Assembly: GCF_021390425.1 (NCBI RefSeq)
Contig: NZ_JAJUWY010000002.1
Span: 496,001 to 560,000 of the forward strand
DNA from: Lysobacter sp. GX 14042
GTDB taxonomy: Bacteria > Pseudomonadota > Gammaproteobacteria > Xanthomonadales > Xanthomonadaceae
Direction of reading: 5' to 3'
DNA: 64,000 bases
The number at the start of each line of letters is the position of its first letter. The stretch's first letter is position 1. Positions 1-64,000 of the stretch are shown here, piece after piece. The position numbers and the translations under genes are program-made. Below the pieces are notes generated by a model that did not search any database, was not told where the DNA came from, and saw nothing but the letters and a program-made list of their open reading frames with translations.

Positions 1-837
1 GCGCTCCAGCGCCCGGGCGACCCGCTCCACCCATACCTTGGTGTTGACGAACACCATGGTGCGCGCGCCCTCGCTGCGCGACAGCAGGCCCAGCAGCAGC
101 GGGATCTTCTCCTCGTCGGAGGGGAAGTACATCAGCTGGCGGACCTGGGCGGCGGTGATGTGCTCGGACTCCACCACCATCTTCTCGGGCTCGTTCATGT
201 GCTCGTAGGCCAGCTCCAGCACGCGGTGGCTGAGGGTGGCCGAGAACAGCAGGGTCTGGCGCTCGGTGCGGATCGGCATGCGCCGCAGCAGGAAGCGGAT
301 GTCCTTGATGAAGCCCAGGTCGAACATCCGGTCGGCCTCGTCTAGCACGCAGATCTCGCAGGCGTGCAGGCTGACCACCTTGTGCTGCTTGACGTAATCG
401 ATCAGCCGGCCGGGGGTGGCGATGATCACGTCCACGCCCTGCTGCAGCAGCTCGCGCTGCTTGTCGTAGTCGACGCCGCCGTAGACCAGCGCGAACTTCA
501 GGCCCAGTTCGGGGCCGAGCTTCACCGCATCCTTGTGGATCTGGATCGCCAGTTCACGGGTCGGCGCGAGGATCAGCGCGCGCGGGTCGCCGGGGTTGCG
601 CTCGGCCAGGGCCGGCCGGCTCAACAGCCGGTTGACCACCGCGACCAGGAAGGCCAGGGTCTTGCCGGTGCCGGTCTGGGCCTGGCCGGCCACGTCGCCG
701 CCCTTGAGCGCGACCGGCAGGGTCATGGCCTGGATCGGGGTGCAGCGGGTGAAGCCGGCGGATTCGAGCCCCGCCAGCAGCGCCGGGTGCAGTTCGAATG
801 AAGAAAAGGAAACGTCGGTAAGTGGTTTGTCGCTCAT
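1..837 (-). CDS. rhlB: ATP-dependent RNA helicase RhlB (N-terminal part, runs off the window)
   Basis: DEAD-box RNA helicase that unwinds structured RNA, in the RNA degradosome of related bacteria. The 279 visible residues read [20 protein letters not shown] at the start, then the Q motif (TPIQ), Walker A (AQTGTGKT), PTRELA, the DEAD box (VLDEADRMF) and SAT (LFSATLS). The C-terminal helicase domain continues to the left of the window. The start is the ATG whose complement lies at 835-837. It is divergent from trxA with about 207 bp between them. The rhlB-trxA-rho order is the same as in Escherichia coli and supports the name. Truncation is due only to the window edge. Confidence 0.95.
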
Positions 838-1044
838 GCGTAGGCCGGGTGGCAGCGGCGCCGGTCGCGCGCGCTTGCGTGGGTGGCGCCTGCGACTGCA
901 GACTGCCGGGGTCGGCCAGTGTGTGTCCCTGACCGCAGCGTGCGATGGCCTTGACGCCGTCGCGAAACAGCCCAGTCTAACGTAGCGCCTGCCCGGCCGT
1001 CGCGGCCGGGGCCCAATCCAGGCATTACCCCGCAGGAGATCGTT

Positions 1045-1371
1045 GTGAGCGATAAAGTCATGCAGGTCGGCGATGCCGATTTCGAGACCGCCGTTCTGCA
1101 GTCGCCCGAGCCCGTGCTGGTCGACTTCTGGGCCGAGTGGTGTGGCCCGTGCCGGATGATCGCGCCGGCCCTGGACCAGTTGGCCGACGAGTACGCCGGC
1201 AAGGTCAGGGTGGCCAAGGTGAACGTGGACCACAACCGCGCCACCGCGATGAAGTACCACGTGCGCTCGATTCCGATGCTGCTGCTGTTCAAGGACGGCC
1301 AGGTGCAGGCCACCCAGATCGGCGCGGTGGGCAAGGCCCAGCTCGCGCAGATGATCGACAAGGCGCTCTGA
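1045..1371 (+). CDS. trxA: thioredoxin
   Basis: Cytosolic thiol-disulfide reductant for ribonucleotide reductase, peroxiredoxins and others. It is 108 aa, the usual length. The active site WCGPC is visible near residues 31-35. The start is GTG, preceded by AGGAG at about 1033-1037, giving [10 protein letters not shown]. The cis-proline loop reads SIPMLLLF, with Met after the cis-Pro where many thioredoxins have Thr; the fold is otherwise intact. It stands alone between divergent rhlB and downstream rho, about 246 bp upstream of the rho start. A GC-rich inverted repeat at 1379-1403 follows the stop, but it lacks a T tract, so read-through toward rho is possible. Confidence 0.96.
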
Positions 1372-1617
1372 CGCCAACGCCGCGCGCCCCGGCGGTGCGC
1401 GGCACCTGAACCGCCCGCCGCCGCGCCTTCCCGGCGCTTGCGTGACGCCACCGGGCAGTGCTAGTTTCGCGGAACCGGCGTTTTTCGGCTGCCGCGGCCC
1501 CGCTCCTGGCGGCGGCCGCGAGGTCCGCACCGCCGCACGTCCTTCCGGATCAACGTCCCCAGTAACGCCCTGACGGCCCCTGCCGCGGGCGCTTCCCCCT
1601 TGGCGAGGAATTCCCGC

Positions 1618-3381
1618 TTGTCCGATACCACCCCCGACGCCGGCACCGGCGCCACCGCCGAGAAGCGCGTGCGCAAGCGCGCCACCAAGGCCACCACCAG
1701 CAAGGCCGACGCTCCGGCGCCGACCGCGCCCGACTCACCGCAGCCGAAGGCCGCGCCGGCGACCGCCGCCCAGGCGCCTGCGCCCGCCCCGGCCGCACCT
1801 CCTGCACCGGCCGCCACGCCGGCGCCCGCCCCTGCAGCTGCGTCGCCGGCCGCACCCTCACCATCGCCCGCGGCGGAGCCCCGGCCGGCGGCCGGCGCCG
1901 ACGGCGGTGGCAATGGCAGCGGCGGGTCCGAAGGCAACAGCCCGCGCCAGGAGAACGGCGGCCATCGCCAGGATGCCGGCGGCGGCCGCAACAACCGTCG
2001 CGACCGCAACCGCAACCGCCGCGACCGCCCGCGCAGCCGCGACGGCCTGCCGGCCGACGAAGGCGGCAACGAAAACTTCGTACCCAGGCCCAATCCCCAG
2101 GTCCCGGAAGGCTTCCCGACCTATTCGCTGACCGACCTGAAGCGGATGCCGGCGCACAAGCTGCTGGAGATCGCCGAGCAGCTGTCGATCACCGACGGCG
2201 TTGCCCGCGCCCGCAAGCAGGACGTCATCTTCGCCGTGCTCAAGGTGCTGACCCGGCACGGCGAGGGCGTGGCCGCCGACGGCGTGCTGGAGATCCTGCC
2301 CGACGGCTTCGGCTTCCTGCGTGCCGCCGAGGCCAGCTACCTGGCCGGCCCGGACGACACCTACATCTCGCCCAGCCAGATCCGCCGCTTCAACCTGCGC
2401 ACCGGCGACCACATCGCCGGCCGCATCCGCTGGCCCAAGGACGGCGAGCGCTACTTCGCCCTGGCGGTGGTCGACACCATCAACGGCGAGCCGATCGAGG
2501 CCAGCAAGGGCAAGGTGCTGTTCGAGAACCTGACCGCGCTGTTCCCGCGGCGCAAGTTCAAGCTCGAGCGCGGCGACGGCTCCACCGAGGACATCACCGG
2601 CCGGATCCTCGACCTCATGGCCCCGCAGGGCAAGGGCCAGCGCGCCCTGATCGTCAGCCCGCCCAAGGCCGGCAAGACGATGATGATGCAGCAGGTCGCC
2701 ACCGCCATCACCCACAACCATCCCGACGTGCACATGATCGTGCTGCTCATCGACGAGCGGCCCGAGGAAGTCACCGAGATGCAGCGCACCGTGCGCGGCG
2801 AGGTGATCAGCTCGACCTTCGACGAGCCGGCCGCGCGCCACGTGCAGGTCGCCGAGATGGTGATCGAGCGCGCCAAGCGCCTGGTCGAGCACAAGAAGGA
2901 CGTGGTGATCCTGCTCGACTCGATCACCCGCCTGGCGCGCGCGTACAACAACGTGGTCCCCAGCTCGGGCAAGGTGCTGTCGGGCGGCGTGGACGCCAAC
3001 GCCCTGCACCGGCCGAAGCGCTTCTTCGGGGCGGCGCGCAACGTCGAGGAAGGCGGCAGCCTGACCATCATCGCCACCGCGCTGGTCGACACCGGCAGCA
3101 AGATGGACGAGGTGATCTACGAGGAGTTCAAGGGCACCGGCAACTCCGAGGTCCACCTGAACCGCCGCATCGCCGAGAAGCGCGTCTACCCGGCGATCGA
3201 CATCAACCGCTCCGGCACCCGCCGCGAGGACTACCTGATCGAGCCCGAGCTGCTGCAGAAGATCTGGATCCTGCGCAAGCTGCTGCACGGCATGGACGAG
3301 ATCGGCGCGATGGAGTTCCTGCTCGACAAGATGAAGAGCTCCAAGTCCAACGACGAGTTCTTCGCTTCGATGAAGCGCTGA
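1618..3381 (+). CDS. rho: transcription termination factor Rho with long N-terminal extension
   Basis: Hexameric RNA-dependent ATPase that releases transcripts. The chosen TTG start gives [11 protein letters not shown] and has GAGGAA 8-9 nt upstream; an in-frame TTG at 1600 would add six residues. About 165 extra N-terminal residues precede the core: an Ala/Pro-rich stretch followed by an Arg/Asn-rich stretch ([17 protein letters not shown]). Then come the Rho N-terminal domain ([20 protein letters not shown]), the RNA-binding cold-shock fold ([14 protein letters not shown]), Walker A ([11 protein letters not shown]), Walker B ([13 protein letters not shown]) and the C-terminal Q/R-loop regions. 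The core is complete. The extension is probably disordered and may add RNA binding (inference). The 246-nt leader after trxA has no other gene. Confidence 0.95.
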
Positions 3382-3426
3382 ACACCTCGCCGCGGCCATC
3401 CATCGTCCGTCCCACGCACCTGCCGG

Positions 3427-3454
3427 TCATCCCCGCGCACGCGGGGATCCACGG
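3427..3454. repeat. REP-like palindrome, family 1
   Basis: The core TCATCCCCGCGCACGCGGGG, followed by ATCCACGG, forms a CCCCGCG/CGCGGGG hairpin. Related copies lie at 11751-11779, 18143-18217 (two, inverted), about 24085-24110 and 49984-50013, always outside genes. The common pattern is TCCATGGATnCCCGCGnnCGCGGGnATGACG in either orientation. Confidence 0.75.
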
Positions 3455-3467
3455 CCCGGGAAACCGG

Positions 3468-3494
3468 AATGCCCCGCACACGCGGGGCATTCTG
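3468..3494. terminator. hairpin between convergent rho and the 287-aa gene
   Basis: A perfect 10-bp stem, AATGCCCCGC (3468-3477) with GCGGGGCATT (3482-3491), has a 4-nt loop ACAC and is followed by only a weak T run. It sits between the stops of rho and the convergent gene at 3512 and could end transcription from both sides. The missing U tract makes intrinsic termination uncertain. Confidence 0.6.
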
Positions 3495-3511
3495 CGTTCC
3501 CACCCGGGTGC

Positions 3512-4375
3512 TCAGCTATCGGACAATGGCGTCAGCAACTTCGGCCCGCGGCCCAAAGCTTGCGGCTCACCGGCAAGAAGCGCATCCGGGGCGCTGGCGT
3601 CGGACTCGGGAACCCAGCCAGGGCGGTGACGCGGGCCCGGAAGATACGGCTGCCATTGGCCGTATTCCGGCTCCATGTCGTCACCCGGGCGCCCTATGCT
3701 GAAAGCCACCGGCATCCGGAAGGTCCAATACCCCTCTTCAGGCGCATTCTCCGCATCGGTGCGGGTCCAGCGCCAGGCACGCGCCGCACGCGTGCTGGCT
3801 TTTGCGAACTCCCGGCGCATCGCCTCCATGCGGCCTTCCGGCACCAGTGTGCGCAGGTTGACCTGCTCGACTGCCACGTCGTCCACGGCACCCTGGAGAT
3901 TGACCTTCAGCAGCAGGTACACGTCGCCCTGCACACCGTCGTACAGCGGCCCTGTCGGATATCGCGGAGGCGCGAAGCGCTTCCTGGCCGGCGCGGGATG
4001 ATCGCCGCTCTCGCCGAAGCTCGCCCCGGAGACTGAAATGGCAAGGCCTTCCTCCCCTACCGGCTTGGCCAGCATCCGCACGCTCATGGGGCTGCGTGCA
4101 CGGACCGGTTCACCCTCCACCAGAACGGGCTCGAAACGCCAGGCTGGCACGCGCCCGGCCAGTGCCGCGCGTACGTACTCCGGGATCTGCTCCGGCTGGT
4201 CCAGCGCGTAGCCGGAAACGCTGCCATCGGGCTCGATGTCGACCGTGCCCGTCACCACCAGGCTGGCTTCGACGCGCTCGAGCAACGCCGCATCCGGCTG
4301 CTTTGCAAACGTCGCTGGCGCGACGGCGAGACCCCAGCCGAGCACCGACGCGACAAGAATTCCCTTCAACCCCAT
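3512..4375 (-). CDS. exported protein with a TonB C-terminal-like fold
   Basis: 287 aa. It has a clear signal peptide (MGLKGILVASVLGWGLAVAPATFA) and no remaining membrane segment. Two segments resemble TonB-C-type repeats: residues about 40-80 (VTGTVDIEPDGSVSGYALDQ ... VPAWRFEPVLVEG) and about 130-215 (RFAPPRYPTGPLYDGVQGDV with YLLLKVNLQGAVDDVAVEQ and the later WRWT). The Pro-rich spacer and N-terminal anchor of true TonB are absent, so it is unlikely to energise receptors; a periplasmic adaptor role is only a guess. It is convergent with rho and followed upstream by the separate ankyrin gene. Exact function is not recognised. Confidence 0.7.
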   Translation of the reverse strand: MGLKGILVASVLGWGLAVAPATFAKQPDAALLERVEASLVVTGTVDIEPDGSVSGYALDQPEQIPEYVRAALAGRVPAWRFEPVLVEGEPVRARSPMSVRMLAKPVGEEGLAISVSGASFGESGDHPAPARKRFAPPRYPTGPLYDGVQGDVYLLLKVNLQGAVDDVAVEQVNLRTLVPEGRMEAMRREFAKASTRAARAWRWTRTDAENAPEEGYWTFRMPVAFSIGRPGDDMEPEYGQWQPYLPGPRHRPGWVPESDASAPDALLAGEPQALGRGPKLLTPLSDS

Positions 4376-4455
4376 GGTACTGCCTCCCTTCCCCGGTCGA
4401 TCCGCAGGCTAGCTGCGGAAAGCGCGGCGGGCAAGCAACGCACGCATTCCGGTGA

Positions 4456-7400
4456 TCAGTCCCGCTCGCGCAGGAACCGCGCCATCGAAACGTCCCCCGG
4501 CGCCGCCGGCGGCGGCTCGATCTCGGCGGCGATGTCGACGAAGCCGCGCATGACGGCGATCTCGCGCGGGGTGCGGTTGAGGCCGTCGCGCTGGCCGGGG
4601 TCGGCACCGCGGCGCAGCAGCCAGCGGGCCACGTCCAGCAGGCCGTGCAGGGCGGACAGGTGCAGCGGGCCGAAGCCACGCGGGTCGCGCACGTCGAGCC
4701 GGGCGTCGTTGTCGAGCAGCAACTCCAGGCCCGCCAGCAGCACCTGTTCGTCGGCGGTGCTGCCCGGCTCGGCGCGTGCGCCCAGCAACAGCAGCAGCGG
4801 GGTGGCGCCGCCGGCCTCGTGCTCCAGGTCGGATTCCGCGCCGGCCAGCAGCAGGGCATCGAGCAGCGCGACCAGCCGCGCGCGGTCGCCGGCGGAGAAG
4901 CCGAACATCGCCGCGCAGTGCAGCGCGGTGCGGCCGTGATCGTCGGTGGCGTGGATGTCGGCGCCGGCGCCGAGCAGGCGCGCGGCCATGTCCGGCAGGC
5001 CGAGCGCACAGGCGAGCATCAACGCGGTCAGCCCGTCGGGCAGGCGCTGTTCGATTTCGGCACCGGCGGCGATCAGCTGGTCGACGATCGCGGCCTTGCG
5101 CATGCTCACCGCCGCCGACAGCGGGGTGGCGCCGGTGCCGGCGGTGCAGGAAGGGTTGGCGCCGCGCGCCAGCAGCAGGTCGACCAGTGCGCCATGGCCG
5201 CCTCCGGCGGCCCGCAGCAGCGCGGTGCAGCCCTGCCGGTCGACCGCTTCGACCGGCAGGCCCAGTTCCAGCAGCCGGCGCACCGCGTCGGCGTCGCCGA
5301 CGATCGCCGCCGCCGGGATATCGGCATCGAGCAGGCGCCGGCGCGGCAGTGGCCAGCCACGCCAGTCGAGCCAGTCGGCCAGGTCGCGCCGGCCGGCCGA
5401 GAGCGCCACGCCCAGCGGGCTCTGGCCGTCGGCGGCCAACAGTTCCGGATTGGCGCCATGGGCGATGAGCTGGCGCAGCATCGAGTCGCGGCCCAGGGCC
5501 GCGGCCAGGTGCAGCGGGCCCATGCCATGGCTGTCACGCAGGTCGGGGTCGGCGCCGGCGCCCAGCAGCCGGTCCACCAGGCGGCTCCAGTCCAGGCGCA
5601 CGGCCAGCGTCAGTGGCGGGTCGCCGGCGGGTCCGGCGCCGAACGGGTCGGCGCCACGCTCCAGCAACTCGAGCGCGAACAACTCCGCCTCGGGCCCGCG
5701 ACCCCGGCCGTTGCCGGCGGCACACGCGCCCAGCCAGCGGGCCAGTCCCCCCGCTCCGGCCGGCGACACGCCAGCCGCCAGCAGCGCGCGCACCGGCTCG
5801 ATCGCGGCCGTCCCCTGGCCCAGCCAGTCGAACAGCGGCGTGTTGCCGAGGCCGTCGCGCACTTCGGGATCGGCACCGCGGGCCAGCAACCATACGACCT
5901 GGTGCGCCGGCGGGGCACCGCCACCATCATGGAGCAGCGCTCCGAGTTCACGTGGCGACAGCCGGGCGGCGACCGCCGCCATCCCGTCCTCCAGGCCCTC
6001 CGCCAGGGCCTCGCGGAGCAGGGTCAATGGCGCGCGCCCGGATTCGCCCTCCGGCTCTTCACCGGCGACCGGCAACACCCGCGACGGGTCGAGTACCGCG
6101 ACCAGCGGCCAGCGCCGGGCGTCCAGCGCCCGGTCCAGGGCGCTGCGGCCCTCATCGTCGCGCCGGGAGGGATCGGCGCCACCGGCCACCAGGGCCTGCA
6201 GCAGCCCGGGCTCCGCGCCTTCCAGGCCGGCGGCAAGCATCAACAGGTCACGGCCGGCGTCGTCGGGCAGCAGCACCGCCGCCGCCAGGTCGTCGGGTGA
6301 CAGCTTCTCCAGCAACAACTCCAGCAGGCCCAGGTGACCGCCACGGGCCGCCTCGTGGACCGGCTGCCGGTCCTGGGCATCACGCCCCGCCGGATCCGCG
6401 CCCGCCGCCAGCAACGCCGCGGCGATCGCAGGGTGGCCGGCCAGGGCGGCCTCGTGCAATGCCGTCCGTCCGCCCCGGCCCGTGGCACCTGCCCGCGCCT
6501 TGTACTTGAGCAACAGGGCCACGCCGGCAGGGTCGTCGTCCTCCACCGCGGCGGCGGCGAGAAGGGACGGCTGTGCATCGGGAGGTTCGGCTTTGGCGCC
6601 ACGCTCGAGCAGGAAGCGCGCCAGGCGCCAGTTGCCGGCGGCGCAGGCGAGGCCCAGTGGCGTCCAGCCGTCGGCATTGACCGCCTCGAGCTCGGCGGCG
6701 GCATCCAGCAACAGGGCGGCCACGCCCGGGTCCGAGCTGCGGGCGGCGTAGTGCAGCGGGGTGTTGCCGCCGGCATCGCGGGTGCGCGGATCGGCGCCAT
6801 TGGCCAGCAGCGTGGTGACCGCGTCGGGCCGGCCGTGCCAGCTGTCGCGGGTGGCCGCCAGCAGGGGAGTGAGCCCGGCATGGGCCAGGTTGAGGTCGAC
6901 TCCGCGGGCGATCAGCGCACGCAGCAGCCTCAGGTCGGGAAGCACCGCGGCCAGCGCCGCCAGGCTGCGCTGGTCGCGATCGCCGGGCTGCGGCAGCGCG
7001 TGCGGATCGGCCCCGGCCTCCAGCAGTTCCAGCGCCTGCTCGACGCGGCCGTTCCGCGCCGCCTCATACATCGCCGGCTCCAGCGGTTCGGCCGGCGCCG
7101 CGGGTTCGGCCACCTCCATGGAGGCCCCTGCCGCGTGCCCGGACCGGACGCCCGTGGCCGCACCGGATGCATCCGGTGCGGCCTGCACGGTTCCGTCGGC
7201 TCCCGGAACCAGGGTCCCGGCCAGCGTGCCTGGCGCCACGGGCGTGGCGGGCTCCACCTCGTCCCTTGCGCGCGCGGTTTCATCGTCCTCCATCCAGGTG
7301 ATCGCCGGCGCCGGTGCGACGTACTGCAGCCACAGGTGCAAACCAACGGAAACAGCCAGCAGCAGCCCCGCCAGTGCCCAGCGGGGGCCGCCCGTGAACA

Positions 7401-7905
7401 GGCCCGGCCAGGCCAGCAGCAGGACCAGCGCGGCCACGGCGGCGACGCCGGTCGCCACGCCCAGGCCACGCCAGACTCCCGGCTCGAGCCCCGGCAGCGC
7501 GCGCCGGTGGTCGCCCAGCGAGCCGCCATCACGCTCCAGCCCCTGCCACAGCGGCCACAGGCGCCACAGCACCAGCAGCGCGATCCCCACCACGCTGCTG
7601 GCCATCAGGACCGGCCCGAGCGCGCCACTGGACAGCAACGCCGACAGCGGCCAGGCCAGCATCAGTGCAAACCCGCCCAGCGCAAGCGCCCACAGGGCCA
7701 GCAACGGCAAGGCCCCGGCGCGCAACTGCATGACCCCGGGCACACGATGGCTGCGCCGGCCGCGGGCCGCGAGCGCCAGGACCGGCTGCAGCAGCCAGCC
7801 GGCCGGGGCGGCCGCTACCGGCACGCCCGCCACCAGGGCGGCGAGGACGACCGCCACTGCCAGCAGTGCCGCAACAAAGGGAACGTGAGGCGGGGACTCA
7901 GGCAT
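4456..7905 (-). CDS. large membrane-anchored ankyrin-repeat protein
   Basis: 1149 aa. The first about 215 residues hold five or six hydrophobic segments (for example FVAALLAVAVVLAALVAGV and VAAVAALVLLLAWPGLF). A low-complexity linker follows, then ankyrin repeats run almost continuously from about residue 275 to the end. Typical repeat signatures include GNTPLHYAARSSDPGVAALL, GRTALHEAALAGHPAIAAAL and DHGRTALHCAAMFGFSAGD. There are roughly twenty repeats by eye, so it is a big protein-binding solenoid tethered to the inner membrane. The start ATG overlaps the end of the upstream ycgL-like gene by 8 bp, which implies translational coupling. The partner is unknown. Family members are common in Xanthomonadaceae but uncharacterised. 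Confidence 0.85.
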   Translation of the reverse strand: MPESPPHVPFVAALLAVAVVLAALVAGVPVAAAPAGWLLQPVLALAARGRRSHRVPGVMQLRAGALPLLALWALALGGFALMLAWPLSALLSSGALGPVLMASSVVGIALLVLWRLWPLWQGLERDGGSLGDHRRALPGLEPGVWRGLGVATGVAAVAALVLLLAWPGLFTGGPRWALAGLLLAVSVGLHLWLQYVAPAPAITWMEDDETARARDEVEPATPVAPGTLAGTLVPGADGTVQAAPDASGAATGVRSGHAAGASMEVAEPAAPAEPLEPAMYEAARNGRVEQALELLEAGADPHALPQPGDRDQRSLAALAAVLPDLRLLRALIARGVDLNLAHAGLTPLLAATRDSWHGRPDAVTTLLANGADPRTRDAGGNTPLHYAARSSDPGVAALLLDAAAELEAVNADGWTPLGLACAAGNWRLARFLLERGAKAEPPDAQPSLLAAAAVEDDDPAGVALLLKYKARAGATGRGGRTALHEAALAGHPAIAAALLAAGADPAGRDAQDRQPVHEAARGGHLGLLELLLEKLSPDDLAAAVLLPDDAGRDLLMLAAGLEGAEPGLLQALVAGGADPSRRDDEGRSALDRALDARRWPLVAVLDPSRVLPVAGEEPEGESGRAPLTLLREALAEGLEDGMAAVAARLSPRELGALLHDGGGAPPAHQVVWLLARGADPEVRDGLGNTPLFDWLGQGTAAIEPVRALLAAGVSPAGAGGLARWLGACAAGNGRGRGPEAELFALELLERGADPFGAGPAGDPPLTLAVRLDWSRLVDRLLGAGADPDLRDSHGMGPLHLAAALGRDSMLRQLIAHGANPELLAADGQSPLGVALSAGRRDLADWLDWRGWPLPRRRLLDADIPAAAIVGDADAVRRLLELGLPVEAVDRQGCTALLRAAGGGHGALVDLLLARGANPSCTAGTGATPLSAAVSMRKAAIVDQLIAAGAEIEQRLPDGLTALMLACALGLPDMAARLLGAGADIHATDDHGRTALHCAAMFGFSAGDRARLVALLDALLLAGAESDLEHEAGGATPLLLLLGARAEPGSTADEQVLLAGLELLLDNDARLDVRDPRGFGPLHLSALHGLLDVARWLLRRGADPGQRDGLNRTPREIAVMRGFVDIAAEIEPPPAAPGDVSMARFLRERD

Positions 7906-8170
7906 CGGTGCCCCAGTCCTCCGTCATCGGATCGAGGTCCGGCCGCGGCGGCACCTGCAGGTGGAAACCGCGCGTGGACAACGCCTCCATCACCGTGCCG
8001 GCATCGGCCCGGGCCAGCCTGCGCCCCGGGTACAGGTCGACCTCCAGCACCAGCTCCAGCCGCCCGAGCGCGTCCCGCACCCCCGCGGGGATGCGGTCGA
8101 ACGCATCGCGTGCGGCAAGGAACACATAGGTGTCGTCCTTGCGCAGGCTCTTGTAGACGTAGGCGTGCAT
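7898..8170 (-). CDS. ycgL: YcgL domain-containing protein
   Basis: A 90-aa protein beginning MHAYVYKSLRKDDTYVFL, matching the small YcgL (DUF709) family found across gammaproteobacteria, whose biochemical role is not settled. Conserved features seen are the YVYKS start, the K-DDTYVFL strand and the RGFHLQVPP segment. The ATG was chosen because it gives the family's normal length; the open frame continues upstream to 8593 but that part overlaps the divergent peptidase gene. It overlaps the ankyrin gene by 8 bp, so the two are probably co-translated. Confidence 0.88.
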   Translation of the reverse strand: MHAYVYKSLRKDDTYVFLAARDAFDRIPAGVRDALGRLELVLEVDLYPGRRLARADAGTVMEALSTRGFHLQVPPRPDLDPMTEDWGTDA

Positions 8171-8333
8171 TGGGGTACGGCGCGCGGGCGGGGCTGTGGA
8201 ACAGGATACCCACAACCCGCGGGCGGGCGAACACGCGCGCGCGCGAAAGGCCCGCCTGACGTGACCATCGGCCCGCGAGGGCCCGCGCGGGGCGCTGCTA
8301 CGCTCCCCCGGTTTTCCACGTCCGGTAGCACCC

Positions 8334-10736
8334 ATGCGCCACAGCCTGCTCGCCTTCGCCCTGCTCATGGGCGTTGCGCCCCATGCCCTCGCCCAGTCCA
8401 CCGCAGCCCCCACCGGCGCGACTCCGATCACCCTGGACCAGGCGATGGCGGACCCCGACTGGATCGGCCCGCCGGTCGAGGCGGCCTGGTGGGCCTGGGA
8501 CGGCCAGCGCGTGCAGTACAACCTCAAGCGCGACGGCGAGGCCATCCGCGACACCTGGCAGGCGGGAATCGCCGGCGGCACCCCCGAGCGCATCGACGGC
8601 GCCGCCCGGGCAGAACTGGACGGCCCCCTGCCCGCCTATGACGCCACCCGCAGCCGGATGGCCTTCGTCCGCAATGGCGACGTGTTCGTGCGCGACCTGC
8701 GCAGCGGCGCACTGACCCAGGTCACCCGCACCGAGGCGCGCGAGTCGCGCCCGCAGTGGAGCCGCCAGGGCAACCTGGTCTTCCGCGCCGGCAACGAGTG
8801 GTTCCAGTGGCAGCCCGGGCTGGGCACCAGCCAGGCGGCGGCGGTCCAGGCGGCGAAGGACCCGGCCACCGAGCCCAGGGCCGACGAGCTGCGCGACCGC
8901 CAGCTGCGGCTGATCGACACCCTGGCCACCGAGCGCGCGCGCCGCGAGGCAGTGCGCGAGCAGGAAGAGGCCTGGCGCGAGGTCGATCCCACCCGCGCCC
9001 CGCCGACAGCCTGGCTGGGCGAGGACCTGGTCATCGTCGACAGCGCGCTCTCGCCCGACGCCGACTGGCTGCTGGTGGTCACCGAGGCCAAGGGCGCCGA
9101 CAAGGGCAAGGCCGGGCAGATGCCCAGGTACGTCACCGAGTCGGGCTACGAGGAGTTCGAGGACGTCCGCACCCGGGTCGGCCGCAACGCACCGGTCCCG
9201 CATCGCCTGTGGCTGGTGGAGACCTCCAGCGGCGCGGTGTCCGAGCTGTCCTTCGATGGCCTGCCCGGCATTGCCAGGGACCCGCTGGCGGAGCTGCGCG
9301 AGAAGGCCGAACTGCCCCCGCTGGAAGGCAACCGCGCGCTCCGGGTGGAGCGCGACGCGTACGGCTCCGGGCCTGCGATCGCCTGGCGCGACGACGGCAG
9401 CGCCGCCGCGGTGCTGCTGCGCGCGGTGGACAACAAGGACCGCTGGATCGCCACGGTCACTCCGCGCGCCGGCGCGGCGGCCGGGGCATCGCTGGCCAGC
9501 CGCCACCGCCTGACCGACCCGGCCTGGATCAACTGGGGCTTCAACGACTTCGGCTGGACCGCCGATGGCGCGCTGTGGCTGCTGTCGGAACAGACCGGTT
9601 ACTCGCACCTGTACCTCGCCGAAGGCAACGGCACCCCGCGCGCGCTGACCTCGGGCGAGTGGGAGGTCTCCGCGCCGGAACTGTCGGCTGACGGTCGCAC
9701 CTTCTACTTCACCTGCAACCGCAACTGGCCCGGCGACTACGAGGTCTGCGCGGTGGACCGCGACGGCGGCCCGGTACGCGAGGTGACCTCGCTGGACGGC
9801 GTGGAGAATTTCGCCCTGTCCCCGGATGGCTCGCAGCTGCTGGTGCGCCACTCGCTGGCCTACCTGCCGCCGCAGCTTTCGGTGGTCGAAGTGGCCGGCG
9901 GCGGCGCCCGGCAGCTGACCGACACCCGCACCGCGGAGTTCCGTGCCCGCCAGTGGATCGAGCCGGAAATCGTGCAGATCCCCTCGACCGACGGCGCCGG
10001 CACCATCTGGGGCAAGTACTACGGGCCCGCGCAGATGGAGCCGGGCCGCAAGTACCCGGTGGTGATGTTCGTCCACGGCGCCGGCTACCTGCAGAACGTG
10101 CACGCACGCTACCCGAACTACTTCCGCGAGCAGATGTTCCACAACCTGCTGGTGCAGCGCGGCTACATCGTGCTGGACCTGGATTTCCGCGCCTCGGAAG
10201 GCTACGGCCGCGACTGGCGCACCGCCATCTACCGCGACATGGGCACTCCGGAGCTGCAGGATTACCTGGACGGGCTGGCCTGGCTGGGCGAGCACCGGCA
10301 GGGCGACGTCGACCGCGCCGGCATCTACGGTGGCAGCTACGGCGGCTTCCTGACCTTCATGGCGCTGTTCAAGGAGCCGGGCGCGTTCAAGGCCGGCGCC
10401 GCGCTGCGCCCGGTGGCCGACTGGTCGCAGTACAACCACCAGTACACCTCGAACATCCTCAACACCCCCGAGCTCGACCCGGAGGCCTACCTGCGCTCCT
10501 CGCCGATCGAGCTCGCCGCGGGCCTGCAGGACCGCCTGCTGATCGCCCACGGGATGATCGACAACAACGTGTTCTACAAGGACTCGGTGATGATGGCGCA
10601 GCGCCTGATCGAGCTGCGCAAGGACAAGTGGGAGCTGGCCAGCTACCCGCTGGAGCGCCATGGCTTCGTCCATCCCGACAGCTGGTACGACGAGTACCGG
10701 CGGATCCTGGAGCTGTTCGAGGACGCCCTGAAGTAG
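8334..10736 (+). CDS. S9 family (prolyl oligopeptidase/DPP IV type) serine peptidase
   Basis: 800 aa with a signal peptide ([20 protein letters not shown]), so periplasmic. It has an N-terminal beta-propeller with TolB/PD40-type repeats ([25 protein letters not shown]-like strands) and a C-terminal alpha/beta hydrolase. The catalytic triad is visible: Ser668 in YGGSYGGF, Asp743 in HGMIDNNV and His776 in ERHGFVHP. It probably removes dipeptides or cleaves short proline-containing peptides during amino-acid scavenging. It is a monocistronic gene about 31 bp upstream of hemF. A second S9 enzyme lies at 24116-26449; the two are only distantly alike. Confidence 0.92.
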
Positions 10737-10767
10737 GCTCCGCGCCCGCCGCGTAGAATGCACCGGC

Positions 10768-11706
10768 ATGAGCGAACGTGACTTCGAAGACGTCCGGGAC
10801 TACCTGACCGGACTGCAGGACCGCATCTGTGCGGCGATCGAACAGGCGGACGGCGGCGCGCGGTTCGTCGAGGACCGTTGGGAACGGACGCCCCCCGGCG
10901 ACGGACAGGGCCTGCTGGGCGGCGGCGGACGGACCCGGGTGCTGCGCGGGGGCACGGTGTTCGAGCAGGCCGGCATCGGCTTCTCCGACGTCTCCGGCAC
11001 CCGCCTGCCCCCCTCGGCGACCGCCAACCGGCCGGAGCTGGCCGGCGCCTCCTGGCGCGCGGCCGGCGTGTCGCTGGTGTTCCATCCGCGCAACCCCTAC
11101 CTGCCGACCACCCACGCCAACGTGCGCCACTTCCACGCCCAGCGCGACGGCGAGACGGTGGCCCGGTGGTTCGGCGGCGGCTTCGACCTGACGCCCTTCT
11201 ACCCCTTCGACGAGGACGTGCTGCACTGGCACCGCACCGCCCGCGAACTGTGCGCGCCATACGGCGGAGAGGCGCGCTACCAGGCCCACAAGCGCTGGTG
11301 CGACGAGTACTTCTTCCTGAAACACCGGGATGAGTGCCGTGGCGTCGGCGGGCTGTTCTTCGACGACCTCAACGAGGACTTCGAGGCCGACTTCGGCTAC
11401 CTGCGCGCGGTCGGCGACGGCTTCCTCGACGCCTACCTGCCGATCGTCGAGCGCCGCCGCGACAGCCAGTACGGCGAGCGTGAGCGCCAGTTCCAGCTCT
11501 ACCGGCGCGGACGCTACGTGGAGTTCAACCTGGTCTGGGACCGCGGCACCCACTTCGGCCTGCAGTCCGGTGGCCGGACCGAGTCGATCCTGATGAGCCT
11601 GCCGCCGCTGGTGCGCTGGGAGTACGGCTTCCAGCCCGAGCCGGGCAGCCCCGAAGCCAGGCTGGACGAGTACCTCAAGCCCCGCGACTGGCTTCCCGCC
11701 CCGTAG
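10768..11706 (+). CDS. hemF: oxygen-dependent coproporphyrinogen III oxidase
   Basis: Cytosolic enzyme that oxidatively decarboxylates two propionates of coproporphyrinogen III to give protoporphyrinogen IX in haem synthesis. It is 312 aa, about the usual 300. Family signatures seen are [60 protein letters not shown] and [20 protein letters not shown]. The stop TAG lies inside a GTAGCCC tandem repeat. The ATG at 10768 has no strong ribosome-binding site but matches the family's start. hemB is 27 kb away in the same window, so haem genes are scattered. Confidence 0.97.
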
Positions 11707-11746
11707 CCCGTAGCCCGTAGCCCGGGTAAGCGAAGCGCACCCGGGG
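11703..11746. repeat. GTAGCCC tandem plus family-2 interspersed repeat
   Basis: Three tandem GTAGCCC units (11703-11723) run into GTAGCCCGGGTAAGCGAAGC followed by GCACCCGGGG. The latter element recurs at 38052-38085 and, inverted, at about 40652-40678. It forms an imperfect CCCGGG...CCCGGG palindrome. The first unit carries the hemF stop codon. Confidence 0.7.
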
Positions 11747-11750
11747 AGAG

Positions 11751-11779
11751 TCCATGGATGCCCGCGTACGCGGGCATGG
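11751..11779. repeat. REP-like palindrome, family 1
   Basis: TCCATGGATGCCCGCGTACG followed by CGGGCATGG: the inverted orientation of the element at 3427. It sits directly after the family-2 repeat. Confidence 0.7.
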
Positions 11780-11851
11780 CGGGGGTGCGGGCATGAGGGG
11801 TTCGGGCGTGACGGGGCCGGTGCGTACGCGCGCACGGCGGGCGAAGAACCA

Positions 11852-11886
11852 ATAAAAAGCCCCGCCGGAGGGGGGCCGGCGGGGCT
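11852..11886 (-). terminator. intrinsic terminator of the sRNA (and possibly polA)
   Basis: An 11-bp perfect stem, 11858-11868 with 11876-11886 (AGCCCCGCCGG/CCGGCGGGGCT), has a 7-nt loop that is C-rich on the transcribed strand. It is followed on the minus strand by TTTTTATT. This is a classical Rho-independent terminator for leftward transcription. Confidence 0.85.
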
Positions 11887-11980
11887 CGGGACAGGGAACG
11901 GAGACCTGGGGAGGGGTCGTTTTCCGTTCCCGGGATCACTCCAGGGGAGGGAGAGATCGGTGACAGGCGTTGCACCTGTC
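11852..11980 (-). ncRNA. sX13-like small RNA downstream of polA
   Basis: No protein is encoded. Read on the minus strand, a TATAGC hexamer (11990-11985) sits about 7 nt before the proposed start. Then come a small hairpin GACAGG...CCTGTC (11962-11980), a hairpin closed by GATC/GATC and CTCC/GGAG with loop CTCCCCT (11934-11958), a 9-bp perfect hairpin GGGAACGGA/TCCGTTCCC enclosing GACC-CCTCCCCA-GGTC (11894-11931), and the terminator. The exposed loops are strikingly C-rich and could pair with Shine-Dalgarno-like GGGGAGG sequences. Size (about 129 nt), C-rich loops, family and the position after polA all recall sX13 of Xanthomonas. Identity is from memory of that RNA, not from alignment. No convincing -35 is seen. 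Confidence 0.65.
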
Positions 11981-11990
11981 GAGGGCTATA

Positions 11991-12147
11991 TGAGCATTTG
12001 AAACATGCACGGCACGTGAAGGCACCGGGCCTTGGAACAGAAGGGTTCAGGGCAAATTCAGAGCCTTGGAATCGTGCAAAACACGCCCGTTCATTTTTGT
12101 CAAGGCGCGGCGGCAAATGCCATTGTGCGACACCTTGCGGGGGGAGG
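11991..12147. other. polA downstream spacer, no gene
   Basis: AT-richer than its surroundings. It contains no conserved reading frame. A TTGACA on the minus strand (12107-12102) lacks a matching -10 at 16-18 nt. It probably holds the polA 3' untranslated region and upstream promoter elements of the small RNA. Confidence 0.4.
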
Positions 12148-14967
12148 TCAGTGTGCCTCGTCCCAGTTGGCCCCGACTCCGCTCTCGACCAGCAGCGGCA
12201 CCGCCAGTTCGGCCGCTGCACACATGCGCGCGGGCACCTCGGCCAGCAGGGTATCGACGAAGCCCGCGTCGACCTCGAACACCAGTTCATCGTGCACCTG
12301 CAGGATCATCAACGCCGGGCTTCCGCCGCCATTGCGCTGTCCGGCCAGCCAGGCATCGATGTCGATCATCGCCCGCTTGATGATGTCCGCCGCGGTGCCC
12401 TGCATCGGGGCGTTGATCGCCGCGCGCTCGGCGCCGGCGCGCAGGCCCTGGTTGCGGGCGTGGATGTTGTCCAGGTACAGCCTGCGGCCGAACACGGTCT
12501 CCACGTATCCCTGCTCGCGCGCCTGCTCGCGGGTGCGGTCCATGTACTCGCGCACCCCCGGATAGCGGCTGAAGTACAGGCCGATGTAGTCCTGCGCCTC
12601 GCCGCGCGGCACGCCGATCTGCCTGGCCAGCCCGAACGCGCTCATGCCGTACATCAGGCCGAAGTTGATCGCCTTGGCGGCGCGGCGTTCGCCGGGCTCC
12701 ACCTGGTCGATCGCCTTGCCGAACACCTCCGCGGCGGTCGCGCGGTGGATGTCCTGGCCGGAGCCGAAGGCGCGCAGCAGCGCAGGGTCGGCCGACAGGT
12801 GGGCCATGATCCGCAGTTCGATCTGCGAATAGTCGCAGGCGACGATGCGCCGGCCCTCCGGCGCGACGAAGGCCTGGCGGATGCGCCGGCCGTCGGCGGT
12901 GCGGATCGGGATGTTCTGCAGGTTCGGGTCGGACGAGGCGAGCCGCCCGGTGGCCGCGCCGGCCTGGTGGTAACTGGTGTGCAGCCGTCCGCTGTCGGCG
13001 TTGATCATCTGCGGCAGCTTGTCGGTGTAGGTGCCGCGCAGCTTGGCCAGGCTGCGGTAGTCCAGGATCACCCTGGGCAGCTCGTGCAGGTCGGCGATCG
13101 CCTCCAGGGCCTCCTCGTTGGCCGAGGGTTGCCCCTTGGGCGTCTTCACCAGCGCCGGCAGCTTCAGTTCGTCGTACAGCAGCGCGCAGACCTGCTTGGG
13201 CGAGTCGAGGTTGAAGCTGCGCCCGGCCAGCGCGGTCGCCTTCTGCTGGGCGGCGAGCATGCGGGCGGCGAGGTCGGCGGACTGGCGGCGCAGCTCCCCG
13301 GCGTCCACCAGCACCCCGTTGGCTTCGATCCGCTCCAGGATCGGCACCAGCGGCATCTCGATCCCGCGGTAGACCTGCTCCAGGGCGGGTTCGGCGGCCA
13401 GTTTCGGGCCCAGCACCCGGTGCAGGCGCAGGGTGATGTCGGCGTCTTCGGCGGCGTAGCGCAGCGCCTCGTCCACGCCGACCTGGTCGAAGGTGATCTG
13501 CTTGGCGCCCTTGCCGGCGACATCGGCATAGGTGAGCGTCTGGTAGCCCAGGTAGCGGCTGGCCAGCGAGTCCATGTCGTGCCGGGTCGCGGTGGCGTTG
13601 AGCACGAAGCTTTCCAGCATCGTGTCGTCGGCATAGCCGGCCACCGCCAGCCCATGGCAACGCAGCACGTGCAGGTCGTACTTGCCGTGGTGGCCGATCT
13701 TGCGCTTCGCCGGGTCGGTCAGCACCGGGCGCAGGGCGGCCAGCACGGTTTCCACCGCCAGCTGTGCCGGCGCGCCGGGATAGCCGTGGCCGACCGGGAT
13801 GTAGCAGGCACGGCCGGGCTCCACCGCCAGGCTGATGCCCACCAGCCGCGCGCACAGGGCATCGAGCGAGTCGGTCTCCACGTCGAAGGCGAACTCGTCG
13901 GCCGCCTCCACCCGCGCGACCCAGTCCGCGAGTTGCCCGGGTGTCAGCACCAGTTCGTACTCGCCGGGCGCGGCCAGCGCCGGATCGACGTCGGGCGCGG
14001 GCGCGGCGGCATTGCGCGCGTAGCCGGCGGCCGTGGCGCGCAGGCCGATGCGGTCGCCTGCGGCATCGGCCGCGACGCTGGCTTGGCCACCCTCGCCTTC
14101 CAGGTCGCGCAAGGCCTGGCGGAAGCCGTACCGGGTGTACAGCGTGCGCAGGTCGTCCACGTGCGGCTCGCGCAGCAGCAGCTGGTCGTGGCGGACCTCC
14201 AGCGGCACGTCCAGGCGGATGGTGGTCAGCTCGCGGTTGAGCGGCAGGCGCTCGAGCACCGCGCGCAGGTTCTCGCCGATCTTGCCTTTGATGGCATGGG
14301 CGTTGGCGATCACTCCGTCCAGGTCGCCGTACTCGGCCAGCCACTTGGCCGCGGTCTTGGGACCGCACTTCTCGACCCCGGGGATGTTGTCGATCTTGTC
14401 GCCCATCAGCGCCAGGTAGTCGATGATCTGGTCCGGGCGCACGCCGTGCTTGCCGACCACCGCCTCGACGCTGTCCAGGCGGCTGCCGCTCATGGTGTTG
14501 ACCAGCCCGATGCCGGGGCACGGCGCGCCCTCGCCGTCGAGGCAGGGGCGCACCAGCTGGGCGAAGTCCTTGTCGCTGGTGGACACGGTCACGTCCACCC
14601 CGGCATCGGCCGCCTGTACCGCCAGGGTGCCGATCACGTCGTCGGCCTCCACCCCGTCGATGCGCAGGATGCTGATGCCCAGCGCCTCGACGATGTCGCA
14701 CATCGGCTGCAGCTGGCTGCGCAGCTCGTCGGGCATCGGCGGGCGGTTGGCCTTGTACTCGGCGTCCAGGTCGTCGCGGAAGGTCCTGCCGGGCGCGTCG
14801 ACCACGAAGGCGACGTAGTCCGGCTTCTCCTTGAGCGTGGCGCGCAGCATGTTGACCACGCCGAACAGGGCGCCGGTGGGCTCGCCGGCCTCGTTGCTCA
14901 GCGGCGGCAATGCGTGGAAGGCCCGGTACAGGTAGCTCGAGCCGTCGATCAGGACCAGTCGTTTCAT
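12148..14967 (-). CDS. polA: DNA polymerase I
   Basis: 939 aa, full length, for Okazaki maturation and repair synthesis. It has a 5'-3' exonuclease (MKRLVLIDGSSYLYRAFHAL; TSDKDFAQLV; helix-hairpin-helix GVEKCGPKTAAKWL). A 3'-5' exonuclease follows with its acidic residues kept (FDVETDSLDAL, GHHGKYDLHVL, YAAEDADITL), so proofreading should be active. The polymerase has motif A (VACDYSQIELRI), motif B (RRAAKAINFGLMYG) and motif C (LQVHDELVFEV). The ATG at 14967 matches the family; the open frame upstream of it is not coding. It is divergent from the DUF2782 gene, with the sX13-like RNA downstream on the same strand. Confidence 0.98.
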   Translation of the reverse strand: MKRLVLIDGSSYLYRAFHALPPLSNEAGEPTGALFGVVNMLRATLKEKPDYVAFVVDAPGRTFRDDLDAEYKANRPPMPDELRSQLQPMCDIVEALGISILRIDGVEADDVIGTLAVQAADAGVDVTVSTSDKDFAQLVRPCLDGEGAPCPGIGLVNTMSGSRLDSVEAVVGKHGVRPDQIIDYLALMGDKIDNIPGVEKCGPKTAAKWLAEYGDLDGVIANAHAIKGKIGENLRAVLERLPLNRELTTIRLDVPLEVRHDQLLLREPHVDDLRTLYTRYGFRQALRDLEGEGGQASVAADAAGDRIGLRATAAGYARNAAAPAPDVDPALAAPGEYELVLTPGQLADWVARVEAADEFAFDVETDSLDALCARLVGISLAVEPGRACYIPVGHGYPGAPAQLAVETVLAALRPVLTDPAKRKIGHHGKYDLHVLRCHGLAVAGYADDTMLESFVLNATATRHDMDSLASRYLGYQTLTYADVAGKGAKQITFDQVGVDEALRYAAEDADITLRLHRVLGPKLAAEPALEQVYRGIEMPLVPILERIEANGVLVDAGELRRQSADLAARMLAAQQKATALAGRSFNLDSPKQVCALLYDELKLPALVKTPKGQPSANEEALEAIADLHELPRVILDYRSLAKLRGTYTDKLPQMINADSGRLHTSYHQAGAATGRLASSDPNLQNIPIRTADGRRIRQAFVAPEGRRIVACDYSQIELRIMAHLSADPALLRAFGSGQDIHRATAAEVFGKAIDQVEPGERRAAKAINFGLMYGMSAFGLARQIGVPRGEAQDYIGLYFSRYPGVREYMDRTREQAREQGYVETVFGRRLYLDNIHARNQGLRAGAERAAINAPMQGTAADIIKRAMIDIDAWLAGQRNGGGSPALMILQVHDELVFEVDAGFVDTLLAEVPARMCAAAELAVPLLVESGVGANWDEAH

Positions 14968-15045
14968 CCCGCCGATTCTACGTGGACTGCCGGCGCCACC
15001 CCGGCGGCGTATGCTGAACGGGTCCGCCCGACAGGAGTTCCCGCC

Positions 15046-15336
15046 ATGCGCACCGCCGCCGTCACCGCTGCCCTGTCCGCCCTGCTGCTCGCCGCCTGCG
15101 CCAGCGTCCCGGCGGCCCCGGAGGATCCGACCCTCGCCCTGCAGAACCCCGAGGTCACGCGCACCGTGGCCGAAAACGGCGACGTGATCGAGGAATACCG
15201 GGTCAACGGCCGCCTGCAGGTGGTGAAGGTCACGCCCGGGCGCGGGCCGGTCTATTACTTGATGGACAGCGACCGCGACGGCAACCCGGACGAGAACGTC
15301 CCGGCGGTGTACTGGAAGCTGTTCGAGTGGAACTGA
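15046..15336 (+). CDS. DUF2782 lipoprotein
   Basis: 96 aa. It begins with a lipoprotein signal (MRTAAVTAALSALLLAACAS, lipobox LAAC, Cys17), followed by the DUF2782 body (VIEEYRVNGRLQVVKVTPGR; YYLMDSDRDGNPDENVP; YWKLFEW). DUF2782 proteins are regularly encoded next to polA in pseudomonads and xanthomonads, as here, where they are divergent. Function is unknown. The start ATG has AGGAG about 8 nt upstream. The cupin gene follows 22 bp downstream, probably on the same transcript. Confidence 0.85.
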   Translation: MRTAAVTAALSALLLAACASVPAAPEDPTLALQNPEVTRTVAENGDVIEEYRVNGRLQVVKVTPGRGPVYYLMDSDRDGNPDENVPAVYWKLFEWN

Positions 15337-15358
15337 CACCCCCAAGGAGAAGCAGCCG

Positions 15359-15754
15359 ATGAAAGGCTTTGTCGACGACATCGAGAAACTCACCACCGGC
15401 AACGACGACTTCCGTCGCGTGGTCTACACCGGCAAGCACATGCAGCTGGTGCTGATGACCCTCAAGCCCGGCGAGGAGATCGGTGCCGAGGTGCACGAGG
15501 GCCACGACCAGTTCCTGCGCTTCGAGGAAGGCGAGGGCGAGGTGGTGATCGACGGCACCACCCACCGGGTCGAGGACGACTTCGCGGTCATCGTGCCGGC
15601 CGGCGCCCGCCACAACGTCCTCAACACCGGCGATTCACCGCTGAAGCTGTACACCCTGTACGGGCCGCCGGAGCACCGGCTGGACGTGGTCCATCCGGAC
15701 AAGCCCGCCGCCGAGTCCGAAGAGGAACACTTCGACGGGCGCACGACGGAATAA
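15359..15754 (+). CDS. cupin-domain protein
   Basis: A 131-aa single-domain cupin (cupin_2 type). The two motifs are visible: GEEIGAEVHEGHDQFLRFEE (metal-binding His/His/Glu) and PAGARHNVLNTG (second His). Small cytosolic proteins of this kind bind a divalent metal, and some protect against reactive aldehydes or act as sensors, but no specific substrate can be named. AAGGAGA precedes the ATG. It is downstream of the DUF2782 gene and closed by the hairpin at 15776. Confidence 0.85.
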   Translation: MKGFVDDIEKLTTGNDDFRRVVYTGKHMQLVLMTLKPGEEIGAEVHEGHDQFLRFEEGEGEVVIDGTTHRVEDDFAVIVPAGARHNVLNTGDSPLKLYTLYGPPEHRLDVVHPDKPAAESEEEHFDGRTTE

Positions 15755-15775
15755 CCGCGTACCCGGATGACTCCC

Positions 15776-15806
15776 GACAGCCGGCTTCGTGCCGGCTGTC
15801 GTCGTT
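15776..15806 (+). terminator. intrinsic terminator after the cupin gene
   Basis: A 10-bp stem GACAGCCGGC (15776-15785) with GCCGGCTGTC (15791-15800), loop TTCGT, then GTCGTTTA. The short T run makes it moderate. Confidence 0.7.
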
Positions 15807-15834
15807 TACCCCCCCCGCCAGCCTGGACGGAGCC

Positions 15835-17265
15835 TTGCGCCGCGAACGCCTGCTGCCGCTGATCATCGCCACCGCCCTGTTCATCGAGAACATGGATTCA
15901 ACCGCGATCACCACCTCGCTGCCGGTGATCGCGGCCGAGTTCGGCGTCGAGCCGGTCGGCCTGAAGCTGGCGCTGACCACCTACATGCTGGCACTGGCGG
16001 TGTTCATCCCGGTCAGCGGCTGGGTCGCCGACCGCTTCGGCGCGCGCCCGGTGTTCATGGGCGCGATCGGGGTGTTCCTGCTCGGTTCGGTCGCCTGCGC
16101 CGTCTCGCAGTCGCTGGGCGGGCTGGTGGCCGCGCGCTTCCTGCAGGGCTGCGGCGGGGCGATGATGGTGCCGGTCGGCCGGCTGGTGCTGCTGCGCAGC
16201 GTGTCCAAGGCCGAACTGGTACAGGCGCTGAGTTGGCTGTCGATCCCGGCGCTGCTGGGGCCGATGCTGGGTCCGCCGCTGGGCGGGCTGATCACCACCT
16301 ACGCCCACTGGCGCTGGATCTTCCTGATCAACATCCCGATGGGACTGCTGGGCATCTGGCTGGCGCGCCGTTACATCCCGCTGCTGAAGCAGCCGGTCAA
16401 GCCGCTGGACTGGCGCGGGTTCTCGCTTTCGGCCAGCGGTCTGGGGCTGGCGATGTTCGGCTTCTCCACCCTGGGCCGGCACCTGCTCAGCGTGCAGCTC
16501 TCGCTGGGCGCGCTGCTGGTCGGCGTGGTCCTGCTGGGCGGCTACGTCAGGCACTCGCTGCGTCACCCGCACCCGCTGATCGACCTGCGGCTGCTGAAGC
16601 AGGTGACCTTCCGCACCGGGGTGCTCGGCGGCTCGCTGTTCCGCATCGGCGTGGGGGCGTTGCCGTTCCTGCTGCCGCTGATGCTGCAGACCAGCTTTGG
16701 CCTGAGCCCGTTCCAGTCCGGCCTGATCACCTTCACCTCGGCGGCCGGCTCGATGTTCATGAAGACCTTGGCCGGACGCATCCTCAACCGTTTCGGCTTC
16801 CGCCCGGTCCTGATCGCCAACGCGCTGATCGCCTCGCTGATGCTGTGCGCCTTCGGCCTGTTCCGCGCCGACACCCCCTACCCGCTGATGGTCGGCATCC
16901 TGCTGGCCTCCGGCTGCTTCCGCTCGCTGCAGTTCACCAGCCTCAACGCGATCGCCTATGCCGAGGTCGACCAGGCCCGCATGAGCCAGGCCAGCAGCTT
17001 CGCGGCAATGGCCCAGCAGGTCTCGCTGGCGCTGGGGATCACCTTGGGCGGCTACGCGCTGACCGTGTCGAGCCTGGCCACCGGCGAGCCGACCAGCGCG
17101 GCGATCAACTTCACCTTCGCCTTCCTGAGCATCGGAGTGGTGTCGGCAACCTCGGCGTGGATGATGGCGAAGCTGCCCAGGAACGCAGGATCGGAGATGG
17201 CGTCGCGTGCGCGCGAGGGGCGTGAGGTGGCGGAGCCGAAGGTGGAGCAGCGGTCGGCGACCTGA
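15835..17265 (+). CDS. MFS drug/solute exporter (DHA2-type)
   Basis: 476 aa, inner-membrane proton-driven antiporter of the major facilitator superfamily. About 12-14 hydrophobic helices are visible. The loop 2-3 motif A is present (GWVADRFGARPVFMG), as is the motif-C-like region (LLGPMLGPPLGGLIT) typical of drug:H+ antiporters. The TTG start, with GGACGGAGCC in front, gives LRRERLLPLIIATALFIENM, where EN-MD is the usual helix 1 of DHA2 proteins. Substrate is unknown. The gene stands alone after a terminator. The C-terminal tail is charged and short. Confidence 0.87.
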   Translation: MRRERLLPLIIATALFIENMDSTAITTSLPVIAAEFGVEPVGLKLALTTYMLALAVFIPVSGWVADRFGARPVFMGAIGVFLLGSVACAVSQSLGGLVAARFLQGCGGAMMVPVGRLVLLRSVSKAELVQALSWLSIPALLGPMLGPPLGGLITTYAHWRWIFLINIPMGLLGIWLARRYIPLLKQPVKPLDWRGFSLSASGLGLAMFGFSTLGRHLLSVQLSLGALLVGVVLLGGYVRHSLRHPHPLIDLRLLKQVTFRTGVLGGSLFRIGVGALPFLLPLMLQTSFGLSPFQSGLITFTSAAGSMFMKTLAGRILNRFGFRPVLIANALIASLMLCAFGLFRADTPYPLMVGILLASGCFRSLQFTSLNAIAYAEVDQARMSQASSFAAMAQQVSLALGITLGGYALTVSSLATGEPTSAAINFTFAFLSIGVVSATSAWMMAKLPRNAGSEMASRAREGREVAEPKVEQRSAT

Positions 17266-17390
17266 TCGCACAGTTATGGCGGAAGGTAGCCGGAATGTTT
17301 CCACGAGCCACCGCGGAACCATGCCCGTTGTTACTATCGCCGCGCGTGTGCAGGGGAAAGGCCACGCATTCAAGACACTAGGGGAACCAC

Positions 17391-17783
17391 ATGTACTGGT
17401 ATTTGAAGGTGCTGAAAAATTACGTGGGCTTCGAGGGGCGAGCCCGTCGGAAGGAATACTGGATGTTCACTCTCTTCAGCCTGATTGCGACCATCCTGAT
17501 CGCAGTCATCGACGTCATCTTCGGGACGCTCGACGCGGAAAGTGGCTGGGGCCTCTTCGGTACGCTGTATGGCTTGGCGGTGTTCCTGCCAGGCTTGGCC
17601 GTCAGCGTCCGCCGGCTGCACGACATCGACAAGAGTGGCTGGTGGCTGCTGATCATGTTTGTTCCACTTGTCGGTATCTTGGTCCTTCTGGTGTTCGCGG
17701 TCAGAGAGGGCACCAACAGCAACAATCGCTTTGGACCCGACCCGAAAATCGGCGAAGAGGGCGGGGCTCCGGCACTGGCCTGA
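17391..17783 (+). CDS. DUF805 family membrane protein
   Basis: 130 aa. It follows the DUF805 pattern: a soluble start (MYWYLKVLKNYVGFEGRARR), KEYW-F, then four hydrophobic helices, with the hallmark RRLHDIDKSGWWLL between helices. The end reads GTNSNNRFGPDP, also typical. DUF805 proteins are small integral inner-membrane proteins without an agreed function. Codon use is a little less GC-rich than in the neighbours. It is monocistronic and ends at a strong hairpin. Confidence 0.9.
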   Translation: MYWYLKVLKNYVGFEGRARRKEYWMFTLFSLIATILIAVIDVIFGTLDAESGWGLFGTLYGLAVFLPGLAVSVRRLHDIDKSGWWLLIMFVPLVGILVLLVFAVREGTNSNNRFGPDPKIGEEGGAPALA

Positions 17784-17804
17784 GAGCCTCCCAGGGCAGC
17801 ATTG

Positions 17805-17836
17805 AGACGGCGCCCCTGGGCGCCGTCTGCCTTTCC
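17805..17836 (+). terminator. intrinsic terminator after the DUF805 gene
   Basis: The stem GACGGCGCC (17806-17814) pairs with GGCGCCGTC (17819-17827), 4-nt loop, followed by TGCCTTTCC. Confidence 0.7.
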
Positions 17837-17901
17837 ACGGCGTTCGCGGCGACTTAACCGGCCTTGCGGATAGTCGTAGCCACTGCCAGCAGGAGGCTGT
17901 C

Positions 17902-18129
17902 ATGCCTTACGACCGTATCTCCGACCTCCCCGACTCCGTCCGCGACAACGTGCCCAAGCACGCGCAGGAGATCTACAAGGAGGCGTTCAACAGCGCCTGG
18001 GACGAGTACAAGGATCCCGACGACCGTCGCGGCGACACCTCGCGCGAGGAGACCGCGCACAAGGTGGCGTGGGCGGCGGTGAAGGAGAAGTACGAGAAGG
18101 GGGATGACGACAAGTGGCACGCGAAGTAG
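17902..18129 (+). CDS. chaB: ChaB family protein
   Basis: 75 aa. It matches the ChaB family: YDRISDLPDSVRDNVPKHAQ, then EIYKEAFNSAWDEY and the AHKVAWAAVKEKYEK helix. In E. coli ChaB is linked to the cation antiporter ChaA, but no chaA is near here. Such proteins also turn up as stress-induced small proteins. A strong CAGGAGG lies about 6 nt before the ATG, which suggests high expression. It is convergent with uvrD, and a pair of REP-like palindromes fills the gap. Confidence 0.9.
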   Translation: MPYDRISDLPDSVRDNVPKHAQEIYKEAFNSAWDEYKDPDDRRGDTSREETAHKVAWAAVKEKYEKGDDDKWHAK

Positions 18130-18142
18130 GAGCGCCCGCATC

Positions 18143-18217
18143 GTCATGCCCGCGAACGCGGGAATCCACTGCCTGCGTCACGAACGTCCATGGATGCCCG
18201 CGTTCGCAGGCATGACG
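18143..18217. repeat. pair of inverted family-1 REP-like elements
   Basis: GTCATGCCCGCGAACGCGGG plus AATCCAC (18143-18169) and the reverse-oriented TCCATGGATGCCCGCGTTCG plus CAGGCATGACG (18187-18217). The head-to-head pair can fold into one long hairpin, like a BIME, and fills the space between convergent chaB and uvrD, ending at the uvrD stop. Confidence 0.75.
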
Positions 18218-20413
18218 TCAGGCCGGCTGCAGGTTGGCGTAGGCCAGCACCAGCCACTTGCTGCCGGCGTCGTCGAAGTTGACCTGCACCCGGGCGTGGG
18301 CGCCGCTGCCCTCGTAGTCGGTGACCACGCCGGTGCCGAACTTGGCGTGGCGCACGTTGGCACCCAGCGGCAGCGGGGGGGCCTCGATCGCCGCGTGGCC
18401 GAAGTTGCGGCGCGGGGCGGCCCCCGCCACCGGGCGTGAGACCTGCACCTTGGGGCGCACCTCGTGCAGCAGCGCGGGCGGGATCTCGCGCAGGAAGCGC
18501 GAGGGCACGCCGTACATGTCCATGCCGTGGATGCGCCGGGCCTCGGCGTAGCTCAGCACCAGCTTCTCGCGGGCACGGGTGATGCCGACGTAGGCCAGGC
18601 GGCGTTCCTCCTCCAGCCGGCCGGATTCCTCGATCGACTTGTTGTTGGGGAACAGCCCCTCCTCCAGCCCGCCCAGGAACACCAGCGGGAACTCCAGGCC
18701 CTTGGCGCTGTGCAGGGTCATCAGCTGCACGCCCTCCTCGCCGGCCTCGGCCTGGCCTTCGCCGGCCTCCAGTGCGGCGTAGGACAGGAAGGCGACCAGT
18801 TCGGGCATGGCCTCGCTGTCCTCGTCGTCGCTGCGGGTGAAGCGCGAAGCCACCGACACCAGCTCGTCGAGGTTGTCGGTGCGCGAATCGAGCTGGCCCT
18901 TGGATTCCTTCGCGTAGTGCTCGCGCAGCCCGGATCGGGCGAGCACGTGGTCGATCTTCTCCTGCAGGCCCATGTCGGCGATCTCCGCCTCGATGGCTTC
19001 GACCAGCTGCAGGAAACCGGCCAGTGCATTGCGGGCGCGGGCGGCCAGCACCGGCTCCTCGCTCAGCCAGCGCGCGGCCACCCACAGCGGGGCGCCGTCA
19101 GCGCGGGCGCGCAGGCGGACCTCGTCCAGGGTGCGCTGGCCGATGCCCCGGGCCGGCGTGTTGACCGCGCGCTCGAAGGCGGCGTCATCGCTGCGGTTGG
19201 TGACCAGCCGCAGGTAGGCCAGGGTGTCCTTGATCTCGGCGCGCTCGAAGAAGCGCTGCCCGCCGTATACCCGGTACGGCACCTGCTCGGACAGCAGCGC
19301 CTCCTCGAAGGCGCGCGACTGGGCATTGCTGCGGTAGAGGATCGCCACCTCGCCATAGCTGCCGCCGTCGCGCACCCACTGGCGCAGCCGCTCGACCACG
19401 AAGCGCGCCTCGTCGATCTCGTTGTAGGCCGCGTACAGGTCGATCGGCTCGCCGCTGCCGCTGTCGGTCCACAGCTTCTTGCCCAGCCGTCCGGGGTTGT
19501 GCGCGATCACCGCGTTGGCGGCGTCCAGGATGTTGGCCGAGGAACGGTAGTTCTGCTCCAGGCGGATGGTCTTCGCGGCGCTGCCGTCGGGGAGCGTGAA
19601 GTCCTTCAGGAACTTCTGCACGTTCTCGACCTTGGCCCCGCGCCAGCCGTAGATCGACTGGTCGTCGTCGCCGACCACGAACACCTGCCCACTGTCGCCG
19701 GCCAGCACCCGCACGAAGGCGTACTGGATCGCGTTGGTGTCCTGGAACTCGTCGACCAGCACCTGGCCGAAGCGGTGGCGATAGTGCGACAGCAACGCCG
19801 GGTTGTCGCGCAGCAGCTCGTGGGCGCGCAGCAGCAGCTCGGCGAAGTCGACCAGCCCGGCGCGCTCGCAGCGCTCCTGGTAGGCGGCGTAGCAGCGCAG
19901 CATCACGTCGGCCCACTGGTCGCCCGGGTCGGCCTGGATGTGCTGCGGCCGCCGGCCCTCGTCCTTCTGCGCGTTGATCCACCAGGCGATCTGCCGCGGC
20001 GGAAAGCGGCTGTCGTCCAACTCCAGCCCCTGCACCACCCGCTTGACCAGCCGCAGCTGGTCGTCGGAATCGAGCACCTGGAAGCCCTCCGGCAGCTTCG
20101 CCTCGCGCCAGTGCAGCCGCAGCAGCCGGTGGGCGATGCCGTGGAAGGTGCCGATCCACATCCCGCGGGTACCGCCACCCAGCTGGGCATCGACCCGGTG
20201 GCGCATCTCGGCCGCCGCCTTGTTGGTGAAGGTGACTGCGAGGATGCCGTGCATCGGCACCCCGAAGACCTCGTGCAGCCAGGCGATGCGGTGGGTCAGC
20301 ACGCGGGTCTTGCCGGAACCGGCACCGGCTAGGACCAGGTAATGGCCGGGGGGCGCGGATACGGCCTCGCGCTGGGCCGGGTTCAGCCCGTCGAGCAGGT
20401 GGGAAACATCCAT
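18218..20413 (-). CDS. uvrD: DNA helicase II
   Basis: 731 aa, superfamily 1A 3'-5' helicase for nucleotide-excision and mismatch repair. It has Q motif LNPAQREAV, Walker A AGAGSGKTRVLTHR (about residues 29-36), motif II VDEFQDTN, motif III VGDDDQSIYGWRGAK, motif IV (LEQNYRSSANIL), motif V (LMTLHSAKGLEFPLVFLGG) and motif VI (VGITRARE). The C-terminal tail ends in a UvrD Tudor-like segment (VRHAKFGTGVVTDYEGSGA). Length is like E. coli UvrD (720). It is convergent with chaB. The small 193-aa gene just upstream ends 9 bp before its ATG and may be co-transcribed. Confidence 0.96.
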   Translation of the reverse strand: MDVSHLLDGLNPAQREAVSAPPGHYLVLAGAGSGKTRVLTHRIAWLHEVFGVPMHGILAVTFTNKAAAEMRHRVDAQLGGGTRGMWIGTFHGIAHRLLRLHWREAKLPEGFQVLDSDDQLRLVKRVVQGLELDDSRFPPRQIAWWINAQKDEGRRPQHIQADPGDQWADVMLRCYAAYQERCERAGLVDFAELLLRAHELLRDNPALLSHYRHRFGQVLVDEFQDTNAIQYAFVRVLAGDSGQVFVVGDDDQSIYGWRGAKVENVQKFLKDFTLPDGSAAKTIRLEQNYRSSANILDAANAVIAHNPGRLGKKLWTDSGSGEPIDLYAAYNEIDEARFVVERLRQWVRDGGSYGEVAILYRSNAQSRAFEEALLSEQVPYRVYGGQRFFERAEIKDTLAYLRLVTNRSDDAAFERAVNTPARGIGQRTLDEVRLRARADGAPLWVAARWLSEEPVLAARARNALAGFLQLVEAIEAEIADMGLQEKIDHVLARSGLREHYAKESKGQLDSRTDNLDELVSVASRFTRSDDEDSEAMPELVAFLSYAALEAGEGQAEAGEEGVQLMTLHSAKGLEFPLVFLGGLEEGLFPNNKSIEESGRLEEERRLAYVGITRAREKLVLSYAEARRIHGMDMYGVPSRFLREIPPALLHEVRPKVQVSRPVAGAAPRRNFGHAAIEAPPLPLGANVRHAKFGTGVVTDYEGSGAHARVQVNFDDAGSKWLVLAYANLQPA

Positions 20414-20422
20414 CGCGCCATT

Positions 20423-21004
20423 CTACCGGCCCTGCCCGGCACCCCGGCGCAGGCATCCCAGCTCACGCAACTCGCGCATCACCAGCTCGCGGCTGGCGCC
20501 AACTGCCGAGCCGCCCGGTCCGTCCAGCATCATCCGCAGCTCGCTGCACGTCGCCGCCTTCTGCATGCGGCCCAGCCGGCCGCCGAACGATGCATCCTCC
20601 ATCCGCACGCGAAGCCTGGGCAACGACGGTTGCCAGGCCCTGGTGGACGGCGCCGCCGAGGAACGGAACCCGGTGGTTTCCCGCTCCGGCAATCGCAGGT
20701 TCAGCGTAGTGCCGGCCAGATCCTCGGCCCCGGCCCGGGCGTGCGGATCAGGGCGCATGTCACCGGCCCGCACCCGGGAGGGCTCCCGGGTGCGTTGGAT
20801 CACCTGTTCCTTCTGCGCCGGTGGCAATGGAATCTCCTGCACCCGGGGAGGCGGCGGCATGTTGGCGACGAGCACGACCTGCATGGGCGCACCGGAGCCG
20901 GAAACCTGCCGATGAGCCACCGGCCGCTGCAAGGCGAGGAATGCCAGGACCGGCACCCCAAGCGCGACAACCATCGCTGTGTAATGCGCACCGCGCTCGT
21001 CCAT
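20423..21004 (-). CDS. single-pass membrane protein of unknown function
   Basis: 193 aa, not recognised. One hydrophobic segment near the N terminus (AMVVALGVPVLAFLALQRPV) is followed by a TonB-like PMQVVLVANMPPPPRV stretch, a polar region, and a C-terminal part with two Cys and helical character (RMQKAATCSELRMMLDGPGG; LVMRELRELGC). The layout suggests an inner-membrane anchor with a periplasmic tail. It lies immediately upstream of uvrD on the same strand. No competing frame is convincing here, and the plausible membrane topology is the main reason to believe it. Confidence 0.55.
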   Translation of the reverse strand: MDERGAHYTAMVVALGVPVLAFLALQRPVAHRQVSGSGAPMQVVLVANMPPPPRVQEIPLPPAQKEQVIQRTREPSRVRAGDMRPDPHARAGAEDLAGTTLNLRLPERETTGFRSSAAPSTRAWQPSLPRLRVRMEDASFGGRLGRMQKAATCSELRMMLDGPGGSAVGASRELVMRELRELGCLRRGAGQGR

Positions 21005-21202
21005 TCCGTCCCTTTCCCTGGGAAACAGTCGCGGCTTGGACCGCCGGACGCCGCGGAGGTTCCTTCAGAGCCGCGCCGGAGGCGGTGTGTCTGCGGATGC
21101 CGTAGACAGCGGAACGCCTGCCGGCTTCAACCACGCATCGGCTGCACAAGGACTTCATGGCCTGGCAGAAAGACTGGACGGCCCGTTTCAAGGAAACCCG
21201 AC

Positions 21203-21655
21203 ATGACCGACAAGAAGATCCAGCACACCCTGAACGACCTGATCGAGATCGCCCGGGACGGCAGCGAGTTCTACAGCGAGGCGGCCGGCAAGGTGGACAA
21301 CGCCGAGCTGGCGGACCTCTTCAGGCGCATGGGCGAGCACAAGCGCGAAATCGCGAGCGGCCTGGCCAGCGAAGTTGCGGTGGCGGGTGGCGATCCCGCC
21401 GACCACGGCACCATGGTCGGCTCGATGCGCCAAGCCTATGCCAAGGCCCGTGCCGCGCTGGGCAATACCGACTACGCCTACGTGGCGGAACTGGAAGAGC
21501 TGGAGGACCGCCTGCTCGGGGCGTTCAAGGACACGCTCGAGGACAGCGACACCCCGGCCGCCGCCCGCGCCGCCGCGCAGAAGTACATGCCGCAGGTCAC
21601 CGAATGCCACAACACCATGCGCAACCGCAAGTTCGCCATGAAGGGCACGCGCTGA
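21203..21655 (+). CDS. PA2169-type four-helix-bundle protein (DUF2383)
   Basis: 150 aa. It starts MTDKKIQHTLNDLIEIARDG, then EFYSEAAGKVDNAELADLF and a C-terminal CHNTMRNRKF, the pattern of the ferritin-like DUF2383/PA2169 family. Acidic and His residues occur in the helices, but no complete di-iron site is obvious. In other bacteria these proteins are associated with stress and stationary phase. The ATG at 21203 has AAGGAAA about 7 nt upstream; the longer in-frame extension to 20342 is not coding. It is followed 45 bp later by the DUF3597 gene. Confidence 0.88.
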   Translation: MTDKKIQHTLNDLIEIARDGSEFYSEAAGKVDNAELADLFRRMGEHKREIASGLASEVAVAGGDPADHGTMVGSMRQAYAKARAALGNTDYAYVAELEELEDRLLGAFKDTLEDSDTPAAARAAAQKYMPQVTECHNTMRNRKFAMKGTR

Positions 21656-21700
21656 GCCGCGCGCGACACCACCCGTAACCCGCCTTCAAGGAGGTAGCCC

Positions 21701-22153
21701 ATGGGGCTGTTCTCGAAGATCCGCGACCGCATCTTCAGCCGCAAGACCGCATCCGCATCGACGCCCAACCCCGCAGGCAACCGCGCGCCCGCAGCCGGTG
21801 TTTCCGGTGGCAGCAGGAACGGCCCTGCCGTCGCGCCGCCGCCCGCGCCGCGGGCTGCGCCGGCTCCGGCCCCCGCGCCAAGCCCTGCACCCGCGCCCGT
21901 CGATGTCGAAGCCGTGCTCACCGCCATGGCCGCGGAGAAGGGCGGCCAGAGCGACTGGCGGCACTCCATCGTCGACCTGCTGAAGCTGCTTGACCTCGAT
22001 TCCAGCCTGGAAGCGCGCAAGGAACTGGCGGCCGAACTGGGCGTCAATGCCGGGGCGCATGGCAGCGCGGAGCAGAACATCGCCCTGCACCGGGCGGTAA
22101 TGCGCAAGCTGGCCGAAAACGGCGGCAAGGTACCCGACGAGCTGAAGGACTGA
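21701..22153 (+). CDS. DUF3597 domain protein
   Basis: 150 aa. The N-terminal MGLFSKIRDRIFS is followed by a Pro/Ala-rich linker (residues about 40-67) and then the conserved DUF3597 domain: VDVEAVLTAMAAEKGGQSDW, SIVDLLKLLDLDSSLEARKE, LAAELGVNAG and KLAENGGKVPDELKD. Proteins of this family are LysM-associated or free-standing and lack a known role. A strong AAGGAGG precedes the ATG. It is probably co-expressed with the DUF2383 gene upstream. Confidence 0.88.
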   Translation: MGLFSKIRDRIFSRKTASASTPNPAGNRAPAAGVSGGSRNGPAVAPPPAPRAAPAPAPAPSPAPAPVDVEAVLTAMAAEKGGQSDWRHSIVDLLKLLDLDSSLEARKELAAELGVNAGAHGSAEQNIALHRAVMRKLAENGGKVPDELKD

Positions 22154-22226
22154 AGTTCACCGGCCCCGGCCAGTCCGGGGCCGGCCTCCGTTCCGGTTTG
22201 CACGGGGTTGCCGGTTGGCCCGGGGC

Positions 22227-22278
22227 CATCCGGTACTCGCGCGGCGGTTCGGCCCCCATCAGGTGGCGGACGAAGTAG
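22227..22278. repeat. direct repeat R1: copied 3' end of the S9 peptidase gene
   Basis: 52 bp, identical to 24128-24179 except one T/C change (22248 versus 24149). Read on the minus strand it encodes YFVRHLMGAEPPREYRM, which are codons near the end of the intact peptidase gene at 24116-26449, but it has no gene around it. R1 and R2 are 1901 bp apart and bracket the 532-aa gene. Confidence 0.9.
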
Positions 22279-22350
22279 CCTCCAGGAGTTCCTGTCGACT
22301 GCTGTGTGTAGAGTCGAGCCGGGGAACAGGCATCCAAGGGGAGGCAAGGA

Positions 22351-23949
22351 ATGCGGGGAACTCTTCTTCTGGCCTTGGCGCTGGCGGCAACCACCTGCGC
22401 AGTTCCGGCCATGGCGGCATGTGACTACGACCTGGAAGCGATGCTCGAGCTCGACGAGCAGGCGTTCGACCAGGATCTCACTGACGGGGGCGGCGGGTGG
22501 CGGAAAATCGCCCGCGAGCCGGGCTGCGAACTGGATACCGCAGACCTGATCCGCGCCTATCGCGACCGCCACGGCGTGGAAGGCGGAATCCTGGCCTGGC
22601 ACGAAGGCCAGATGCGCGCTTCGGCCGGGCAGTACGTCCAAGCCGCGCGCCTGTTCAGGGCGGCGCGCCGCAAGCCTGCGGAAGACCCCGCCGGCTGGAA
22701 CCATTACGTGGACGCCAGCATCGCCTTCCTCGAGCGCGACATGGACCGTCTGCTGGCCGCCCGCCGGGAACTGGCGGCGATCCCGGTTCCCGAAGGCTCC
22801 GGCTTCCCGCCGCTGATCGACGGATACGTCACCTTTCCTTCGGCCCCCGGGCAACCGGAGATGAAGTTTCGCTGGCCTCCGAACCTCGAGGTGGTGGACG
22901 CGCTGGTGACGTGTTTCGAAAGCAGCTACAGCATCGCGTACGGCGATCCAGCGTGTCGCCAAGGGCAGTCGGATGAGAACGGAGTGTCCGCCCCGGCGGA
23001 ATCCGGAGCCAACGCCGCGGAGCCCCTGGATGCAGATGCGGGCACGCTCCAGGACCTGGCTGACACCGTTTACCGTGATCGACCCTCTGCGGAAAGGGGG
23101 CGCGCCCTGCGCGAGCGCTATCTGGCGGTCTACGGTGAAACCCGCCCGGAAGCACTGGACGACGCAGCATTGGAGGGATTGTTCGAATCGCTGTCCACAG
23201 TCGCCTTCTATCTGGACGAGGAAGCGCCGGCTCGCGAGCTGCTGGCGATCACCGCGGAGCTGGAACGCCGTTCGGGCGCCACACCCGAACAGCTCGAGCG
23301 TACCCATGAGGTCCTTGTCGCCGCGCGCCTGCTCGATGAGGCGCGCGCGTTCCACGATCTACACCCCGGCCTTGAAGCGCGGCGGGTACCCGCGGTCGAG
23401 GCCGTAGACGGACCAACGAGCAGCGGCCCGGGCTTGCTGACCTGGCATCCGGAAGGCAGCGTGCTCCGGCGTGAGGCGATCGACCTGGATACGGAGTACC
23501 AGGTGCTCGTGGTTTCGCATCCGCTTTGTGGGTTCTCGAAGGCCGCGGCGGAAGCGATCAGCAACGACCCCGAGCTGGGCGACCTGTTCGCCCGCCACGC
23601 GACCTGGATCGTCGCGCCGCCGGGAAACCTGCCACTGGGTCCGATCGAACAGTGGCAAGCAAGCCACCCCGAACAGCGCATCGGCCTGATCGACCAGCCC
23701 ACCTCGTGGCGCTTCATCGAAACCGGCAGTACGCCGGTGTTCTATTTCCTCAAGTCGGGCGAGGTGGCCGAAAGCGTGTCCGGCTGGGCGGAGGATGGCA
23801 ATCGGGAAGCGGTGGTTGCGGCCCTGCGGCGGGTCGGCGCCTTGCCGGTCCCGGAGGGCGCGCGGAGTATCCCGCCAGAGACGATCGAACCGCCCAACGC
23901 AACCACGGCCCCCTCGGACACGCCCATGCAAGTGTCGCCGGAGCCGTGA
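22351..23949 (+). CDS. exported two-part protein with a C-terminal thioredoxin-like segment
   Basis: 532 aa, not recognised as a named family. A signal peptide (MRGTLLLALALAATTCAVPAMA) is followed by a helical, TPR-like first half (WHEGQMRASAGQYVQAARLF). A second helical segment (about 225-345) is followed by a C-terminal region resembling a thioredoxin fold: EYQVLVVSHPLCGFSKAAAE, with a single Cys in place of CxxC, then PTSWRFIETGSTPVFYFLKS with a cis-Pro-like TPV. It may therefore be a non-catalytic thioredoxin-like sensor or chaperone (inference). Base composition is less GC-extreme than the neighbours. It lies inside a segment bounded by 52-bp direct repeats, so it looks acquired. Confidence 0.7.
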   Translation: MRGTLLLALALAATTCAVPAMAACDYDLEAMLELDEQAFDQDLTDGGGGWRKIAREPGCELDTADLIRAYRDRHGVEGGILAWHEGQMRASAGQYVQAARLFRAARRKPAEDPAGWNHYVDASIAFLERDMDRLLAARRELAAIPVPEGSGFPPLIDGYVTFPSAPGQPEMKFRWPPNLEVVDALVTCFESSYSIAYGDPACRQGQSDENGVSAPAESGANAAEPLDADAGTLQDLADTVYRDRPSAERGRALRERYLAVYGETRPEALDDAALEGLFESLSTVAFYLDEEAPARELLAITAELERRSGATPEQLERTHEVLVAARLLDEARAFHDLHPGLEARRVPAVEAVDGPTSSGPGLLTWHPEGSVLRREAIDLDTEYQVLVVSHPLCGFSKAAAEAISNDPELGDLFARHATWIVAPPGNLPLGPIEQWQASHPEQRIGLIDQPTSWRFIETGSTPVFYFLKSGEVAESVSGWAEDGNREAVVAALRRVGALPVPEGARSIPPETIEPPNATTAPSDTPMQVSPEP

Positions 23950-23955
23950 CCCGGA

Positions 23956-24082
23956 ATACCACATAGTCGACCGGTATGAACTCGACTGCGGTGATTCAAA
24001 GGTCGAGGTCTACATGGACATGTATCACTGCGACGCGCCGGTGCCGGACAGGGCGCCGGAAGGATTCAAGCTGCTCCACTGA
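23956..24082 (+). pseudogene. C-terminal scrap of an unidentified gene
   Basis: In the frame ending at the TGA at 24080-24082, the residues YHIVDRYELDCGDSKVEVYM then DMYHCDAPVPDRAPEGFKLLH look like genuine protein, with balanced composition and paired Cys residues. There is no start codon or ribosome-binding site, and upstream the frame becomes noise inside the 532-aa gene. It is probably the last 40 or so codons of a gene whose front was lost when the repeat-bounded segment formed. Confidence 0.5.
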
Positions 24083-24084
24083 GG

Positions 24085-24110
24085 GTGGATGCACGCATTC
24101 GCGGGAATGA
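24085..24110. repeat. degenerate family-1 REP-like element
   Basis: GTGGATGCACGCATTCGCGG then GAATGA resembles the element at 18187-18217 with several mismatches. It lies between the gene scrap and the S9 peptidase stop. Confidence 0.5.
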
Positions 24111-24115
24111 AGCGA

Positions 24116-26449
24116 TCAGGGGGCCTTCATCCGGTACTCGCGCGGCGGCTCGGCCCCCATCAGGTGGCGGACGAAGTAGTCCCAGCGGCGGCGGGTCATG
24201 TAGGCATCGTCCTCGCCGAAGCCATGGCGGGCGTGCGGGAACACGATCAGGTCGAAGTCCTTGTTGGCTTTCACCAGGGCGTCGACCAGCAGCAGGGTAT
24301 TCGTCACCGGGACGTTGTCGTCCATCATCCCGTGCGCCAGCAGCAGCTTGCCCTGCAGGTTGCCGGCGCGGTTCTGGTTAGCCTGGGCCTCGTAGATGGG
24401 CGTGCCGTCGGCGCCGCGCACCTCCAGCTCCATCCACTTCTCGATCCAGTCGTCCTCGTAGCTGCGGTTGTCGTGGTTGCCGGCCTGGGACACGCCGACC
24501 TTGTAGAACTCCGGATAGGTGAACAGCGCATCGGCCGTGGCGTAGCCGCCGCCGGAGTGGCCCCAGACGCCGACGCGCTCCAGGTCGAGCCATGGGTGGC
24601 GTTCGGCCAGTTGCCGCAGGCCGGCGACCTGGTCGGGCAGGGTGTTGTCGCCGATGTCGCCATCGAAGGCGTCGTGGAAGGACTTCGAGCGCCACGGGGT
24701 GCCCAGCCCGTCGAGGGTGACCACGATGAAGCCCAGTTCCGCCAGGGCCTGGTGGTCGCGGCGGGCCGGGCTGAAGCTGCGGCTGCCGACCGAGCCGGTC
24801 TGCGGACCGGGGTAGATGTAGTTCACCACCGGGTACTTGCGCGACGGGTCGAAATCGGTCGGCTTGAACAGCATCCCGTACAGCTCGGTCACTCCGTCGC
24901 GAGCCTTCACGGTGAACGACTCGGGCGGGATCCAGCCGGCGGCGTACAGGCGGCCGGCCTCGGCCTGGGCCACAGTGGCGAGCACCCGGCCATTGCCGCT
25001 GCTGCGCAGGACGGTCACCGGCGGGGTAGCCGGAGTGGAATGCGCATCGACGAAGTGCCGGCCGTCCGGGGACAGGAAGACCGTGTGGTCGGCGTTCTCG
25101 GGTGTCAGCAGCACCGGCTCGCCGCCATCCAGGCTGACCTTGTAGAAGTGTTGGTAGTACGGGTCGCGCCCGTCCTCCATGCCGACGCCGCGGAACCACA
25201 CCGTGCGGCTGTCGGGGTCCACCCGCAGCACCTGGGTGACGTTGTCCTCGCCCGTGGTCACCGCGTGCTTGAGCGTCCCGTCCAGGCCATACAGGTACAG
25301 ATGGCCCCAGTCGCTGCGCTCGGAGAACCACAGGAACTCACCGCTGCCCGGCAGGTAGTGCCAGTTGACCTTGCCGTTGCCGCTCTCGAAGTAGCTCGGC
25401 GCGTGCTCGTGGTAGACCTCGCGCACCGCGCCGGTGCGCGGGTCGGCGATTCGCAGCCAGGTGTCGCGGTGGTCGCGCGAGGTGGAGGCGAAGGCCAGCG
25501 ATGCGCCATCCGGCGCCCACTGAACGTCCTCCCAGCCGCCATCGCAGCTGATGTGGTCGCACAGGGTGGAGCGGTGAAAGTCGGGCTCCATGTCCAGCCG
25601 CACCAGCGTGCGGGCGGGCACGTCGATCACCACCCGCTCGATCATGTTGACGTGCTCGTCGCCGGCGAACGGATACTTCCAGCGTTCCACCCCCGGGGCG
25701 CCCACGGCGGTGCGCACCATCACCATCTCGCTGACCTGGCGCTGGTCCAGGCGGAAGGTGGCGATCCGCGTCGAGTCCGGTGACCAGACCAGGATCGCGC
25801 GGTCGCTGTGGGTCCAACCGGCGTTGTCGGTGGCGTAGCCGTAGTGCTCGGTACCGTCGGTGGTGAGCTGTGTTTCCTTCCCGGTGTCCAGTTCGCGCAC
25901 CCACAGGTTCCAGTCACGGATGAAGGCGCCCAGGCGACCGTCGGGGGACGCGACCGCCGGCTCGCCGCCGCCCGCCTCCCGCTGCGTGCACGACAGGGCC
26001 TCGCCCTCGCCTTCGCACCGGTACTGCTGCCTGGCGATGGTCAACTCCAGGCGCCCATCGGCATCGAAGTCCAGCGCGGTGAGCTCGAGCTTGCCGGCCT
26101 CGTGCACCTTGCCGCCCAGCGCATTGAGCGCAGCGGCCACGACCGCGTGGTCGAAAGCCTCGCGCGCCTGGCCGGTCGCCAGGTCGAAGATCCGGTAGTG
26201 GTCGCCGCGCGCGTCATGGTCGCGGTACCAGAAGCGGCCGTCGTCGAGCCACTCCACCCGGGTCACCGCGTGGTCGAGCAGCGGAGTGGCGTTGTAGCCC
26301 ATGAAGGCTTCGGCGCGGGCGTAGTCGTCGTGGGTCAACATCACGGGTGCATCGGACTGGGAGGGCTGTGCGGTGGCGGTGGCGGTGGCGGCCAGCAGGC
26401 CGCCCAGGGCCGCGCCGAGCAGGCGCAGGCCGGGACGCGTGGTCTTCAT
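24116..26449 (-). CDS. S9 family dipeptidyl peptidase IV-like protease
   Basis: 777 aa with a signal peptide (MKTTRPGLRLLGAALGGLLA), so periplasmic. The N-terminal DPP IV beta-propeller has strands such as VASPDGRLGAFIRDWNLWVR and VWSPDSTRIATFRLD. The C-terminal hydrolase has nucleophile Ser in VWGHSGGGYATAD, Asp in AHGMMDDNVPV and His in PHARHGFG. It removes Xaa-Pro dipeptides by family analogy. The last codons (YFVRHLMGAEPPREYRM) are duplicated as a 52-bp fragment 1.9 kb further left. It is divergent from the pigment ketosynthase; the 187-bp spacer should hold both promoters. Confidence 0.93.
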   Translation of the reverse strand: MKTTRPGLRLLGAALGGLLAATATATAQPSQSDAPVMLTHDDYARAEAFMGYNATPLLDHAVTRVEWLDDGRFWYRDHDARGDHYRIFDLATGQAREAFDHAVVAAALNALGGKVHEAGKLELTALDFDADGRLELTIARQQYRCEGEGEALSCTQREAGGGEPAVASPDGRLGAFIRDWNLWVRELDTGKETQLTTDGTEHYGYATDNAGWTHSDRAILVWSPDSTRIATFRLDQRQVSEMVMVRTAVGAPGVERWKYPFAGDEHVNMIERVVIDVPARTLVRLDMEPDFHRSTLCDHISCDGGWEDVQWAPDGASLAFASTSRDHRDTWLRIADPRTGAVREVYHEHAPSYFESGNGKVNWHYLPGSGEFLWFSERSDWGHLYLYGLDGTLKHAVTTGEDNVTQVLRVDPDSRTVWFRGVGMEDGRDPYYQHFYKVSLDGGEPVLLTPENADHTVFLSPDGRHFVDAHSTPATPPVTVLRSSGNGRVLATVAQAEAGRLYAAGWIPPESFTVKARDGVTELYGMLFKPTDFDPSRKYPVVNYIYPGPQTGSVGSRSFSPARRDHQALAELGFIVVTLDGLGTPWRSKSFHDAFDGDIGDNTLPDQVAGLRQLAERHPWLDLERVGVWGHSGGGYATADALFTYPEFYKVGVSQAGNHDNRSYEDDWIEKWMELEVRGADGTPIYEAQANQNRAGNLQGKLLLAHGMMDDNVPVTNTLLLVDALVKANKDFDLIVFPHARHGFGEDDAYMTRRRWDYFVRHLMGAEPPREYRMKAP
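24128..24179. repeat. direct repeat R2 (within the S9 peptidase 3' end)
   Basis: The functional copy of the 52-bp repeat described at 22227-22278; it is part of the coding sequence of the S9 peptidase. Confidence 0.9.
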
Positions 26450-26636
26450 CGGAATCCCCGGATCTCAGAGCTGGAACACATCGCCGCAACCTTACCCGGA
26501 TCGGCCACCAGGGGTGGGCCGCACCCGCGTCGGCCCGGCGCCGGCGGCGCCTGAACGCGTTGCCGCCCCGCACGGGCCCGCTGGCATACTGCGGCGGTAC
26601 CGGCGGGTGGGGAGCCCGCTGCAGCCAGGGAAACCC

Positions 26637-27917
26637 GTGTCGCCAGCGTTGCCAGACTCCACCCCGCCCGCTTCCGCCCCCCTCCGCCGGCACTCCGCCG
26701 CGCCACCGGCGCCGATGGAGCCGGTGGCGGTGCGCGCCTGGACGGCGACCACCGCCCTGGGCCGTGGGGTCCAGGCACAGCTGGACGCCCTGGTCGCCGG
26801 CCGCAGCGGCCTGCGGCGCAACGACTTCGGGCCGCTGGTCGATGGCGCACCGCTGCCATGCTGGATCGGCCGGGTCGAGGGCGTCGAGGACAGCCCGCTG
26901 CCCGACGTGCTGGCCCATTGGGAGTGCCGCAACAACCGGCTGGCGTGGATGGCGCTGCAGGCCGACGGCCTGCCGGAGGCGATCGCCGCGGCTGCCGGGC
27001 GCCACGGTCGCGACCGCGTCGCGGTGGTGGTCGGCACCTCGACCTCGGCGATCGGCGCCACCGAGGAGGCCTACACCCGGCTGCAACCGGCCGCGGATGG
27101 GACCGCCTCGTTCCCGCCCGACCTGGCACGCCCGGCGATCCATACCGTCCATGCACTGGGTGCTTTCGTGCAGGAGGCCACCGGCCTGGCCGGACCCTGC
27201 ATGACGGTAGCGACCGCCTGCTCGTCCAGCGCCAAGGTGTTCGCCCAGGCGGCACGGCTGCTGCACGCCGGGCTGGCCGATGCGGTGCTGGTCGGCGGCG
27301 TCGACACCCTGTGCGGCAGCGTGCTGTACGGCTTCAATTCGCTGCAGCTGGTCTCGCCTGGACCCTGCCGTCCGTTCGACACGGCGCGCGACGGCCTGTC
27401 ACTGGGCGAGGCCGGCGGCTTCGCCCTGCTCGAGCGCACCGCGACCGGCGACGACGTCCTGAAACTGTGTGGCTACGGCGAGTCCAGCGATGCCCACCAC
27501 ATGTCCCACCCGCATCCGCAAGGCGAAGGGGCGCGGCTGGCGATGCGCGATGCGCTGGCACGTGCCGGCATCGGCGCCGGCCAGGTCGGCTACCTGAACC
27601 TGCACGGCACCGCGACACCGGCCAATGACCGGGTCGAGGCGGCCGCGGTGGCGGCGCTGTTCCCGCCGGCGCTGCACGCCTCCTCGACCAAGGGCTGGAC
27701 CGGGCACACCCTGGGCGCGGCGGGGATCGTCGAATCGGTGTTCGCCCTGCTCGCCCTGCGCGAAGGGCTGCTGCCGGGAACCCTGGGCAGCACCGCGCCC
27801 GACCCGGCCTGCGGCCCGCAGGTGCGGCTGGCCGGTGCGCGCGCGCCGGTGGGGTACGCGATGAACAACTCCTTCGGTTTCGGCGGCAACAACTGCTCGC
27901 TGGTGTTCGGCCGATGA
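26637..27917 (+). CDS. beta-ketoacyl-ACP synthase of the aryl-polyene (xanthomonadin-type) locus
   Basis: Condensing enzyme (KAS I/II type) expected to extend an aryl starter with malonyl units on ACP. The active-site Cys is in VATACSSS (about residue 195 from the GTG). The two His are in HGTATPANDRVEA and TKGWTGHTLGAAG, and GFGGNN is near the end. The GTG at 26637 has AGGG 6 nt upstream and is preferred; an ATG at 26715 without a ribosome-binding site would remove 26 residues. It overlaps the next gene by 4 bp (ATGA). Its partner is the chain-length factor that follows. Confidence 0.88.
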   Translation: MSPALPDSTPPASAPLRRHSAAPPAPMEPVAVRAWTATTALGRGVQAQLDALVAGRSGLRRNDFGPLVDGAPLPCWIGRVEGVEDSPLPDVLAHWECRNNRLAWMALQADGLPEAIAAAAGRHGRDRVAVVVGTSTSAIGATEEAYTRLQPAADGTASFPPDLARPAIHTVHALGAFVQEATGLAGPCMTVATACSSSAKVFAQAARLLHAGLADAVLVGGVDTLCGSVLYGFNSLQLVSPGPCRPFDTARDGLSLGEAGGFALLERTATGDDVLKLCGYGESSDAHHMSHPHPQGEGARLAMRDALARAGIGAGQVGYLNLHGTATPANDRVEAAAVAALFPPALHASSTKGWTGHTLGAAGIVESVFALLALREGLLPGTLGSTAPDPACGPQVRLAGARAPVGYAMNNSFGFGGNNCSLVFGR

Positions 27918-28753
27918 GCAGCCTGGCCTGCACGATCGAGGGCATCGGCTTCTGGAGCCGCGGGCTGCCGTCCTGGGAAGCCGCGCTGGCCTTCGCCCGC
28001 GCCGGCGTGCTGCCGGAGCAGGCGCCGGCGAAGCCCTCCCCGCAACTGCTGGCAGCCAACGAGCGCCGGCGCGCGCCGGAAACCGTTGCCGTCGCACTGG
28101 AAGTCGCGCTGGCCGCGTGCCGCGATGCCGGCCGCGAGCCGGGCAGCCTGCCCTCGGTGTTCGCCTCCAGCCAGGGGGACCTGGTGATCGCCGACTACAT
28201 GTCCGCGACCCTGGCCGCGAGCCCGGCGGCGATCTCCCCGACCCGCTTCCACAACTCGGTGCACAACGCCGCCGCCGGCTACTGGACCATCGGCACCGGG
28301 GCCATGCACCCGGCCACCGCGCTCAGCGCCGGCCCCGGGACCTTTGCCCAGGGACTGCTGGAAGCGCTGGCCCAGCTCGCCTGTGGCGCCCCGGCGGTGT
28401 TGCTGGTGGGCTATGACGGGGCCGCCATTGGGCCGCTGGGCGGGGTGGTACGCAGCGAAGGCCTGCTCGGGTGCGCGCTGGTGCTCGGGCGCGAGGCCCG
28501 GTCCGGCGCACCGCGGCTGCGTGCGCGGCTGGCCGGCCATGGCGCAAACCACGGGGCGGCCGACGCGGATGTCGACGCGGCCGGCCCGCTCGCCCGCCAC
28601 GCCGTCGGCAACGCCAGCTCGCCGATGCTACCGCTGTTCGATGCCCTCGCCCGCGGCACGACCGGAGCGACACTGGACGCCGGTGCCGGCCGCCGCCTCG
28701 AAATCACTTTCGATGAACAAGCCGGCCGGCAAGGTGGCGCGCATGAATCGTGA
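27914..28753 (+). CDS. ketosynthase chain-length factor-like protein
   Basis: 279 aa, short thiolase-fold protein of the ketoacyl-synt_2 type that pairs with the upstream ketosynthase in aryl-polyene loci. Visible parts are VFASSQGDLVIADYM, PTRFHNSVHNAAAGYWTIGT, and TALSAGPGTFAQGLLEALAQ where the nucleophile Cys of true KS enzymes is replaced by Ser, as expected for a non-condensing partner. VLLVGYDGAA follows. It is linked by ATGA to the KS and overlaps the glycosyltransferase by 11 bp, so all three are one operon. Confidence 0.87.
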   Translation: MSSLACTIEGIGFWSRGLPSWEAALAFARAGVLPEQAPAKPSPQLLAANERRRAPETVAVALEVALAACRDAGREPGSLPSVFASSQGDLVIADYMSATLAASPAAISPTRFHNSVHNAAAGYWTIGTGAMHPATALSAGPGTFAQGLLEALAQLACGAPAVLLVGYDGAAIGPLGGVVRSEGLLGCALVLGREARSGAPRLRARLAGHGANHGAADADVDAAGPLARHAVGNASSPMLPLFDALARGTTGATLDAGAGRRLEITFDEQAGRQGGAHES

Positions 28754-29570
28754 CGACATTGCGGTGGTCATTCCCGCGCTGAACGAATCGTTGCGCATCC
28801 GCGACGTGGTGCAGGGGGCGCTCGCCGAATGCCCGCACGTGATCGTGGTCGACGACGGTTCCGACGATGACACCGTCGCCCGGATCAGCGGCCTGCCGGT
28901 GACCGTGCTGCGCCATGCCACGCGACAGGGCAAGGGGGCGAGCCTGCGCGACGGCTTCGCCGAGGCGCTGCGGCAGGGCCGCTCCGGCGTGCTGACCATG
29001 GACGGCGACGGCCAGCATTCCGCGGCGGACATCCCGCGCATGCTCGACACCGCGCGCCGCTACCCGGGGCACATCGTGATCGGCGCGCGCCTGCGCAAGC
29101 GCTCGCAGCAGCCGGCCTACCGCCGGCTGGCGAACGCGTTCGGGGACTGGGGGATCGCCTGGGGCACCGGCTACCGGATCGCCGACACCCAGAGCGGGCA
29201 GCGCCTGTATCCGGCGGAGGTCGCCGCGCTGGGCGACGTGCCCGGCGAGGACTTCGTGTTCGAGGCGCAGATCCTGATGTCCGCCGCCCAGCAGCTGGGC
29301 ACCCGCTGCGTGTCGATCCCGATCGAGTCGCGCTATGCCTGCGTCCAGGCCGAGGAAGAAGCCGCGGGCCAGCCGGAGGTGTTCCGCGCCAGCCACTTCC
29401 GGCCCTTGCGGGACTTCAGCCGCATCACCGGCCACGTGGTCGCCTGCGTCCTGCAGCGCGGCAACATGCTGGAGGTCCACCGCAGCATCCGCGCCCACCC
29501 GCCGCTGATCGACGACCCCAGCGGCGAGTTCGCGCGGCTGGCCAGCCAGGAACCCCTGGGCACCCGCTGA
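28743..29570 (+). CDS. family 2 glycosyltransferase (pigment locus)
   Basis: 275 aa, GT-A fold. IAVVIPALNESLRIRDVV at the N terminus and VIVVDDGSDDDTV hold the nucleotide-binding motif. MDGDGQHSAADIPRML contains the DxD-like metal site, and GDVPGEDFVFEAQILM follows. No C-terminal membrane helices are obvious. Enzymes of this type occur in aryl-polyene and xanthomonadin loci, where a sugar or lipid head group is added to the polyene ester. The ATG at 28743 is used; an upstream in-frame ATG at 28713 is possible. It ends 20 bp before the convergent lipoprotein gene. Confidence 0.88.
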   Translation: MNRDDIAVVIPALNESLRIRDVVQGALAECPHVIVVDDGSDDDTVARISGLPVTVLRHATRQGKGASLRDGFAEALRQGRSGVLTMDGDGQHSAADIPRMLDTARRYPGHIVIGARLRKRSQQPAYRRLANAFGDWGIAWGTGYRIADTQSGQRLYPAEVAALGDVPGEDFVFEAQILMSAAQQLGTRCVSIPIESRYACVQAEEEAAGQPEVFRASHFRPLRDFSRITGHVVACVLQRGNMLEVHRSIRAHPPLIDDPSGEFARLASQEPLGTR

Positions 29571-29590
29571 GCGGGCGCGGCCGGTCGGCC

Positions 29591-30067
29591 TCAGCGCACC
29601 GGCGCCGGATTCACCGGGGCAGCCGGCTGGCCGGGTACGTAGATGGCGATCGCCGCCGCCTGCTTCGGCGTCGGCGTCACGTTCACGCCGATGCCGCCGC
29701 TGGTGTAGCTGCGGCCACCGAAGCGCCCGCTGCCAACCCCGACGCTCGCCCCGCCACCGCTGTAGCCCTGGCGCACGTCCTGCAGCAGCAGGCCGTTCGC
29801 CCCGACCTCGGCGGCGGCCACGCGCAGCTTGTGCATCACCTCGTTCATCTTGTTCTGGTCGCCCCAGGTGAAGCCGCCGCTGGCGGTCTCCAGCACGGCG
29901 ATCTCCTCGAACGCGCCGGTCGGCGGCGTGTAGTAGATCCGCACCTGCTCGGGGTGGATCGGCGCGCGGGCCGGCGCCAGCATCACCTTGGAGGTGCTCG
30001 CGCAGCCGGCGGCCAGCAGGGCCAGGCTCAGCAGCAGGAAGGTTCGGAATACGATCGCGTTCTTCAT
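29591..30067 (-). CDS. lipoprotein of the pigment locus
   Basis: 158 aa. Lipoprotein signal MKNAIVFRTFLLLSLALLAAGCAS with the lipobox Cys at about residue 22. The body contains HPEQVRIYYTPPTGAFEEIA, then KLRVAAAEVGANGLLLQDVR and a Gly/Ser-rich tail. It resembles a conserved Xanthomonadaceae lipoprotein but no biochemical role is known. It lies last in the leftward operon, 100 bp after fabG, and converges with the glycosyltransferase. It could be an unrelated gene that follows the operon. Confidence 0.75.
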   Translation of the reverse strand: MKNAIVFRTFLLLSLALLAAGCASTSKVMLAPARAPIHPEQVRIYYTPPTGAFEEIAVLETASGGFTWGDQNKMNEVMHKLRVAAAEVGANGLLLQDVRQGYSGGGASVGVGSGRFGGRSYTSGGIGVNVTPTPKQAAAIAIYVPGQPAAPVNPAPVR

Positions 30068-30167
30068 TTCGGCTCCAGCGGATGCAACACCGGCGGCGTG
30101 GGCCTGCAAGTATCCGGCTGCCGCGGCAAGCGCGGGGTGAACCACGCCGCATCGGCGGATGAAGCAT

Positions 30168-30902
30168 TCATCCCATTCCTCCGTTGACCCCGATCACCTG
30201 GCCGTTGACGTAGGAGGCTCCGTCCGAGCAGAGGAAGCCGACCAGTGCGGCGACCTCCTCCGGGCGTCCGGCACGGCCGGCGGGCACCAGTTGCTTCACC
30301 GTCTCCGCCGGGATCGCGTCGGCGGTCATGCGGCCCTCGATCACGCCCGGCGCCACCACGTTGACGGTGATGCCACGGCTGGCCATCTCGCGCGCCAGCG
30401 ACTTCGAGGCCCCGTGCAGGCCGGCCTTGGCGGCGGCGTAGTTGGCCTGGCCACGGTTGCCCAGCACCGCCGCCACCGAGGACACGCTGACGATCCGCCC
30501 CCAGCGCTGGCGCGCCATCGGCAGCAGCAGTGGCTGGGTGACATTGAAGAAGCCGTGCAGGCTGACGTCGATCACCCGGCGCCAGCGCACGGGGTCCATG
30601 CCGGCCAACGGCGCGTCGTCGTGGATGCCGGCATTGTTGACCAGCACCTGCACCGGGCCGTCCGCCAGCAGCGTCTCGATGGCCTGACCGGTGGCCTGGT
30701 GGTCGGCGACGTCGAAGGCCACCGCCTCGCCGCTTCCGCCCTCGTGATGGATCGCCTCGACCAGTTCCCGGGCGCGCGCCAGGTTGCTGTTGGCGTGGGC
30801 GATGACGTGCAGGCCGTCGGCCGCCAGCCGCATCGCGATGGCACTGCCGATATCGCCACTGGCGCCGGTGACCAGCGCGCGTCGCAGGTGGGGGACTGAC
30901 AT
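30168..30902 (-). CDS. 3-ketoacyl-ACP reductase (FabG type)
   Basis: 244-aa short-chain dehydrogenase reducing the beta-keto group formed by the ketosynthase, with NADPH. Cofactor motif VTGASGDIGSAIA (residues 11-23) and NNAG at 89-92. Catalytic Ser142 (VSVSSV), Tyr155 and Lys159 (QANYAAAKAG) are all present. The tail VNGQVIGVNGGMG is typical. It lies in the leftward pigment operon, 59 bp downstream of the dehydratase. The enzyme is probably dedicated to polyene chain reduction, since a housekeeping fabG would sit with fabD and acpP. Confidence 0.92.
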   Translation of the reverse strand: MSVPHLRRALVTGASGDIGSAIAMRLAADGLHVIAHANSNLARARELVEAIHHEGGSGEAVAFDVADHQATGQAIETLLADGPVQVLVNNAGIHDDAPLAGMDPVRWRRVIDVSLHGFFNVTQPLLLPMARQRWGRIVSVSSVAAVLGNRGQANYAAAKAGLHGASKSLAREMASRGITVNVVAPGVIEGRMTADAIPAETVKQLVPAGRAGRPEEVAALVGFLCSDGASYVNGQVIGVNGGMG

Positions 30903-30961
30903 CGGGGGCTCCTTGCGGCTGTTCCGGGGGCGCCAGCGTAGCGGCTGCGGCCGCTGCCGGC

Positions 30962-31402
30962 TCAGCCCGGCATGACCGTCGCCCGTCCCTCCGCCAGCCG
31001 GGTGCCGGCATGGTGCAGGGCAAAGCGGTACTGGCAACCGGCCGGGCTGTCCATCAGCAAGTGGGCCTCGCACTCCAGTGCGCCGGGCAGGCGGTCGATG
31101 CGGTCGATGCACAGTTCGATGCCGGACAGCCCCACGAGCAGCCCCGGACGCGCGTCCGCCTCCGCGGCCCGGGCGCGCAGCCCGCCGTGGACGGCCATCG
31201 CCTGGGCACCGTATTCGCACAGGTGAACGGCGTGCAGGCGGCCGTCCGCGCGCAGCGGGTGGGCCGGGTCGCGGTGGCGCCAGGTGCGCAGCTGGATCCA
31301 CTCGGCGTCCCAGCCCACGACCTCGTCCCACAGCGACATGGCGCCGGCGTGCGGGACCAGCGCCTCGATCGCCGCGGCATCGGGCAGGGCACCGGCACTC
31401 AT
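30962..31402 (-). CDS. hot-dog 3-hydroxyacyl-ACP dehydratase (ApeP-like)
   Basis: 146 aa. It reads ALVPHAGAMSLWDEVVGWD, with the PH-x-G-x-M signature of the ApeP/FabZ-like dehydratases that make the conjugated double bonds of aryl polyenes. LHAVHLCEYGAQAMAVHGGL provides the second half of the hot-dog active site. The ATG overlaps the stop of the MMPL gene (ATGA, 4 bp). It probably acts with the second dehydratase encoded at 35292, as in Ape systems where two hot-dog proteins form a heterodimer. Confidence 0.85.
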   Translation of the reverse strand: MSAGALPDAAAIEALVPHAGAMSLWDEVVGWDAEWIQLRTWRHRDPAHPLRADGRLHAVHLCEYGAQAMAVHGGLRARAAEADARPGLLVGLSGIELCIDRIDRLPGALECEAHLLMDSPAGCQYRFALHHAGTRLAEGRATVMPG

Positions 31403-33750
31403 GCCGCTGCCTCCCGGCCGGCAACCGGCCGCCGCGCGATCAGCAGCGCCAGAACGAAGTTCCCGACCACGCCCAGCGCCACCGTACCGCCGATCGCCCG
31501 CAGCACCGGTATCGACGAACTCGCCAGCACCGCGAAGACCAGCAGGGTGGTGAGGCTGCACATGATGATCGCGTGCAGCGCCCGCACCTGGTTGGCGCGC
31601 GAATCACCGGCGTGGTCGAAGAACAACGCGTAGTCCAGGCCCAGGCCGGCGGCGAGGATCAACGCGACCAGGTGGAACAGGTTCAGCTCCACCCCGGCCG
31701 CGCGCAGCACCGCCAGCACCACCAGCGTGGTCAGCACCATCGGCGCCAGCACCCGCAGCACGCGCGGCGGCGAACGCAGGGCAACGGCGACCACCAGTCC
31801 CAGCAGTGCGAAGGCCCCCAGCAGGGTCCACAGCAGTCGGGTGCGGTATTCGGCCACCAGCGACTCGGAGGCCGCCTTGAGGTCCAGCAGTCGCGCCCCG
31901 TGCGACGCCAGCGCGGCCTCGAGCGTGTGCAGGTCGGTGATCCCGCTCAGCGAGACCAGGGCGATCGATTCGTCCCCGTAGGGCAGCAGCAGGCCCTCCA
32001 GCGGCACTGCCAACGGGGTGCCGGCCAGGGCTTCCGGTACCAGCGGGGCGGCGGTGCGGGCGGTCTCGACATCGGCCAGGAAAGGTTCGAACACGTCGCC
32101 GCGGAAGGGCGTGCCGTCCACCGCATCCTCCAGCGCCCCACGCAGCGCGGCCGGTTCCGGCAGGCGGTCCTGGCGGGCCCGTTGGGTGGCCGCGCTGGGC
32201 AGGTAGCGCGCGGCCAGGTCGTAGCCGGCCAGCACGCCGTCGCGGCGCAGCGCCTCCAGTACCGGCAGCAGGTGTTCGGAGGCCTGCAGCGCCGCCTCGC
32301 TGTCGGCGCCGCGGACTACCGCCAGGTGGCGCACGTCCGGGGCGCGCAGTTCGCGGCGCAGCACCGCGTCGGCCTGCAGCGAGGCCTCCGGCACCGGTGT
32401 CAGCCGCGACAGGTCGTTCTGCCAGAAGTGGCCCGGCATCCACCAGACCACGCCGGCGGCAAGGATCGCGATCACCAGGGCGGCGGTGCCGCCCAACCGC
32501 GGCAATGACTGCACTGCGCTCCACAGCCGCTGCATCCGCCTCGACTCCGCCGGGTCGGCGAACGCGCCGCGGCCGCTGCCGTCATCCAGCAGGGCCGGCA
32601 GTACGTAGCGGGTCGACAGCGCCGCCACCGCAAGCCCGGTGATGGTGAACACCGCCAGCTGCGCCAGCCCCTCGACCCCCGCCGCCAGGAAGGCCAGGTA
32701 GGCGATGCAGGTCGAGAGCACGCCGACCACCAGCGCCGGCCACAGCGCGCGCACGCTGGTCCAGGCCGACTGTCCGGCGCGCTGGTTGCTGAACAGGTGG
32801 ATCGGGTAGTCCTGCGCCACTCCCACCAGCGTGAAGCCGAACGCCAGGGTGATGCCGTGCACCGCCTCGAAACCGGCGACCACCGCGACCAGCCCCGCCA
32901 GCCCGCCGCTGGCCAGCGGCAGCGCGCCCAGCAGTGGCGCACGCCAGCTGCGGTAGGCGATCAGCAGCAACAGCACGAAGGCGACCGTGTCCATGCTGCC
33001 CAGCCGCGCGGCCTCCTCCCGGGTCCGGCCGCCGACCTCGACCGCGAACGCGCCCGGTCCGGTGATGACGATGTCCGAGCCGCTCTCCCCGCGCGCCTGG
33101 CGGAACGCCTCGCGCAGCGCCTCCACCGCCTGCGCCTGCCCGTCCGGGTCGAAGCCCGGCGCCATGGTCTGGACCAGCAGCAGCGCGCGGGCGCCGGCGG
33201 GGTCGAACCACACCCCGTGCCGCCGCGTGGGGGTGGCGGCGCCCTGCCACTGTTCGGCCAGGGCGAGGGTCTGCAGGGTCGGGTCGGAAGGCAGCAGCGG
33301 CTCCAGCCACTGGCCGACCGGCGAGCCCAGGTCCTGCAGCCGTGCCTGCAACTCTTCGTGCAGGTAATCCGGGTCCAGCGCCTGCCGGTCCAGGGTCGGG
33401 GCCAGCAGGTAGCGGTACGGGCGGAGTCCTTCGGGGATCTGGTCGAGGGTTGCCGCCTCGCCGTTGGCGACCAGGGCGAAGCGCGGATCGGCGGCAAGCG
33501 ACTGCCGGATCGCCGCGGACTGCGCGGCCAGTTGCTGCGGCTCCGCGCCTTCCAGGGCGATCAGCAACAGTCGCGAGCCGGGGCCCTCGCCCAGCCCCTC
33601 GAGCAGCAGCTTCTGCTCGGCGGTGCGCGGTTCGGGCATGAAGCGGCGCAGGTCGCCGGCGACCTCCAGGTTGCCGGCCAGCCAGGCGCCGGCCAGCGCG
33701 AGCAGCGCCAGCCACGCCAGCACCAGGGTCCAGCGGGCGGCCCGGCTCAT
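31399..33750 (-). CDS. MMPL/RND-type exporter
   Basis: 783 aa from the ATG that overlaps the upstream stop (ATGA); an earlier ATG at 33768 is less likely. Two repeats of an N-terminal helix, a large periplasmic domain and a five-to-six-helix bundle are seen (VAFVLLLLIAYRSWRAPLL; FGFTLVGVAQDYPIHLFSNQ; LHLVALILAAGLGLDYALFF-like). The conserved Asp-containing segments VAQDYPIHL and GLDYALFFDH lie in the helices where the proton relay is found. It is the predicted inner-membrane pump moving the polyene lipid outward. Confidence 0.9.
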   Translation of the reverse strand: MSRAARWTLVLAWLALLALAGAWLAGNLEVAGDLRRFMPEPRTAEQKLLLEGLGEGPGSRLLLIALEGAEPQQLAAQSAAIRQSLAADPRFALVANGEAATLDQIPEGLRPYRYLLAPTLDRQALDPDYLHEELQARLQDLGSPVGQWLEPLLPSDPTLQTLALAEQWQGAATPTRRHGVWFDPAGARALLLVQTMAPGFDPDGQAQAVEALREAFRQARGESGSDIVITGPGAFAVEVGGRTREEAARLGSMDTVAFVLLLLIAYRSWRAPLLGALPLASGGLAGLVAVVAGFEAVHGITLAFGFTLVGVAQDYPIHLFSNQRAGQSAWTSVRALWPALVVGVLSTCIAYLAFLAAGVEGLAQLAVFTITGLAVAALSTRYVLPALLDDGSGRGAFADPAESRRMQRLWSAVQSLPRLGGTAALVIAILAAGVVWWMPGHFWQNDLSRLTPVPEASLQADAVLRRELRAPDVRHLAVVRGADSEAALQASEHLLPVLEALRRDGVLAGYDLAARYLPSAATQRARQDRLPEPAALRGALEDAVDGTPFRGDVFEPFLADVETARTAAPLVPEALAGTPLAVPLEGLLLPYGDESIALVSLSGITDLHTLEAALASHGARLLDLKAASESLVAEYRTRLLWTLLGAFALLGLVVAVALRSPPRVLRVLAPMVLTTLVVLAVLRAAGVELNLFHLVALILAAGLGLDYALFFDHAGDSRANQVRALHAIIMCSLTTLLVFAVLASSSIPVLRAIGGTVALGVVGNFVLALLIARRPVAGREAAA

Positions 33751-34400
33751 CGGGCCGGCGCGTGGCACAGCGCGGCGAGCGCCTCCGGCGCCTCGAGACC
33801 GTGCGCGTCCATCGCCGCGCCGGCCAGCAGCGTGCGCTGTGGCGCCCCTGCCTCCGGAACCGCCTCGATGCAGCGCAGCTCGCTGCCGCGGCCCTTCAGG
33901 ATCAACGTTCCCAGCTGGCGCAGTGCGGCGTCCTTCGGCGCCAAGTGCAGCGTCCAGCGTTCCCGGCCGCCTTCGGCGCGCAGGTCGAACTCGCGCTCCA
34001 GCACGTCGCGGTCGCCGGCCAGCAGCGCCTCGAAGCTGCCGCGCAGGCCTGCCAGTTCCGGCGCACCGTCAAGCGACACCCGGCGCGGGTTGCGGCCGGC
34101 GCGCTCGATCACCGCCTCGCCGTCGCGCAGGGTCGTGGTTTCTGCATAGGGGACCTGGACCTCGCGCACCAGCACGTCGTCGGCAGGGCGCCGGTACTCG
34201 CCCTCCAGCCGCAACGGCGTCTTGAGCAGCCGCGACTGGCGCAGCTCGACGAACGGGGTGCGCGAGGGGGCCGGGCGCACCAGGCGCTCGAGGATCCAGC
34301 CGGCCTCGACGCCGGTGCCGGTCGACGGCTCAGCCGCCCTGGCGGCCGGCCAGGTGCCGGCCAGTGCCAACAGCATCGCTGCGGTGATCGCATGCTTCAT
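33747..34400 (-). CDS. LolA-like periplasmic carrier
   Basis: 217 aa. A signal peptide (MKHAITAAMLLALAGTWPAA) is followed by an open beta-barrel-like LolA-type pattern (LRLEGEYRRPADDVLVREVQ; LEREFDLRAEGGRERWTLHL). Aryl-polyene and xanthomonadin loci carry such a carrier, expected to take the pigment lipid from the MMPL pump across the periplasm. The start ATG lies 71 bp inside the end of the acyltransferase gene, an unusually long overlap for this operon, and the stop is joined to the pump gene by ATGA. Confidence 0.8.
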   Translation of the reverse strand: MKHAITAAMLLALAGTWPAARAAEPSTGTGVEAGWILERLVRPAPSRTPFVELRQSRLLKTPLRLEGEYRRPADDVLVREVQVPYAETTTLRDGEAVIERAGRNPRRVSLDGAPELAGLRGSFEALLAGDRDVLEREFDLRAEGGRERWTLHLAPKDAALRQLGTLILKGRGSELRCIEAVPEAGAPQRTLLAGAAMDAHGLEAPEALAALCHAPAR

Positions 34401-35295
34401 CGTTCTGCCAGAAGTCGTAGAAGTTGAACCAGTTGTACGGCGCGCTGCGGGCATGGTGCTCCAGCCGCGCGGCGTAGTCGCCCACCAGCGCGGGCAGTGC
34501 CACCGCCCGATCCTGCCGGCGCATGCGGATGCCCTCGCTGAACGGCTCGAACACCAGCCGGTAACGATTGCCGCCACGGTACAGGCCGAAGCCCAGTACC
34601 ACCGGCGCGCCGGTGGCGGCGGCGATCAGCCACGGTGCCTGCGGGAACGGCGCCGGGTGGCCGCAGAACTCCGCCGGCACGCTCGCCTGGCCTTCGTGGG
34701 CGCGGTCCACCAGCAGGGCCACCAGCGCGCCCTGCTCCAGTGCCTCGGCGATCGCCAGCGCGACGCCCGGTCCGTCGCGCCCGGCGTCGATGACGGTCCG
34801 CGCGACCTCGGGATTGAGCGCGTCCAGCAGCTGGGTCATCGCCGGATTGTGGCCGACGTCCAGCACCACCCGCAGGCGGATCTCCGGCCGGGTGCGGGCC
34901 AGCACCCGCAACACCTCGAAGCTGCCCAGGTGCGAGCCGAACATCAGCACCCCGCGGCCGGCTTCCAGCTGCCGGTGCAGCGCCTGCGCCCCTTCCACTT
35001 CGATCCGGAAACGCTCCAGCTCGCCGCCGAGCAGGAACACCCGGTCGAGGATCGTCGAGGCGAAGGCATGGATGTGTCGGGCCGTGCTCCACAGTCCGGC
35101 GCGGCGCCCGCCCACCCTGCGCAGCCAGTCCCTGGAAGCGCGCCGCTCCGGGCCACGCACCAGCAGGAAGTACAACGTGATCGGCAGCAGCAGCGCCCGT
35201 GAGACGGCCCGGCCACCATGGCGGGCGACACCGCGGATCATCCAGATCGCGATGCGGCCGCCGCCCTCCGGGCGCTGCCTCCAGTCCGCGTTCAT
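34330..35295 (-). CDS. lysophospholipid acyltransferase-like protein (LpxL/HtrB fold)
   Basis: 321 aa membrane-associated acyltransferase. It has a hydrophobic N-terminal segment (SRALLLPITLYFLLVRG), the HxxxxE catalytic motif GSHLGSFEVL (about residues 120-129), LLVDRAHEG, and the conserved end PYNWFNFYDFW. The last 20 residues or so after FYDFW are unlike the family and read through into the LolA-like gene, which may reflect a late frameshift. It is expected to join the polyene acyl group to a glycerol or lipid carrier. It starts by ATGA overlap with the dehydratase upstream. Confidence 0.83.
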   Translation of the reverse strand: MNADWRQRPEGGGRIAIWMIRGVARHGGRAVSRALLLPITLYFLLVRGPERRASRDWLRRVGGRRAGLWSTARHIHAFASTILDRVFLLGGELERFRIEVEGAQALHRQLEAGRGVLMFGSHLGSFEVLRVLARTRPEIRLRVVLDVGHNPAMTQLLDALNPEVARTVIDAGRDGPGVALAIAEALEQGALVALLVDRAHEGQASVPAEFCGHPAPFPQAPWLIAAATGAPVVLGFGLYRGGNRYRLVFEPFSEGIRMRRQDRAVALPALVGDYAARLEHHARSAPYNWFNFYDFWQNDEACDHRSDAVGTGRHLAGRQGG

Positions 35296-35588
35296 TCCCC
35301 GTCCCCGGCGCGGACTTCGCCGCTGGCCAGCAGGGCCTCGCCACGCAACACCCGGAAGCGCCAGCGCGGCGCTTCGCCGCCCAGCTCGATCCGCGCCCGT
35401 TCACCCGGCAGCAGCGGCTGGACGAACTTGACCCGCGGCAGCCGCAAGGGTCCATGGAGCGGGCCATGCGACTCGGCGATCGCCGCCAGCACCTTCTCCA
35501 GTACCACCACTCCGGGCACCACCGGCCGCCCCGGGAAGTGCCCGGGCAGGCAGGGATGGTCACGGGGAATGGCGAAGGTGGTCGACAC
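35292..35588 (-). CDS. small hot-dog dehydratase (ApeI-like)
   Basis: 98 aa. The catalytic hot-dog loop HPCLPGHFPGRPVVPGVVVL is clear, with the His of HFPG and the PVVPG turn. GTG start with GGAG about 8 nt upstream. The protein is shorter than FabZ (about 145) and so resembles the ApeI partner of the Ape dehydratase pair. The stop overlaps the acyltransferase ATG by 4 bp. It follows the membrane protein gene by 41 bp. Confidence 0.82.
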   Translation of the reverse strand: MSTTFAIPRDHPCLPGHFPGRPVVPGVVVLEKVLAAIAESHGPLHGPLRLPRVKFVQPLLPGERARIELGGEAPRWRFRVLRGEALLASGEVRAGDGE

Positions 35589-35629
35589 GCGCGGCTCCGG
35601 CTTTTGCGCGGCAAGGATAAGCCAGCCGC

Positions 35630-36328
35630 CTAGGGTGCCCGGCGGAACAGGTCGCGCCAGAATGCCGGTCCCAGCCGCAGCATCGCCCGGGCGAACGCCA
35701 GCGGCCCCTGGCGGCGCTCCGGGAACCGCCACTGGCGCCACAGGAACTCGACGACGAAGAACGCTGCGATGACACCGTGGTCGAGCAGGTTGGCGACCGT
35801 GGACCAGGCCTGCTGCGATACCGGCAGCGGCGGCGGGAGCCCCGCGCGCAACAGCAGTCCGTTGGGTTCGGCCAGCAGTGCCAGCACCAGGTTGGACAGG
35901 GTCATGCTCCCCAGCAGCACCGCCCAGGCGGCGGTCAGGCCACGGGCGTAGCGCGCCAGCGCCGGTTCCAGCGACCCGTCTGGCCCGCCCTCCAGCGCGG
36001 CGATGATGCGGGCGATCAGCGGTGTCCGGCCTGCAGCCAGGGAGCGCGCGAACCACCAGCCCAGCACCGCGGTGAACAGCATCGGCGGGAACAGCAGCAG
36101 CAGTTCCGGCACCGCTCCGGTCCGCAGTTGCCACAACACCCCGGCGGCGACGGCCAGCAACGCCCATGCCCACGCCCGGCCCCGCGCCAGCGGCTCCAGC
36201 ATCAGGACCAGCGCCAGGTCGAGCAAGGCCAGCCCGGCCAGCATGCCGTCGTGGCGGACGCTGGCGGCGTGGGCGAGCAACGGATAGGCCACTGCCAGCA
36301 GCAGCCGCACCGGCACCAGGCGGTCCAT
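35630..36328 (-). CDS. COG4648-type membrane protein of the pigment locus
   Basis: 232 aa with about six hydrophobic helices (LVPVRLLLAVAYPLLAHAAS; MLAGLALLDLALVLML; WALLAVAAGVLW; LLLFPPMLFTAVLGWWFARS; WAVLLGSMTLSNLVLALLA; VANLLDHGVIAAFFVVEFLW). Proteins of this kind recur in aryl-polyene and xanthomonadin clusters. Its topology suggests a transporter or assembly factor, but no reaction is known. The ATG at 36328 lies 7 bp after the ACP stop, so it is tightly coupled. Confidence 0.8.
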   Translation of the reverse strand: MDRLVPVRLLLAVAYPLLAHAASVRHDGMLAGLALLDLALVLMLEPLARGRAWAWALLAVAAGVLWQLRTGAVPELLLLFPPMLFTAVLGWWFARSLAAGRTPLIARIIAALEGGPDGSLEPALARYARGLTAAWAVLLGSMTLSNLVLALLAEPNGLLLRAGLPPPLPVSQQAWSTVANLLDHGVIAAFFVVEFLWRQWRFPERRQGPLAFARAMLRLGPAFWRDLFRRAP

Positions 36329-36335
36329 GGCGGCC

Positions 36336-36605
36336 TCAGGCGGCGCGGTTGCTCTCCACGTGCGCCGACAGCGCGCGCAGCGAAGCGAACACCTGGCGGT
36401 TGTCCTCCCCATCCGAGCGCAGCTGCACCCCGTAGCGCTTGCTGATCGCCAGCGACAGCTCGAGCGCATCGATGGAATCCAGCCCCAGCCCGTCACCGAA
36501 CAGCGGCGCCGCGGGGTCGATCGCGCCGGCCTCGACGTCCTCCAGGTTCAGGCTTTCGACCAGCAGGCGGGCGAGCTCGTTTTCGGCGGGGGTCTGTGCG
36601 GACAT
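36336..36605 (-). CDS. acyl carrier protein of the pigment locus
   Basis: 89 aa. The phosphopantetheine attachment Ser lies in GDGLGLDSIDALELSLAISK (D-S-I in place of the usual D-S-L). The start MSAQTPAENELARLLVESLN is helical, as in other ACPs. It is the first gene of the leftward operon, directly divergent from xanB2 with about 102 bp between them, so both probably share a regulatory spacer. Confidence 0.92.
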   Translation of the reverse strand: MSAQTPAENELARLLVESLNLEDVEAGAIDPAAPLFGDGLGLDSIDALELSLAISKRYGVQLRSDGEDNRQVFASLRALSAHVESNRAA

Positions 36606-36707
36606 CGGGGTACTTCCTGCAGGGACAAGCCGGGGAAAGATCAGTCATCCGCCCCGCCAGCGCAAGCCGCAGGGACCGCCGGTGCGGCAGGCGCGTATCA
36701 TCGGCGG

Positions 36708-37739
36708 ATGATCCCAGCAGCATCACGCGGCCCCGCAGCCGGCGCCGCAGACCCGGGCGCGAACCCGCGCTTGGCGGTCGAATACCACCATACCGACCCT
36801 GCCACCGTGCTCACCGACGACGATGTCCTGGCGGTGTTCGGATTCGGCCAAGACGCGCCCGTGGCGGACGATCCGCGCTTCCTGCGGGTCTCCCTGCAGC
36901 CGCATGGGCCGGCGCCGCTGGAAGTCTGGCGTACCGCCGGGCCGGTCCGGCGCGGGCGCGCCGGCGGCATCGCCTGGGCCGATGGCGGGGGGCTGCAGTT
37001 CGGCGCCATCGAGATCGGCGAGGTAGGCCCGGAAGGCCTGGAGGGCGCGGCGGAACAGGCTTACCGGCAGCTGCTTGGCTTCGTCGCCGGCCACGGCCAC
37101 CCGCACCTGCTGCGGATCTGGAACTACCTCGACGCGATCACCCTGGGCGAAGACGACGCCGAGCGTTACCGGCGCTTCTGCGTCGGCCGTGCGGCGGGCT
37201 TGGGCGAATTCGATACCCGCGGGCTGCCGGCCGCCACCGCGATCGGCCGCCGCGATGGCGACCGCCGCCTGCAGGTCTACTGGCTGGCCGGCATCCGGCC
37301 CGGCACCCCGCTGGAGAACCCGCGCCAGCTCAGCGCCTACCGCTACCCGCGCCGCTACGGTCCGCAGCCGCCCAGCTTCGCCCGCGCCATGCTGCCGCCC
37401 GACGGCAGCGACATGCCGCTGCTGCTGTCAGGCACCGCCGCGATCGTCGGCCACGAGTCGCGCCACGTCGATTCGCTGGAGACCCAGCTCGACGAGACCC
37501 TGGCCAACTTCGAGGCGCTGATCGGCGCCGCCCGCGTGCACCGGCCCTGCCTGCCGCCCGGCTTCGGGCCGGGCTCGCGGCTGAAGGTCTACGTACGCGA
37601 TGCCGACGCCCTGGGCCCGGCCGATGCGCTGCTGCGCCAGCGGCTCGGCGATGGCGTCCCGTACCTGCTGCTGCACGCCGCGGTCTGCCGGCGCGAACTG
37701 CGCATCGAGATCGACGGCACCCACGACGCCCCGCGCTGA
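36708..37739 (+). CDS. xanB2: XanB2-type chorismatase
   Basis: 343 aa. It cleaves chorismate to 3- and 4-hydroxybenzoate plus pyruvate by family analogy: 3-HBA for the xanthomonadin starter and 4-HBA for ubiquinone. Conserved blocks of the chorismatase family are LAVFGFGQDAPVADDPRFLR, HLLRIWNYLDAITLGEDDAE, ENPRQLSAYRYPRRYGPQPP, SFARAMLPP and LSGTAAIVGHESRH. The ATG at 36708 is followed by an Ala/Gly/Pro-rich leader before the domain starts, so the true N terminus may be slightly later. It is divergent from the ACP and anchors the pigment assignment. Confidence 0.93.
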   Translation: MIPAASRGPAAGAADPGANPRLAVEYHHTDPATVLTDDDVLAVFGFGQDAPVADDPRFLRVSLQPHGPAPLEVWRTAGPVRRGRAGGIAWADGGGLQFGAIEIGEVGPEGLEGAAEQAYRQLLGFVAGHGHPHLLRIWNYLDAITLGEDDAERYRRFCVGRAAGLGEFDTRGLPAATAIGRRDGDRRLQVYWLAGIRPGTPLENPRQLSAYRYPRRYGPQPPSFARAMLPPDGSDMPLLLSGTAAIVGHESRHVDSLETQLDETLANFEALIGAARVHRPCLPPGFGPGSRLKVYVRDADALGPADALLRQRLGDGVPYLLLHAAVCRRELRIEIDGTHDAPR

Positions 37740-37791
37740 GCGCCCCCGACCCGCTATCCTCCCCCAACCAAACTAACGATAGGGCGAACCA

Positions 37792-39127
<1,336 letters not shown>

Positions 39128-39237
39128 GCGGGCGTCCGGCAGGGACCGGGAGCGCGGGGACGACGCTTGCACGCGCACGGGCCTAGACTGCGGCGGAACC
39201 GGTTTCGAGCCGGCCCCCGTCCCCGCATGGAGTCGCC

Positions 39238-40092
39238 ATGTCCGCAGCCCGTTACGCCGTCATCGGCCACCCGGTGGCCCATTCGCTGTCCCCGCGGATC
39301 CACCAGGCCTTCGCACGCCAGGCCGGCATCGAGCTGGAATACGGCAGCATCGACTGTCCGCCGGAGCAGCTGGCCGACCAGGTCGCCAAGTTCGCCGGCA
39401 CCGGTGGTCGCGGCCTCAACGTCACCCTGCCGCACAAGCGCGCGGCGTACGGCCTGTGCAGCGAACTCGGCCCGACCGCGAAGCGCTGCGGCGTGGTCAA
39501 CACCCTGGCGCGCATCGACGGCGGCTGGCGCGGGCACAACACCGACGGCAGCGGCCTGGTGCGCGACCTCACCGAGCGTCGCCGCCAGGACCTGCGCGGG
39601 CGCAAGGTGCTGTTGATCGGCGCCGGCGGGGCTGCCCACGGGGTCGCCCCGGCCCTGCTGGACGCCGGCATCTCCGCGCTGTTCATCGTCAACCGCACCG
39701 ACGCCCGCACCGACGCCCTGGCCGACCTGCTGGCCGACCCGGCGCGGGTGCACCCGCGCTACTACGCGGACATGGACGACCTCGGCCCGTTCGACCTGAT
39801 CATCAACGCCACCTCGATCGGCCACGGCGACGGAGGCGGCGAACCGGTCCCGCTGCCCGGCAGCATGCTCACCCCGCGCACCGACGTGGTCGACCTGTCC
39901 TACGGGCGGGCCGCGGTCGGCTTCCTGGCCTGGGCACGCGCGGCCGGCGCCGACCGGCTGTTCGACGGCCTCGGGATGCTGGTCGAGCAGGCCGCCGACA
40001 GCTTCAGGATCTGGCACGGCAAGCGCCCGTACACCGACGAGGTGTACGGGGAGCTGCGCAGGGAATTCGGCTCGCCCCTCGCCTCCGCCTAG
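39238..40092 (+). CDS. aroE: shikimate dehydrogenase (NADP+)
   Basis: 284 aa, reduces 3-dehydroshikimate to shikimate on the way to chorismate. The substrate region is YAVIGHPVAHSLSPRIHQAF, with catalytic Lys in NVTLPHKRAAY and Asp in GHNTDGSGLVRDL. The NADPH motif LIGAGGAAHGVAPAL is a GxGGxx variant, with TSIGHGDGGGEPV in the C-terminal loop. Its product leads to chorismate, the substrate of XanB2 encoded 1.5 kb upstream. The stop TAG lies in a CTAG shared with the convergent gamma-carbonic anhydrase-like gene. Confidence 0.96.
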   Translation: MSAARYAVIGHPVAHSLSPRIHQAFARQAGIELEYGSIDCPPEQLADQVAKFAGTGGRGLNVTLPHKRAAYGLCSELGPTAKRCGVVNTLARIDGGWRGHNTDGSGLVRDLTERRRQDLRGRKVLLIGAGGAAHGVAPALLDAGISALFIVNRTDARTDALADLLADPARVHPRYYADMDDLGPFDLIINATSIGHGDGGGEPVPLPGSMLTPRTDVVDLSYGRAAVGFLAWARAAGADRLFDGLGMLVEQAADSFRIWHGKRPYTDEVYGELRREFGSPLASA

Positions 40093-40619
40093 CCCAGGTA
40101 CATGTCCTTGAGGCGGACGTAGTGGCCGGCGCTGTAGCGCAGCTGTTCGATCTCGGTGTCGGACAGCTTGCGGGCCATCCGCGCCGGATTTCCCAGCCAC
40201 AGTTCGCCGCTGCGCACGGTCTTGCCCGGCGCGACCAGCGCGCCGGCGCCGACGAAGGCGTAGTCCTCGACCACCGCACCGTCGAGGATCTTCGCGCCCA
40301 TGCCGATCAGGCAGTAATCGCCGATCCGGCAGGCATGCACGATCGCGCCGTGGCCGATGGTCACGTCATTGCCGATCTCGGTCGGAAAGCCGCCGGGTTG
40401 CGTGTACGGGCCCTCGTGGCTGACATGGATGACGGTGCCGTCCTGGACGTTGGTCCGGGCGCCGATGCGGATGAAGTTGACGTCGCCGCGGACCACGCAG
40501 CCGGGCCAGACGGAGGCGTCGTCGCCGAGTTCGACGCGGCCGATGACAGTGGCGGCCGGGTCCACGTAGACGCGCTCGCCGAGCACCGGGTGGTGGGTCT
40601 GGAAAGGTCGGATGTTCAT
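40089..40619 (-). CDS. gamma-carbonic anhydrase family protein (YrdA-like)
   Basis: 176 aa, left-handed beta-helix of hexapeptide repeats (VIGRVELGDDASVWPGCVVR; NVQDGTVIHVSHEG; IGHGAIVHACRIGDYCLIGM). The three His that bind zinc in related enzymes are represented by VIHVSH and GHGAIVHA. Proteins of this class bind a metal and may or may not have CO2 hydratase activity, so the enzyme name is by family. It is convergent with aroE; the two stop codons overlap in a palindromic CTAG. Confidence 0.9.
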   Translation of the reverse strand: MNIRPFQTHHPVLGERVYVDPAATVIGRVELGDDASVWPGCVVRGDVNFIRIGARTNVQDGTVIHVSHEGPYTQPGGFPTEIGNDVTIGHGAIVHACRIGDYCLIGMGAKILDGAVVEDYAFVGAGALVAPGKTVRSGELWLGNPARMARKLSDTEIEQLRYSAGHYVRLKDMYLG

Positions 40620-40651
40620 CCGGGGATTGTAGCGGGGGGCGTCGGTGCGAA

Positions 40652-40678
40652 CCCGGGTGCGCTTTGCTTGCCCGGGCT
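40652..40678. repeat. family-2 interspersed repeat, inverted
   Basis: CCCGGGTGCGCTTTGCTTGC then CCGGGCT: the reverse of the element at 11717-11746. It lies just after the OmpA-family stop, between it and the carbonic anhydrase-like gene. Confidence 0.6.
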
Positions 40679-40696
40679 GCGGAAGCGGGTACGGCG

Positions 40697-41494
40697 CTAC
40701 AACACCCGGAATTCGATGCGGCGGTTGCGGGCGCGGCCCTCGTCGGTGTCGTTGCCGGCGACCGGGCGGTCGGGGCCGAAGCCCTGCACGCCGAGGTGGT
40801 CGGCATTCACGCCGGCGGCCTCCAGGTAGGTCTTGACCGCGATCGCCCGCTGCAGGCTCAGCGCGACGTTGGCCTGCCGCGAGCCGACGCTGTCGGTGTG
40901 GCCGATCACCTGTACCTGCTGGTCGCCGATCTCCATCAGCGCCGCGGCCATCTCGTCGAGGATCGCCCGGCCACCCGCGGTCAGCTCGGCACTGCCGCTG
41001 CGGAATTCGATGATCCGGTCGGCCAGGGCCTGGTCGAGTACCGCCTGGCTGTCGCCGCCCCCGGCCTGCAGGCCGTTGCGCACCTGGTAGCCGGGCCCGG
41101 CGGCGGTGGCCAGCACGCTGGCGACCTGCTGGCGCCGGGCTTCGTTGCCGACCTGGCCCGTGATGCGCACGCTGCTGCCCTCGATCACCAGCTCGCCGCC
41201 GGAAACACCGGTGAGCGCCGGATCCAGCATTCCGGCGACCCGCTCGCCCCAGTTGGCCGGGGCGACCACCGCGCCGACCTCGATCCGATCCACGACCCGG
41301 GCGCTGCCGTACAGCTCGTGCAGCCGGGCCAGCACCGCGGCGCGGGTGGCCTCGTCGGGCACGGTGCCGGCGGCGATGACCGGCGCCACGGCAGGGCCCC
41401 GGGCCAATGCCGGCGTCGCGGCCAGCAGCAGCGGCAGCAGCAGCACGGCGGCCAGGCGCAGCTGGACGTTGGAGCGTCGGGAAACGTGGCGCAT
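40697..41494 (-). CDS. OmpA-family protein of the T6SS locus
   Basis: 265 aa. Signal peptide (LAAVLLLPLLLAATPALA), a BON-like middle domain (SSVRITGQVGNEARRQQVAS), and a C-terminal OmpA-type peptidoglycan-binding domain (IIEFRSGSAELTAGGR; QVIGHTDSVGSRQANVALSL; ARNRRIEFRVL). It is likely a periplasmic or outer-membrane protein that anchors the secretion machine to the cell wall, as TagL or Pal-like proteins do. It starts 1 bp after the tagF stop and is the last gene of the leftward T6SS operon. Confidence 0.85.
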   Translation of the reverse strand: MRHVSRRSNVQLRLAAVLLLPLLLAATPALARGPAVAPVIAAGTVPDEATRAAVLARLHELYGSARVVDRIEVGAVVAPANWGERVAGMLDPALTGVSGGELVIEGSSVRITGQVGNEARRQQVASVLATAAGPGYQVRNGLQAGGGDSQAVLDQALADRIIEFRSGSAELTAGGRAILDEMAAALMEIGDQQVQVIGHTDSVGSRQANVALSLQRAIAVKTYLEAAGVNADHLGVQGFGPDRPVAGNDTDEGRARNRRIEFRVL

Positions 41495-41495
41495 G

Positions 41496-42506
41496 TCAGA
41501 TCCCCAGGAAGGTACGGTTGAAGGCCTCGCGCGCGGTACGCAGGCTCAGGTCCCCGCGATCGAGGTGGCTGGCCAGCTTGTTGAGTCCGTAATCGGCGGC
41601 GAGCGGCTCGTCGACCCAGTCGGCGTCGTCGATCGCGATGAAGCGCTCGGCGCCCTCGGCGGGATCGAGCGCGGCGTGCAGGGTGCGGCCATCGGCACCG
41701 TTGAGGCCGACCAGCAGCCGGGGGCCGCCCTCCCCGTCGAGACCGCCGCCCTCCCGCACCAGCAGCACCAGCTCGAAGTCGGCGCGTGCCAGGAAGCCGG
41801 ACACCAGGTCGAGCCAGAACGCCGCCACCAGCGGGCGGTACAGGCCGTCGGCGGGCAGCGGCAGCGAAAGGCCCTTGTCGACGCCGCCACCGGCCGCCGC
41901 CACCGGCTGCATCAGCAATCCCAGCGCCGGCAGCATCCGCCTCAGGCACAGCCGCGGATGGCCGGAACCCTGCAGCAGCGCCTGCAGCGTGCCCAGGTCC
42001 TGCAGCTCGAGGAAGTCGGCGAAGGCGGCATCCCAGGCCTGCGGCTCGGCACTGATCGACAATCGGGTGGCGGCGATCTCGCGCAGCGCCGCCGCGGTAT
42101 CGTCGGCCCCCAGCGCCTGCTGCCCCAGCCGCGCCATCAGCGACCAGGGCCGTGCCAGCGCCAGCGGGCTGCGGCCGATGAACGACAGCGGCCGCAGTAC
42201 CTCCAGCCGGGTCGCGATCAGGAAGGGGAAGCGCCGGCCGGAGGCATCGCGGCTGGGCAGGAAGTGCCCGCCGATGACGACCCGACTGCCCGAACCCAGG
42301 AAAGCGAAGTGCAATGGCCGCGCCTGGTCGTAGAGCTGGCGCCAGGCCGGATTGCCGGCCATCTGCTCCAGCGCCTGACCGGTCCAGCGGTCGAGCATCT
42401 GCATCAGCTGGTGGTTGCCGTCGCCACCGACGAAGTCGCCGCGGCTGGGCAGCTTGCCGAAGCAGCCGACCGGCAGGCGGATGTCCTGGAGTTCGGCGAC
42501 GCCCAT
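41496..42506 (-). CDS. tagF: type VI secretion-associated protein TagF
   Basis: 336 aa. COG3913/TagF family signature at the N terminus: VGCFGKLPSRGDFVGGDGNH, then RSPLALARPWSLMARL and PFLIATRLEVLRPLSF. The C terminus carries the ASHLDRGDLSLRTAREAFNR region. TagF proteins repress assembly of the T6SS at the post-translational level in Pseudomonas; a similar role is inferred here. The start is coupled to tssM by a TGATG overlap (ATG at 42506), and the OmpA-family gene starts 1 bp after its end. Confidence 0.9.
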   Translation of the reverse strand: MGVAELQDIRLPVGCFGKLPSRGDFVGGDGNHQLMQMLDRWTGQALEQMAGNPAWRQLYDQARPLHFAFLGSGSRVVIGGHFLPSRDASGRRFPFLIATRLEVLRPLSFIGRSPLALARPWSLMARLGQQALGADDTAAALREIAATRLSISAEPQAWDAAFADFLELQDLGTLQALLQGSGHPRLCLRRMLPALGLLMQPVAAAGGGVDKGLSLPLPADGLYRPLVAAFWLDLVSGFLARADFELVLLVREGGGLDGEGGPRLLVGLNGADGRTLHAALDPAEGAERFIAIDDADWVDEPLAADYGLNKLASHLDRGDLSLRTAREAFNRTFLGI

Positions 42507-45500
42507 CACGGCACTCCGGCCGGGCTGGCGACCACGCCGCCGCCGGAACTGCCGGCGGGCTCCGGTCCCAGCGTGCCAGCGACCTGCGGGGGCAGGCGCA
42601 GGCCCAGCGAATCACTGGCGGTGGCATTGGGCTGCACCGCGCTGACGATGCGCAGCTCGACGGCCACTTCGGCACCGTCGCGCTTCCAGGCCAGCCGGTA
42701 GTGCTGATCGCCGATCCGGCTTGCCTCCGCGGCGGCGAACATGGCCTCGGTGGCACCGGCGCCGGGTGCGTTGAACACCTGCACCTCGCGCCCGTCGCCG
42801 GTGACCGCGGTGATCTCCACCCCGGGCACCCCCTCGCCGGGCAGCTGGAAGGTGTGCCATTGCGGCGGGGTGTTGCGGTAGCGCATGCGCTGGCCGTCGA
42901 CCACCAGCGAGTACTCGCGCCCCGTGGCCGCCATCGGCAGCACCTGGAACACCATCTGCGGGCTGTCGGCCGCGCTCCCGCCCACCCACTGCCCGTAGCC
43001 GCCGACCAGTTCCGGACTCAGGCTGATGCCGATGTCGGCCCAGCGCCGCGGGGTCAGGGTATTGCCACGGCGGATCACCAGCGTGCCCAGGGCCTCCTCG
43101 CCAAAGCGCGCGATCGCCCCGGAAGGCCCGAAGATCCGGTCGATGTCGCCGCGCGCGGCCTCGACGTCGGCGCCGGCGGCGTAGGGATAGCGCCGGCCGA
43201 TCCCGTCCTCGAACGGCTGGTGCACCTGCGCCGCCCAGGTGCGGTTGAGCTCGGCCTCGGTCGGCGCGACCAGCGCGGCGAAGCCCTGCACCAGCGGGCG
43301 CAGCAACAACGGCCGCAGCACCTCGCGCTGGCCCGCTTCCAGGCCGTTGAGCATCTGCTCGTCGACCAGCCGCAGGGCGACCGAAAGTTCCGAACCCTCG
43401 GCATCGAGCGTCTGCTGCATCAGCTTGCGCGCGCCCGGACCGGGGTCGCCCTGGGTGTGGAGGGCGTTGAAACGGCTGCGTACCGCGCCCAGCGCCTCGA
43501 AGTAGCGGTCCAGCAGTGGCGGGCCGCCTTCATGCCCGGCGAGCAGCCGGGCCAGCCCGGCGAACTGGCGACCGACCGGCCCCGCCCCGGCCGGCTCCTG
43601 CGCCCCGGATGCGCCGGTGCCGGAGTCGACCTGCACCGCGACCGGAGTGGGGTTGCGCCGCATCACCACCCGGTTGAACCAGGCGACGATGCCGCCGCGT
43701 GCGGCTCCGGCCAGTGCGTTGGCAGCGGCCGGGTTGTCCCACACGGTTTCCCGGTTCACCGCCTGCAGCAGTGCGCGCAGCGGCGAGGCGGATGGATCGC
43801 CGAGGCTGTTCATGCGCTCCACCGCGTCCTCGAAGTCGCCGAAGCGGGCCACGCTCACGCCCTGCAGGAAGCGCTGCCACTCCCCGGCGTACTCGGTCTT
43901 GTACAGCCCGGTCAGCTCGCGGGTGATGTGTTCCGGGCTGCCGGCGAGGGTGAGGTCGTTCTGCACGGTCGACTCGAGTACCCAGTCGGTGCTGCTGAGC
44001 TCGGTACCGGCGGCCTCGGCGATCGCATCGGCGACGTACTCTTCCCAGGCCTTGCGGGTGAACGCGCCGGAGACCTGGTGGCTGCCGGTGAGCAGCCCCC
44101 CGGAATGGTCTTCGCCCAGCAAGCCGGCAACGGTGGCGGGACTGAAGCGGGTTGCCGCGCGGGCCTTGATCTGGGCATACACCCGGTCGCGCGCGGACGC
44201 GCCGCGCATGACCTGCCGCAGTGCCTGCCGGCTGTCGTCGACCAGGCCGTAGCGCGCATCCACCAGGGGCCAGCCGGGCCGGTCGGCCTGGCGCACGTGG
44301 TAGCTCATCAGCCGGCCCGCCGCACGCAGCATGTCCTCGCGCGGCATGTCGCCGCGGTTGGCCTCCAGCCAGCCACGCCAGAAGCGGGTCAGCTGGTCGC
44401 CCAGGTGCACGCCCTCCACCCGGGCCGGATCGGCCAGCATGAGGTAGGTCTTGAGCGCGTTGTAGGCGTCCTGCGAGTCGGTCGGCGAGGCCTCCTCGTA
44501 CAGCCGGGCCGGGCTCCCACCGGCGCCAGCGCTGGCATCGGCTCCGTCCTCGTCCGTACCGGGGCCGTGGCCACCGGATCCGGCAGCCGCGGCGCCGACC
44601 GGCGGACGCAGCGCCGCGCGGTTGGCGACCACCTGCGACAGGTAGTCCTCCAGCCGGGTGGCCACCGGCACGAGCATCACCTGGCGCATGCCGTCGAAGT
44701 ACTCCTGGCGCAGCTTCGCCTCCATCGCCCCGCCCTGGTACAGGCCGAAACCCAGCCCCAGCGGACGGTCCTGGCGGTAGCGCTCGAGTTGCTCGAGCCG
44801 GTCCTGCAGCACCAGCAGCGCCTCGATGCGCGAGCCCAGGCCGAACGAGCCCTCCTGCACCGCGACCGCCTTGTCCAGGTCGGCGGCGACGTCGGCGACC
44901 AGCTGGCGGTTGCCGGTGTAGGACCAGGTCCATGCCGCCAGCGCTCCGCCCAGCAGCAGCACCGCCCCGAAGAACGCCGCGTGCCGCAACCGGGTCCGGG
45001 TCCGGCTGGCGTACTGCCTGACCAGCCCGCGATCGGCGAAGATCACCCGGCGGAACAGGCCCTGCAGGAAATAGCTGGCATCCGCCGGCGGCACCGGCGC
45101 GGCATCGCCGGTGCCGGCATCCAGCTGGAACTGGCGGCCGACGCGCTCGGATGCCGGCTGCACCGCCACGCCTTCCTGCAGCGCGCTGGTGAAGTAGAAG
45201 CCGCGGAACACCGGTTTGAACTGGTAGGGGTTTTCCTCGAACAGGGTTGCGATGAAGGTCCGCAGCGCCGGCTTGATGCCGGTGAACTCCATCGGCATGG
45301 TCAGCAGCCCCGGCGCCAGCTCGCGTCCGCGGGCCATTGCCATCTGGGCCAGCCCGGTCTCGCGCAACCCGTCGGCGAGCTCGTCGAAGTGGCGGTCGAA
45401 GGTGGCCAGTGCATCGTCCTGCGCCCCGACCCCGTAGGGCAGCGTGGCGCCCCAGGCGTTCTCGCGCTCGGACGGGTCCAGGCCCTGGAAGAAATCGGAG

Positions 45501-46309
45501 AAACCGTTGATCAGGTCGGCCTTGGTGAACACCACGTAGACCGGGGCGTGGACCTCCAGCCGCTCGGTCAGCTCCTGCACGCGCTGGCGCAGGTTCTTGG
45601 CCAGGTCGATGGCGAACTCGGGCTTGCTGCCCGACAGCTCGGCGATCGAGGCGGCGATGAGGATCCCGTTGATCGGCGCGCGCGGCCGATGCTTCTTCAG
45701 CAGGTCGAGGAAGGTCAGCCACTCCAGCCGGTCCTCGGCACTGACCGAGTAGCGCCCGGCGGTGTCGAGCACGATGCCCTCGGTAGTGAAGTACCAGTCG
45801 CAGTTGCGGGTGCCACCCAAGCCGTGGATCACCGCGCTGCGGTTGTCCTCGAACGGGAAGCGCAGCCCGGAATTGAGGATCGCGGTGCTCTTGCCGGCGG
45901 CCGGGTTGCCGATGATCACGTACCACGGCAGCTCGTACAGGGCGGCGGTGCCGCGGGCCTGGCCGATGCGCGAGGTCTTGATCGCCTTGACCGCCTCGGC
46001 CATGCGCCCACGCAATGCCTCGGCCTGCGCCTTCGCCGCCGGTTCGGCGCTGGCGACCGCCTGGTCGGCCTGGCCGGCCACCATCGCGTCCAGCCCGGCA
46101 CCGGCCCTGCGTGCCCGGTAACGCCGCACCGCCATCAGCAGCAGCCAGGCCAGCACCGCCACGACCACGGCCGCCAGCAGCCAGCCACCGGCCGCGAGCA
46201 GGCCGTCCTTGCCGAAGTACGCCACCGCGCCCGCGGCCAGCAATGCGAGCGCACCGAGCACGCGGTAGTCGCTCAACCAGTAGCGCAGGTTCATCCAGAA
46301 ACTTCTCAT
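42506..46309 (-). CDS. tssM: T6SS core membrane protein TssM (IcmF)
   Basis: 1267 aa, inner-membrane core of the type VI membrane complex. N-terminal hydrophobic pair (YRVLGALALLAAGAVAYFG; GWLLAAVVVAVLAWLLLMAV), then a GTPase-like domain with Walker A (IIGNPAAGKSTAILNSGL) and Walker-B-like GIVLDTAGRY. VYVVFTKADLINGFSDFF and a third membrane helix (FFGAVLLLGGALAAWTWSY) precede a large periplasmic domain. The Walker A Lys is intact, unlike in some TssM proteins. tssL and tssK, usually adjacent, are not here. Confidence 0.93.
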   Translation of the reverse strand: MRSFWMNLRYWLSDYRVLGALALLAAGAVAYFGKDGLLAAGGWLLAAVVVAVLAWLLLMAVRRYRARRAGAGLDAMVAGQADQAVASAEPAAKAQAEALRGRMAEAVKAIKTSRIGQARGTAALYELPWYVIIGNPAAGKSTAILNSGLRFPFEDNRSAVIHGLGGTRNCDWYFTTEGIVLDTAGRYSVSAEDRLEWLTFLDLLKKHRPRAPINGILIAASIAELSGSKPEFAIDLAKNLRQRVQELTERLEVHAPVYVVFTKADLINGFSDFFQGLDPSERENAWGATLPYGVGAQDDALATFDRHFDELADGLRETGLAQMAMARGRELAPGLLTMPMEFTGIKPALRTFIATLFEENPYQFKPVFRGFYFTSALQEGVAVQPASERVGRQFQLDAGTGDAAPVPPADASYFLQGLFRRVIFADRGLVRQYASRTRTRLRHAAFFGAVLLLGGALAAWTWSYTGNRQLVADVAADLDKAVAVQEGSFGLGSRIEALLVLQDRLEQLERYRQDRPLGLGFGLYQGGAMEAKLRQEYFDGMRQVMLVPVATRLEDYLSQVVANRAALRPPVGAAAAGSGGHGPGTDEDGADASAGAGGSPARLYEEASPTDSQDAYNALKTYLMLADPARVEGVHLGDQLTRFWRGWLEANRGDMPREDMLRAAGRLMSYHVRQADRPGWPLVDARYGLVDDSRQALRQVMRGASARDRVYAQIKARAATRFSPATVAGLLGEDHSGGLLTGSHQVSGAFTRKAWEEYVADAIAEAAGTELSSTDWVLESTVQNDLTLAGSPEHITRELTGLYKTEYAGEWQRFLQGVSVARFGDFEDAVERMNSLGDPSASPLRALLQAVNRETVWDNPAAANALAGAARGGIVAWFNRVVMRRNPTPVAVQVDSGTGASGAQEPAGAGPVGRQFAGLARLLAGHEGGPPLLDRYFEALGAVRSRFNALHTQGDPGPGARKLMQQTLDAEGSELSVALRLVDEQMLNGLEAGQREVLRPLLLRPLVQGFAALVAPTEAELNRTWAAQVHQPFEDGIGRRYPYAAGADVEAARGDIDRIFGPSGAIARFGEEALGTLVIRRGNTLTPRRWADIGISLSPELVGGYGQWVGGSAADSPQMVFQVLPMAATGREYSLVVDGQRMRYRNTPPQWHTFQLPGEGVPGVEITAVTGDGREVQVFNAPGAGATEAMFAAAEASRIGDQHYRLAWKRDGAEVAVELRIVSAVQPNATASDSLGLRLPPQVAGTLGPEPAGSSGGGVVASPAGVP

Positions 46310-46325
46310 CGCGGTACGTCCATGT

Positions 46326-47807
46326 TCATGCGGTCACCGCTTCGGCGATGGAGGGGTCTGCAACGGCTGCGGAGTGGCCGGCCGCTTCCGGTGCCGCGGA
46401 GAGCGCCAGGGCAGTGCGCCGGGTGTCACCGGCCAGCGCCAGCACCAGCATTGGCGCTCCGGCCTGGCGCACCTGCGCGGCGGCGGCTGCCAGGAGCACC
46501 AGCGGTGCGGCAATGCCGGTATCGCCGCAGGCGATGCCAAGGTGGCGGGCCACCTCGACCGGGTCGGACTCCGGCAGTGCGCCGGTGATGGCCCCGGCGG
46601 CTTCCACCGCCCGGCTGGGGCGATGGTCGGCATCGGTGAACACCAAGATGTCGGGTCCGGCCTGCAGCGTGGCGGCTTCCAGCGCGGTCCGGAGCAGGCG
46701 CGCGGAGTCCGCGGCGGCGGCGCGCCCGCGGCTGGCGGGCGCATGGCAACACGCGTGCAGCCTCAGCGGGCGGTCCGGGTCCGCACTGTCACCGGCCGGC
46801 GTGAGCAGCAGCCCGGCCGCGGCTTCGCCGGGGATCCGCCCTTCCGGATGGCCGCTCACCAGCAGGGCGCCCTGGGCTTCCAGCTGCGCGATTACGCGCG
46901 GGTCCAGCATCGAATCGGTGGCCAGCAGCAGGTGGCGGGCACCCGGCTCCGGGTCGGCCGCCGCAAGGCGGTCGAGCAGGTGCCAGCACTGCCCGGCCTC
47001 GGCGACGGAGTGCAGCTGGACCGCGACCCGATCCCCGCCCAGGCCGGCCGTGCCTGCCAGCGCCACCACCCGCGCCACGGCCGCTTCATGCAGGGTGGGC
47101 GCCCAGCTGGCCGGCAACAGCAGGTGTACCTGCAGCGGTGGCGCCCAGGGAGTCTCCGCCTGCGATTGCGCCGAGCGCGAATGGTGCATCGCATGCGGAT
47201 GCAGGCCGTCCGCGGTGCCCGCCGCCGTGCGTGGCGGCGCTTCCGCGGCATCCAGCGCACGCGCGGCCAGCAGCAGCGCCTCCGCCACCGGATCGAGCAG
47301 CGCAAGCGCGCGCAACGCATGCAGTGGCGCCGCATTGCGGAGCCCGCCGGGCCCCGCCGCCAGCACGTGGGCAACGGAGCCGGGATCGGCTTCTTCGATT
47401 CCCGCCGCGAACACCGGCAACCCCATCGAATCACGCAGGTCCGGGTGCAGCGGCGGACGCGTGGGGCGTGCCAGGGCATCGGCGAGGGCGGCCGGATCGG
47501 TGCCGAGGCGGGTCCAGGTCGCGGTCGAATGGATCAGCAGCGGGCGCCTCGGCCCGGAAGCGGCAGCCGCCACGGGCGGGGCTTCGTTCTTCCCGGCAGC
47601 GCCGGCCGTCCGGCGGCGGCGCAGCAGTGCCCGCCCTCCGAGCACCACCCCCAGCAGCAACAACGGCAGGACCAGCAACCAGGCCACCAGGCGCCCCGCC
47701 GTGACCTCGGCCCCGGCCGCACGCCAGTACGCCACCGCGCCCAGCCAGGTGAGCCCGAACACCAGCGCACCCAGGCCGAGCACGCGCAACAGCGGCGCCG
47801 CTTTCAC
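46326..47807 (-). CDS. membrane-anchored ketosynthase-like pseudoenzyme of the T6SS locus
   Basis: 493 aa. Two hydrophobic segments at the N terminus (about residues 7-28 and 41-63) are followed by a soluble domain. Its second half follows a thiolase/KS plan: HLLLATDSMLDPRVIAQLEA (292-312), then SGHPEGRIPGEAAAGLLLTP (318-337), matching the DS-LDP...GxxPGEAA stretch of ketosynthases, and SDPVEVARHLGIACGDTGIA (414-433) in the place of the C-terminal region. The canonical GxxCASG nucleophile motif is not seen, although Cys274 lies near that position; the catalytic His pair is also unclear. So it is probably non-enzymatic. It lies 16 bp upstream of tssM. Confidence 0.65.
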   Translation of the reverse strand: MKAAPLLRVLGLGALVFGLTWLGAVAYWRAAGAEVTAGRLVAWLLVLPLLLLGVVLGGRALLRRRRTAGAAGKNEAPPVAAAASGPRRPLLIHSTATWTRLGTDPAALADALARPTRPPLHPDLRDSMGLPVFAAGIEEADPGSVAHVLAAGPGGLRNAAPLHALRALALLDPVAEALLLAARALDAAEAPPRTAAGTADGLHPHAMHHSRSAQSQAETPWAPPLQVHLLLPASWAPTLHEAAVARVVALAGTAGLGGDRVAVQLHSVAEAGQCWHLLDRLAAADPEPGARHLLLATDSMLDPRVIAQLEAQGALLVSGHPEGRIPGEAAAGLLLTPAGDSADPDRPLRLHACCHAPASRGRAAAADSARLLRTALEAATLQAGPDILVFTDADHRPSRAVEAAGAITGALPESDPVEVARHLGIACGDTGIAAPLVLLAAAAAQVRQAGAPMLVLALAGDTRRTALALSAAPEAAGHSAAVADPSIAEAVTA

Positions 47808-47953
47808 GACGGCCTCCGGTGGGCACCAGCGGTGGATGCGGACATCGGCCTTGCTCCCTGGCAGCCCCGTCGGGAAACGGGGATCCGGCGACTTCCGTGC
47901 GCCGTCGCGGGAAGATAGCAGGACTGGCGGACGCGTTCACCCGCCAACACCGC

Positions 47954-48832
47954 TCAATAACCGGCGGCGCGGCGGGCCTCACGGCAGGCATCGCGCGCCT
48001 CCACGTGCACGTAATCCTTCAGGCTGCGCCAGTTGCCGCCCCATTCGAGCCCGGCGTCGGTGGCCAGCCGGCCGTACAGCAGATAGCCACGGCGGGTCCA
48101 CGGGTCGCCCATGTCCCACTGCAGGCGCCCGTCGCGATACAGCGCGCTGTCGACCGCCAGGCCGTACTGGTGGCAGCTGCGGCCGGCGCCGGCCAGGGTG
48201 GTGCCGCTTCCGCGGCGCGCCAGCTCGGCCTGGCGCCCGGGGCTGCGGTAGCCCTCGACCAGCACCATGCGGTAGCCCTGCCGGGCCATCGCCTGGTGGA
48301 TCGCCAGCAGCTGTTGGCGCAACCCGGCGTCGACCCGGTCCCAGCGCCGGTCGGCACTGGCGATTGCCCGTGGCACCGCCGCGCCCGCGGCGCTGCGCTG
48401 CAGTTCCGCCTCGGCGGCGGTGAACACCGCGGGCGGCAGGTCCGGGGGCGGGGCCAGCCGCTCACCACGCAGCAGGTCCAGGACATGGCGGTCGGCGGCC
48501 GTGACCACCGCCGGGTCGAGTCCTTCGAGCACCACCTCGCGACGCACGGTCATGACCAGCAGCGGAGGCAACGCCAGCAACACCAGGGCCAGCACGGCCA
48601 GCCGGCGGTGGCGGTGCAGGAATCCCGCCAGCCCGCGAACGCGCTGCCGCAGCATCCGGGTGATGCCATCCGCCCGGCGGCCAGCGCCGGCCTGCATCCG
48701 TCCGCCGACCCAGGCCAGCCGTCCCAGCGCGCGCCCGACCCCGGCCGCCACCCCGTCGCGGGCCGCCGGGAACAGCGCCAGCCAGGCCGCCGCCACGCTG
48801 AGCAGGAAGAACACCGCCATCCAAAGCACCAT
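47954..48832 (-). CDS. VanY-type M15 peptidase, TagX-like
   Basis: 292 aa. Two hydrophobic segments (about 4-22 and 76-95) put the C-terminal domain in the periplasm. The M15 metallopeptidase domain has GRSCHQYGLAVDSALY (His221, Asp228) and WRSLKDYVHVEAR (His276), the three zinc ligands, preceded by VLVEGYRSPGRQAELARRGS. By analogy with TagX of Acinetobacter it may cut peptidoglycan to let the secretion apparatus through. It lies 146 bp upstream of the pseudo-ketosynthase gene. The ATG at 48832 is the first Met before the anchor. Confidence 0.82.
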   Translation of the reverse strand: MVLWMAVFFLLSVAAAWLALFPAARDGVAAGVGRALGRLAWVGGRMQAGAGRRADGITRMLRQRVRGLAGFLHRHRRLAVLALVLLALPPLLVMTVRREVVLEGLDPAVVTAADRHVLDLLRGERLAPPPDLPPAVFTAAEAELQRSAAGAAVPRAIASADRRWDRVDAGLRQQLLAIHQAMARQGYRMVLVEGYRSPGRQAELARRGSGTTLAGAGRSCHQYGLAVDSALYRDGRLQWDMGDPWTRRGYLLYGRLATDAGLEWGGNWRSLKDYVHVEARDACREARRAAGY

Positions 48833-49002
48833 CCCTGGGCCCTCCGTGGTCCGGAGGCGGATTGTCCCTGCCGGGAGCGGCGATGACCAGCGGCCCCGGC
48901 CAGGGCGCAATTGACGGCCCGGACGCCGGCAGCCCAGAATGCCGGCGCCCGTGTCCCCGGCGATGCGGCGTGCCGGGCGGACCGGCAAGGAAAGGAGACC
49001 AG

Positions 49003-49842
49003 GTGGAACGGCACGATGCCATGACCCGCCGCCCGAGCCTGCTGGCCGGCGGCCCGGAGCCCGCGAACCACGCCGTCGCGTGCGAACGCATTCTTCCGTC
49101 GATCGATGCCGCCCCCGCCGGGGCGCCGGCGCGTCCGCCTGCCCGCGCGCGGACCTGGTTGCTGGCGCTGGCCGCACTCGCCCTGGTCGCGGCCGCGATG
49201 GCGTGGCTGCAGCGGCCGGCACCGGAGCCGGCAGTGATGGCGCCGACCGCCGCCACTCCTCCCGGCGACGGGCATGCCCGGGCGAGCGGCGCGGCCACCA
49301 TCATCGAAGACATGGCGCTGCCCACGGAAGTCGCATTGGGGCCTTCGGCCATCCCGCGCGCGGCCCCGTCGCCCGCACCGGGCGGGACCGCCGCGGCGAC
49401 GGAGGTGGAGGCTGCCGGATCCGCCCCCGACTCGCCGTTTGCATCGCTGGCGAACGCCGGGAACACAGCGGGCGCACGCAACCCGTTTGCCGAAAGCCGT
49501 GCGCCTGCCGACCGGCACGCAACGCCGCGCCCACGCGCGGCGACACCGGCCACGAGCGGCGATTCCCCCGCCCTGCTCGCGACCCTGCTCGGGCACATCA
49601 ACACCCGCCCGGAGGCCGGGCCGCACCCGCAATCAGGGATGGACCGGATGGTCGGGCAACTGGCGCGCGAGGGTGCGATTGCCGCGCCGCAGGCACAGGC
49701 CCCGGGCGCGGAATTCAGGTCCTGGCAGATCCAGCTGAACCTGCGCGAGTGTCCCCCGGCCAACACCGCCAGGGGCGTGGCCTGCCGGAAGGCGATCTGC
49801 GAGGTCTACGCAGGGCGGGACCCGGCCTGTCCGGCGGGGTGA
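49003..49842 (+). CDS. single-pass membrane protein of unknown function next to T6SS genes
   Basis: 279 aa from the GTG at 49003, preceded by AAAGGAGA with good spacing. One membrane helix (TWLLALAALALVAAAMAWL, residues about 50-68) is followed by a Pro/Ala/Gly-rich periplasmic linker. The C-terminal module has four Cys (QIQLNLRECPP, GVACRKAICEVYAG, RDPACPAG). I do not recognise the family. It is divergent from the TagX-like gene, so it may belong to the secretion locus as an accessory or may be unrelated. A longer open frame starts at 48862 but the upstream part has no support. Confidence 0.6.
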   Translation: MERHDAMTRRPSLLAGGPEPANHAVACERILPSIDAAPAGAPARPPARARTWLLALAALALVAAAMAWLQRPAPEPAVMAPTAATPPGDGHARASGAATIIEDMALPTEVALGPSAIPRAAPSPAPGGTAAATEVEAAGSAPDSPFASLANAGNTAGARNPFAESRAPADRHATPRPRAATPATSGDSPALLATLLGHINTRPEAGPHPQSGMDRMVGQLAREGAIAAPQAQAPGAEFRSWQIQLNLRECPPANTARGVACRKAICEVYAGRDPACPAG

Positions 49843-49983
49843 TGGCGAGGACAAGGAACGAGTGAAGAGGAGTGAGAAACGAGTAAAAGCGGCGGCGTGA
49901 TGGCGGAGCAACACCCCCGCTGACCGGCTCCCCCGAAAGCTCCGAAGAAACCGGCCAACCAGCCTTCTCCGAAAAACCGAACG

Positions 49984-50013
49984 TCCATGGATCCCCGCGT
50001 GCGCGGGGAGGAC
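49984..50013. repeat. REP-like palindrome, family 1
   Basis: TCCATGGATCCCCGCGTGCG then CGGGGAGGAC, almost the element at 3427 in reverse orientation. It lies just after the oleA stop, between convergent genes. Confidence 0.7.
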
Positions 50014-50018
50014 GGGGT

Positions 50019-51035
50019 CTACCAGACCACCTCGGCCATCGAGCAGTTCAGGCCCGAGCCGATGCCCAGCAGCCCGATCCGGTGGCCCTTCTGCAGGCGG
50101 CCCATCTCGCGCAGCTTGCTGAGCACGATCGGCACCGAGGCCGGGCCGATGTTGCCGTGCTCGCCGAAGATGGTCAGCACCTTGCGCGGGTCGATGCCCA
50201 TGGCCTTGGTGAAGGCGGCGGTGTGCACCTTGCTGACCTGGTGGATGACGTACTCGTCCAGCCCGTCGGCGGCCCAGCCCAGCTTGGTCGTGGCGACCTG
50301 GAAGGTCTTCTGCGCCAGCTTGACGCCTTCCAGCAGCAGCATGCGGGTGTCGGTGACCATGCCGTCGATGTTGCCGCGGCACAGCTTGTTCCACTGGGTG
50401 GCCGCGCGGGTCACCCCGCCGCGGTAGCGCGGCGCGCCCGGAACCAGCTCCGCGCGCGCCATCACCATGGCCGCCGCACCCGAGCCGAGCGTCAGGGTGG
50501 CCAGTTCGTTCCTGAAGTCCTCGGCGGTCGAGTCGGCGCGCATCATGCGCTCCAGGGTCTTCTCGTAGGCCAGGTCGGCGGTCTCGCCGTCGACCACCAG
50601 GGCGTAGTCGATCTCGCCGCGCTCGATCATCCGGCTGGCGATGTCCATGCCGTTGATGAAGGCCAGGCAGGCGTTGGCGACGTCGAAGTTCTGGCAGTCC
50701 TCCGACAGTCCCAGGTTGCCGGACACGATCGAGGCGGTGGACGGCTCGAGGTAGTCGCGGCTGACCGAGGTGTTGACCAGCAGGCCGACCTTGTCCGGAT
50801 CGATGCCGGCATCGGCCAGCGCCTTCACCGCCGCCAGGGTGGCCGCATCGGACGCGTTCATGTCGCCGTCCCACAGCCGCCGCTCATGCACCCCGGCGAC
50901 ATCGCCGAACACGTCGGCCCGGATGCCCAGCCTGTCGAGGGTGGGCTTCAGGCGTGCATTGATCTCGACCGAGCTCAGCCGACGCGGAGCGTCGATGTGG
51001 GCCAGGCCGGCGATGGCAACGTGTTGGAAGAGCAT
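50019..51035 (-). CDS. oleA: OleA, acyl-CoA condensing enzyme for long-chain olefins
   Basis: 338 aa, thiolase fold (FabH-like). It performs a non-decarboxylative Claisen condensation of two fatty acyl-CoAs, giving a 2-alkyl-3-keto acid, the first step of head-to-head hydrocarbon synthesis. The nucleophile is Cys123 in FDVANACLAFINGMD, with the conserved Glu97 in SVSRDYLEPSTAS. VIHQVSKVHTAAF and GEHGNIGPASVPIVLSK carry the His and Asn. The whole protein is very close to the Xanthomonas enzyme as I remember it. oleB, oleC and oleD are not seen in the 50 kb to the left or 13 kb to the right. Confidence 0.93.
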   Translation of the reverse strand: MLFQHVAIAGLAHIDAPRRLSSVEINARLKPTLDRLGIRADVFGDVAGVHERRLWDGDMNASDAATLAAVKALADAGIDPDKVGLLVNTSVSRDYLEPSTASIVSGNLGLSEDCQNFDVANACLAFINGMDIASRMIERGEIDYALVVDGETADLAYEKTLERMMRADSTAEDFRNELATLTLGSGAAAMVMARAELVPGAPRYRGGVTRAATQWNKLCRGNIDGMVTDTRMLLLEGVKLAQKTFQVATTKLGWAADGLDEYVIHQVSKVHTAAFTKAMGIDPRKVLTIFGEHGNIGPASVPIVLSKLREMGRLQKGHRIGLLGIGSGLNCSMAEVVW

Positions 51036-51118
51036 GGGCGGGCTACCGTACCGCAGGGATCACGCCAGATTAACGCTTCGCCGGATGCCGTGCATTAACG
51101 GTGGGCGACGGAAACCGC

Positions 51119-51508
51119 TCAGCCGCCGATCGGATAGGTGGTCGCATCGCCGCGGGTGTCCCGGGACGGCGCGGGGACCGGGGGATTGGCACCACAGTGG
51201 TAGGCGACGAAACGCTGCTCGCCGTTCACCGGCTCGACCAGCGGCTGGATGGTATCGGCCTGAAGCGCGGGGGCCTCGTTGCGCGCCAGGGTTTCCAGCT
51301 CCTCGCGCACGCGCAGCGGATTGCGGCCGTAGAAAGCCACCGAATCCTTGACCGAGACGGCGATGTCGCCGCGCTTGTCGCAGGCCGGCGGACTGCCGGC
51401 GGGCATTACCCGCACCGCACTGGCGCCGGGGGCCATGTGCACCCAGGTGCAACCGGCGGACAGGCTGGCGACGGCGAGGGCGGCGAGGACCGGGGAGGAC
51501 AGGCGCAT
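51119..51508 (-). CDS. DUF4156-like lipoprotein
   Basis: 129 aa. A lipoprotein signal (MRLSSPVLAALAVASLSAGC, lipobox LSAGC, Cys20) is followed by a DUF4156-like pattern: SAVRVMPAGSPPACDKRGDI and LETLARNEAPALQADTIQ, with Cys in the ACDKRG turn. CAGGAG lies about 8 nt before the ATG. DUF4156 proteins are small outer-membrane lipoproteins without a known role. It lies between oleA and the M16 protease, all on the minus strand. Confidence 0.75.
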   Translation of the reverse strand: MRLSSPVLAALAVASLSAGCTWVHMAPGASAVRVMPAGSPPACDKRGDIAVSVKDSVAFYGRNPLRVREELETLARNEAPALQADTIQPLVEPVNGEQRFVAYHCGANPPVPAPSRDTRGDATTYPIGG

Positions 51509-51610
51509 GGTGGAACTCCTGGCAGGTGCGGGTGGGGCGATTCTGGCCGGCGCCGCGGAGCGCAGGCTGAACCGTGGCATTGCCACGGCCGCCTGCGCCC
51601 GCGGCTGCGG

Positions 51611-54478
51611 TCACTCGGCGGCCGGGGCCACCGGGCGGCCATCGGCATCGAGCACCTGGACCGGGCCCAGCTGCAGTCCGCGCACCGGCACTTCGATCTC
51701 GCCCAGGTCACCGACCACCACCCACGTCAGCGCGGCCGGGTCCAGGGTCCGCTGGACCACGTCGGCGAGCTGCGGCGCGCTCAACCCGGCGATCTCGTCG
51801 CGGCGCTGGAACACGTAGTCGTCGGGGCGGTCGTAGCGCACGATGCCGGCGATCGTCCCGGCCACCGAGCTGGCGGTCTCGTAGGCACCCGGCAGGCTGC
51901 GGATCTCGGTCGCCTTGACCTTGGCGACCTCCTCGGCGGTCGGCGGCACCTCGCCGGTGGCGAACTCGCTGATCTCGCGGTTGAGTTCGGCCAGCGACTC
52001 GGCGGTCTTGTCGATCTGCACCGGCGAGAAGGCGATCCACGGCCGCTGGCCCACCGCATTGCTGGCGAAGCTGTAGGCGCCATAGGCCCAGTGCTTGTCC
52101 TCGCGCAGGTTCATGTTGAGCCGCGAGCTGAACTGGCCGCCGATCACGGTGTTGGCCAGATCGAGCTCGGTGGCGTCCGGGGACCGGGTCGACGGCACCA
52201 GCTGGCCGGCGAAGATGTTCGCCTGCACCGCGCCGGGCTGGTCGATCAGGAACACCCGCGGGCTGTCGGGCAGGGCCACCCGTGCAACCTCGACCGGGGC
52301 CGGTGCCTGGCCGGTGCCCTTCCAGTCGCCGAGGTGGCGCTCGAGCATCGGCAGCAACTCACCGAGCGTGGTATCGCCGACCACCACCAGCGTCGCGCCT
52401 TCCGGCCGCACCCAGTCGCGGTGGTAGTCGAGCAGGTCGTCGCGGCCCAGCGCAGCGATCGAGTCCTCGGTGCCGGAGCCGCTGAACGGCATGGCGTAGG
52501 CATGGCCTTCGCCGTACAGCAGCGGCGGCAGCACGCGCAGCGCGGCCGAGTTCGGTCGTGCCTTCTCCTGCTGGATGCCGGCGATCCAGCTGGCCTTGAC
52601 CCGGTCGATCTCGGCCGGGTCGAAGCGGGGCTCGCGCAACATGGTGGCGAACAGTCCCAGCGACGGGTCGAGCTGGTCCTTCAGCGCCGAGAGGCTGGCA
52701 CTGCCCCCATCGAGCGAGGCGCCGGCGCCCAGGTTGGCGCCCAGGGACTCGGCGCGCGCGGCAAAGCCCAGCGCGTCGTATTCACCCGCACCCTCGTCGA
52801 GCATGCCCATGGCGAAACTGGACGTGCCCAGGCCACGCTCGCCCGCGACGTCGGCCTTGTAGCCGCCGTCCAGCAGCAGGTTGAACTGCACCACCGGGAC
52901 CGTGTGGCGCTCGGCCAGGATCACCTTCAGCCCGTTGGACAGGGTCGCGCGCTGCAGTTCGGGGAACACCAGCTCCGGGAACTCCTCCGGCAACGGCACG
53001 CCGGTGGCGCGGTCGACCACGCTGTCGCTGGTCGAATAGGCCGGGTCGATCACGGGGATCGCCAGCGGCTCCGGATCCACCGCCGGGTCTTCCGGCAACG
53101 GCGTCCGCTCGCCCGGCGCCACCACGATGGTGTGCGAGCCTTCGTCCAGCCACTTGCCGGCGAGCGCCTGGACCTGGGCCGGGGTCGCGCTGGCGATGCT
53201 GTCCATCGAGCCGCGGAAGCAGCCCGGGTCGCCGGTGTAGACCTCGCAGCTGGCCAGCACGTCGGCCTTGCCGCCAAAGCCGCCGATGCGCTCCACGCCG
53301 CGGATGAAGCCGGCACGGAACACCGTCTTCGATTGCTCCAGCTCGGCCTCGGTCGGGCCCTCGGCGATCATCCGCGCGACCTCCTCGTCGATCGCCTGCT
53401 CGACCACCGCGGGATCGACCCCGGCCTTGACGTTGGCCAGCACGATGAAGTTGGAGCCCAGCTGCGATTCGCTCATGAACGCGCTGATGCTGTCGACCAG
53501 CTGCTCCTCATGGACCAGCCGGCGCTGCAGCCGCGAGGTGCTGCTGCTGCCCAGGACGTTGGCCAGCAGGTGCAGGCGGTCGGCCTCGACGGTACCGGTC
53601 TGGGCGACGTTCCAGGCGCGGTAGACGCGTGGCTGCGGGACCCGGTCCTCCATCACCTCGCGGGTGTCGGCGGGACGCCTGGCGACATCCACCGCGGGCT
53701 GCGCCATGTCCGGTCCGGCCGGGATGTCGCCGAAGTACTTCGCGACCTTCTCCTTCGCGGTCGCCAGGTCGATGTCGCCGGCCAGCACCAGCACCGCGTT
53801 GTTCGGGCCGTACCAGGCGCGGAACCACTGGTGCACGTCCTCCAGCGAGGCGGCGTTGAGGTCGGCCATCGAGCCGATCACGCTGTGGTGGTACGGGTGG
53901 CCGGCCGGGTACAGCGCGGCCATCAGCTTGGTCCACACCTGGCCATAGGGCTGGTTCTCGCCCTGGCGCTTTTCGTTCTGCACCACCCCGCGCTGCTCGT
54001 CCAGGGTGGCCTGGTCGACCGCCCCGAGCATGTGGCCCATGCGGTCAGACTCCATCCACAGCGCGGTGTCCAGCGCGGTGGTCGGCACGTTCTGGAAGTA
54101 ATTGGTGCGGTCGGTGTTGGTGGTGCCGTTCTGGTCGGTGGCGCCGACCATCTCGAAGGGCTCGAAGTACTCGCCGCGGTGGTTCTCCGAGCCGTTGAAC
54201 ATCAGGTGCTCGAACAGGTGGGCGAAGCCGGTGCGGCCCTTCGGCTCGTCCTTGCTGCCGACGTGATACCAGATGTTGACCGCGACGATCGGCGCCTTGC
54301 GGTCGGTGTGCACGACCACCTTCAGACCGTTGGGAAGGGTGAATTCCTCGTAGGGAATGTCGACGCCGGCCGGCGCCGGCGCCGCCTGCGCCACGGCCGG
54401 CACGGGTGCGAGGGCGACGGTGCCCAGGGCGGTGGACAGGGCCAGGGCAAGCACGCCCTTTCGCAGCAACACGGTCAT
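51611..54478 (-). CDS. M16 family zinc metalloprotease (pitrilysin type)
   Basis: 955 aa with a signal peptide (MTVLLRKGVLALALSTALGT ... AQA), so periplasmic. The inverted zinc motif HLFEHLMFNG is visible (His87, Glu90, His91), with the distal Glu in ERGVVQNEKRQ-like EQRGVVQNEKRQG. The M16 fold is repeated: an N-terminal active half (residues about 40-480) and a C-terminal inactive half (about 500-950) with PRVFLIDQPGAVQANIFAGQ and LREDKHWAYGAYSF. It degrades exported peptides by family analogy. A longer open frame to 54766 is not coding. Confidence 0.92.
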   Translation of the reverse strand: MTVLLRKGVLALALSTALGTVALAPVPAVAQAAPAPAGVDIPYEEFTLPNGLKVVVHTDRKAPIVAVNIWYHVGSKDEPKGRTGFAHLFEHLMFNGSENHRGEYFEPFEMVGATDQNGTTNTDRTNYFQNVPTTALDTALWMESDRMGHMLGAVDQATLDEQRGVVQNEKRQGENQPYGQVWTKLMAALYPAGHPYHHSVIGSMADLNAASLEDVHQWFRAWYGPNNAVLVLAGDIDLATAKEKVAKYFGDIPAGPDMAQPAVDVARRPADTREVMEDRVPQPRVYRAWNVAQTGTVEADRLHLLANVLGSSSTSRLQRRLVHEEQLVDSISAFMSESQLGSNFIVLANVKAGVDPAVVEQAIDEEVARMIAEGPTEAELEQSKTVFRAGFIRGVERIGGFGGKADVLASCEVYTGDPGCFRGSMDSIASATPAQVQALAGKWLDEGSHTIVVAPGERTPLPEDPAVDPEPLAIPVIDPAYSTSDSVVDRATGVPLPEEFPELVFPELQRATLSNGLKVILAERHTVPVVQFNLLLDGGYKADVAGERGLGTSSFAMGMLDEGAGEYDALGFAARAESLGANLGAGASLDGGSASLSALKDQLDPSLGLFATMLREPRFDPAEIDRVKASWIAGIQQEKARPNSAALRVLPPLLYGEGHAYAMPFSGSGTEDSIAALGRDDLLDYHRDWVRPEGATLVVVGDTTLGELLPMLERHLGDWKGTGQAPAPVEVARVALPDSPRVFLIDQPGAVQANIFAGQLVPSTRSPDATELDLANTVIGGQFSSRLNMNLREDKHWAYGAYSFASNAVGQRPWIAFSPVQIDKTAESLAELNREISEFATGEVPPTAEEVAKVKATEIRSLPGAYETASSVAGTIAGIVRYDRPDDYVFQRRDEIAGLSAPQLADVVQRTLDPAALTWVVVGDLGEIEVPVRGLQLGPVQVLDADGRPVAPAAE

Positions 54479-54586
54479 CGGACACTCCTTGTTTCGGCGG
54501 TTCGCCCGGTCGGGCACCAGGGGCCGATCGTAGCCGCGCGCAAGGCGGATGGCATGGGTCACAAGTCGTGGCCGTAAACTCCACCG

Positions 54587-55081
54587 ATGCTCGATGTGAT
54601 CCTGTTCCGGCCCGAAATCCCGCCCAACACCGGCAACGTGATCCGGCTGTGCGCCAATACCGGCGCCCGGCTGCACCTGGTGCGCCCACTGGGCTTCACG
54701 CTGGAGGACCGGCAGCTGCGCCGGGCCGGGCTGGACTACCACGAGTACGCCGCGGTGCAGGTGCACGACGACCTCGACGCCGCCCTGGCCGCCATTGCAG
54801 GCCGGACCGGCGGCACAGGCACGCCGCCACGGCTGTTCGCGCTGAGCACGCGCGGCACGACGCGTTTCGATACGCCCGCCTACCGCGCCGGCGACGCCTT
54901 CCTGTTCGGCTGCGAAACCGCGGGGCTGCCCGGCGAGGTGCTCGAGGCGGTGCCGCCCGGCCAGCGCCTGTGCCTGCCGATGCGCCCCGGCAACCGCAGC
55001 CTCAACCTGTCAAACGCGGTAGCGGTGACGGTGTTCGAGGCCTGGCGGCAGCTCGGCTTCGCGGGTGCGGCGGACGCGTGA
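54587..55081 (+). CDS. trmL: tRNA (cytidine/uridine-34-2'-O)-methyltransferase
   Basis: 164-aa SPOUT methyltransferase that modifies the wobble base of certain leucine tRNAs. It has the start MLDVILFRPEIPPNTGNVIR, then LCANTGARLHLVRPLGF, the knot motif FLFGCETAGLP, and LPMRPGNRSLNLSNAVAVTV, all typical of TrmL. Length is normal (E. coli 157). The GTG start of the DUF817 gene overlaps its stop by 4 bp, so the two are translationally linked. Confidence 0.95.
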   Translation: MLDVILFRPEIPPNTGNVIRLCANTGARLHLVRPLGFTLEDRQLRRAGLDYHEYAAVQVHDDLDAALAAIAGRTGGTGTPPRLFALSTRGTTRFDTPAYRAGDAFLFGCETAGLPGEVLEAVPPGQRLCLPMRPGNRSLNLSNAVAVTVFEAWRQLGFAGAADA

Positions 55082-55968
55082 TCACGGGGATGCGCCTGCC
55101 GCTGGAGGCGTGGGGGCGCCGCCGGCTTTCCGGGGTCCAGGCATGGGCCGACCGCGGCCCCTGGCGCCACGCCGCGTTCGAGTTCCTCTGGTTCGGGCTC
55201 AAGCAGGGCTGGGCCTGCCTGTTCGGCGGGGCGATGCTGGCGCTGATCCTGGCCACCCACCTGTACTGGCCCGCACAGGCACCGTTGGCACGGTACGACT
55301 TCCTGGTGCTGGGCGCAGTAGCGATCCAGGCACTGATGCTGGCGTTCCGTCTCGAGAGCTGGGAGGAGGCACGGGTGATCTTCCTGTTCCATGTCGCCGG
55401 CACGGTGATGGAGCTGTTCAAGACCGCCCACGGCTCGTGGCTGTATCCCGAGGACAACCTGCTGCGGATCGGCGGTGTGCCGCTGTTCTCGGGTTTCATG
55501 TATGCCGCCGTGGGCAGCTACATCGCCCGGGTGCAGCGGGTGTTCCACATCCGCGTACGCCGCTATCCGCCGCCGTGCACGACCTGGGTGCTGGCGGCGG
55601 CGATCTACGTCAACTTCTTCGCCCACCACTGGCTGCCGGACATCCGGATGCTGCTGTTCGCCGCCACCGTGGTGCTGTTCGGGCGCGGATGGTTCTGGTT
55701 CACCACCGACCGCCGGCGACGCTCGATGCCCCTGCTGCTGGGCTACTTCCTGGTCGCTCTGTTCATTTGGCTGGCCGAGAACCTGGGCACCTTCGGGAGG
55801 GCCTGGGTGTACCCGGGCCAGGAGGCGGGCTGGGAGATGGTCGGGCTGGCCAAGCTGGGCAGTTGGTTCCTGTTGATGATCCTGTCGGTCGTGCTGGTGT
55901 CGATCGTCCATCGTCCCGGTGAAGAGCCGGGGACCATCGGCCCTCGCACCGCGGTGCCGGCTCGGTGA
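55078..55968 (+). CDS. DUF817 family membrane protein
   Basis: 296 aa. It has about eight hydrophobic helices and the DUF817 signature, including [40 protein letters not shown] and [20 protein letters not shown]. Function is unknown for the family. The GTG at 55078 overlaps the trmL stop (GTGA). The next gene, sstT, starts by the same type of overlap, so this is a three-gene unit. An ATG 12 nt inside is a weaker alternative start. Confidence 0.85.
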
Positions 55969-57233
55969 CAATCGGGCGTTTCCGCCACGACGGCCCCGCC
56001 ATGCCGCTTCCCGCCTTCCTGCGCCACCCCAGCCTGGTCACCCAGATCGTCATCGGCCTGATCGCCGGCACGCTGCTGGCGCTCGCCTCGCCCCGCGCCG
56101 GCGCGGCGGCGGGACTGATGGGCACGCTGTTCGTCTCCGCGCTCAAGGCGGTCGCGCCGATCCTGGTCCTGGTGCTGGTCGCGGCGGCGATCGCCAACCA
56201 CCGGCGGGGACAGCAGACCGGCATCCGCCCGGTCCTGCTGCTGTACGTGGTCGGCACCTTCACCGCGGCACTGGTGGCGGTGATCGCCAGTTTCCTGTTC
56301 CCGACCACGCTGCAGCTGGTGCTGCCGGAAGGCATCGAGCTGACGCCGCCGGAGGGCATCGGCCAGGTCCTGAACACGTTGCTGATGCAGGTGTTCGACA
56401 ACCCGGTCAACGCCCTGGTCAACGCCAACTACATCGGGCTGCTGGCGTGGGGGCTCGGCCTGGGCCTGGCGCTGCGGCACGCCTCGGACACCACCCGCGC
56501 GGCGCTGTCCGACCTGTCCGATGCGATCACCTGGGTGGTGCGGCTGGTGATCCGGCTGGCACCGCTGGGCATCTTCGGCCTGGTCGCCGCGACCCTGGCC
56601 GAGACCGGGCTGTCCGCGCTGCTGGACTACGCCCGACTGCTGGCGGTGCTGCTGGGCTGCATGCTGTTCATGGCACTGGTAGGCAACCCGCTGATCGTGT
56701 TCCTCAGGACCCGCCGCAATCCCTACCCACTGGTCCTCACCTGCCTGCGCGAGAGCGGCATCACCGCCTTCTTCACCCGCTCCTCGGCCGCCAACATCCC
56801 GGTCAACCTGGAACTGTGCCGCCGGATGGAACTGCCGGAGGAAACCTACGCAGTGTCCATCCCCATCGGCGCGACCATCAACATGGCCGGCGCGGCGATC
56901 ACCATCACCGTGCTGGCGATGGCGGCGGTGCACACACTGGGCATCGCGGTCGACCTGCCCACCGCCCTGCTACTGAGTCTGGTCGCGACGGTAGGGGCCT
57001 GCGGAGCATCCGGCGTCCCGGGCGGCTCGCTGCTGCTGATCCCGCTGGCCTGCGGGCTGTTCGGCATCGCCACCGACCTGGCGATGCAGGTGGTGGCGAT
57101 CGGCTTCATCGTCGGAGTGGTGCAGGATTCGGCGGAAACAGCGCTGAACTCGTCGACGGATGTGCTGTTCACGGCTGCGGCGGCACCGGAGTCGCCGCGG
57201 CTTCCGCCGGCGCCGGCTGGAACTCCAGGCTGA
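55965..57233 (+). CDS. sstT: sodium:serine/threonine symporter
   Basis: 422 aa, DAACS family, inner membrane. TrpV-like helices and hairpin loops include [40 protein letters not shown] (HP1 with the Ser-rich tip), [20 protein letters not shown] (Asn-Met-x-Gly cation site), and [20 protein letters not shown] near the end. Length fits the family (E. coli 414). GTG start at 55965 overlaps the DUF817 stop; the ATG at 56001 is possible. It imports serine and threonine with Na+. Confidence 0.94.
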
Positions 57234-57307
57234 CCGCGACTTGAAAGGCAGCCGCTACAGGCGGGGCGGCAGCTCCAGATCCCCCCGCCAAGTGGCTCCA
57301 CGCGACC

Positions 57308-57338
57308 AAAAAAAAGCGTGGCGCCTTCGCGCCACGCT
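57308..57338 (-). terminator. intrinsic terminator of the BON gene
   Basis: The stem GCGTGGCGC (57316-57324) and GCGCCACGC (57329-57337) has loop CTTC, with eight A on the plus side, i.e. a U8 tract for leftward transcription. Confidence 0.9.
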
Positions 57339-57381
57339 CCTGTCGTTCCTGCTGGCACGTCATTCCAGCCGACGCGCGGGA

Positions 57382-57798
57382 TTACTCCTCGTAATCCGCC
57401 ATAGTGCCGTAGTGCAGGTCGCTGGCGTCGACCTCGGTCACGCCTTCGATGCCCTCGGCGATGCGCTTGGCCGCATCCACCTGCGCCTGGCTGTCGAGGT
57501 TGCCGGACAGGCCGACCACGCCGTTGTTGGTCTCGACTTCGATCTGGGTGCCGGCGGTGTCGCTGTCGGCAAGCAGGCTGGCCTTGACCTTGGTGGTGAT
57601 CCAGGTGTCGGTGCCCGGCTGATCGGAGTCGGCGCGGTCGAGCTGTTCGGTGTTGGTCAGCGTGCTGTCCTGGGCAATCGCGTGGTCGGCATGCTGGGCC
57701 TGCGCCGGGTCGTTGGCCATGGCGCCGCCGGCGGCGAACATCAGGCCGGTTGCCAGGGCAATGGCGAGGGTGGTCTGCGGGGTACGGGTGTTCTTCAT
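57382..57798 (-). CDS. BON-domain periplasmic protein
   Basis: 138 aa. Signal peptide MKNTRTPQTTLAIALATGLM ... AMA, then a short polar region and one BON domain (WITTKVKASLLADSDTAGTQ; IEVETNNGVVGLSGNLDSQA; AKRIAEGIEGVTEV). OsmY-like BON proteins bind phospholipid or stabilise the periplasm in osmotic stress. It stands alone before a strong terminator and 94 bp after the start of the DUF885 gene region, on the same strand. Confidence 0.88.
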   Translation of the reverse strand: MKNTRTPQTTLAIALATGLMFAAGGAMANDPAQAQHADHAIAQDSTLTNTEQLDRADSDQPGTDTWITTKVKASLLADSDTAGTQIEVETNNGVVGLSGNLDSQAQVDAAKRIAEGIEGVTEVDASDLHYGTMADYEE

Positions 57799-57892
57799 CT
57801 GCGAGCTCCACGTGTTGGGGTGATGGCTCCCGAGTCTCCGGATGGAGTGTTCACGACCCGTGAGGCGGAAGTTAGCCGCCGCCTGCCTCCGT

Positions 57893-59704
57893 TCAGTCTT
57901 CCGGATGCTGCTCGCGCATCAGTTCGGCGATAGCCGACACCGGGGCGTTGCCGTAGGACAGGAAACGGTTGTGGAAGTCCTTCAGGCTGAACGCGTCGCC
58001 CAACTCGGCCTTGCGCTGTTCGCGCAGGTCGTAGATCTCCGCGTAACCGGTGAAGTAGCTGGCCAGCTGCACCTGCGACAGCCTTACCCGGCGCCACTTG
58101 TTGGCCGCCTCGGTCTGCTCCTGGAACGCCTCGCGGCGCAGCAGGTCCATGGCCTGGTCCTCGGTCATCCCGTCCACGTGCACGGCGTAGTCGAGGATCG
58201 CGTTGGTCACCACGCGCAGGTTCCACTTGTCGTACATGAGCCACATCTCCGGCTCTTGGTTGCCCCAGCCTTGCTCGAGCATCATCCGCTCGGCGTACAC
58301 GCCCCAGCCTTCGATCATCGCGCCGTTGCCGAGCAGGCTCTTGACCAGGCTCGGGCTCTTGTTGGCATGCAGCAGCTGGGTGTAGTGGCCAGGGATGGCC
58401 TCGTGGATGTTGAGGACCTGCAACACCCAGTGGTTGTACTCGCGCAGGAAGCTCTCGGCCTGCTCGTCGCTGTAGGCATCCAGGGGACTGACGTTGTAGT
58501 AGGTGTCGGCGGTCGGGTTGAACGGGCCCGGCGCGCTGATCGAGGCACCCGCGCCACCGCCGCGCATGTATTCGGGAGTCTCGCGCACCACCAGCGGGCG
58601 GCTCTCGTCCTGGTCGAGCAGGTCGTGCTCGCGCACGAACTCGCCCAGCTGCGGGATCTGCCGCTTGATCTCGTCGACGAACTCCCCGCGCTCGACGTGC
58701 CGCGCCGCGAGGTGGTCGATCATCATGCCCACCCGCTTCAGCCGGTCCTCCGGCATGGCGGTGCCGGAGAAATACTTCGGCCACAGTTCGCGGGTGATGT
58801 CGTCCATCTGCGCGTGCAGGCGCTCCTTCTCCCCGACCGCGCGCTGGTAGAGCTCGGCGGCGGTGTAGTGGGACTGGATGTCGTAGGCGAATTTCTGTCC
58901 GTACAACGCCTCGCCGATGCGGAACGAGCGCGCGTCACCGCTGGCGGCCAGTCGCTGCTGCTCGCCCTCGAGCCAGCCGATCCAGCCCTCGATCGCGCCG
59001 CGCGCGGCATCGATGCGCCGGTTGAACAGGTCCCTGTCGCCGGCATCCAGGCCCGAGGCATCGATGCGCCCGCGCAGCCCGTCGTCGAACACGCTCAGCG
59101 CACCGCGGCTCTGCACGATCGCCAGTTCCACGTGCTCGGCCGTGGGGTCGTCGATGTTGGCGCGGGCGGCCTCGTAATACGCCGGGACGTGCTCGAGCCG
59201 CGCCATCACCGCGCGCAGGCGCTCGTCCTCGTCGGCGTACGGGGTGTTGAGCAACAGCGCGACGGTGCCGGCGACGTTGTAGTTGGACGGGTCCCAGGCC
59301 CAGTCGCGGAACTCCTGCTGGTACCAGACCATCGACTCGAAGTGGTTGACCAGCAGCATGTGGTCGATGCGCTGCGCCGCCGGCAGCTGCTCAGGATCGA
59401 AGGCCGCCAGTTCGGCCAGCGCGGCCCTGGCGAAGGCGAGGTCCTCCGTCCGGCGGGCGGCGTCCGGGATCGTAAGCTGCCCGGCGTTGTCGTAACGGCC
59501 GGCGTAGATCGACCACTCCGGACTACGCTCCAGCGCGCGCATCAGCAGCGACTCCGCCGCTTCGGCAAAGCGCGTGTCCTCCGCGCCGGCCGTGGCGCCA
59601 ACACCCGTGCCACCGCCGTCCTGCGCGGGGGTTGCCGGGGCCTGGCAGCCGGCAAGAAGGCCGAAGCTGGCCGCCAGGGCCAATGCAAGGGTGCTGTTGC
59701 GCAT
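57893..59704 (-). CDS. DUF885 family lipoprotein (putative metallopeptidase)
   Basis: 603 aa. A lipoprotein signal (ALAASFGLLAGCQAP, Cys20) is followed by the DUF885 fold. The conserved zinc-type motif HEAIPGHYTQLLHAN (HExxxGH, about residue 435) and GAMIEGWGVYAERMMLEQG provide His, Glu and His ligands typical of the gluzincin-like DUF885 proteins. Later EIYDLREQRKAELGDAFSLK is also typical. It may act as a carboxypeptidase or aminopeptidase, but no substrate is known. It lies upstream of, and on the same strand as, the BON gene, and downstream of nirK. Confidence 0.88.
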   Translation of the reverse strand: MRNSTLALALAASFGLLAGCQAPATPAQDGGGTGVGATAGAEDTRFAEAAESLLMRALERSPEWSIYAGRYDNAGQLTIPDAARRTEDLAFARAALAELAAFDPEQLPAAQRIDHMLLVNHFESMVWYQQEFRDWAWDPSNYNVAGTVALLLNTPYADEDERLRAVMARLEHVPAYYEAARANIDDPTAEHVELAIVQSRGALSVFDDGLRGRIDASGLDAGDRDLFNRRIDAARGAIEGWIGWLEGEQQRLAASGDARSFRIGEALYGQKFAYDIQSHYTAAELYQRAVGEKERLHAQMDDITRELWPKYFSGTAMPEDRLKRVGMMIDHLAARHVERGEFVDEIKRQIPQLGEFVREHDLLDQDESRPLVVRETPEYMRGGGAGASISAPGPFNPTADTYYNVSPLDAYSDEQAESFLREYNHWVLQVLNIHEAIPGHYTQLLHANKSPSLVKSLLGNGAMIEGWGVYAERMMLEQGWGNQEPEMWLMYDKWNLRVVTNAILDYAVHVDGMTEDQAMDLLRREAFQEQTEAANKWRRVRLSQVQLASYFTGYAEIYDLREQRKAELGDAFSLKDFHNRFLSYGNAPVSAIAELMREQHPED

Positions 59705-59802
59705 GGGAAAACTCCGCGTGAGGGGCGGCCAGGCCGCGACCGGCTGATGGTAGCCGCCTCCATGGCCCCCGGCGCCGTGCCGTTGGTCAGTCCCAGCACG
59801 GG

Positions 59803-59836
59803 CAAAAAGAAACCGGGCCGCACAGGCGGCCCGGTT
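59803..59836 (-). terminator. intrinsic terminator after nirK
   Basis: The 11-bp stem AACCGGGCCGC (59811-59821) pairs with GCGGCCCGGTT (59826-59836), 4-nt loop. It is followed on the transcribed strand by TCTTTTTGC. It ends leftward nirK transcription. Confidence 0.88.
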
Positions 59837-59854
59837 CCGTGGTACTGCGGTTGC

Positions 59855-61228
59855 TCAGTGGCCCGAGCTGGCGTCGATCTTCTCGTTGCTGTTGAAGATC
59901 GCCGGGTCGGCCTTGCCCTCCACGTCGAGGAAGCCGGCCAGCCCCTTCTCGGCACGGCTGAGGGCGTGGTCCACCAGGATGTAACGGCCCGGGTAATCGA
60001 CCTTGAACTCGACCATCGTCGCGCCACCGGGCGCCACCAGGGTGGTCTGCACGTCGGTCAGCGGCGGGCTGGTCAGCGAGGCCTGGTCATACACTCGGTC
60101 GAAGATCTCGCCGATCAGGTGCAGGCTGGAGACCAGGTTCGGGCCACCGACGCCGAAGTACATGCGCACGGTCTCGCCGACGTTGGCCTTCATGACGTGG
60201 TCCTTGGTCAGGGAGGTCATCGAGCCGTTGAACATCAGGTGTTCGGGGCTCTCGTCGAGCAGCTTCTCCAGCGAGAACTCCTGCAGGCCCCGCGAGCCGT
60301 GCTTCTGCACGGTGTAGAGCTCGCCCTGCATGACGTAGAACTCGCGGTCCACCTCGGACAGGCCGCCTTCCGGCTCGACCAGGATCATCCCGTACATGCC
60401 GTTGGTGATGTGGTGGGCGATCATCGGGGTCGCGCAGTGGTACACGTACAGGCCCGGCTGCAGCGCCTTGAAGGTGAAGCTCTTGGTCTCGCCCGGCGCC
60501 ACCTGGGTCACCGCCGCGCCGCCACCGGGACCGGTGACCGCGTGGAAGTCCACCGAGTGGATGTTGATGCTGCTCTCGTCGTTCTTCAGGTTGATGGTGA
60601 CGGTGTCGCCGTGGCGCACGCGCAGCATCGGACCGGGGACGGTGTTGTTGAAGGTCCAGTAGCGGTAGGTGCTGCCGTCGGACAACTTGCCTTCCAGCTC
60701 CGTGGTCAGCAGGTCGTAGGTGACGTGCTGCGCGGCGCGGTCGCCCACCTTCTCACCGACTTCGGTCGGGTCCTTGGCCACGTCCGCGGCGGTGGAGGCC
60801 ACTTCCTCCACGTCACCGACGGTGAGCTTGCCGAACATGCCCGCCGCCTTGTGCCCGGGAATCGTGCACAGGTACTCGTAGGTGCCTGCCTTGTTGGCGC
60901 GGAACACGATGGTGGTCGCCGAACCCTGGCCGACCAGGTGGTCGGACTGGGCGCCGAAGTCCGGCACCGCGATGTCGTGCATCGCGCCATCGCCGTTGAT
61001 GATGGTGATCGCGACGACCGCGCCTTCCTCCACCTTCAGTTCGGGATTCACCACGCCCTTGATCGCACCGGCTTCACCGACGAAGACCAGGCGTCCTTCA
61101 TCGATCGCGGTTTTCAGGGTGAAGGTGACATCCGCGACAGGCGTTACCGCCGAGGAACTCTGGGCGAGGGCCTGGGGGGTGAAGCCGGCGGCCGTTGCCA
61201 GGGCAAGCAGCAGAACCAGGTCTTTCAT
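59855..61228 (-). CDS. nirK: copper-containing nitrite reductase with extra N-terminal cupredoxin
   Basis: 457 aa, periplasmic (signal MKDLVLLLALATAAGFTPQA). It reduces nitrite to NO. Two NirK cupredoxin domains contain all expected ligands: type-1 Cu His224, Cys265, His273, Met278; type-2 Cu His229, His264, His421; catalytic Asp227 and His370. In front lies a third cupredoxin (about residues 30-140) with its own type-1-like set His84, Cys121, His126, Met131 (CTIPGHKAAGM). This build resembles the Hyphomicrobium-type NirK. The ATG follows 18 residues of an open frame that is not part of the protein. No nor, nos or other denitrification gene is in the window. Confidence 0.95.
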   Translation of the reverse strand: MKDLVLLLALATAAGFTPQALAQSSSAVTPVADVTFTLKTAIDEGRLVFVGEAGAIKGVVNPELKVEEGAVVAITIINGDGAMHDIAVPDFGAQSDHLVGQGSATTIVFRANKAGTYEYLCTIPGHKAAGMFGKLTVGDVEEVASTAADVAKDPTEVGEKVGDRAAQHVTYDLLTTELEGKLSDGSTYRYWTFNNTVPGPMLRVRHGDTVTINLKNDESSINIHSVDFHAVTGPGGGAAVTQVAPGETKSFTFKALQPGLYVYHCATPMIAHHITNGMYGMILVEPEGGLSEVDREFYVMQGELYTVQKHGSRGLQEFSLEKLLDESPEHLMFNGSMTSLTKDHVMKANVGETVRMYFGVGGPNLVSSLHLIGEIFDRVYDQASLTSPPLTDVQTTLVAPGGATMVEFKVDYPGRYILVDHALSRAEKGLAGFLDVEGKADPAIFNSNEKIDASSGH

Positions 61229-61270
61229 CAGTCTTCTTCCTTCGCGTAATCCGAGTCGGTCGACTCGTTC

Positions 61271-61319
61271 GGGGTGCACCATAGGCAGCCGCCCGATGTG
61301 CGGCCATGACTTGCGTCAA
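61271..61319 (-). promoter_or_regulatory. nirK promoter with FNR/DNR-type box
   Basis: The box TTGACGCAAGTCAT (61319-61306 on the minus strand) matches TTGAY-N4-RTCAA in 9 of 10 positions. Its centre is 41.5 bp from a start point at about 61271, placed by a TATGGT -10 hexamer (61283-61278). That distance is exactly the class-II activator position. The nirK ATG lies about 43 nt downstream of the start. Confidence 0.75.
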
Positions 61320-61449
61320 GTTCCGCCGTACGGACAGGTATGGCTCAGCTGCGCAAAGCCGGGGGCCATACCGCAGCACCGCTCCATACGCCTGCGTCTT
61401 GATCCGCGTCATGTCGCCACCCGCGCGCGCCTGCCAGACTCTCCCTGCC

Positions 61450-61842
61450 ATGAGGCACCTCCCCCTCCACCGCTGGATGCTCCGCCTGGCACTGGCCGCC
61501 ATCATGCTGATGGCGCTGGTGCCCTCGCTCGGCCGGCTTGCGGGCAATGGCCCGGCAGCGGGAGTGGCGCATGCGATGCACGCCAACGGCGGCCATGGCG
61601 GCCACGCGGGCCATGGCGGGCCGGGCACACCCGCGGCGCCAACGGTGCCGCAGCCGGGCGGCGCGGCCCATTACGACTGCGGCTACTGCCCGCTGCTGGC
61701 TTCGACGGTGCCCCCGGCGCCGGCACACCTGACGCTGCCCTCCGGGCGCCACGACACCCGCCTGCCGGTACGCGCGGCCAATCCCCTGCTGGCCTGGCGC
61801 CACCCGTGGGGCCTGGGTTCGCGTGGCCCGCCCCACGCCTGA
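61450..61842 (+). CDS. DUF2946 family protein, His-rich
   Basis: 130 aa. Signal or anchor helix (MLRLALAAIMLMALVPSLG), then a His/Gly-rich loop (HANGGHGGHAGHGG, about residues 43-57) and the DUF2946 motif HYDCGYCPLLAS with CxxC. DUF2946 proteins are commonly encoded next to copper TonB receptors, as here, and may bind copper in the periplasm; that is inference. The ATG at 61450 is preferred; an ATG at 61411 would add 13 residues. It is divergent from nirK, with 221 bp between. Confidence 0.83.
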   Translation: MRHLPLHRWMLRLALAAIMLMALVPSLGRLAGNGPAAGVAHAMHANGGHGGHAGHGGPGTPAAPTVPQPGGAAHYDCGYCPLLASTVPPAPAHLTLPSGRHDTRLPVRAANPLLAWRHPWGLGSRGPPHA

Positions 61843-61902
61843 GTACAGCGCCCATCACGCGCGCGCCGCCGTGCCGCGCCCGCCTGTATCCAGGAGTGTT
61901 CC

Positions 61903-64000
61903 ATGTCGAATTCCCGCAACGCGGCGAAGGTTTCGTCGCGCCTGTCCCTCGCCATTGCCCAGGCCCTCGTGCTGGCGCTGGCCGCCCCGTCCGCCCTCGC
62001 CGAAACCGGTCCCGACGGCGGCCTGCAGATCGATCCGGTCAACCTCGACGCGGTCATCGTCACCGCGCTGGCCCCGGTCTCGCCGCTGCAGTTCGAGGCC
62101 AGCCCCAAGATCCCGCGCCAGCCGGTCCCGGCCAGCGACGGCGCCGATTACCTCAAGACCATCCCCGGCTTTTCCGCGGTCCGCAACGGCGGCACCAACG
62201 GCGACCCGGTGCTGCGCGGCATGTTCGGCTCGCGGCTGAACCTGATGACCAACGACGGCGCGATGCCCGGCGCCTGCCCCTCGCGCATGGACAACCCGAT
62301 GTCCTACGTCTCGCCGGAGACCTACGACAACCTGGTGGTGATCAAGGGCCCGCAGACCGTGCTGTGGGGCCCGGGTGCCTCCGCCGGCACGGTGCGCTTC
62401 GAGCGCGACCGCGAGTACTTCGAGGAGCCGACGGTGAAGCTCGCCGGCAGCCTGCTGGGCGGCTCCTTCGGGCGCAACGACCAGGTGATCGATGCGACCT
62501 ACGGCGACCGCCTGGGCTACCTGCGCTTCAGCGGCAACCGTTCCGATTCCGACGACTACAAGGACGGCGACGGCAACCGGGTCGGCTCGGCCTGGGAGAA
62601 GTGGAACACCGACCTGGCGGCCGGCTGGACGCCCGACGAAGACACCCTGCTGGAGGTCTCCGCGGGCTTCGGCGACGGCGAGTCGCGCTACGCCACCCGC
62701 GGCATGGACGGCAGCCGCTTCAAGCGCGAGAACTTCGGCCTGCGCTTCGAGAAGCACGACCTGGGCGAGTACCTGCACCACTTCGAGGCGACCGCGTACC
62801 ACAACCTCGCCGACCACGTGATGGACAACTACAGCCTGCGCGAGCCAAACCCGGACAGCTCGATGCCGATGCCGATGGCCTCCAACGTCGAGCGGCGCAC
62901 CGCCGGCGGGCGCGCGGCGCTGGAGTGGAGCGCGTCGCAGTGGGAGCTGACCGCCGGCATGGACTACCAGGACAGCCGCCACCGCAACCGCAGCGCGATG
63001 GGCCGCGGCGCCTTCCGCTCGACGCCATGGACGACCGACGCCCGCTTCGAGAACCTGGGCGTGTTCGCCGAGGGAACCTGGTTCCAGGGTGACTACACGC
63101 GGCTGATCGCCGGCGCCCGCGTCGACCGCGCCAGCGCCACCGACGAGCGTCACGTGCTCTCCGGCGGCGGCCACGGCCATGGCGGCGGCCATGCGATGCC
63201 CAACCCGACCGCCGGGATGGAGCGCAAGGAGACCCTGACCGCCGGCTTCGTGCGCTACGAGCGCGACGCCGCGGACGCCCCGCTGACCTGGTACGCGGGC
63301 CTGGGCCACACCGAGCGCATGCCCGACTACTGGGAGCTGTTCTCGCCCGACATGTTCGATGGAGGCCGGGGCCCGATCGACGCGGCCAACGCCTTCGCCG
63401 GCGTCGACACCGAGAAGACCACCCAGCTGGACGTCGGCCTGCAGTACCGCGGCGCCAGCTTCGATGCCTGGGTGTCGGCCTATGCCGGGCGGATCAACGA
63501 CTACATCCAGTTCCACTACATGCACGGCGGCATGAGCGCGGTCGGCAACGTCGATGCCGACATCCGCGGCGCCGAGCTGGGGATCGAGTACCGGCCCGAT
63601 GACCAGTGGAAGCTCGGCGGCACCCTGGCCTACGCCCGCGGCGAGATCCGTGACGCCAACCGCCCGATGCCGCAGATGACCCCGCTGGAGGCGCGCCTGA
63701 CCGCGGCCTGGGAAAACGGCAGCTGGTCGGCCGGCGTACTGCTGCGCGCGGTCGACGGCCAGGACCGGGTCGCCCCGGGTTACGGCAACGTGGTCGGCCA
63801 GGACCTGGATGCCAGTCCCGGCTTCGCCACCCTCGCGCTCAATGGCGGCTACCGCTTCAACGAAAAGCTGCAGCTGACCGCGGGCGTCGACAACGTGTTC
63901 GACCGCACCTACAGCGAGCACCTCAACCTGGCCGGCAACGCCGACTTCGGCTACCCCGCCGACCCGGTGCGGATCAACGAACCCGGGCGTACCGCCTGGG
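61903..64000 (+). CDS. oprC: TonB-dependent copper receptor (OprC type), cut by the window end
   Basis: About 699 residues visible, stop beyond the window. Signal peptide (MSNSRNAAKVSSRLSLAIAQ ... ALA), then a plug domain: DYLKTIPGFSAVRNGGTNGD, VLRGMFGSRLNLMTNDGAMP and NLVVIKGPQTVLWGPGASAG. The GACPSRMDNPMSYVSPETYD segment carries the Cys-Met pattern that binds copper in OprC. The barrel has GQDRVAPGYGNVVG and FDRTYSEHLN, which place it in the TIGR01778-like group. A His-rich insert lies at about residues 421-433. CAGGAG is 7 nt before the ATG. It likely follows the DUF2946 gene in one operon. Confidence 0.93.
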   Translation, partial: MSNSRNAAKVSSRLSLAIAQALVLALAAPSALAETGPDGGLQIDPVNLDAVIVTALAPVSPLQFEASPKIPRQPVPASDGADYLKTIPGFSAVRNGGTNGDPVLRGMFGSRLNLMTNDGAMPGACPSRMDNPMSYVSPETYDNLVVIKGPQTVLWGPGASAGTVRFERDREYFEEPTVKLAGSLLGGSFGRNDQVIDATYGDRLGYLRFSGNRSDSDDYKDGDGNRVGSAWEKWNTDLAAGWTPDEDTLLEVSAGFGDGESRYATRGMDGSRFKRENFGLRFEKHDLGEYLHHFEATAYHNLADHVMDNYSLREPNPDSSMPMPMASNVERRTAGGRAALEWSASQWELTAGMDYQDSRHRNRSAMGRGAFRSTPWTTDARFENLGVFAEGTWFQGDYTRLIAGARVDRASATDERHVLSGGGHGHGGGHAMPNPTAGMERKETLTAGFVRYERDAADAPLTWYAGLGHTERMPDYWELFSPDMFDGGRGPIDAANAFAGVDTEKTTQLDVGLQYRGASFDAWVSAYAGRINDYIQFHYMHGGMSAVGNVDADIRGAELGIEYRPDDQWKLGGTLAYARGEIRDANRPMPQMTPLEARLTAAWENGSWSAGVLLRAVDGQDRVAPGYGNVVGQDLDASPGFATLALNGGYRFNEKLQLTAGVDNVFDRTYSEHLNLAGNADFGYPADPVRINEPGRTAW

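Follow-up and report, generated by a model that had tools for sequence, protein, structure and literature searches.

The closest described system is the type VI secretion system (T6SS) of Acinetobacter baumannii, in which the gene adjoining tssM encodes TsmK, a protein with two membrane helices and a predicted pseudo-ketosynthase domain (Kandolo 2023, PMC10564176). A. baumannii TsmK binds TssM, TssL, TagX and TssK, and deletion of its gene leads to the full loss of Hcp secretion (PMC10564176). TsmK has been termed Acinetobacter-specific in two papers, and it was proposed to compensate, together with a GS-linker in TssM, for an absent TssJ; TsmK, the GS-linker and the absence of TssJ mostly coincide across 807 Acinetobacter genomes (PMC10564176). 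The published cut-off for TsmK is a BLAST E-value of at most 1e-20 with at least 60% coverage in UniRef90, using the A. baumannii query, and sequences from outside Acinetobacter are not counted as TsmK under it (PMC10564176). A ketosynthase-type fold is also featured in Tla3 (DUF2875, PDB 8YZ3), a T6SS lipase adaptor of Pseudomonas aeruginosa that, unlike TsmK, is cytoplasmic, effector-specific, encoded in a vgrG island and not needed for T6SS function. Thiolase-like proteins are further encoded in the synteny type A clusters of PMC11883445, and Proteus mirabilis needs its thiolase-like protein for killing by the cluster effector. The original prediction for the locus described here had held that ketosynthase folds are not known in a secretion role, a statement refuted by TsmK (PMC10564176) and Tla3 (PDB 8YZ3). 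The kind of protein is thus already known, and what this locus adds is its wide range, its coexistence with TssJ and its link to relatives encoded in spike clusters.

The window is a 64,000-nucleotide stretch of the Lysobacter sp. GX 14042 genome and contains the following T6SS genes.

40697-41494, minus strand: tagN-like gene for an OmpA-family peptidoglycan-binding protein (PF00691, E 8.8e-23)
41496-42509, minus strand: tagF (TIGR03373, E 2.1e-31; PF09867, E 1.5e-24)
42506-46309, minus strand: tssM, 1267 aa (TIGR03348, E 2.8e-196)
46326-47807, minus strand: tsmK-like gene, 493 aa, GTG start (ORF call)
47954-49222, minus strand: tagX-like gene for a peptidoglycan endopeptidase of the M15_4/VanY type (PF13539, E 1.6e-13), the true start probably lying inside this ORF
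48862-49842, plus strand: candidate tagY, divergent, with one hydrophobic stretch (position and orientation only)

A single intact ORF of 493 codons fills 46326-47807, so the predicted coordinates are correct and the strand, which had been left unstated, is minus. The tsmK-like gene lies upstream of tssM with 16 bp between the two, the same spacing as originally given. The tagX-like product carries the domain given for TagX by Weber 2016 and is 36% identical to Paraburkholderia TagX, while the tagN-like product is 53% identical to the Paraburkholderia OmpA-family protein encoded after tagF. The candidate tagY yielded zero Pfam matches and no BLAST match to the Paraburkholderia gene; a tagY upstream of tagX in reverse orientation was described by Spiewak 2019. 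No vgrG is located beside the tsmK-like gene. TssM is present in a single copy in the genome, its search match consisting of two pieces of one frame, and no GS-linker (GxxGxxxGxxG) was found near its C terminus. The genome also encodes one TssK, one TssJ (G000:C18:55949-56437) and one TssC, all on contig C18 together with tssH, G, F, E, hcp and tssB. With one of each component distributed over two contigs, the genome therefore encodes a single T6SS split over two loci; comparable splitting has been reported for Xanthomonas fragariae.

The tsmK-like gene product was modelled with AlphaFold2 from the window protein and 55 relatives (mean pLDDT 89.7, pTM 0.83). Membrane helices are predicted at residues 3-31 and 37-72, in agreement with the two transmembrane helices first proposed, and are followed by an alpha/beta ketosynthase domain at about residues 90-471. 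A basic RALLRRRR stretch lies after helix 2, and from this stretch and the model we infer that the ketosynthase-fold domain is cytoplasmic. Foldseek analysis of the model against the PDB provided 833 matches at E of 0.001 or below, the best 50 of which are of the ketosynthase/polyketide-synthase type, plus Tla3. The top match was the actinorhodin chain length factor (1TQY chain B, E 1.9e-10) and Tla3 (8YZ3) ranked eighth (E 1.7e-9). TM-scores by query length are modest among the matches listed, mostly 0.41-0.52, in line with the two extra helices and large insertions of the window protein. Structure prediction and Foldseek thereby confirm, in the model, the thiolase/ketosynthase fold that had been suspected. 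With a viral fold library, the sole significant matches were four ketosynthase-type proteins; a search of solved structures with the single window sequence gave one meaningless match only. The window protein shares the fold and the PGE(G)xA motif region with the chain length factor and FabF-type enzymes, but it differs from them in having no catalytic triad, two added membrane helices and another genetic context.

The condensing-enzyme motifs quoted in the original prediction are present as DSMLDP from residue 298, PEGRIPGEAAAG from residue 321 and the C-terminal GDTGIAAPLVLLAAAAA, and they fall within the most conserved part of the family. They are not chance resemblances, because P326-G327-E328 and A330-A331-G332 are invariant among the 56 relatives and each of these also matches the 3-oxoacyl-ACP-synthase model PRK06147 of NCBIfam (best E 3e-11; window protein 4e-7). 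The window protein scores 29.6 bits against PRK06147 (NF004798), far under the curated cut-off of 342 bits, and has zero Pfam matches at E up to 1. Of the features of an active beta-ketoacyl synthase, it shows neither a score above the PF00109/PF02801 cut-off nor the Cys-His-His triad. With the secondary-structure elements of FabF aligned by eye, we take the nucleophile to lie at approximately V268-A269, the first catalytic His in the loop 390-396 and the second at 429. Among the 56 relatives, no Cys near 268 and no His at the first His position is conserved, and the GH of the second His is kept in 11, position 429 being His in these 11/56 and D or E in 28/56. The window protein lacks all three catalytic residues, in keeping with the missing nucleophile motif and His pair of the original prediction. 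The loop region instead carries D392 in 53/56 relatives and D394, R396 and E402 in 48/56 each, forming a conserved replacement motif, S-D392-A-D394-H/Q-R396-x-S-R-x-x-E402. Found across the family, this motif points to re-use of the site for binding more than to simple decay.

The comparison gene of A. baumannii (L146:3276-4688), encoding TsmK (AsaB, A1S_1301), was recognised by its position before tssM, its length and its topology. BLASTP of the window protein against A. baumannii TsmK gave an E-value of 1e-11 and 52.4 bits over residues 1-412, versus 26.6 bits for the best of 500 shuffled versions, and hhalign of the 56-member profile against TsmK gave an E-value of 6.3e-15. The two proteins are just 21% identical; the similarity spans the helices and most of the domain but leaves the C-terminal 80-150 residues or so unaligned. 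Both proteins have two N-terminal membrane helices with a cytoplasmic pseudo-ketosynthase domain, and in both genomes the gene directly precedes tssM in the identical order tsmK-tssM-tagF-tagN. The BLASTP result, the shuffle control, the hhalign result and this gene order therefore point to TsmK by descent, and the window protein is quite probably the Xanthomonadaceae counterpart of TsmK, a non-enzymatic scaffold acting alongside TssJ. Judged by the pairwise E-value of 1e-11, it probably misses the published BLAST cut-off, and its assignment to TsmK is based on synteny, topology and profile homology. Unlike the A. baumannii system, the window genome has TssJ, a TssM without the GS-linker and a tagX immediately upstream, and the window protein keeps an intact PGExAAG motif where A. 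baumannii TsmK has IPAEFAAS. AsaA/TslA was dropped as a candidate counterpart, being a periplasmic helical protein.

One scan of GTDB genomes provided 156 relatives, of which 80 were kept. These include members of Lysobacter, Luteimonas, Xanthomonas, Stenotrophomonas, Pseudoxanthomonas, Thermomonas, Bordetella, Achromobacter, Aquabacterium, Massilia, Duganella, Variovorax, Janthinobacterium, Alloalcanivorax and others. The pairing with tssM is a recurrent one: in 72/72 scorable loci of Xanthomonadaceae, Burkholderiales and Alloalcanivorax, tsmK immediately precedes tssM in the same orientation (gap -10 to 66 bp), and tagF and tagN follow tssM. In 61 loci, a gene of the M15 type (TagX-like) is found a short distance upstream. 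The exceptions to the pairing are loci at contig ends and two from Massilia (L113 and L126, 7956-9356), in which no tssM follows the tsmK-like gene for 7.9 kb; TssM is missing altogether from one of these two genomes. In a search of 101 genomes from the window's wider group, 10/10 members of the genus had tsmK, as did six further genera of the family. G024 and G059 have the same TssM type but no tsmK, and tagX, tssM, tagF and tagN are present without tsmK in Paraburkholderia and in these two genomes, showing that tsmK is dispensable for this type of locus. At the tsmK position, Paraburkholderia has a protein of 164 residues that represents the C-terminal part of TagX and not TsmK. Among the relatives marked in the tree as lacking TsmK, L086, L096, L108, L123 and L127 were rejected as losses, as they contain cut or short ORFs instead.

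The order tagX-tsmK-tssM-tagF-tagN is also kept in three genomes without TssC or TssJ, namely G004 (L. defluvii, L031), G005 (L034) and Luteimonas cucumeris (L055). G004 and G005 lack TssK as well, and the tagX of G005 is a short 146-aa ORF only. These three loci are an orphan membrane-complex module without a sheath.

The model of Kandolo 2023, that TsmK and the TssM GS-linker stand in for a lost TssJ by stabilising the membrane complex, accords with the coincidence of the three traits in Acinetobacter (PMC10564176) and with the GxxGxxxGxxG linker found in TssM of the A. baumannii locus L146. Against it, TssJ is present in 50/56 searched entries (a set that includes the tsmK-less G059 and, judged by size, contig and gene coordinates, counts one L. 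defluvii genome twice, as G004 and G466), among them 29 named genomes with exactly one TssM and the window genome itself. The GS-linker is absent from the window TssM and most TssMs checked; four Achromobacter alone carry it at a corresponding position near the C terminus, and two further matches are located elsewhere. The Acinetobacter combination of a missing TssJ and a TssM GS-linker is absent here and is taken to belong to the Acinetobacter system and not to define the protein itself. The TssM tree places Acinetobacter within the tsmK-bearing clade, with weak local support (0.51), and the three genuine tsmK-less loci (L147, L148, L150) branch among loci that have tsmK, a pattern read as loss of tsmK; such loci are under-represented because the sample was drawn by TsmK similarity. 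The wide spread of TsmK beside an intact TssJ argues against TsmK existing to replace TssJ, and for this family the stand-in model appears quite improbable. An active acyl- or lipid-handling enzyme modifying the membrane or a protein near the T6SS would fit the ketosynthase fold and the GH retained in 11/56 relatives. With no conserved nucleophile Cys or first His, D or E at 429 in half the family (28/56) and none of the three catalytic residues in the window protein, such an activity is highly improbable.

A more plausible, though still unlikely, alternative is a membrane-tethered, Tla3- or thiolase-like cargo adaptor that would deliver loaded VgrG or PAAR spikes to the membrane complex instead of stabilising TssL-TssM. 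The nearest sequence family of the window protein is PRK06147 and not a lipid enzyme; hhalign to the member L136 gave an E-value of 1.6e-8 over the C-terminal half. In the loci of the true members L136 and L138, the PRK06147 gene lies between DUF2169-like and DUF4150-like genes and next to a vgrG-like gene, neighbours recognised by sequence start and gene order rather than family search, and the PRK06147 proteins are probably the thiolase-like proteins of synteny type A (PMC11883445). PRK06147 is also the best sequence family of every relative, and its proteins share the T6SS association and, in L136, the absence of catalytic residues at the equivalent places, but they are about 345 aa long, have no membrane helices and are encoded in a spike cluster instead of beside tssM. 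Tla3 has the same fold and a weak profile similarity to the C-terminal part of the window family (E 2.5e-5); PF20995 (Tla3/DUF2875) weakly matches 2/56 relatives and has no match in the window protein. Against a cargo adaptor, tsmK is tied to tssM and not to vgrG or effector genes, and TsmK co-varies with TssM (r = 0.90 between the distances, 0/999 permutations, although shared species history alone can yield such a correlation). Furthermore, all Hcp secretion needs TsmK in A. baumannii, whereas Tla3 serves one effector.

A membrane-complex scaffold remains the preferred role. An origin among T6SS pseudo-ketosynthases appears more likely than fresh recruitment from fatty-acid synthesis because of the hhalign match to L136, the lack of a useful match to the window's own ketosynthase (26373-27917) and the fold and sequence similarity to Tla3. 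We tentatively propose, as a possibility somewhat short of even, that TsmK, the PRK06147 thiolase-like proteins and Tla3 form one T6SS-dedicated superfamily of dead ketosynthases. Under this proposal TsmK would be a spike or effector adaptor that gained a membrane anchor, was present in the ancestor of this entire T6SS clade and docks the loaded baseplate or spike; Acinetobacter would have lost TssJ later, and TsmK would not have evolved as its replacement.

In the preferred reading, TsmK would be held in the inner membrane by its two N-terminal helices with the ketosynthase-fold domain in the cytoplasm, where it would most likely serve as a non-enzymatic scaffold stabilising the TssL-TssM core. 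By analogy with the A. baumannii protein (PMC10564176), it may contact TagX and dock the baseplate through TssK. In the window lineage it would work together with TssJ, which would place its role on the cytoplasmic side and not in replacing the outer-membrane lipoprotein; the motif of the former His loop (D392/D394/R396/E402) is a putative reused binding site. TsmK is best read as an ancient scaffold at the cytoplasmic side of the TssJLM complex, and the degenerate, membrane-anchored ketosynthase of a T6SS locus with a structural rather than catalytic role, as originally predicted, is supported in each of these respects. TsmK thereby changes from an Acinetobacter-specific protein to one of a broad T6SS clade that normally also has TssJ, and its function can therefore be tested in TssJ-positive strains and has to be accounted for without invoking a loss of TssJ. 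Through the link to the spike-cluster pseudo-ketosynthases, TsmK can be given a simpler origin than one by recruitment out of fatty-acid metabolism, and the ligand of the dead ketosynthase pocket becomes a common question for three T6SS protein families.

Several further loci were observed. L152:6229-7257 and L153:6136-7173 encode PRK06147 proteins, dead ketosynthases of about 345 aa, in vgrG-DUF2169-DUF4150-like clusters. The TssM C-terminus of the four Achromobacter loci (L074, L077, L098, L110) contains the sequence GAGGSEPGSQG, in agreement with the GS-linker pattern that was described as specific to Acinetobacter. Duganella G503 encodes several TssM and two TssC, with no TssJ by TIGR03352. 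In the window, a FabH-like protein (PRK09258, E 3.9e-136) is encoded at 50019-51035 on the minus strand, about 2 kb from tsmK, and no search linked the two. The possibility that the tsmK-like gene strayed from the pigment-type biosynthetic cluster located at around 26-37 kb was rejected, given the lack of a profile match to the window ketosynthase and the strict linkage to tssM. This cluster (26373-37801) encodes ketosynthases, a dehydratase, a reductase, an acyltransferase, an MMPL transporter and a chorismatase-like protein, and resembles an aryl polyene or xanthomonadin pigment cluster.
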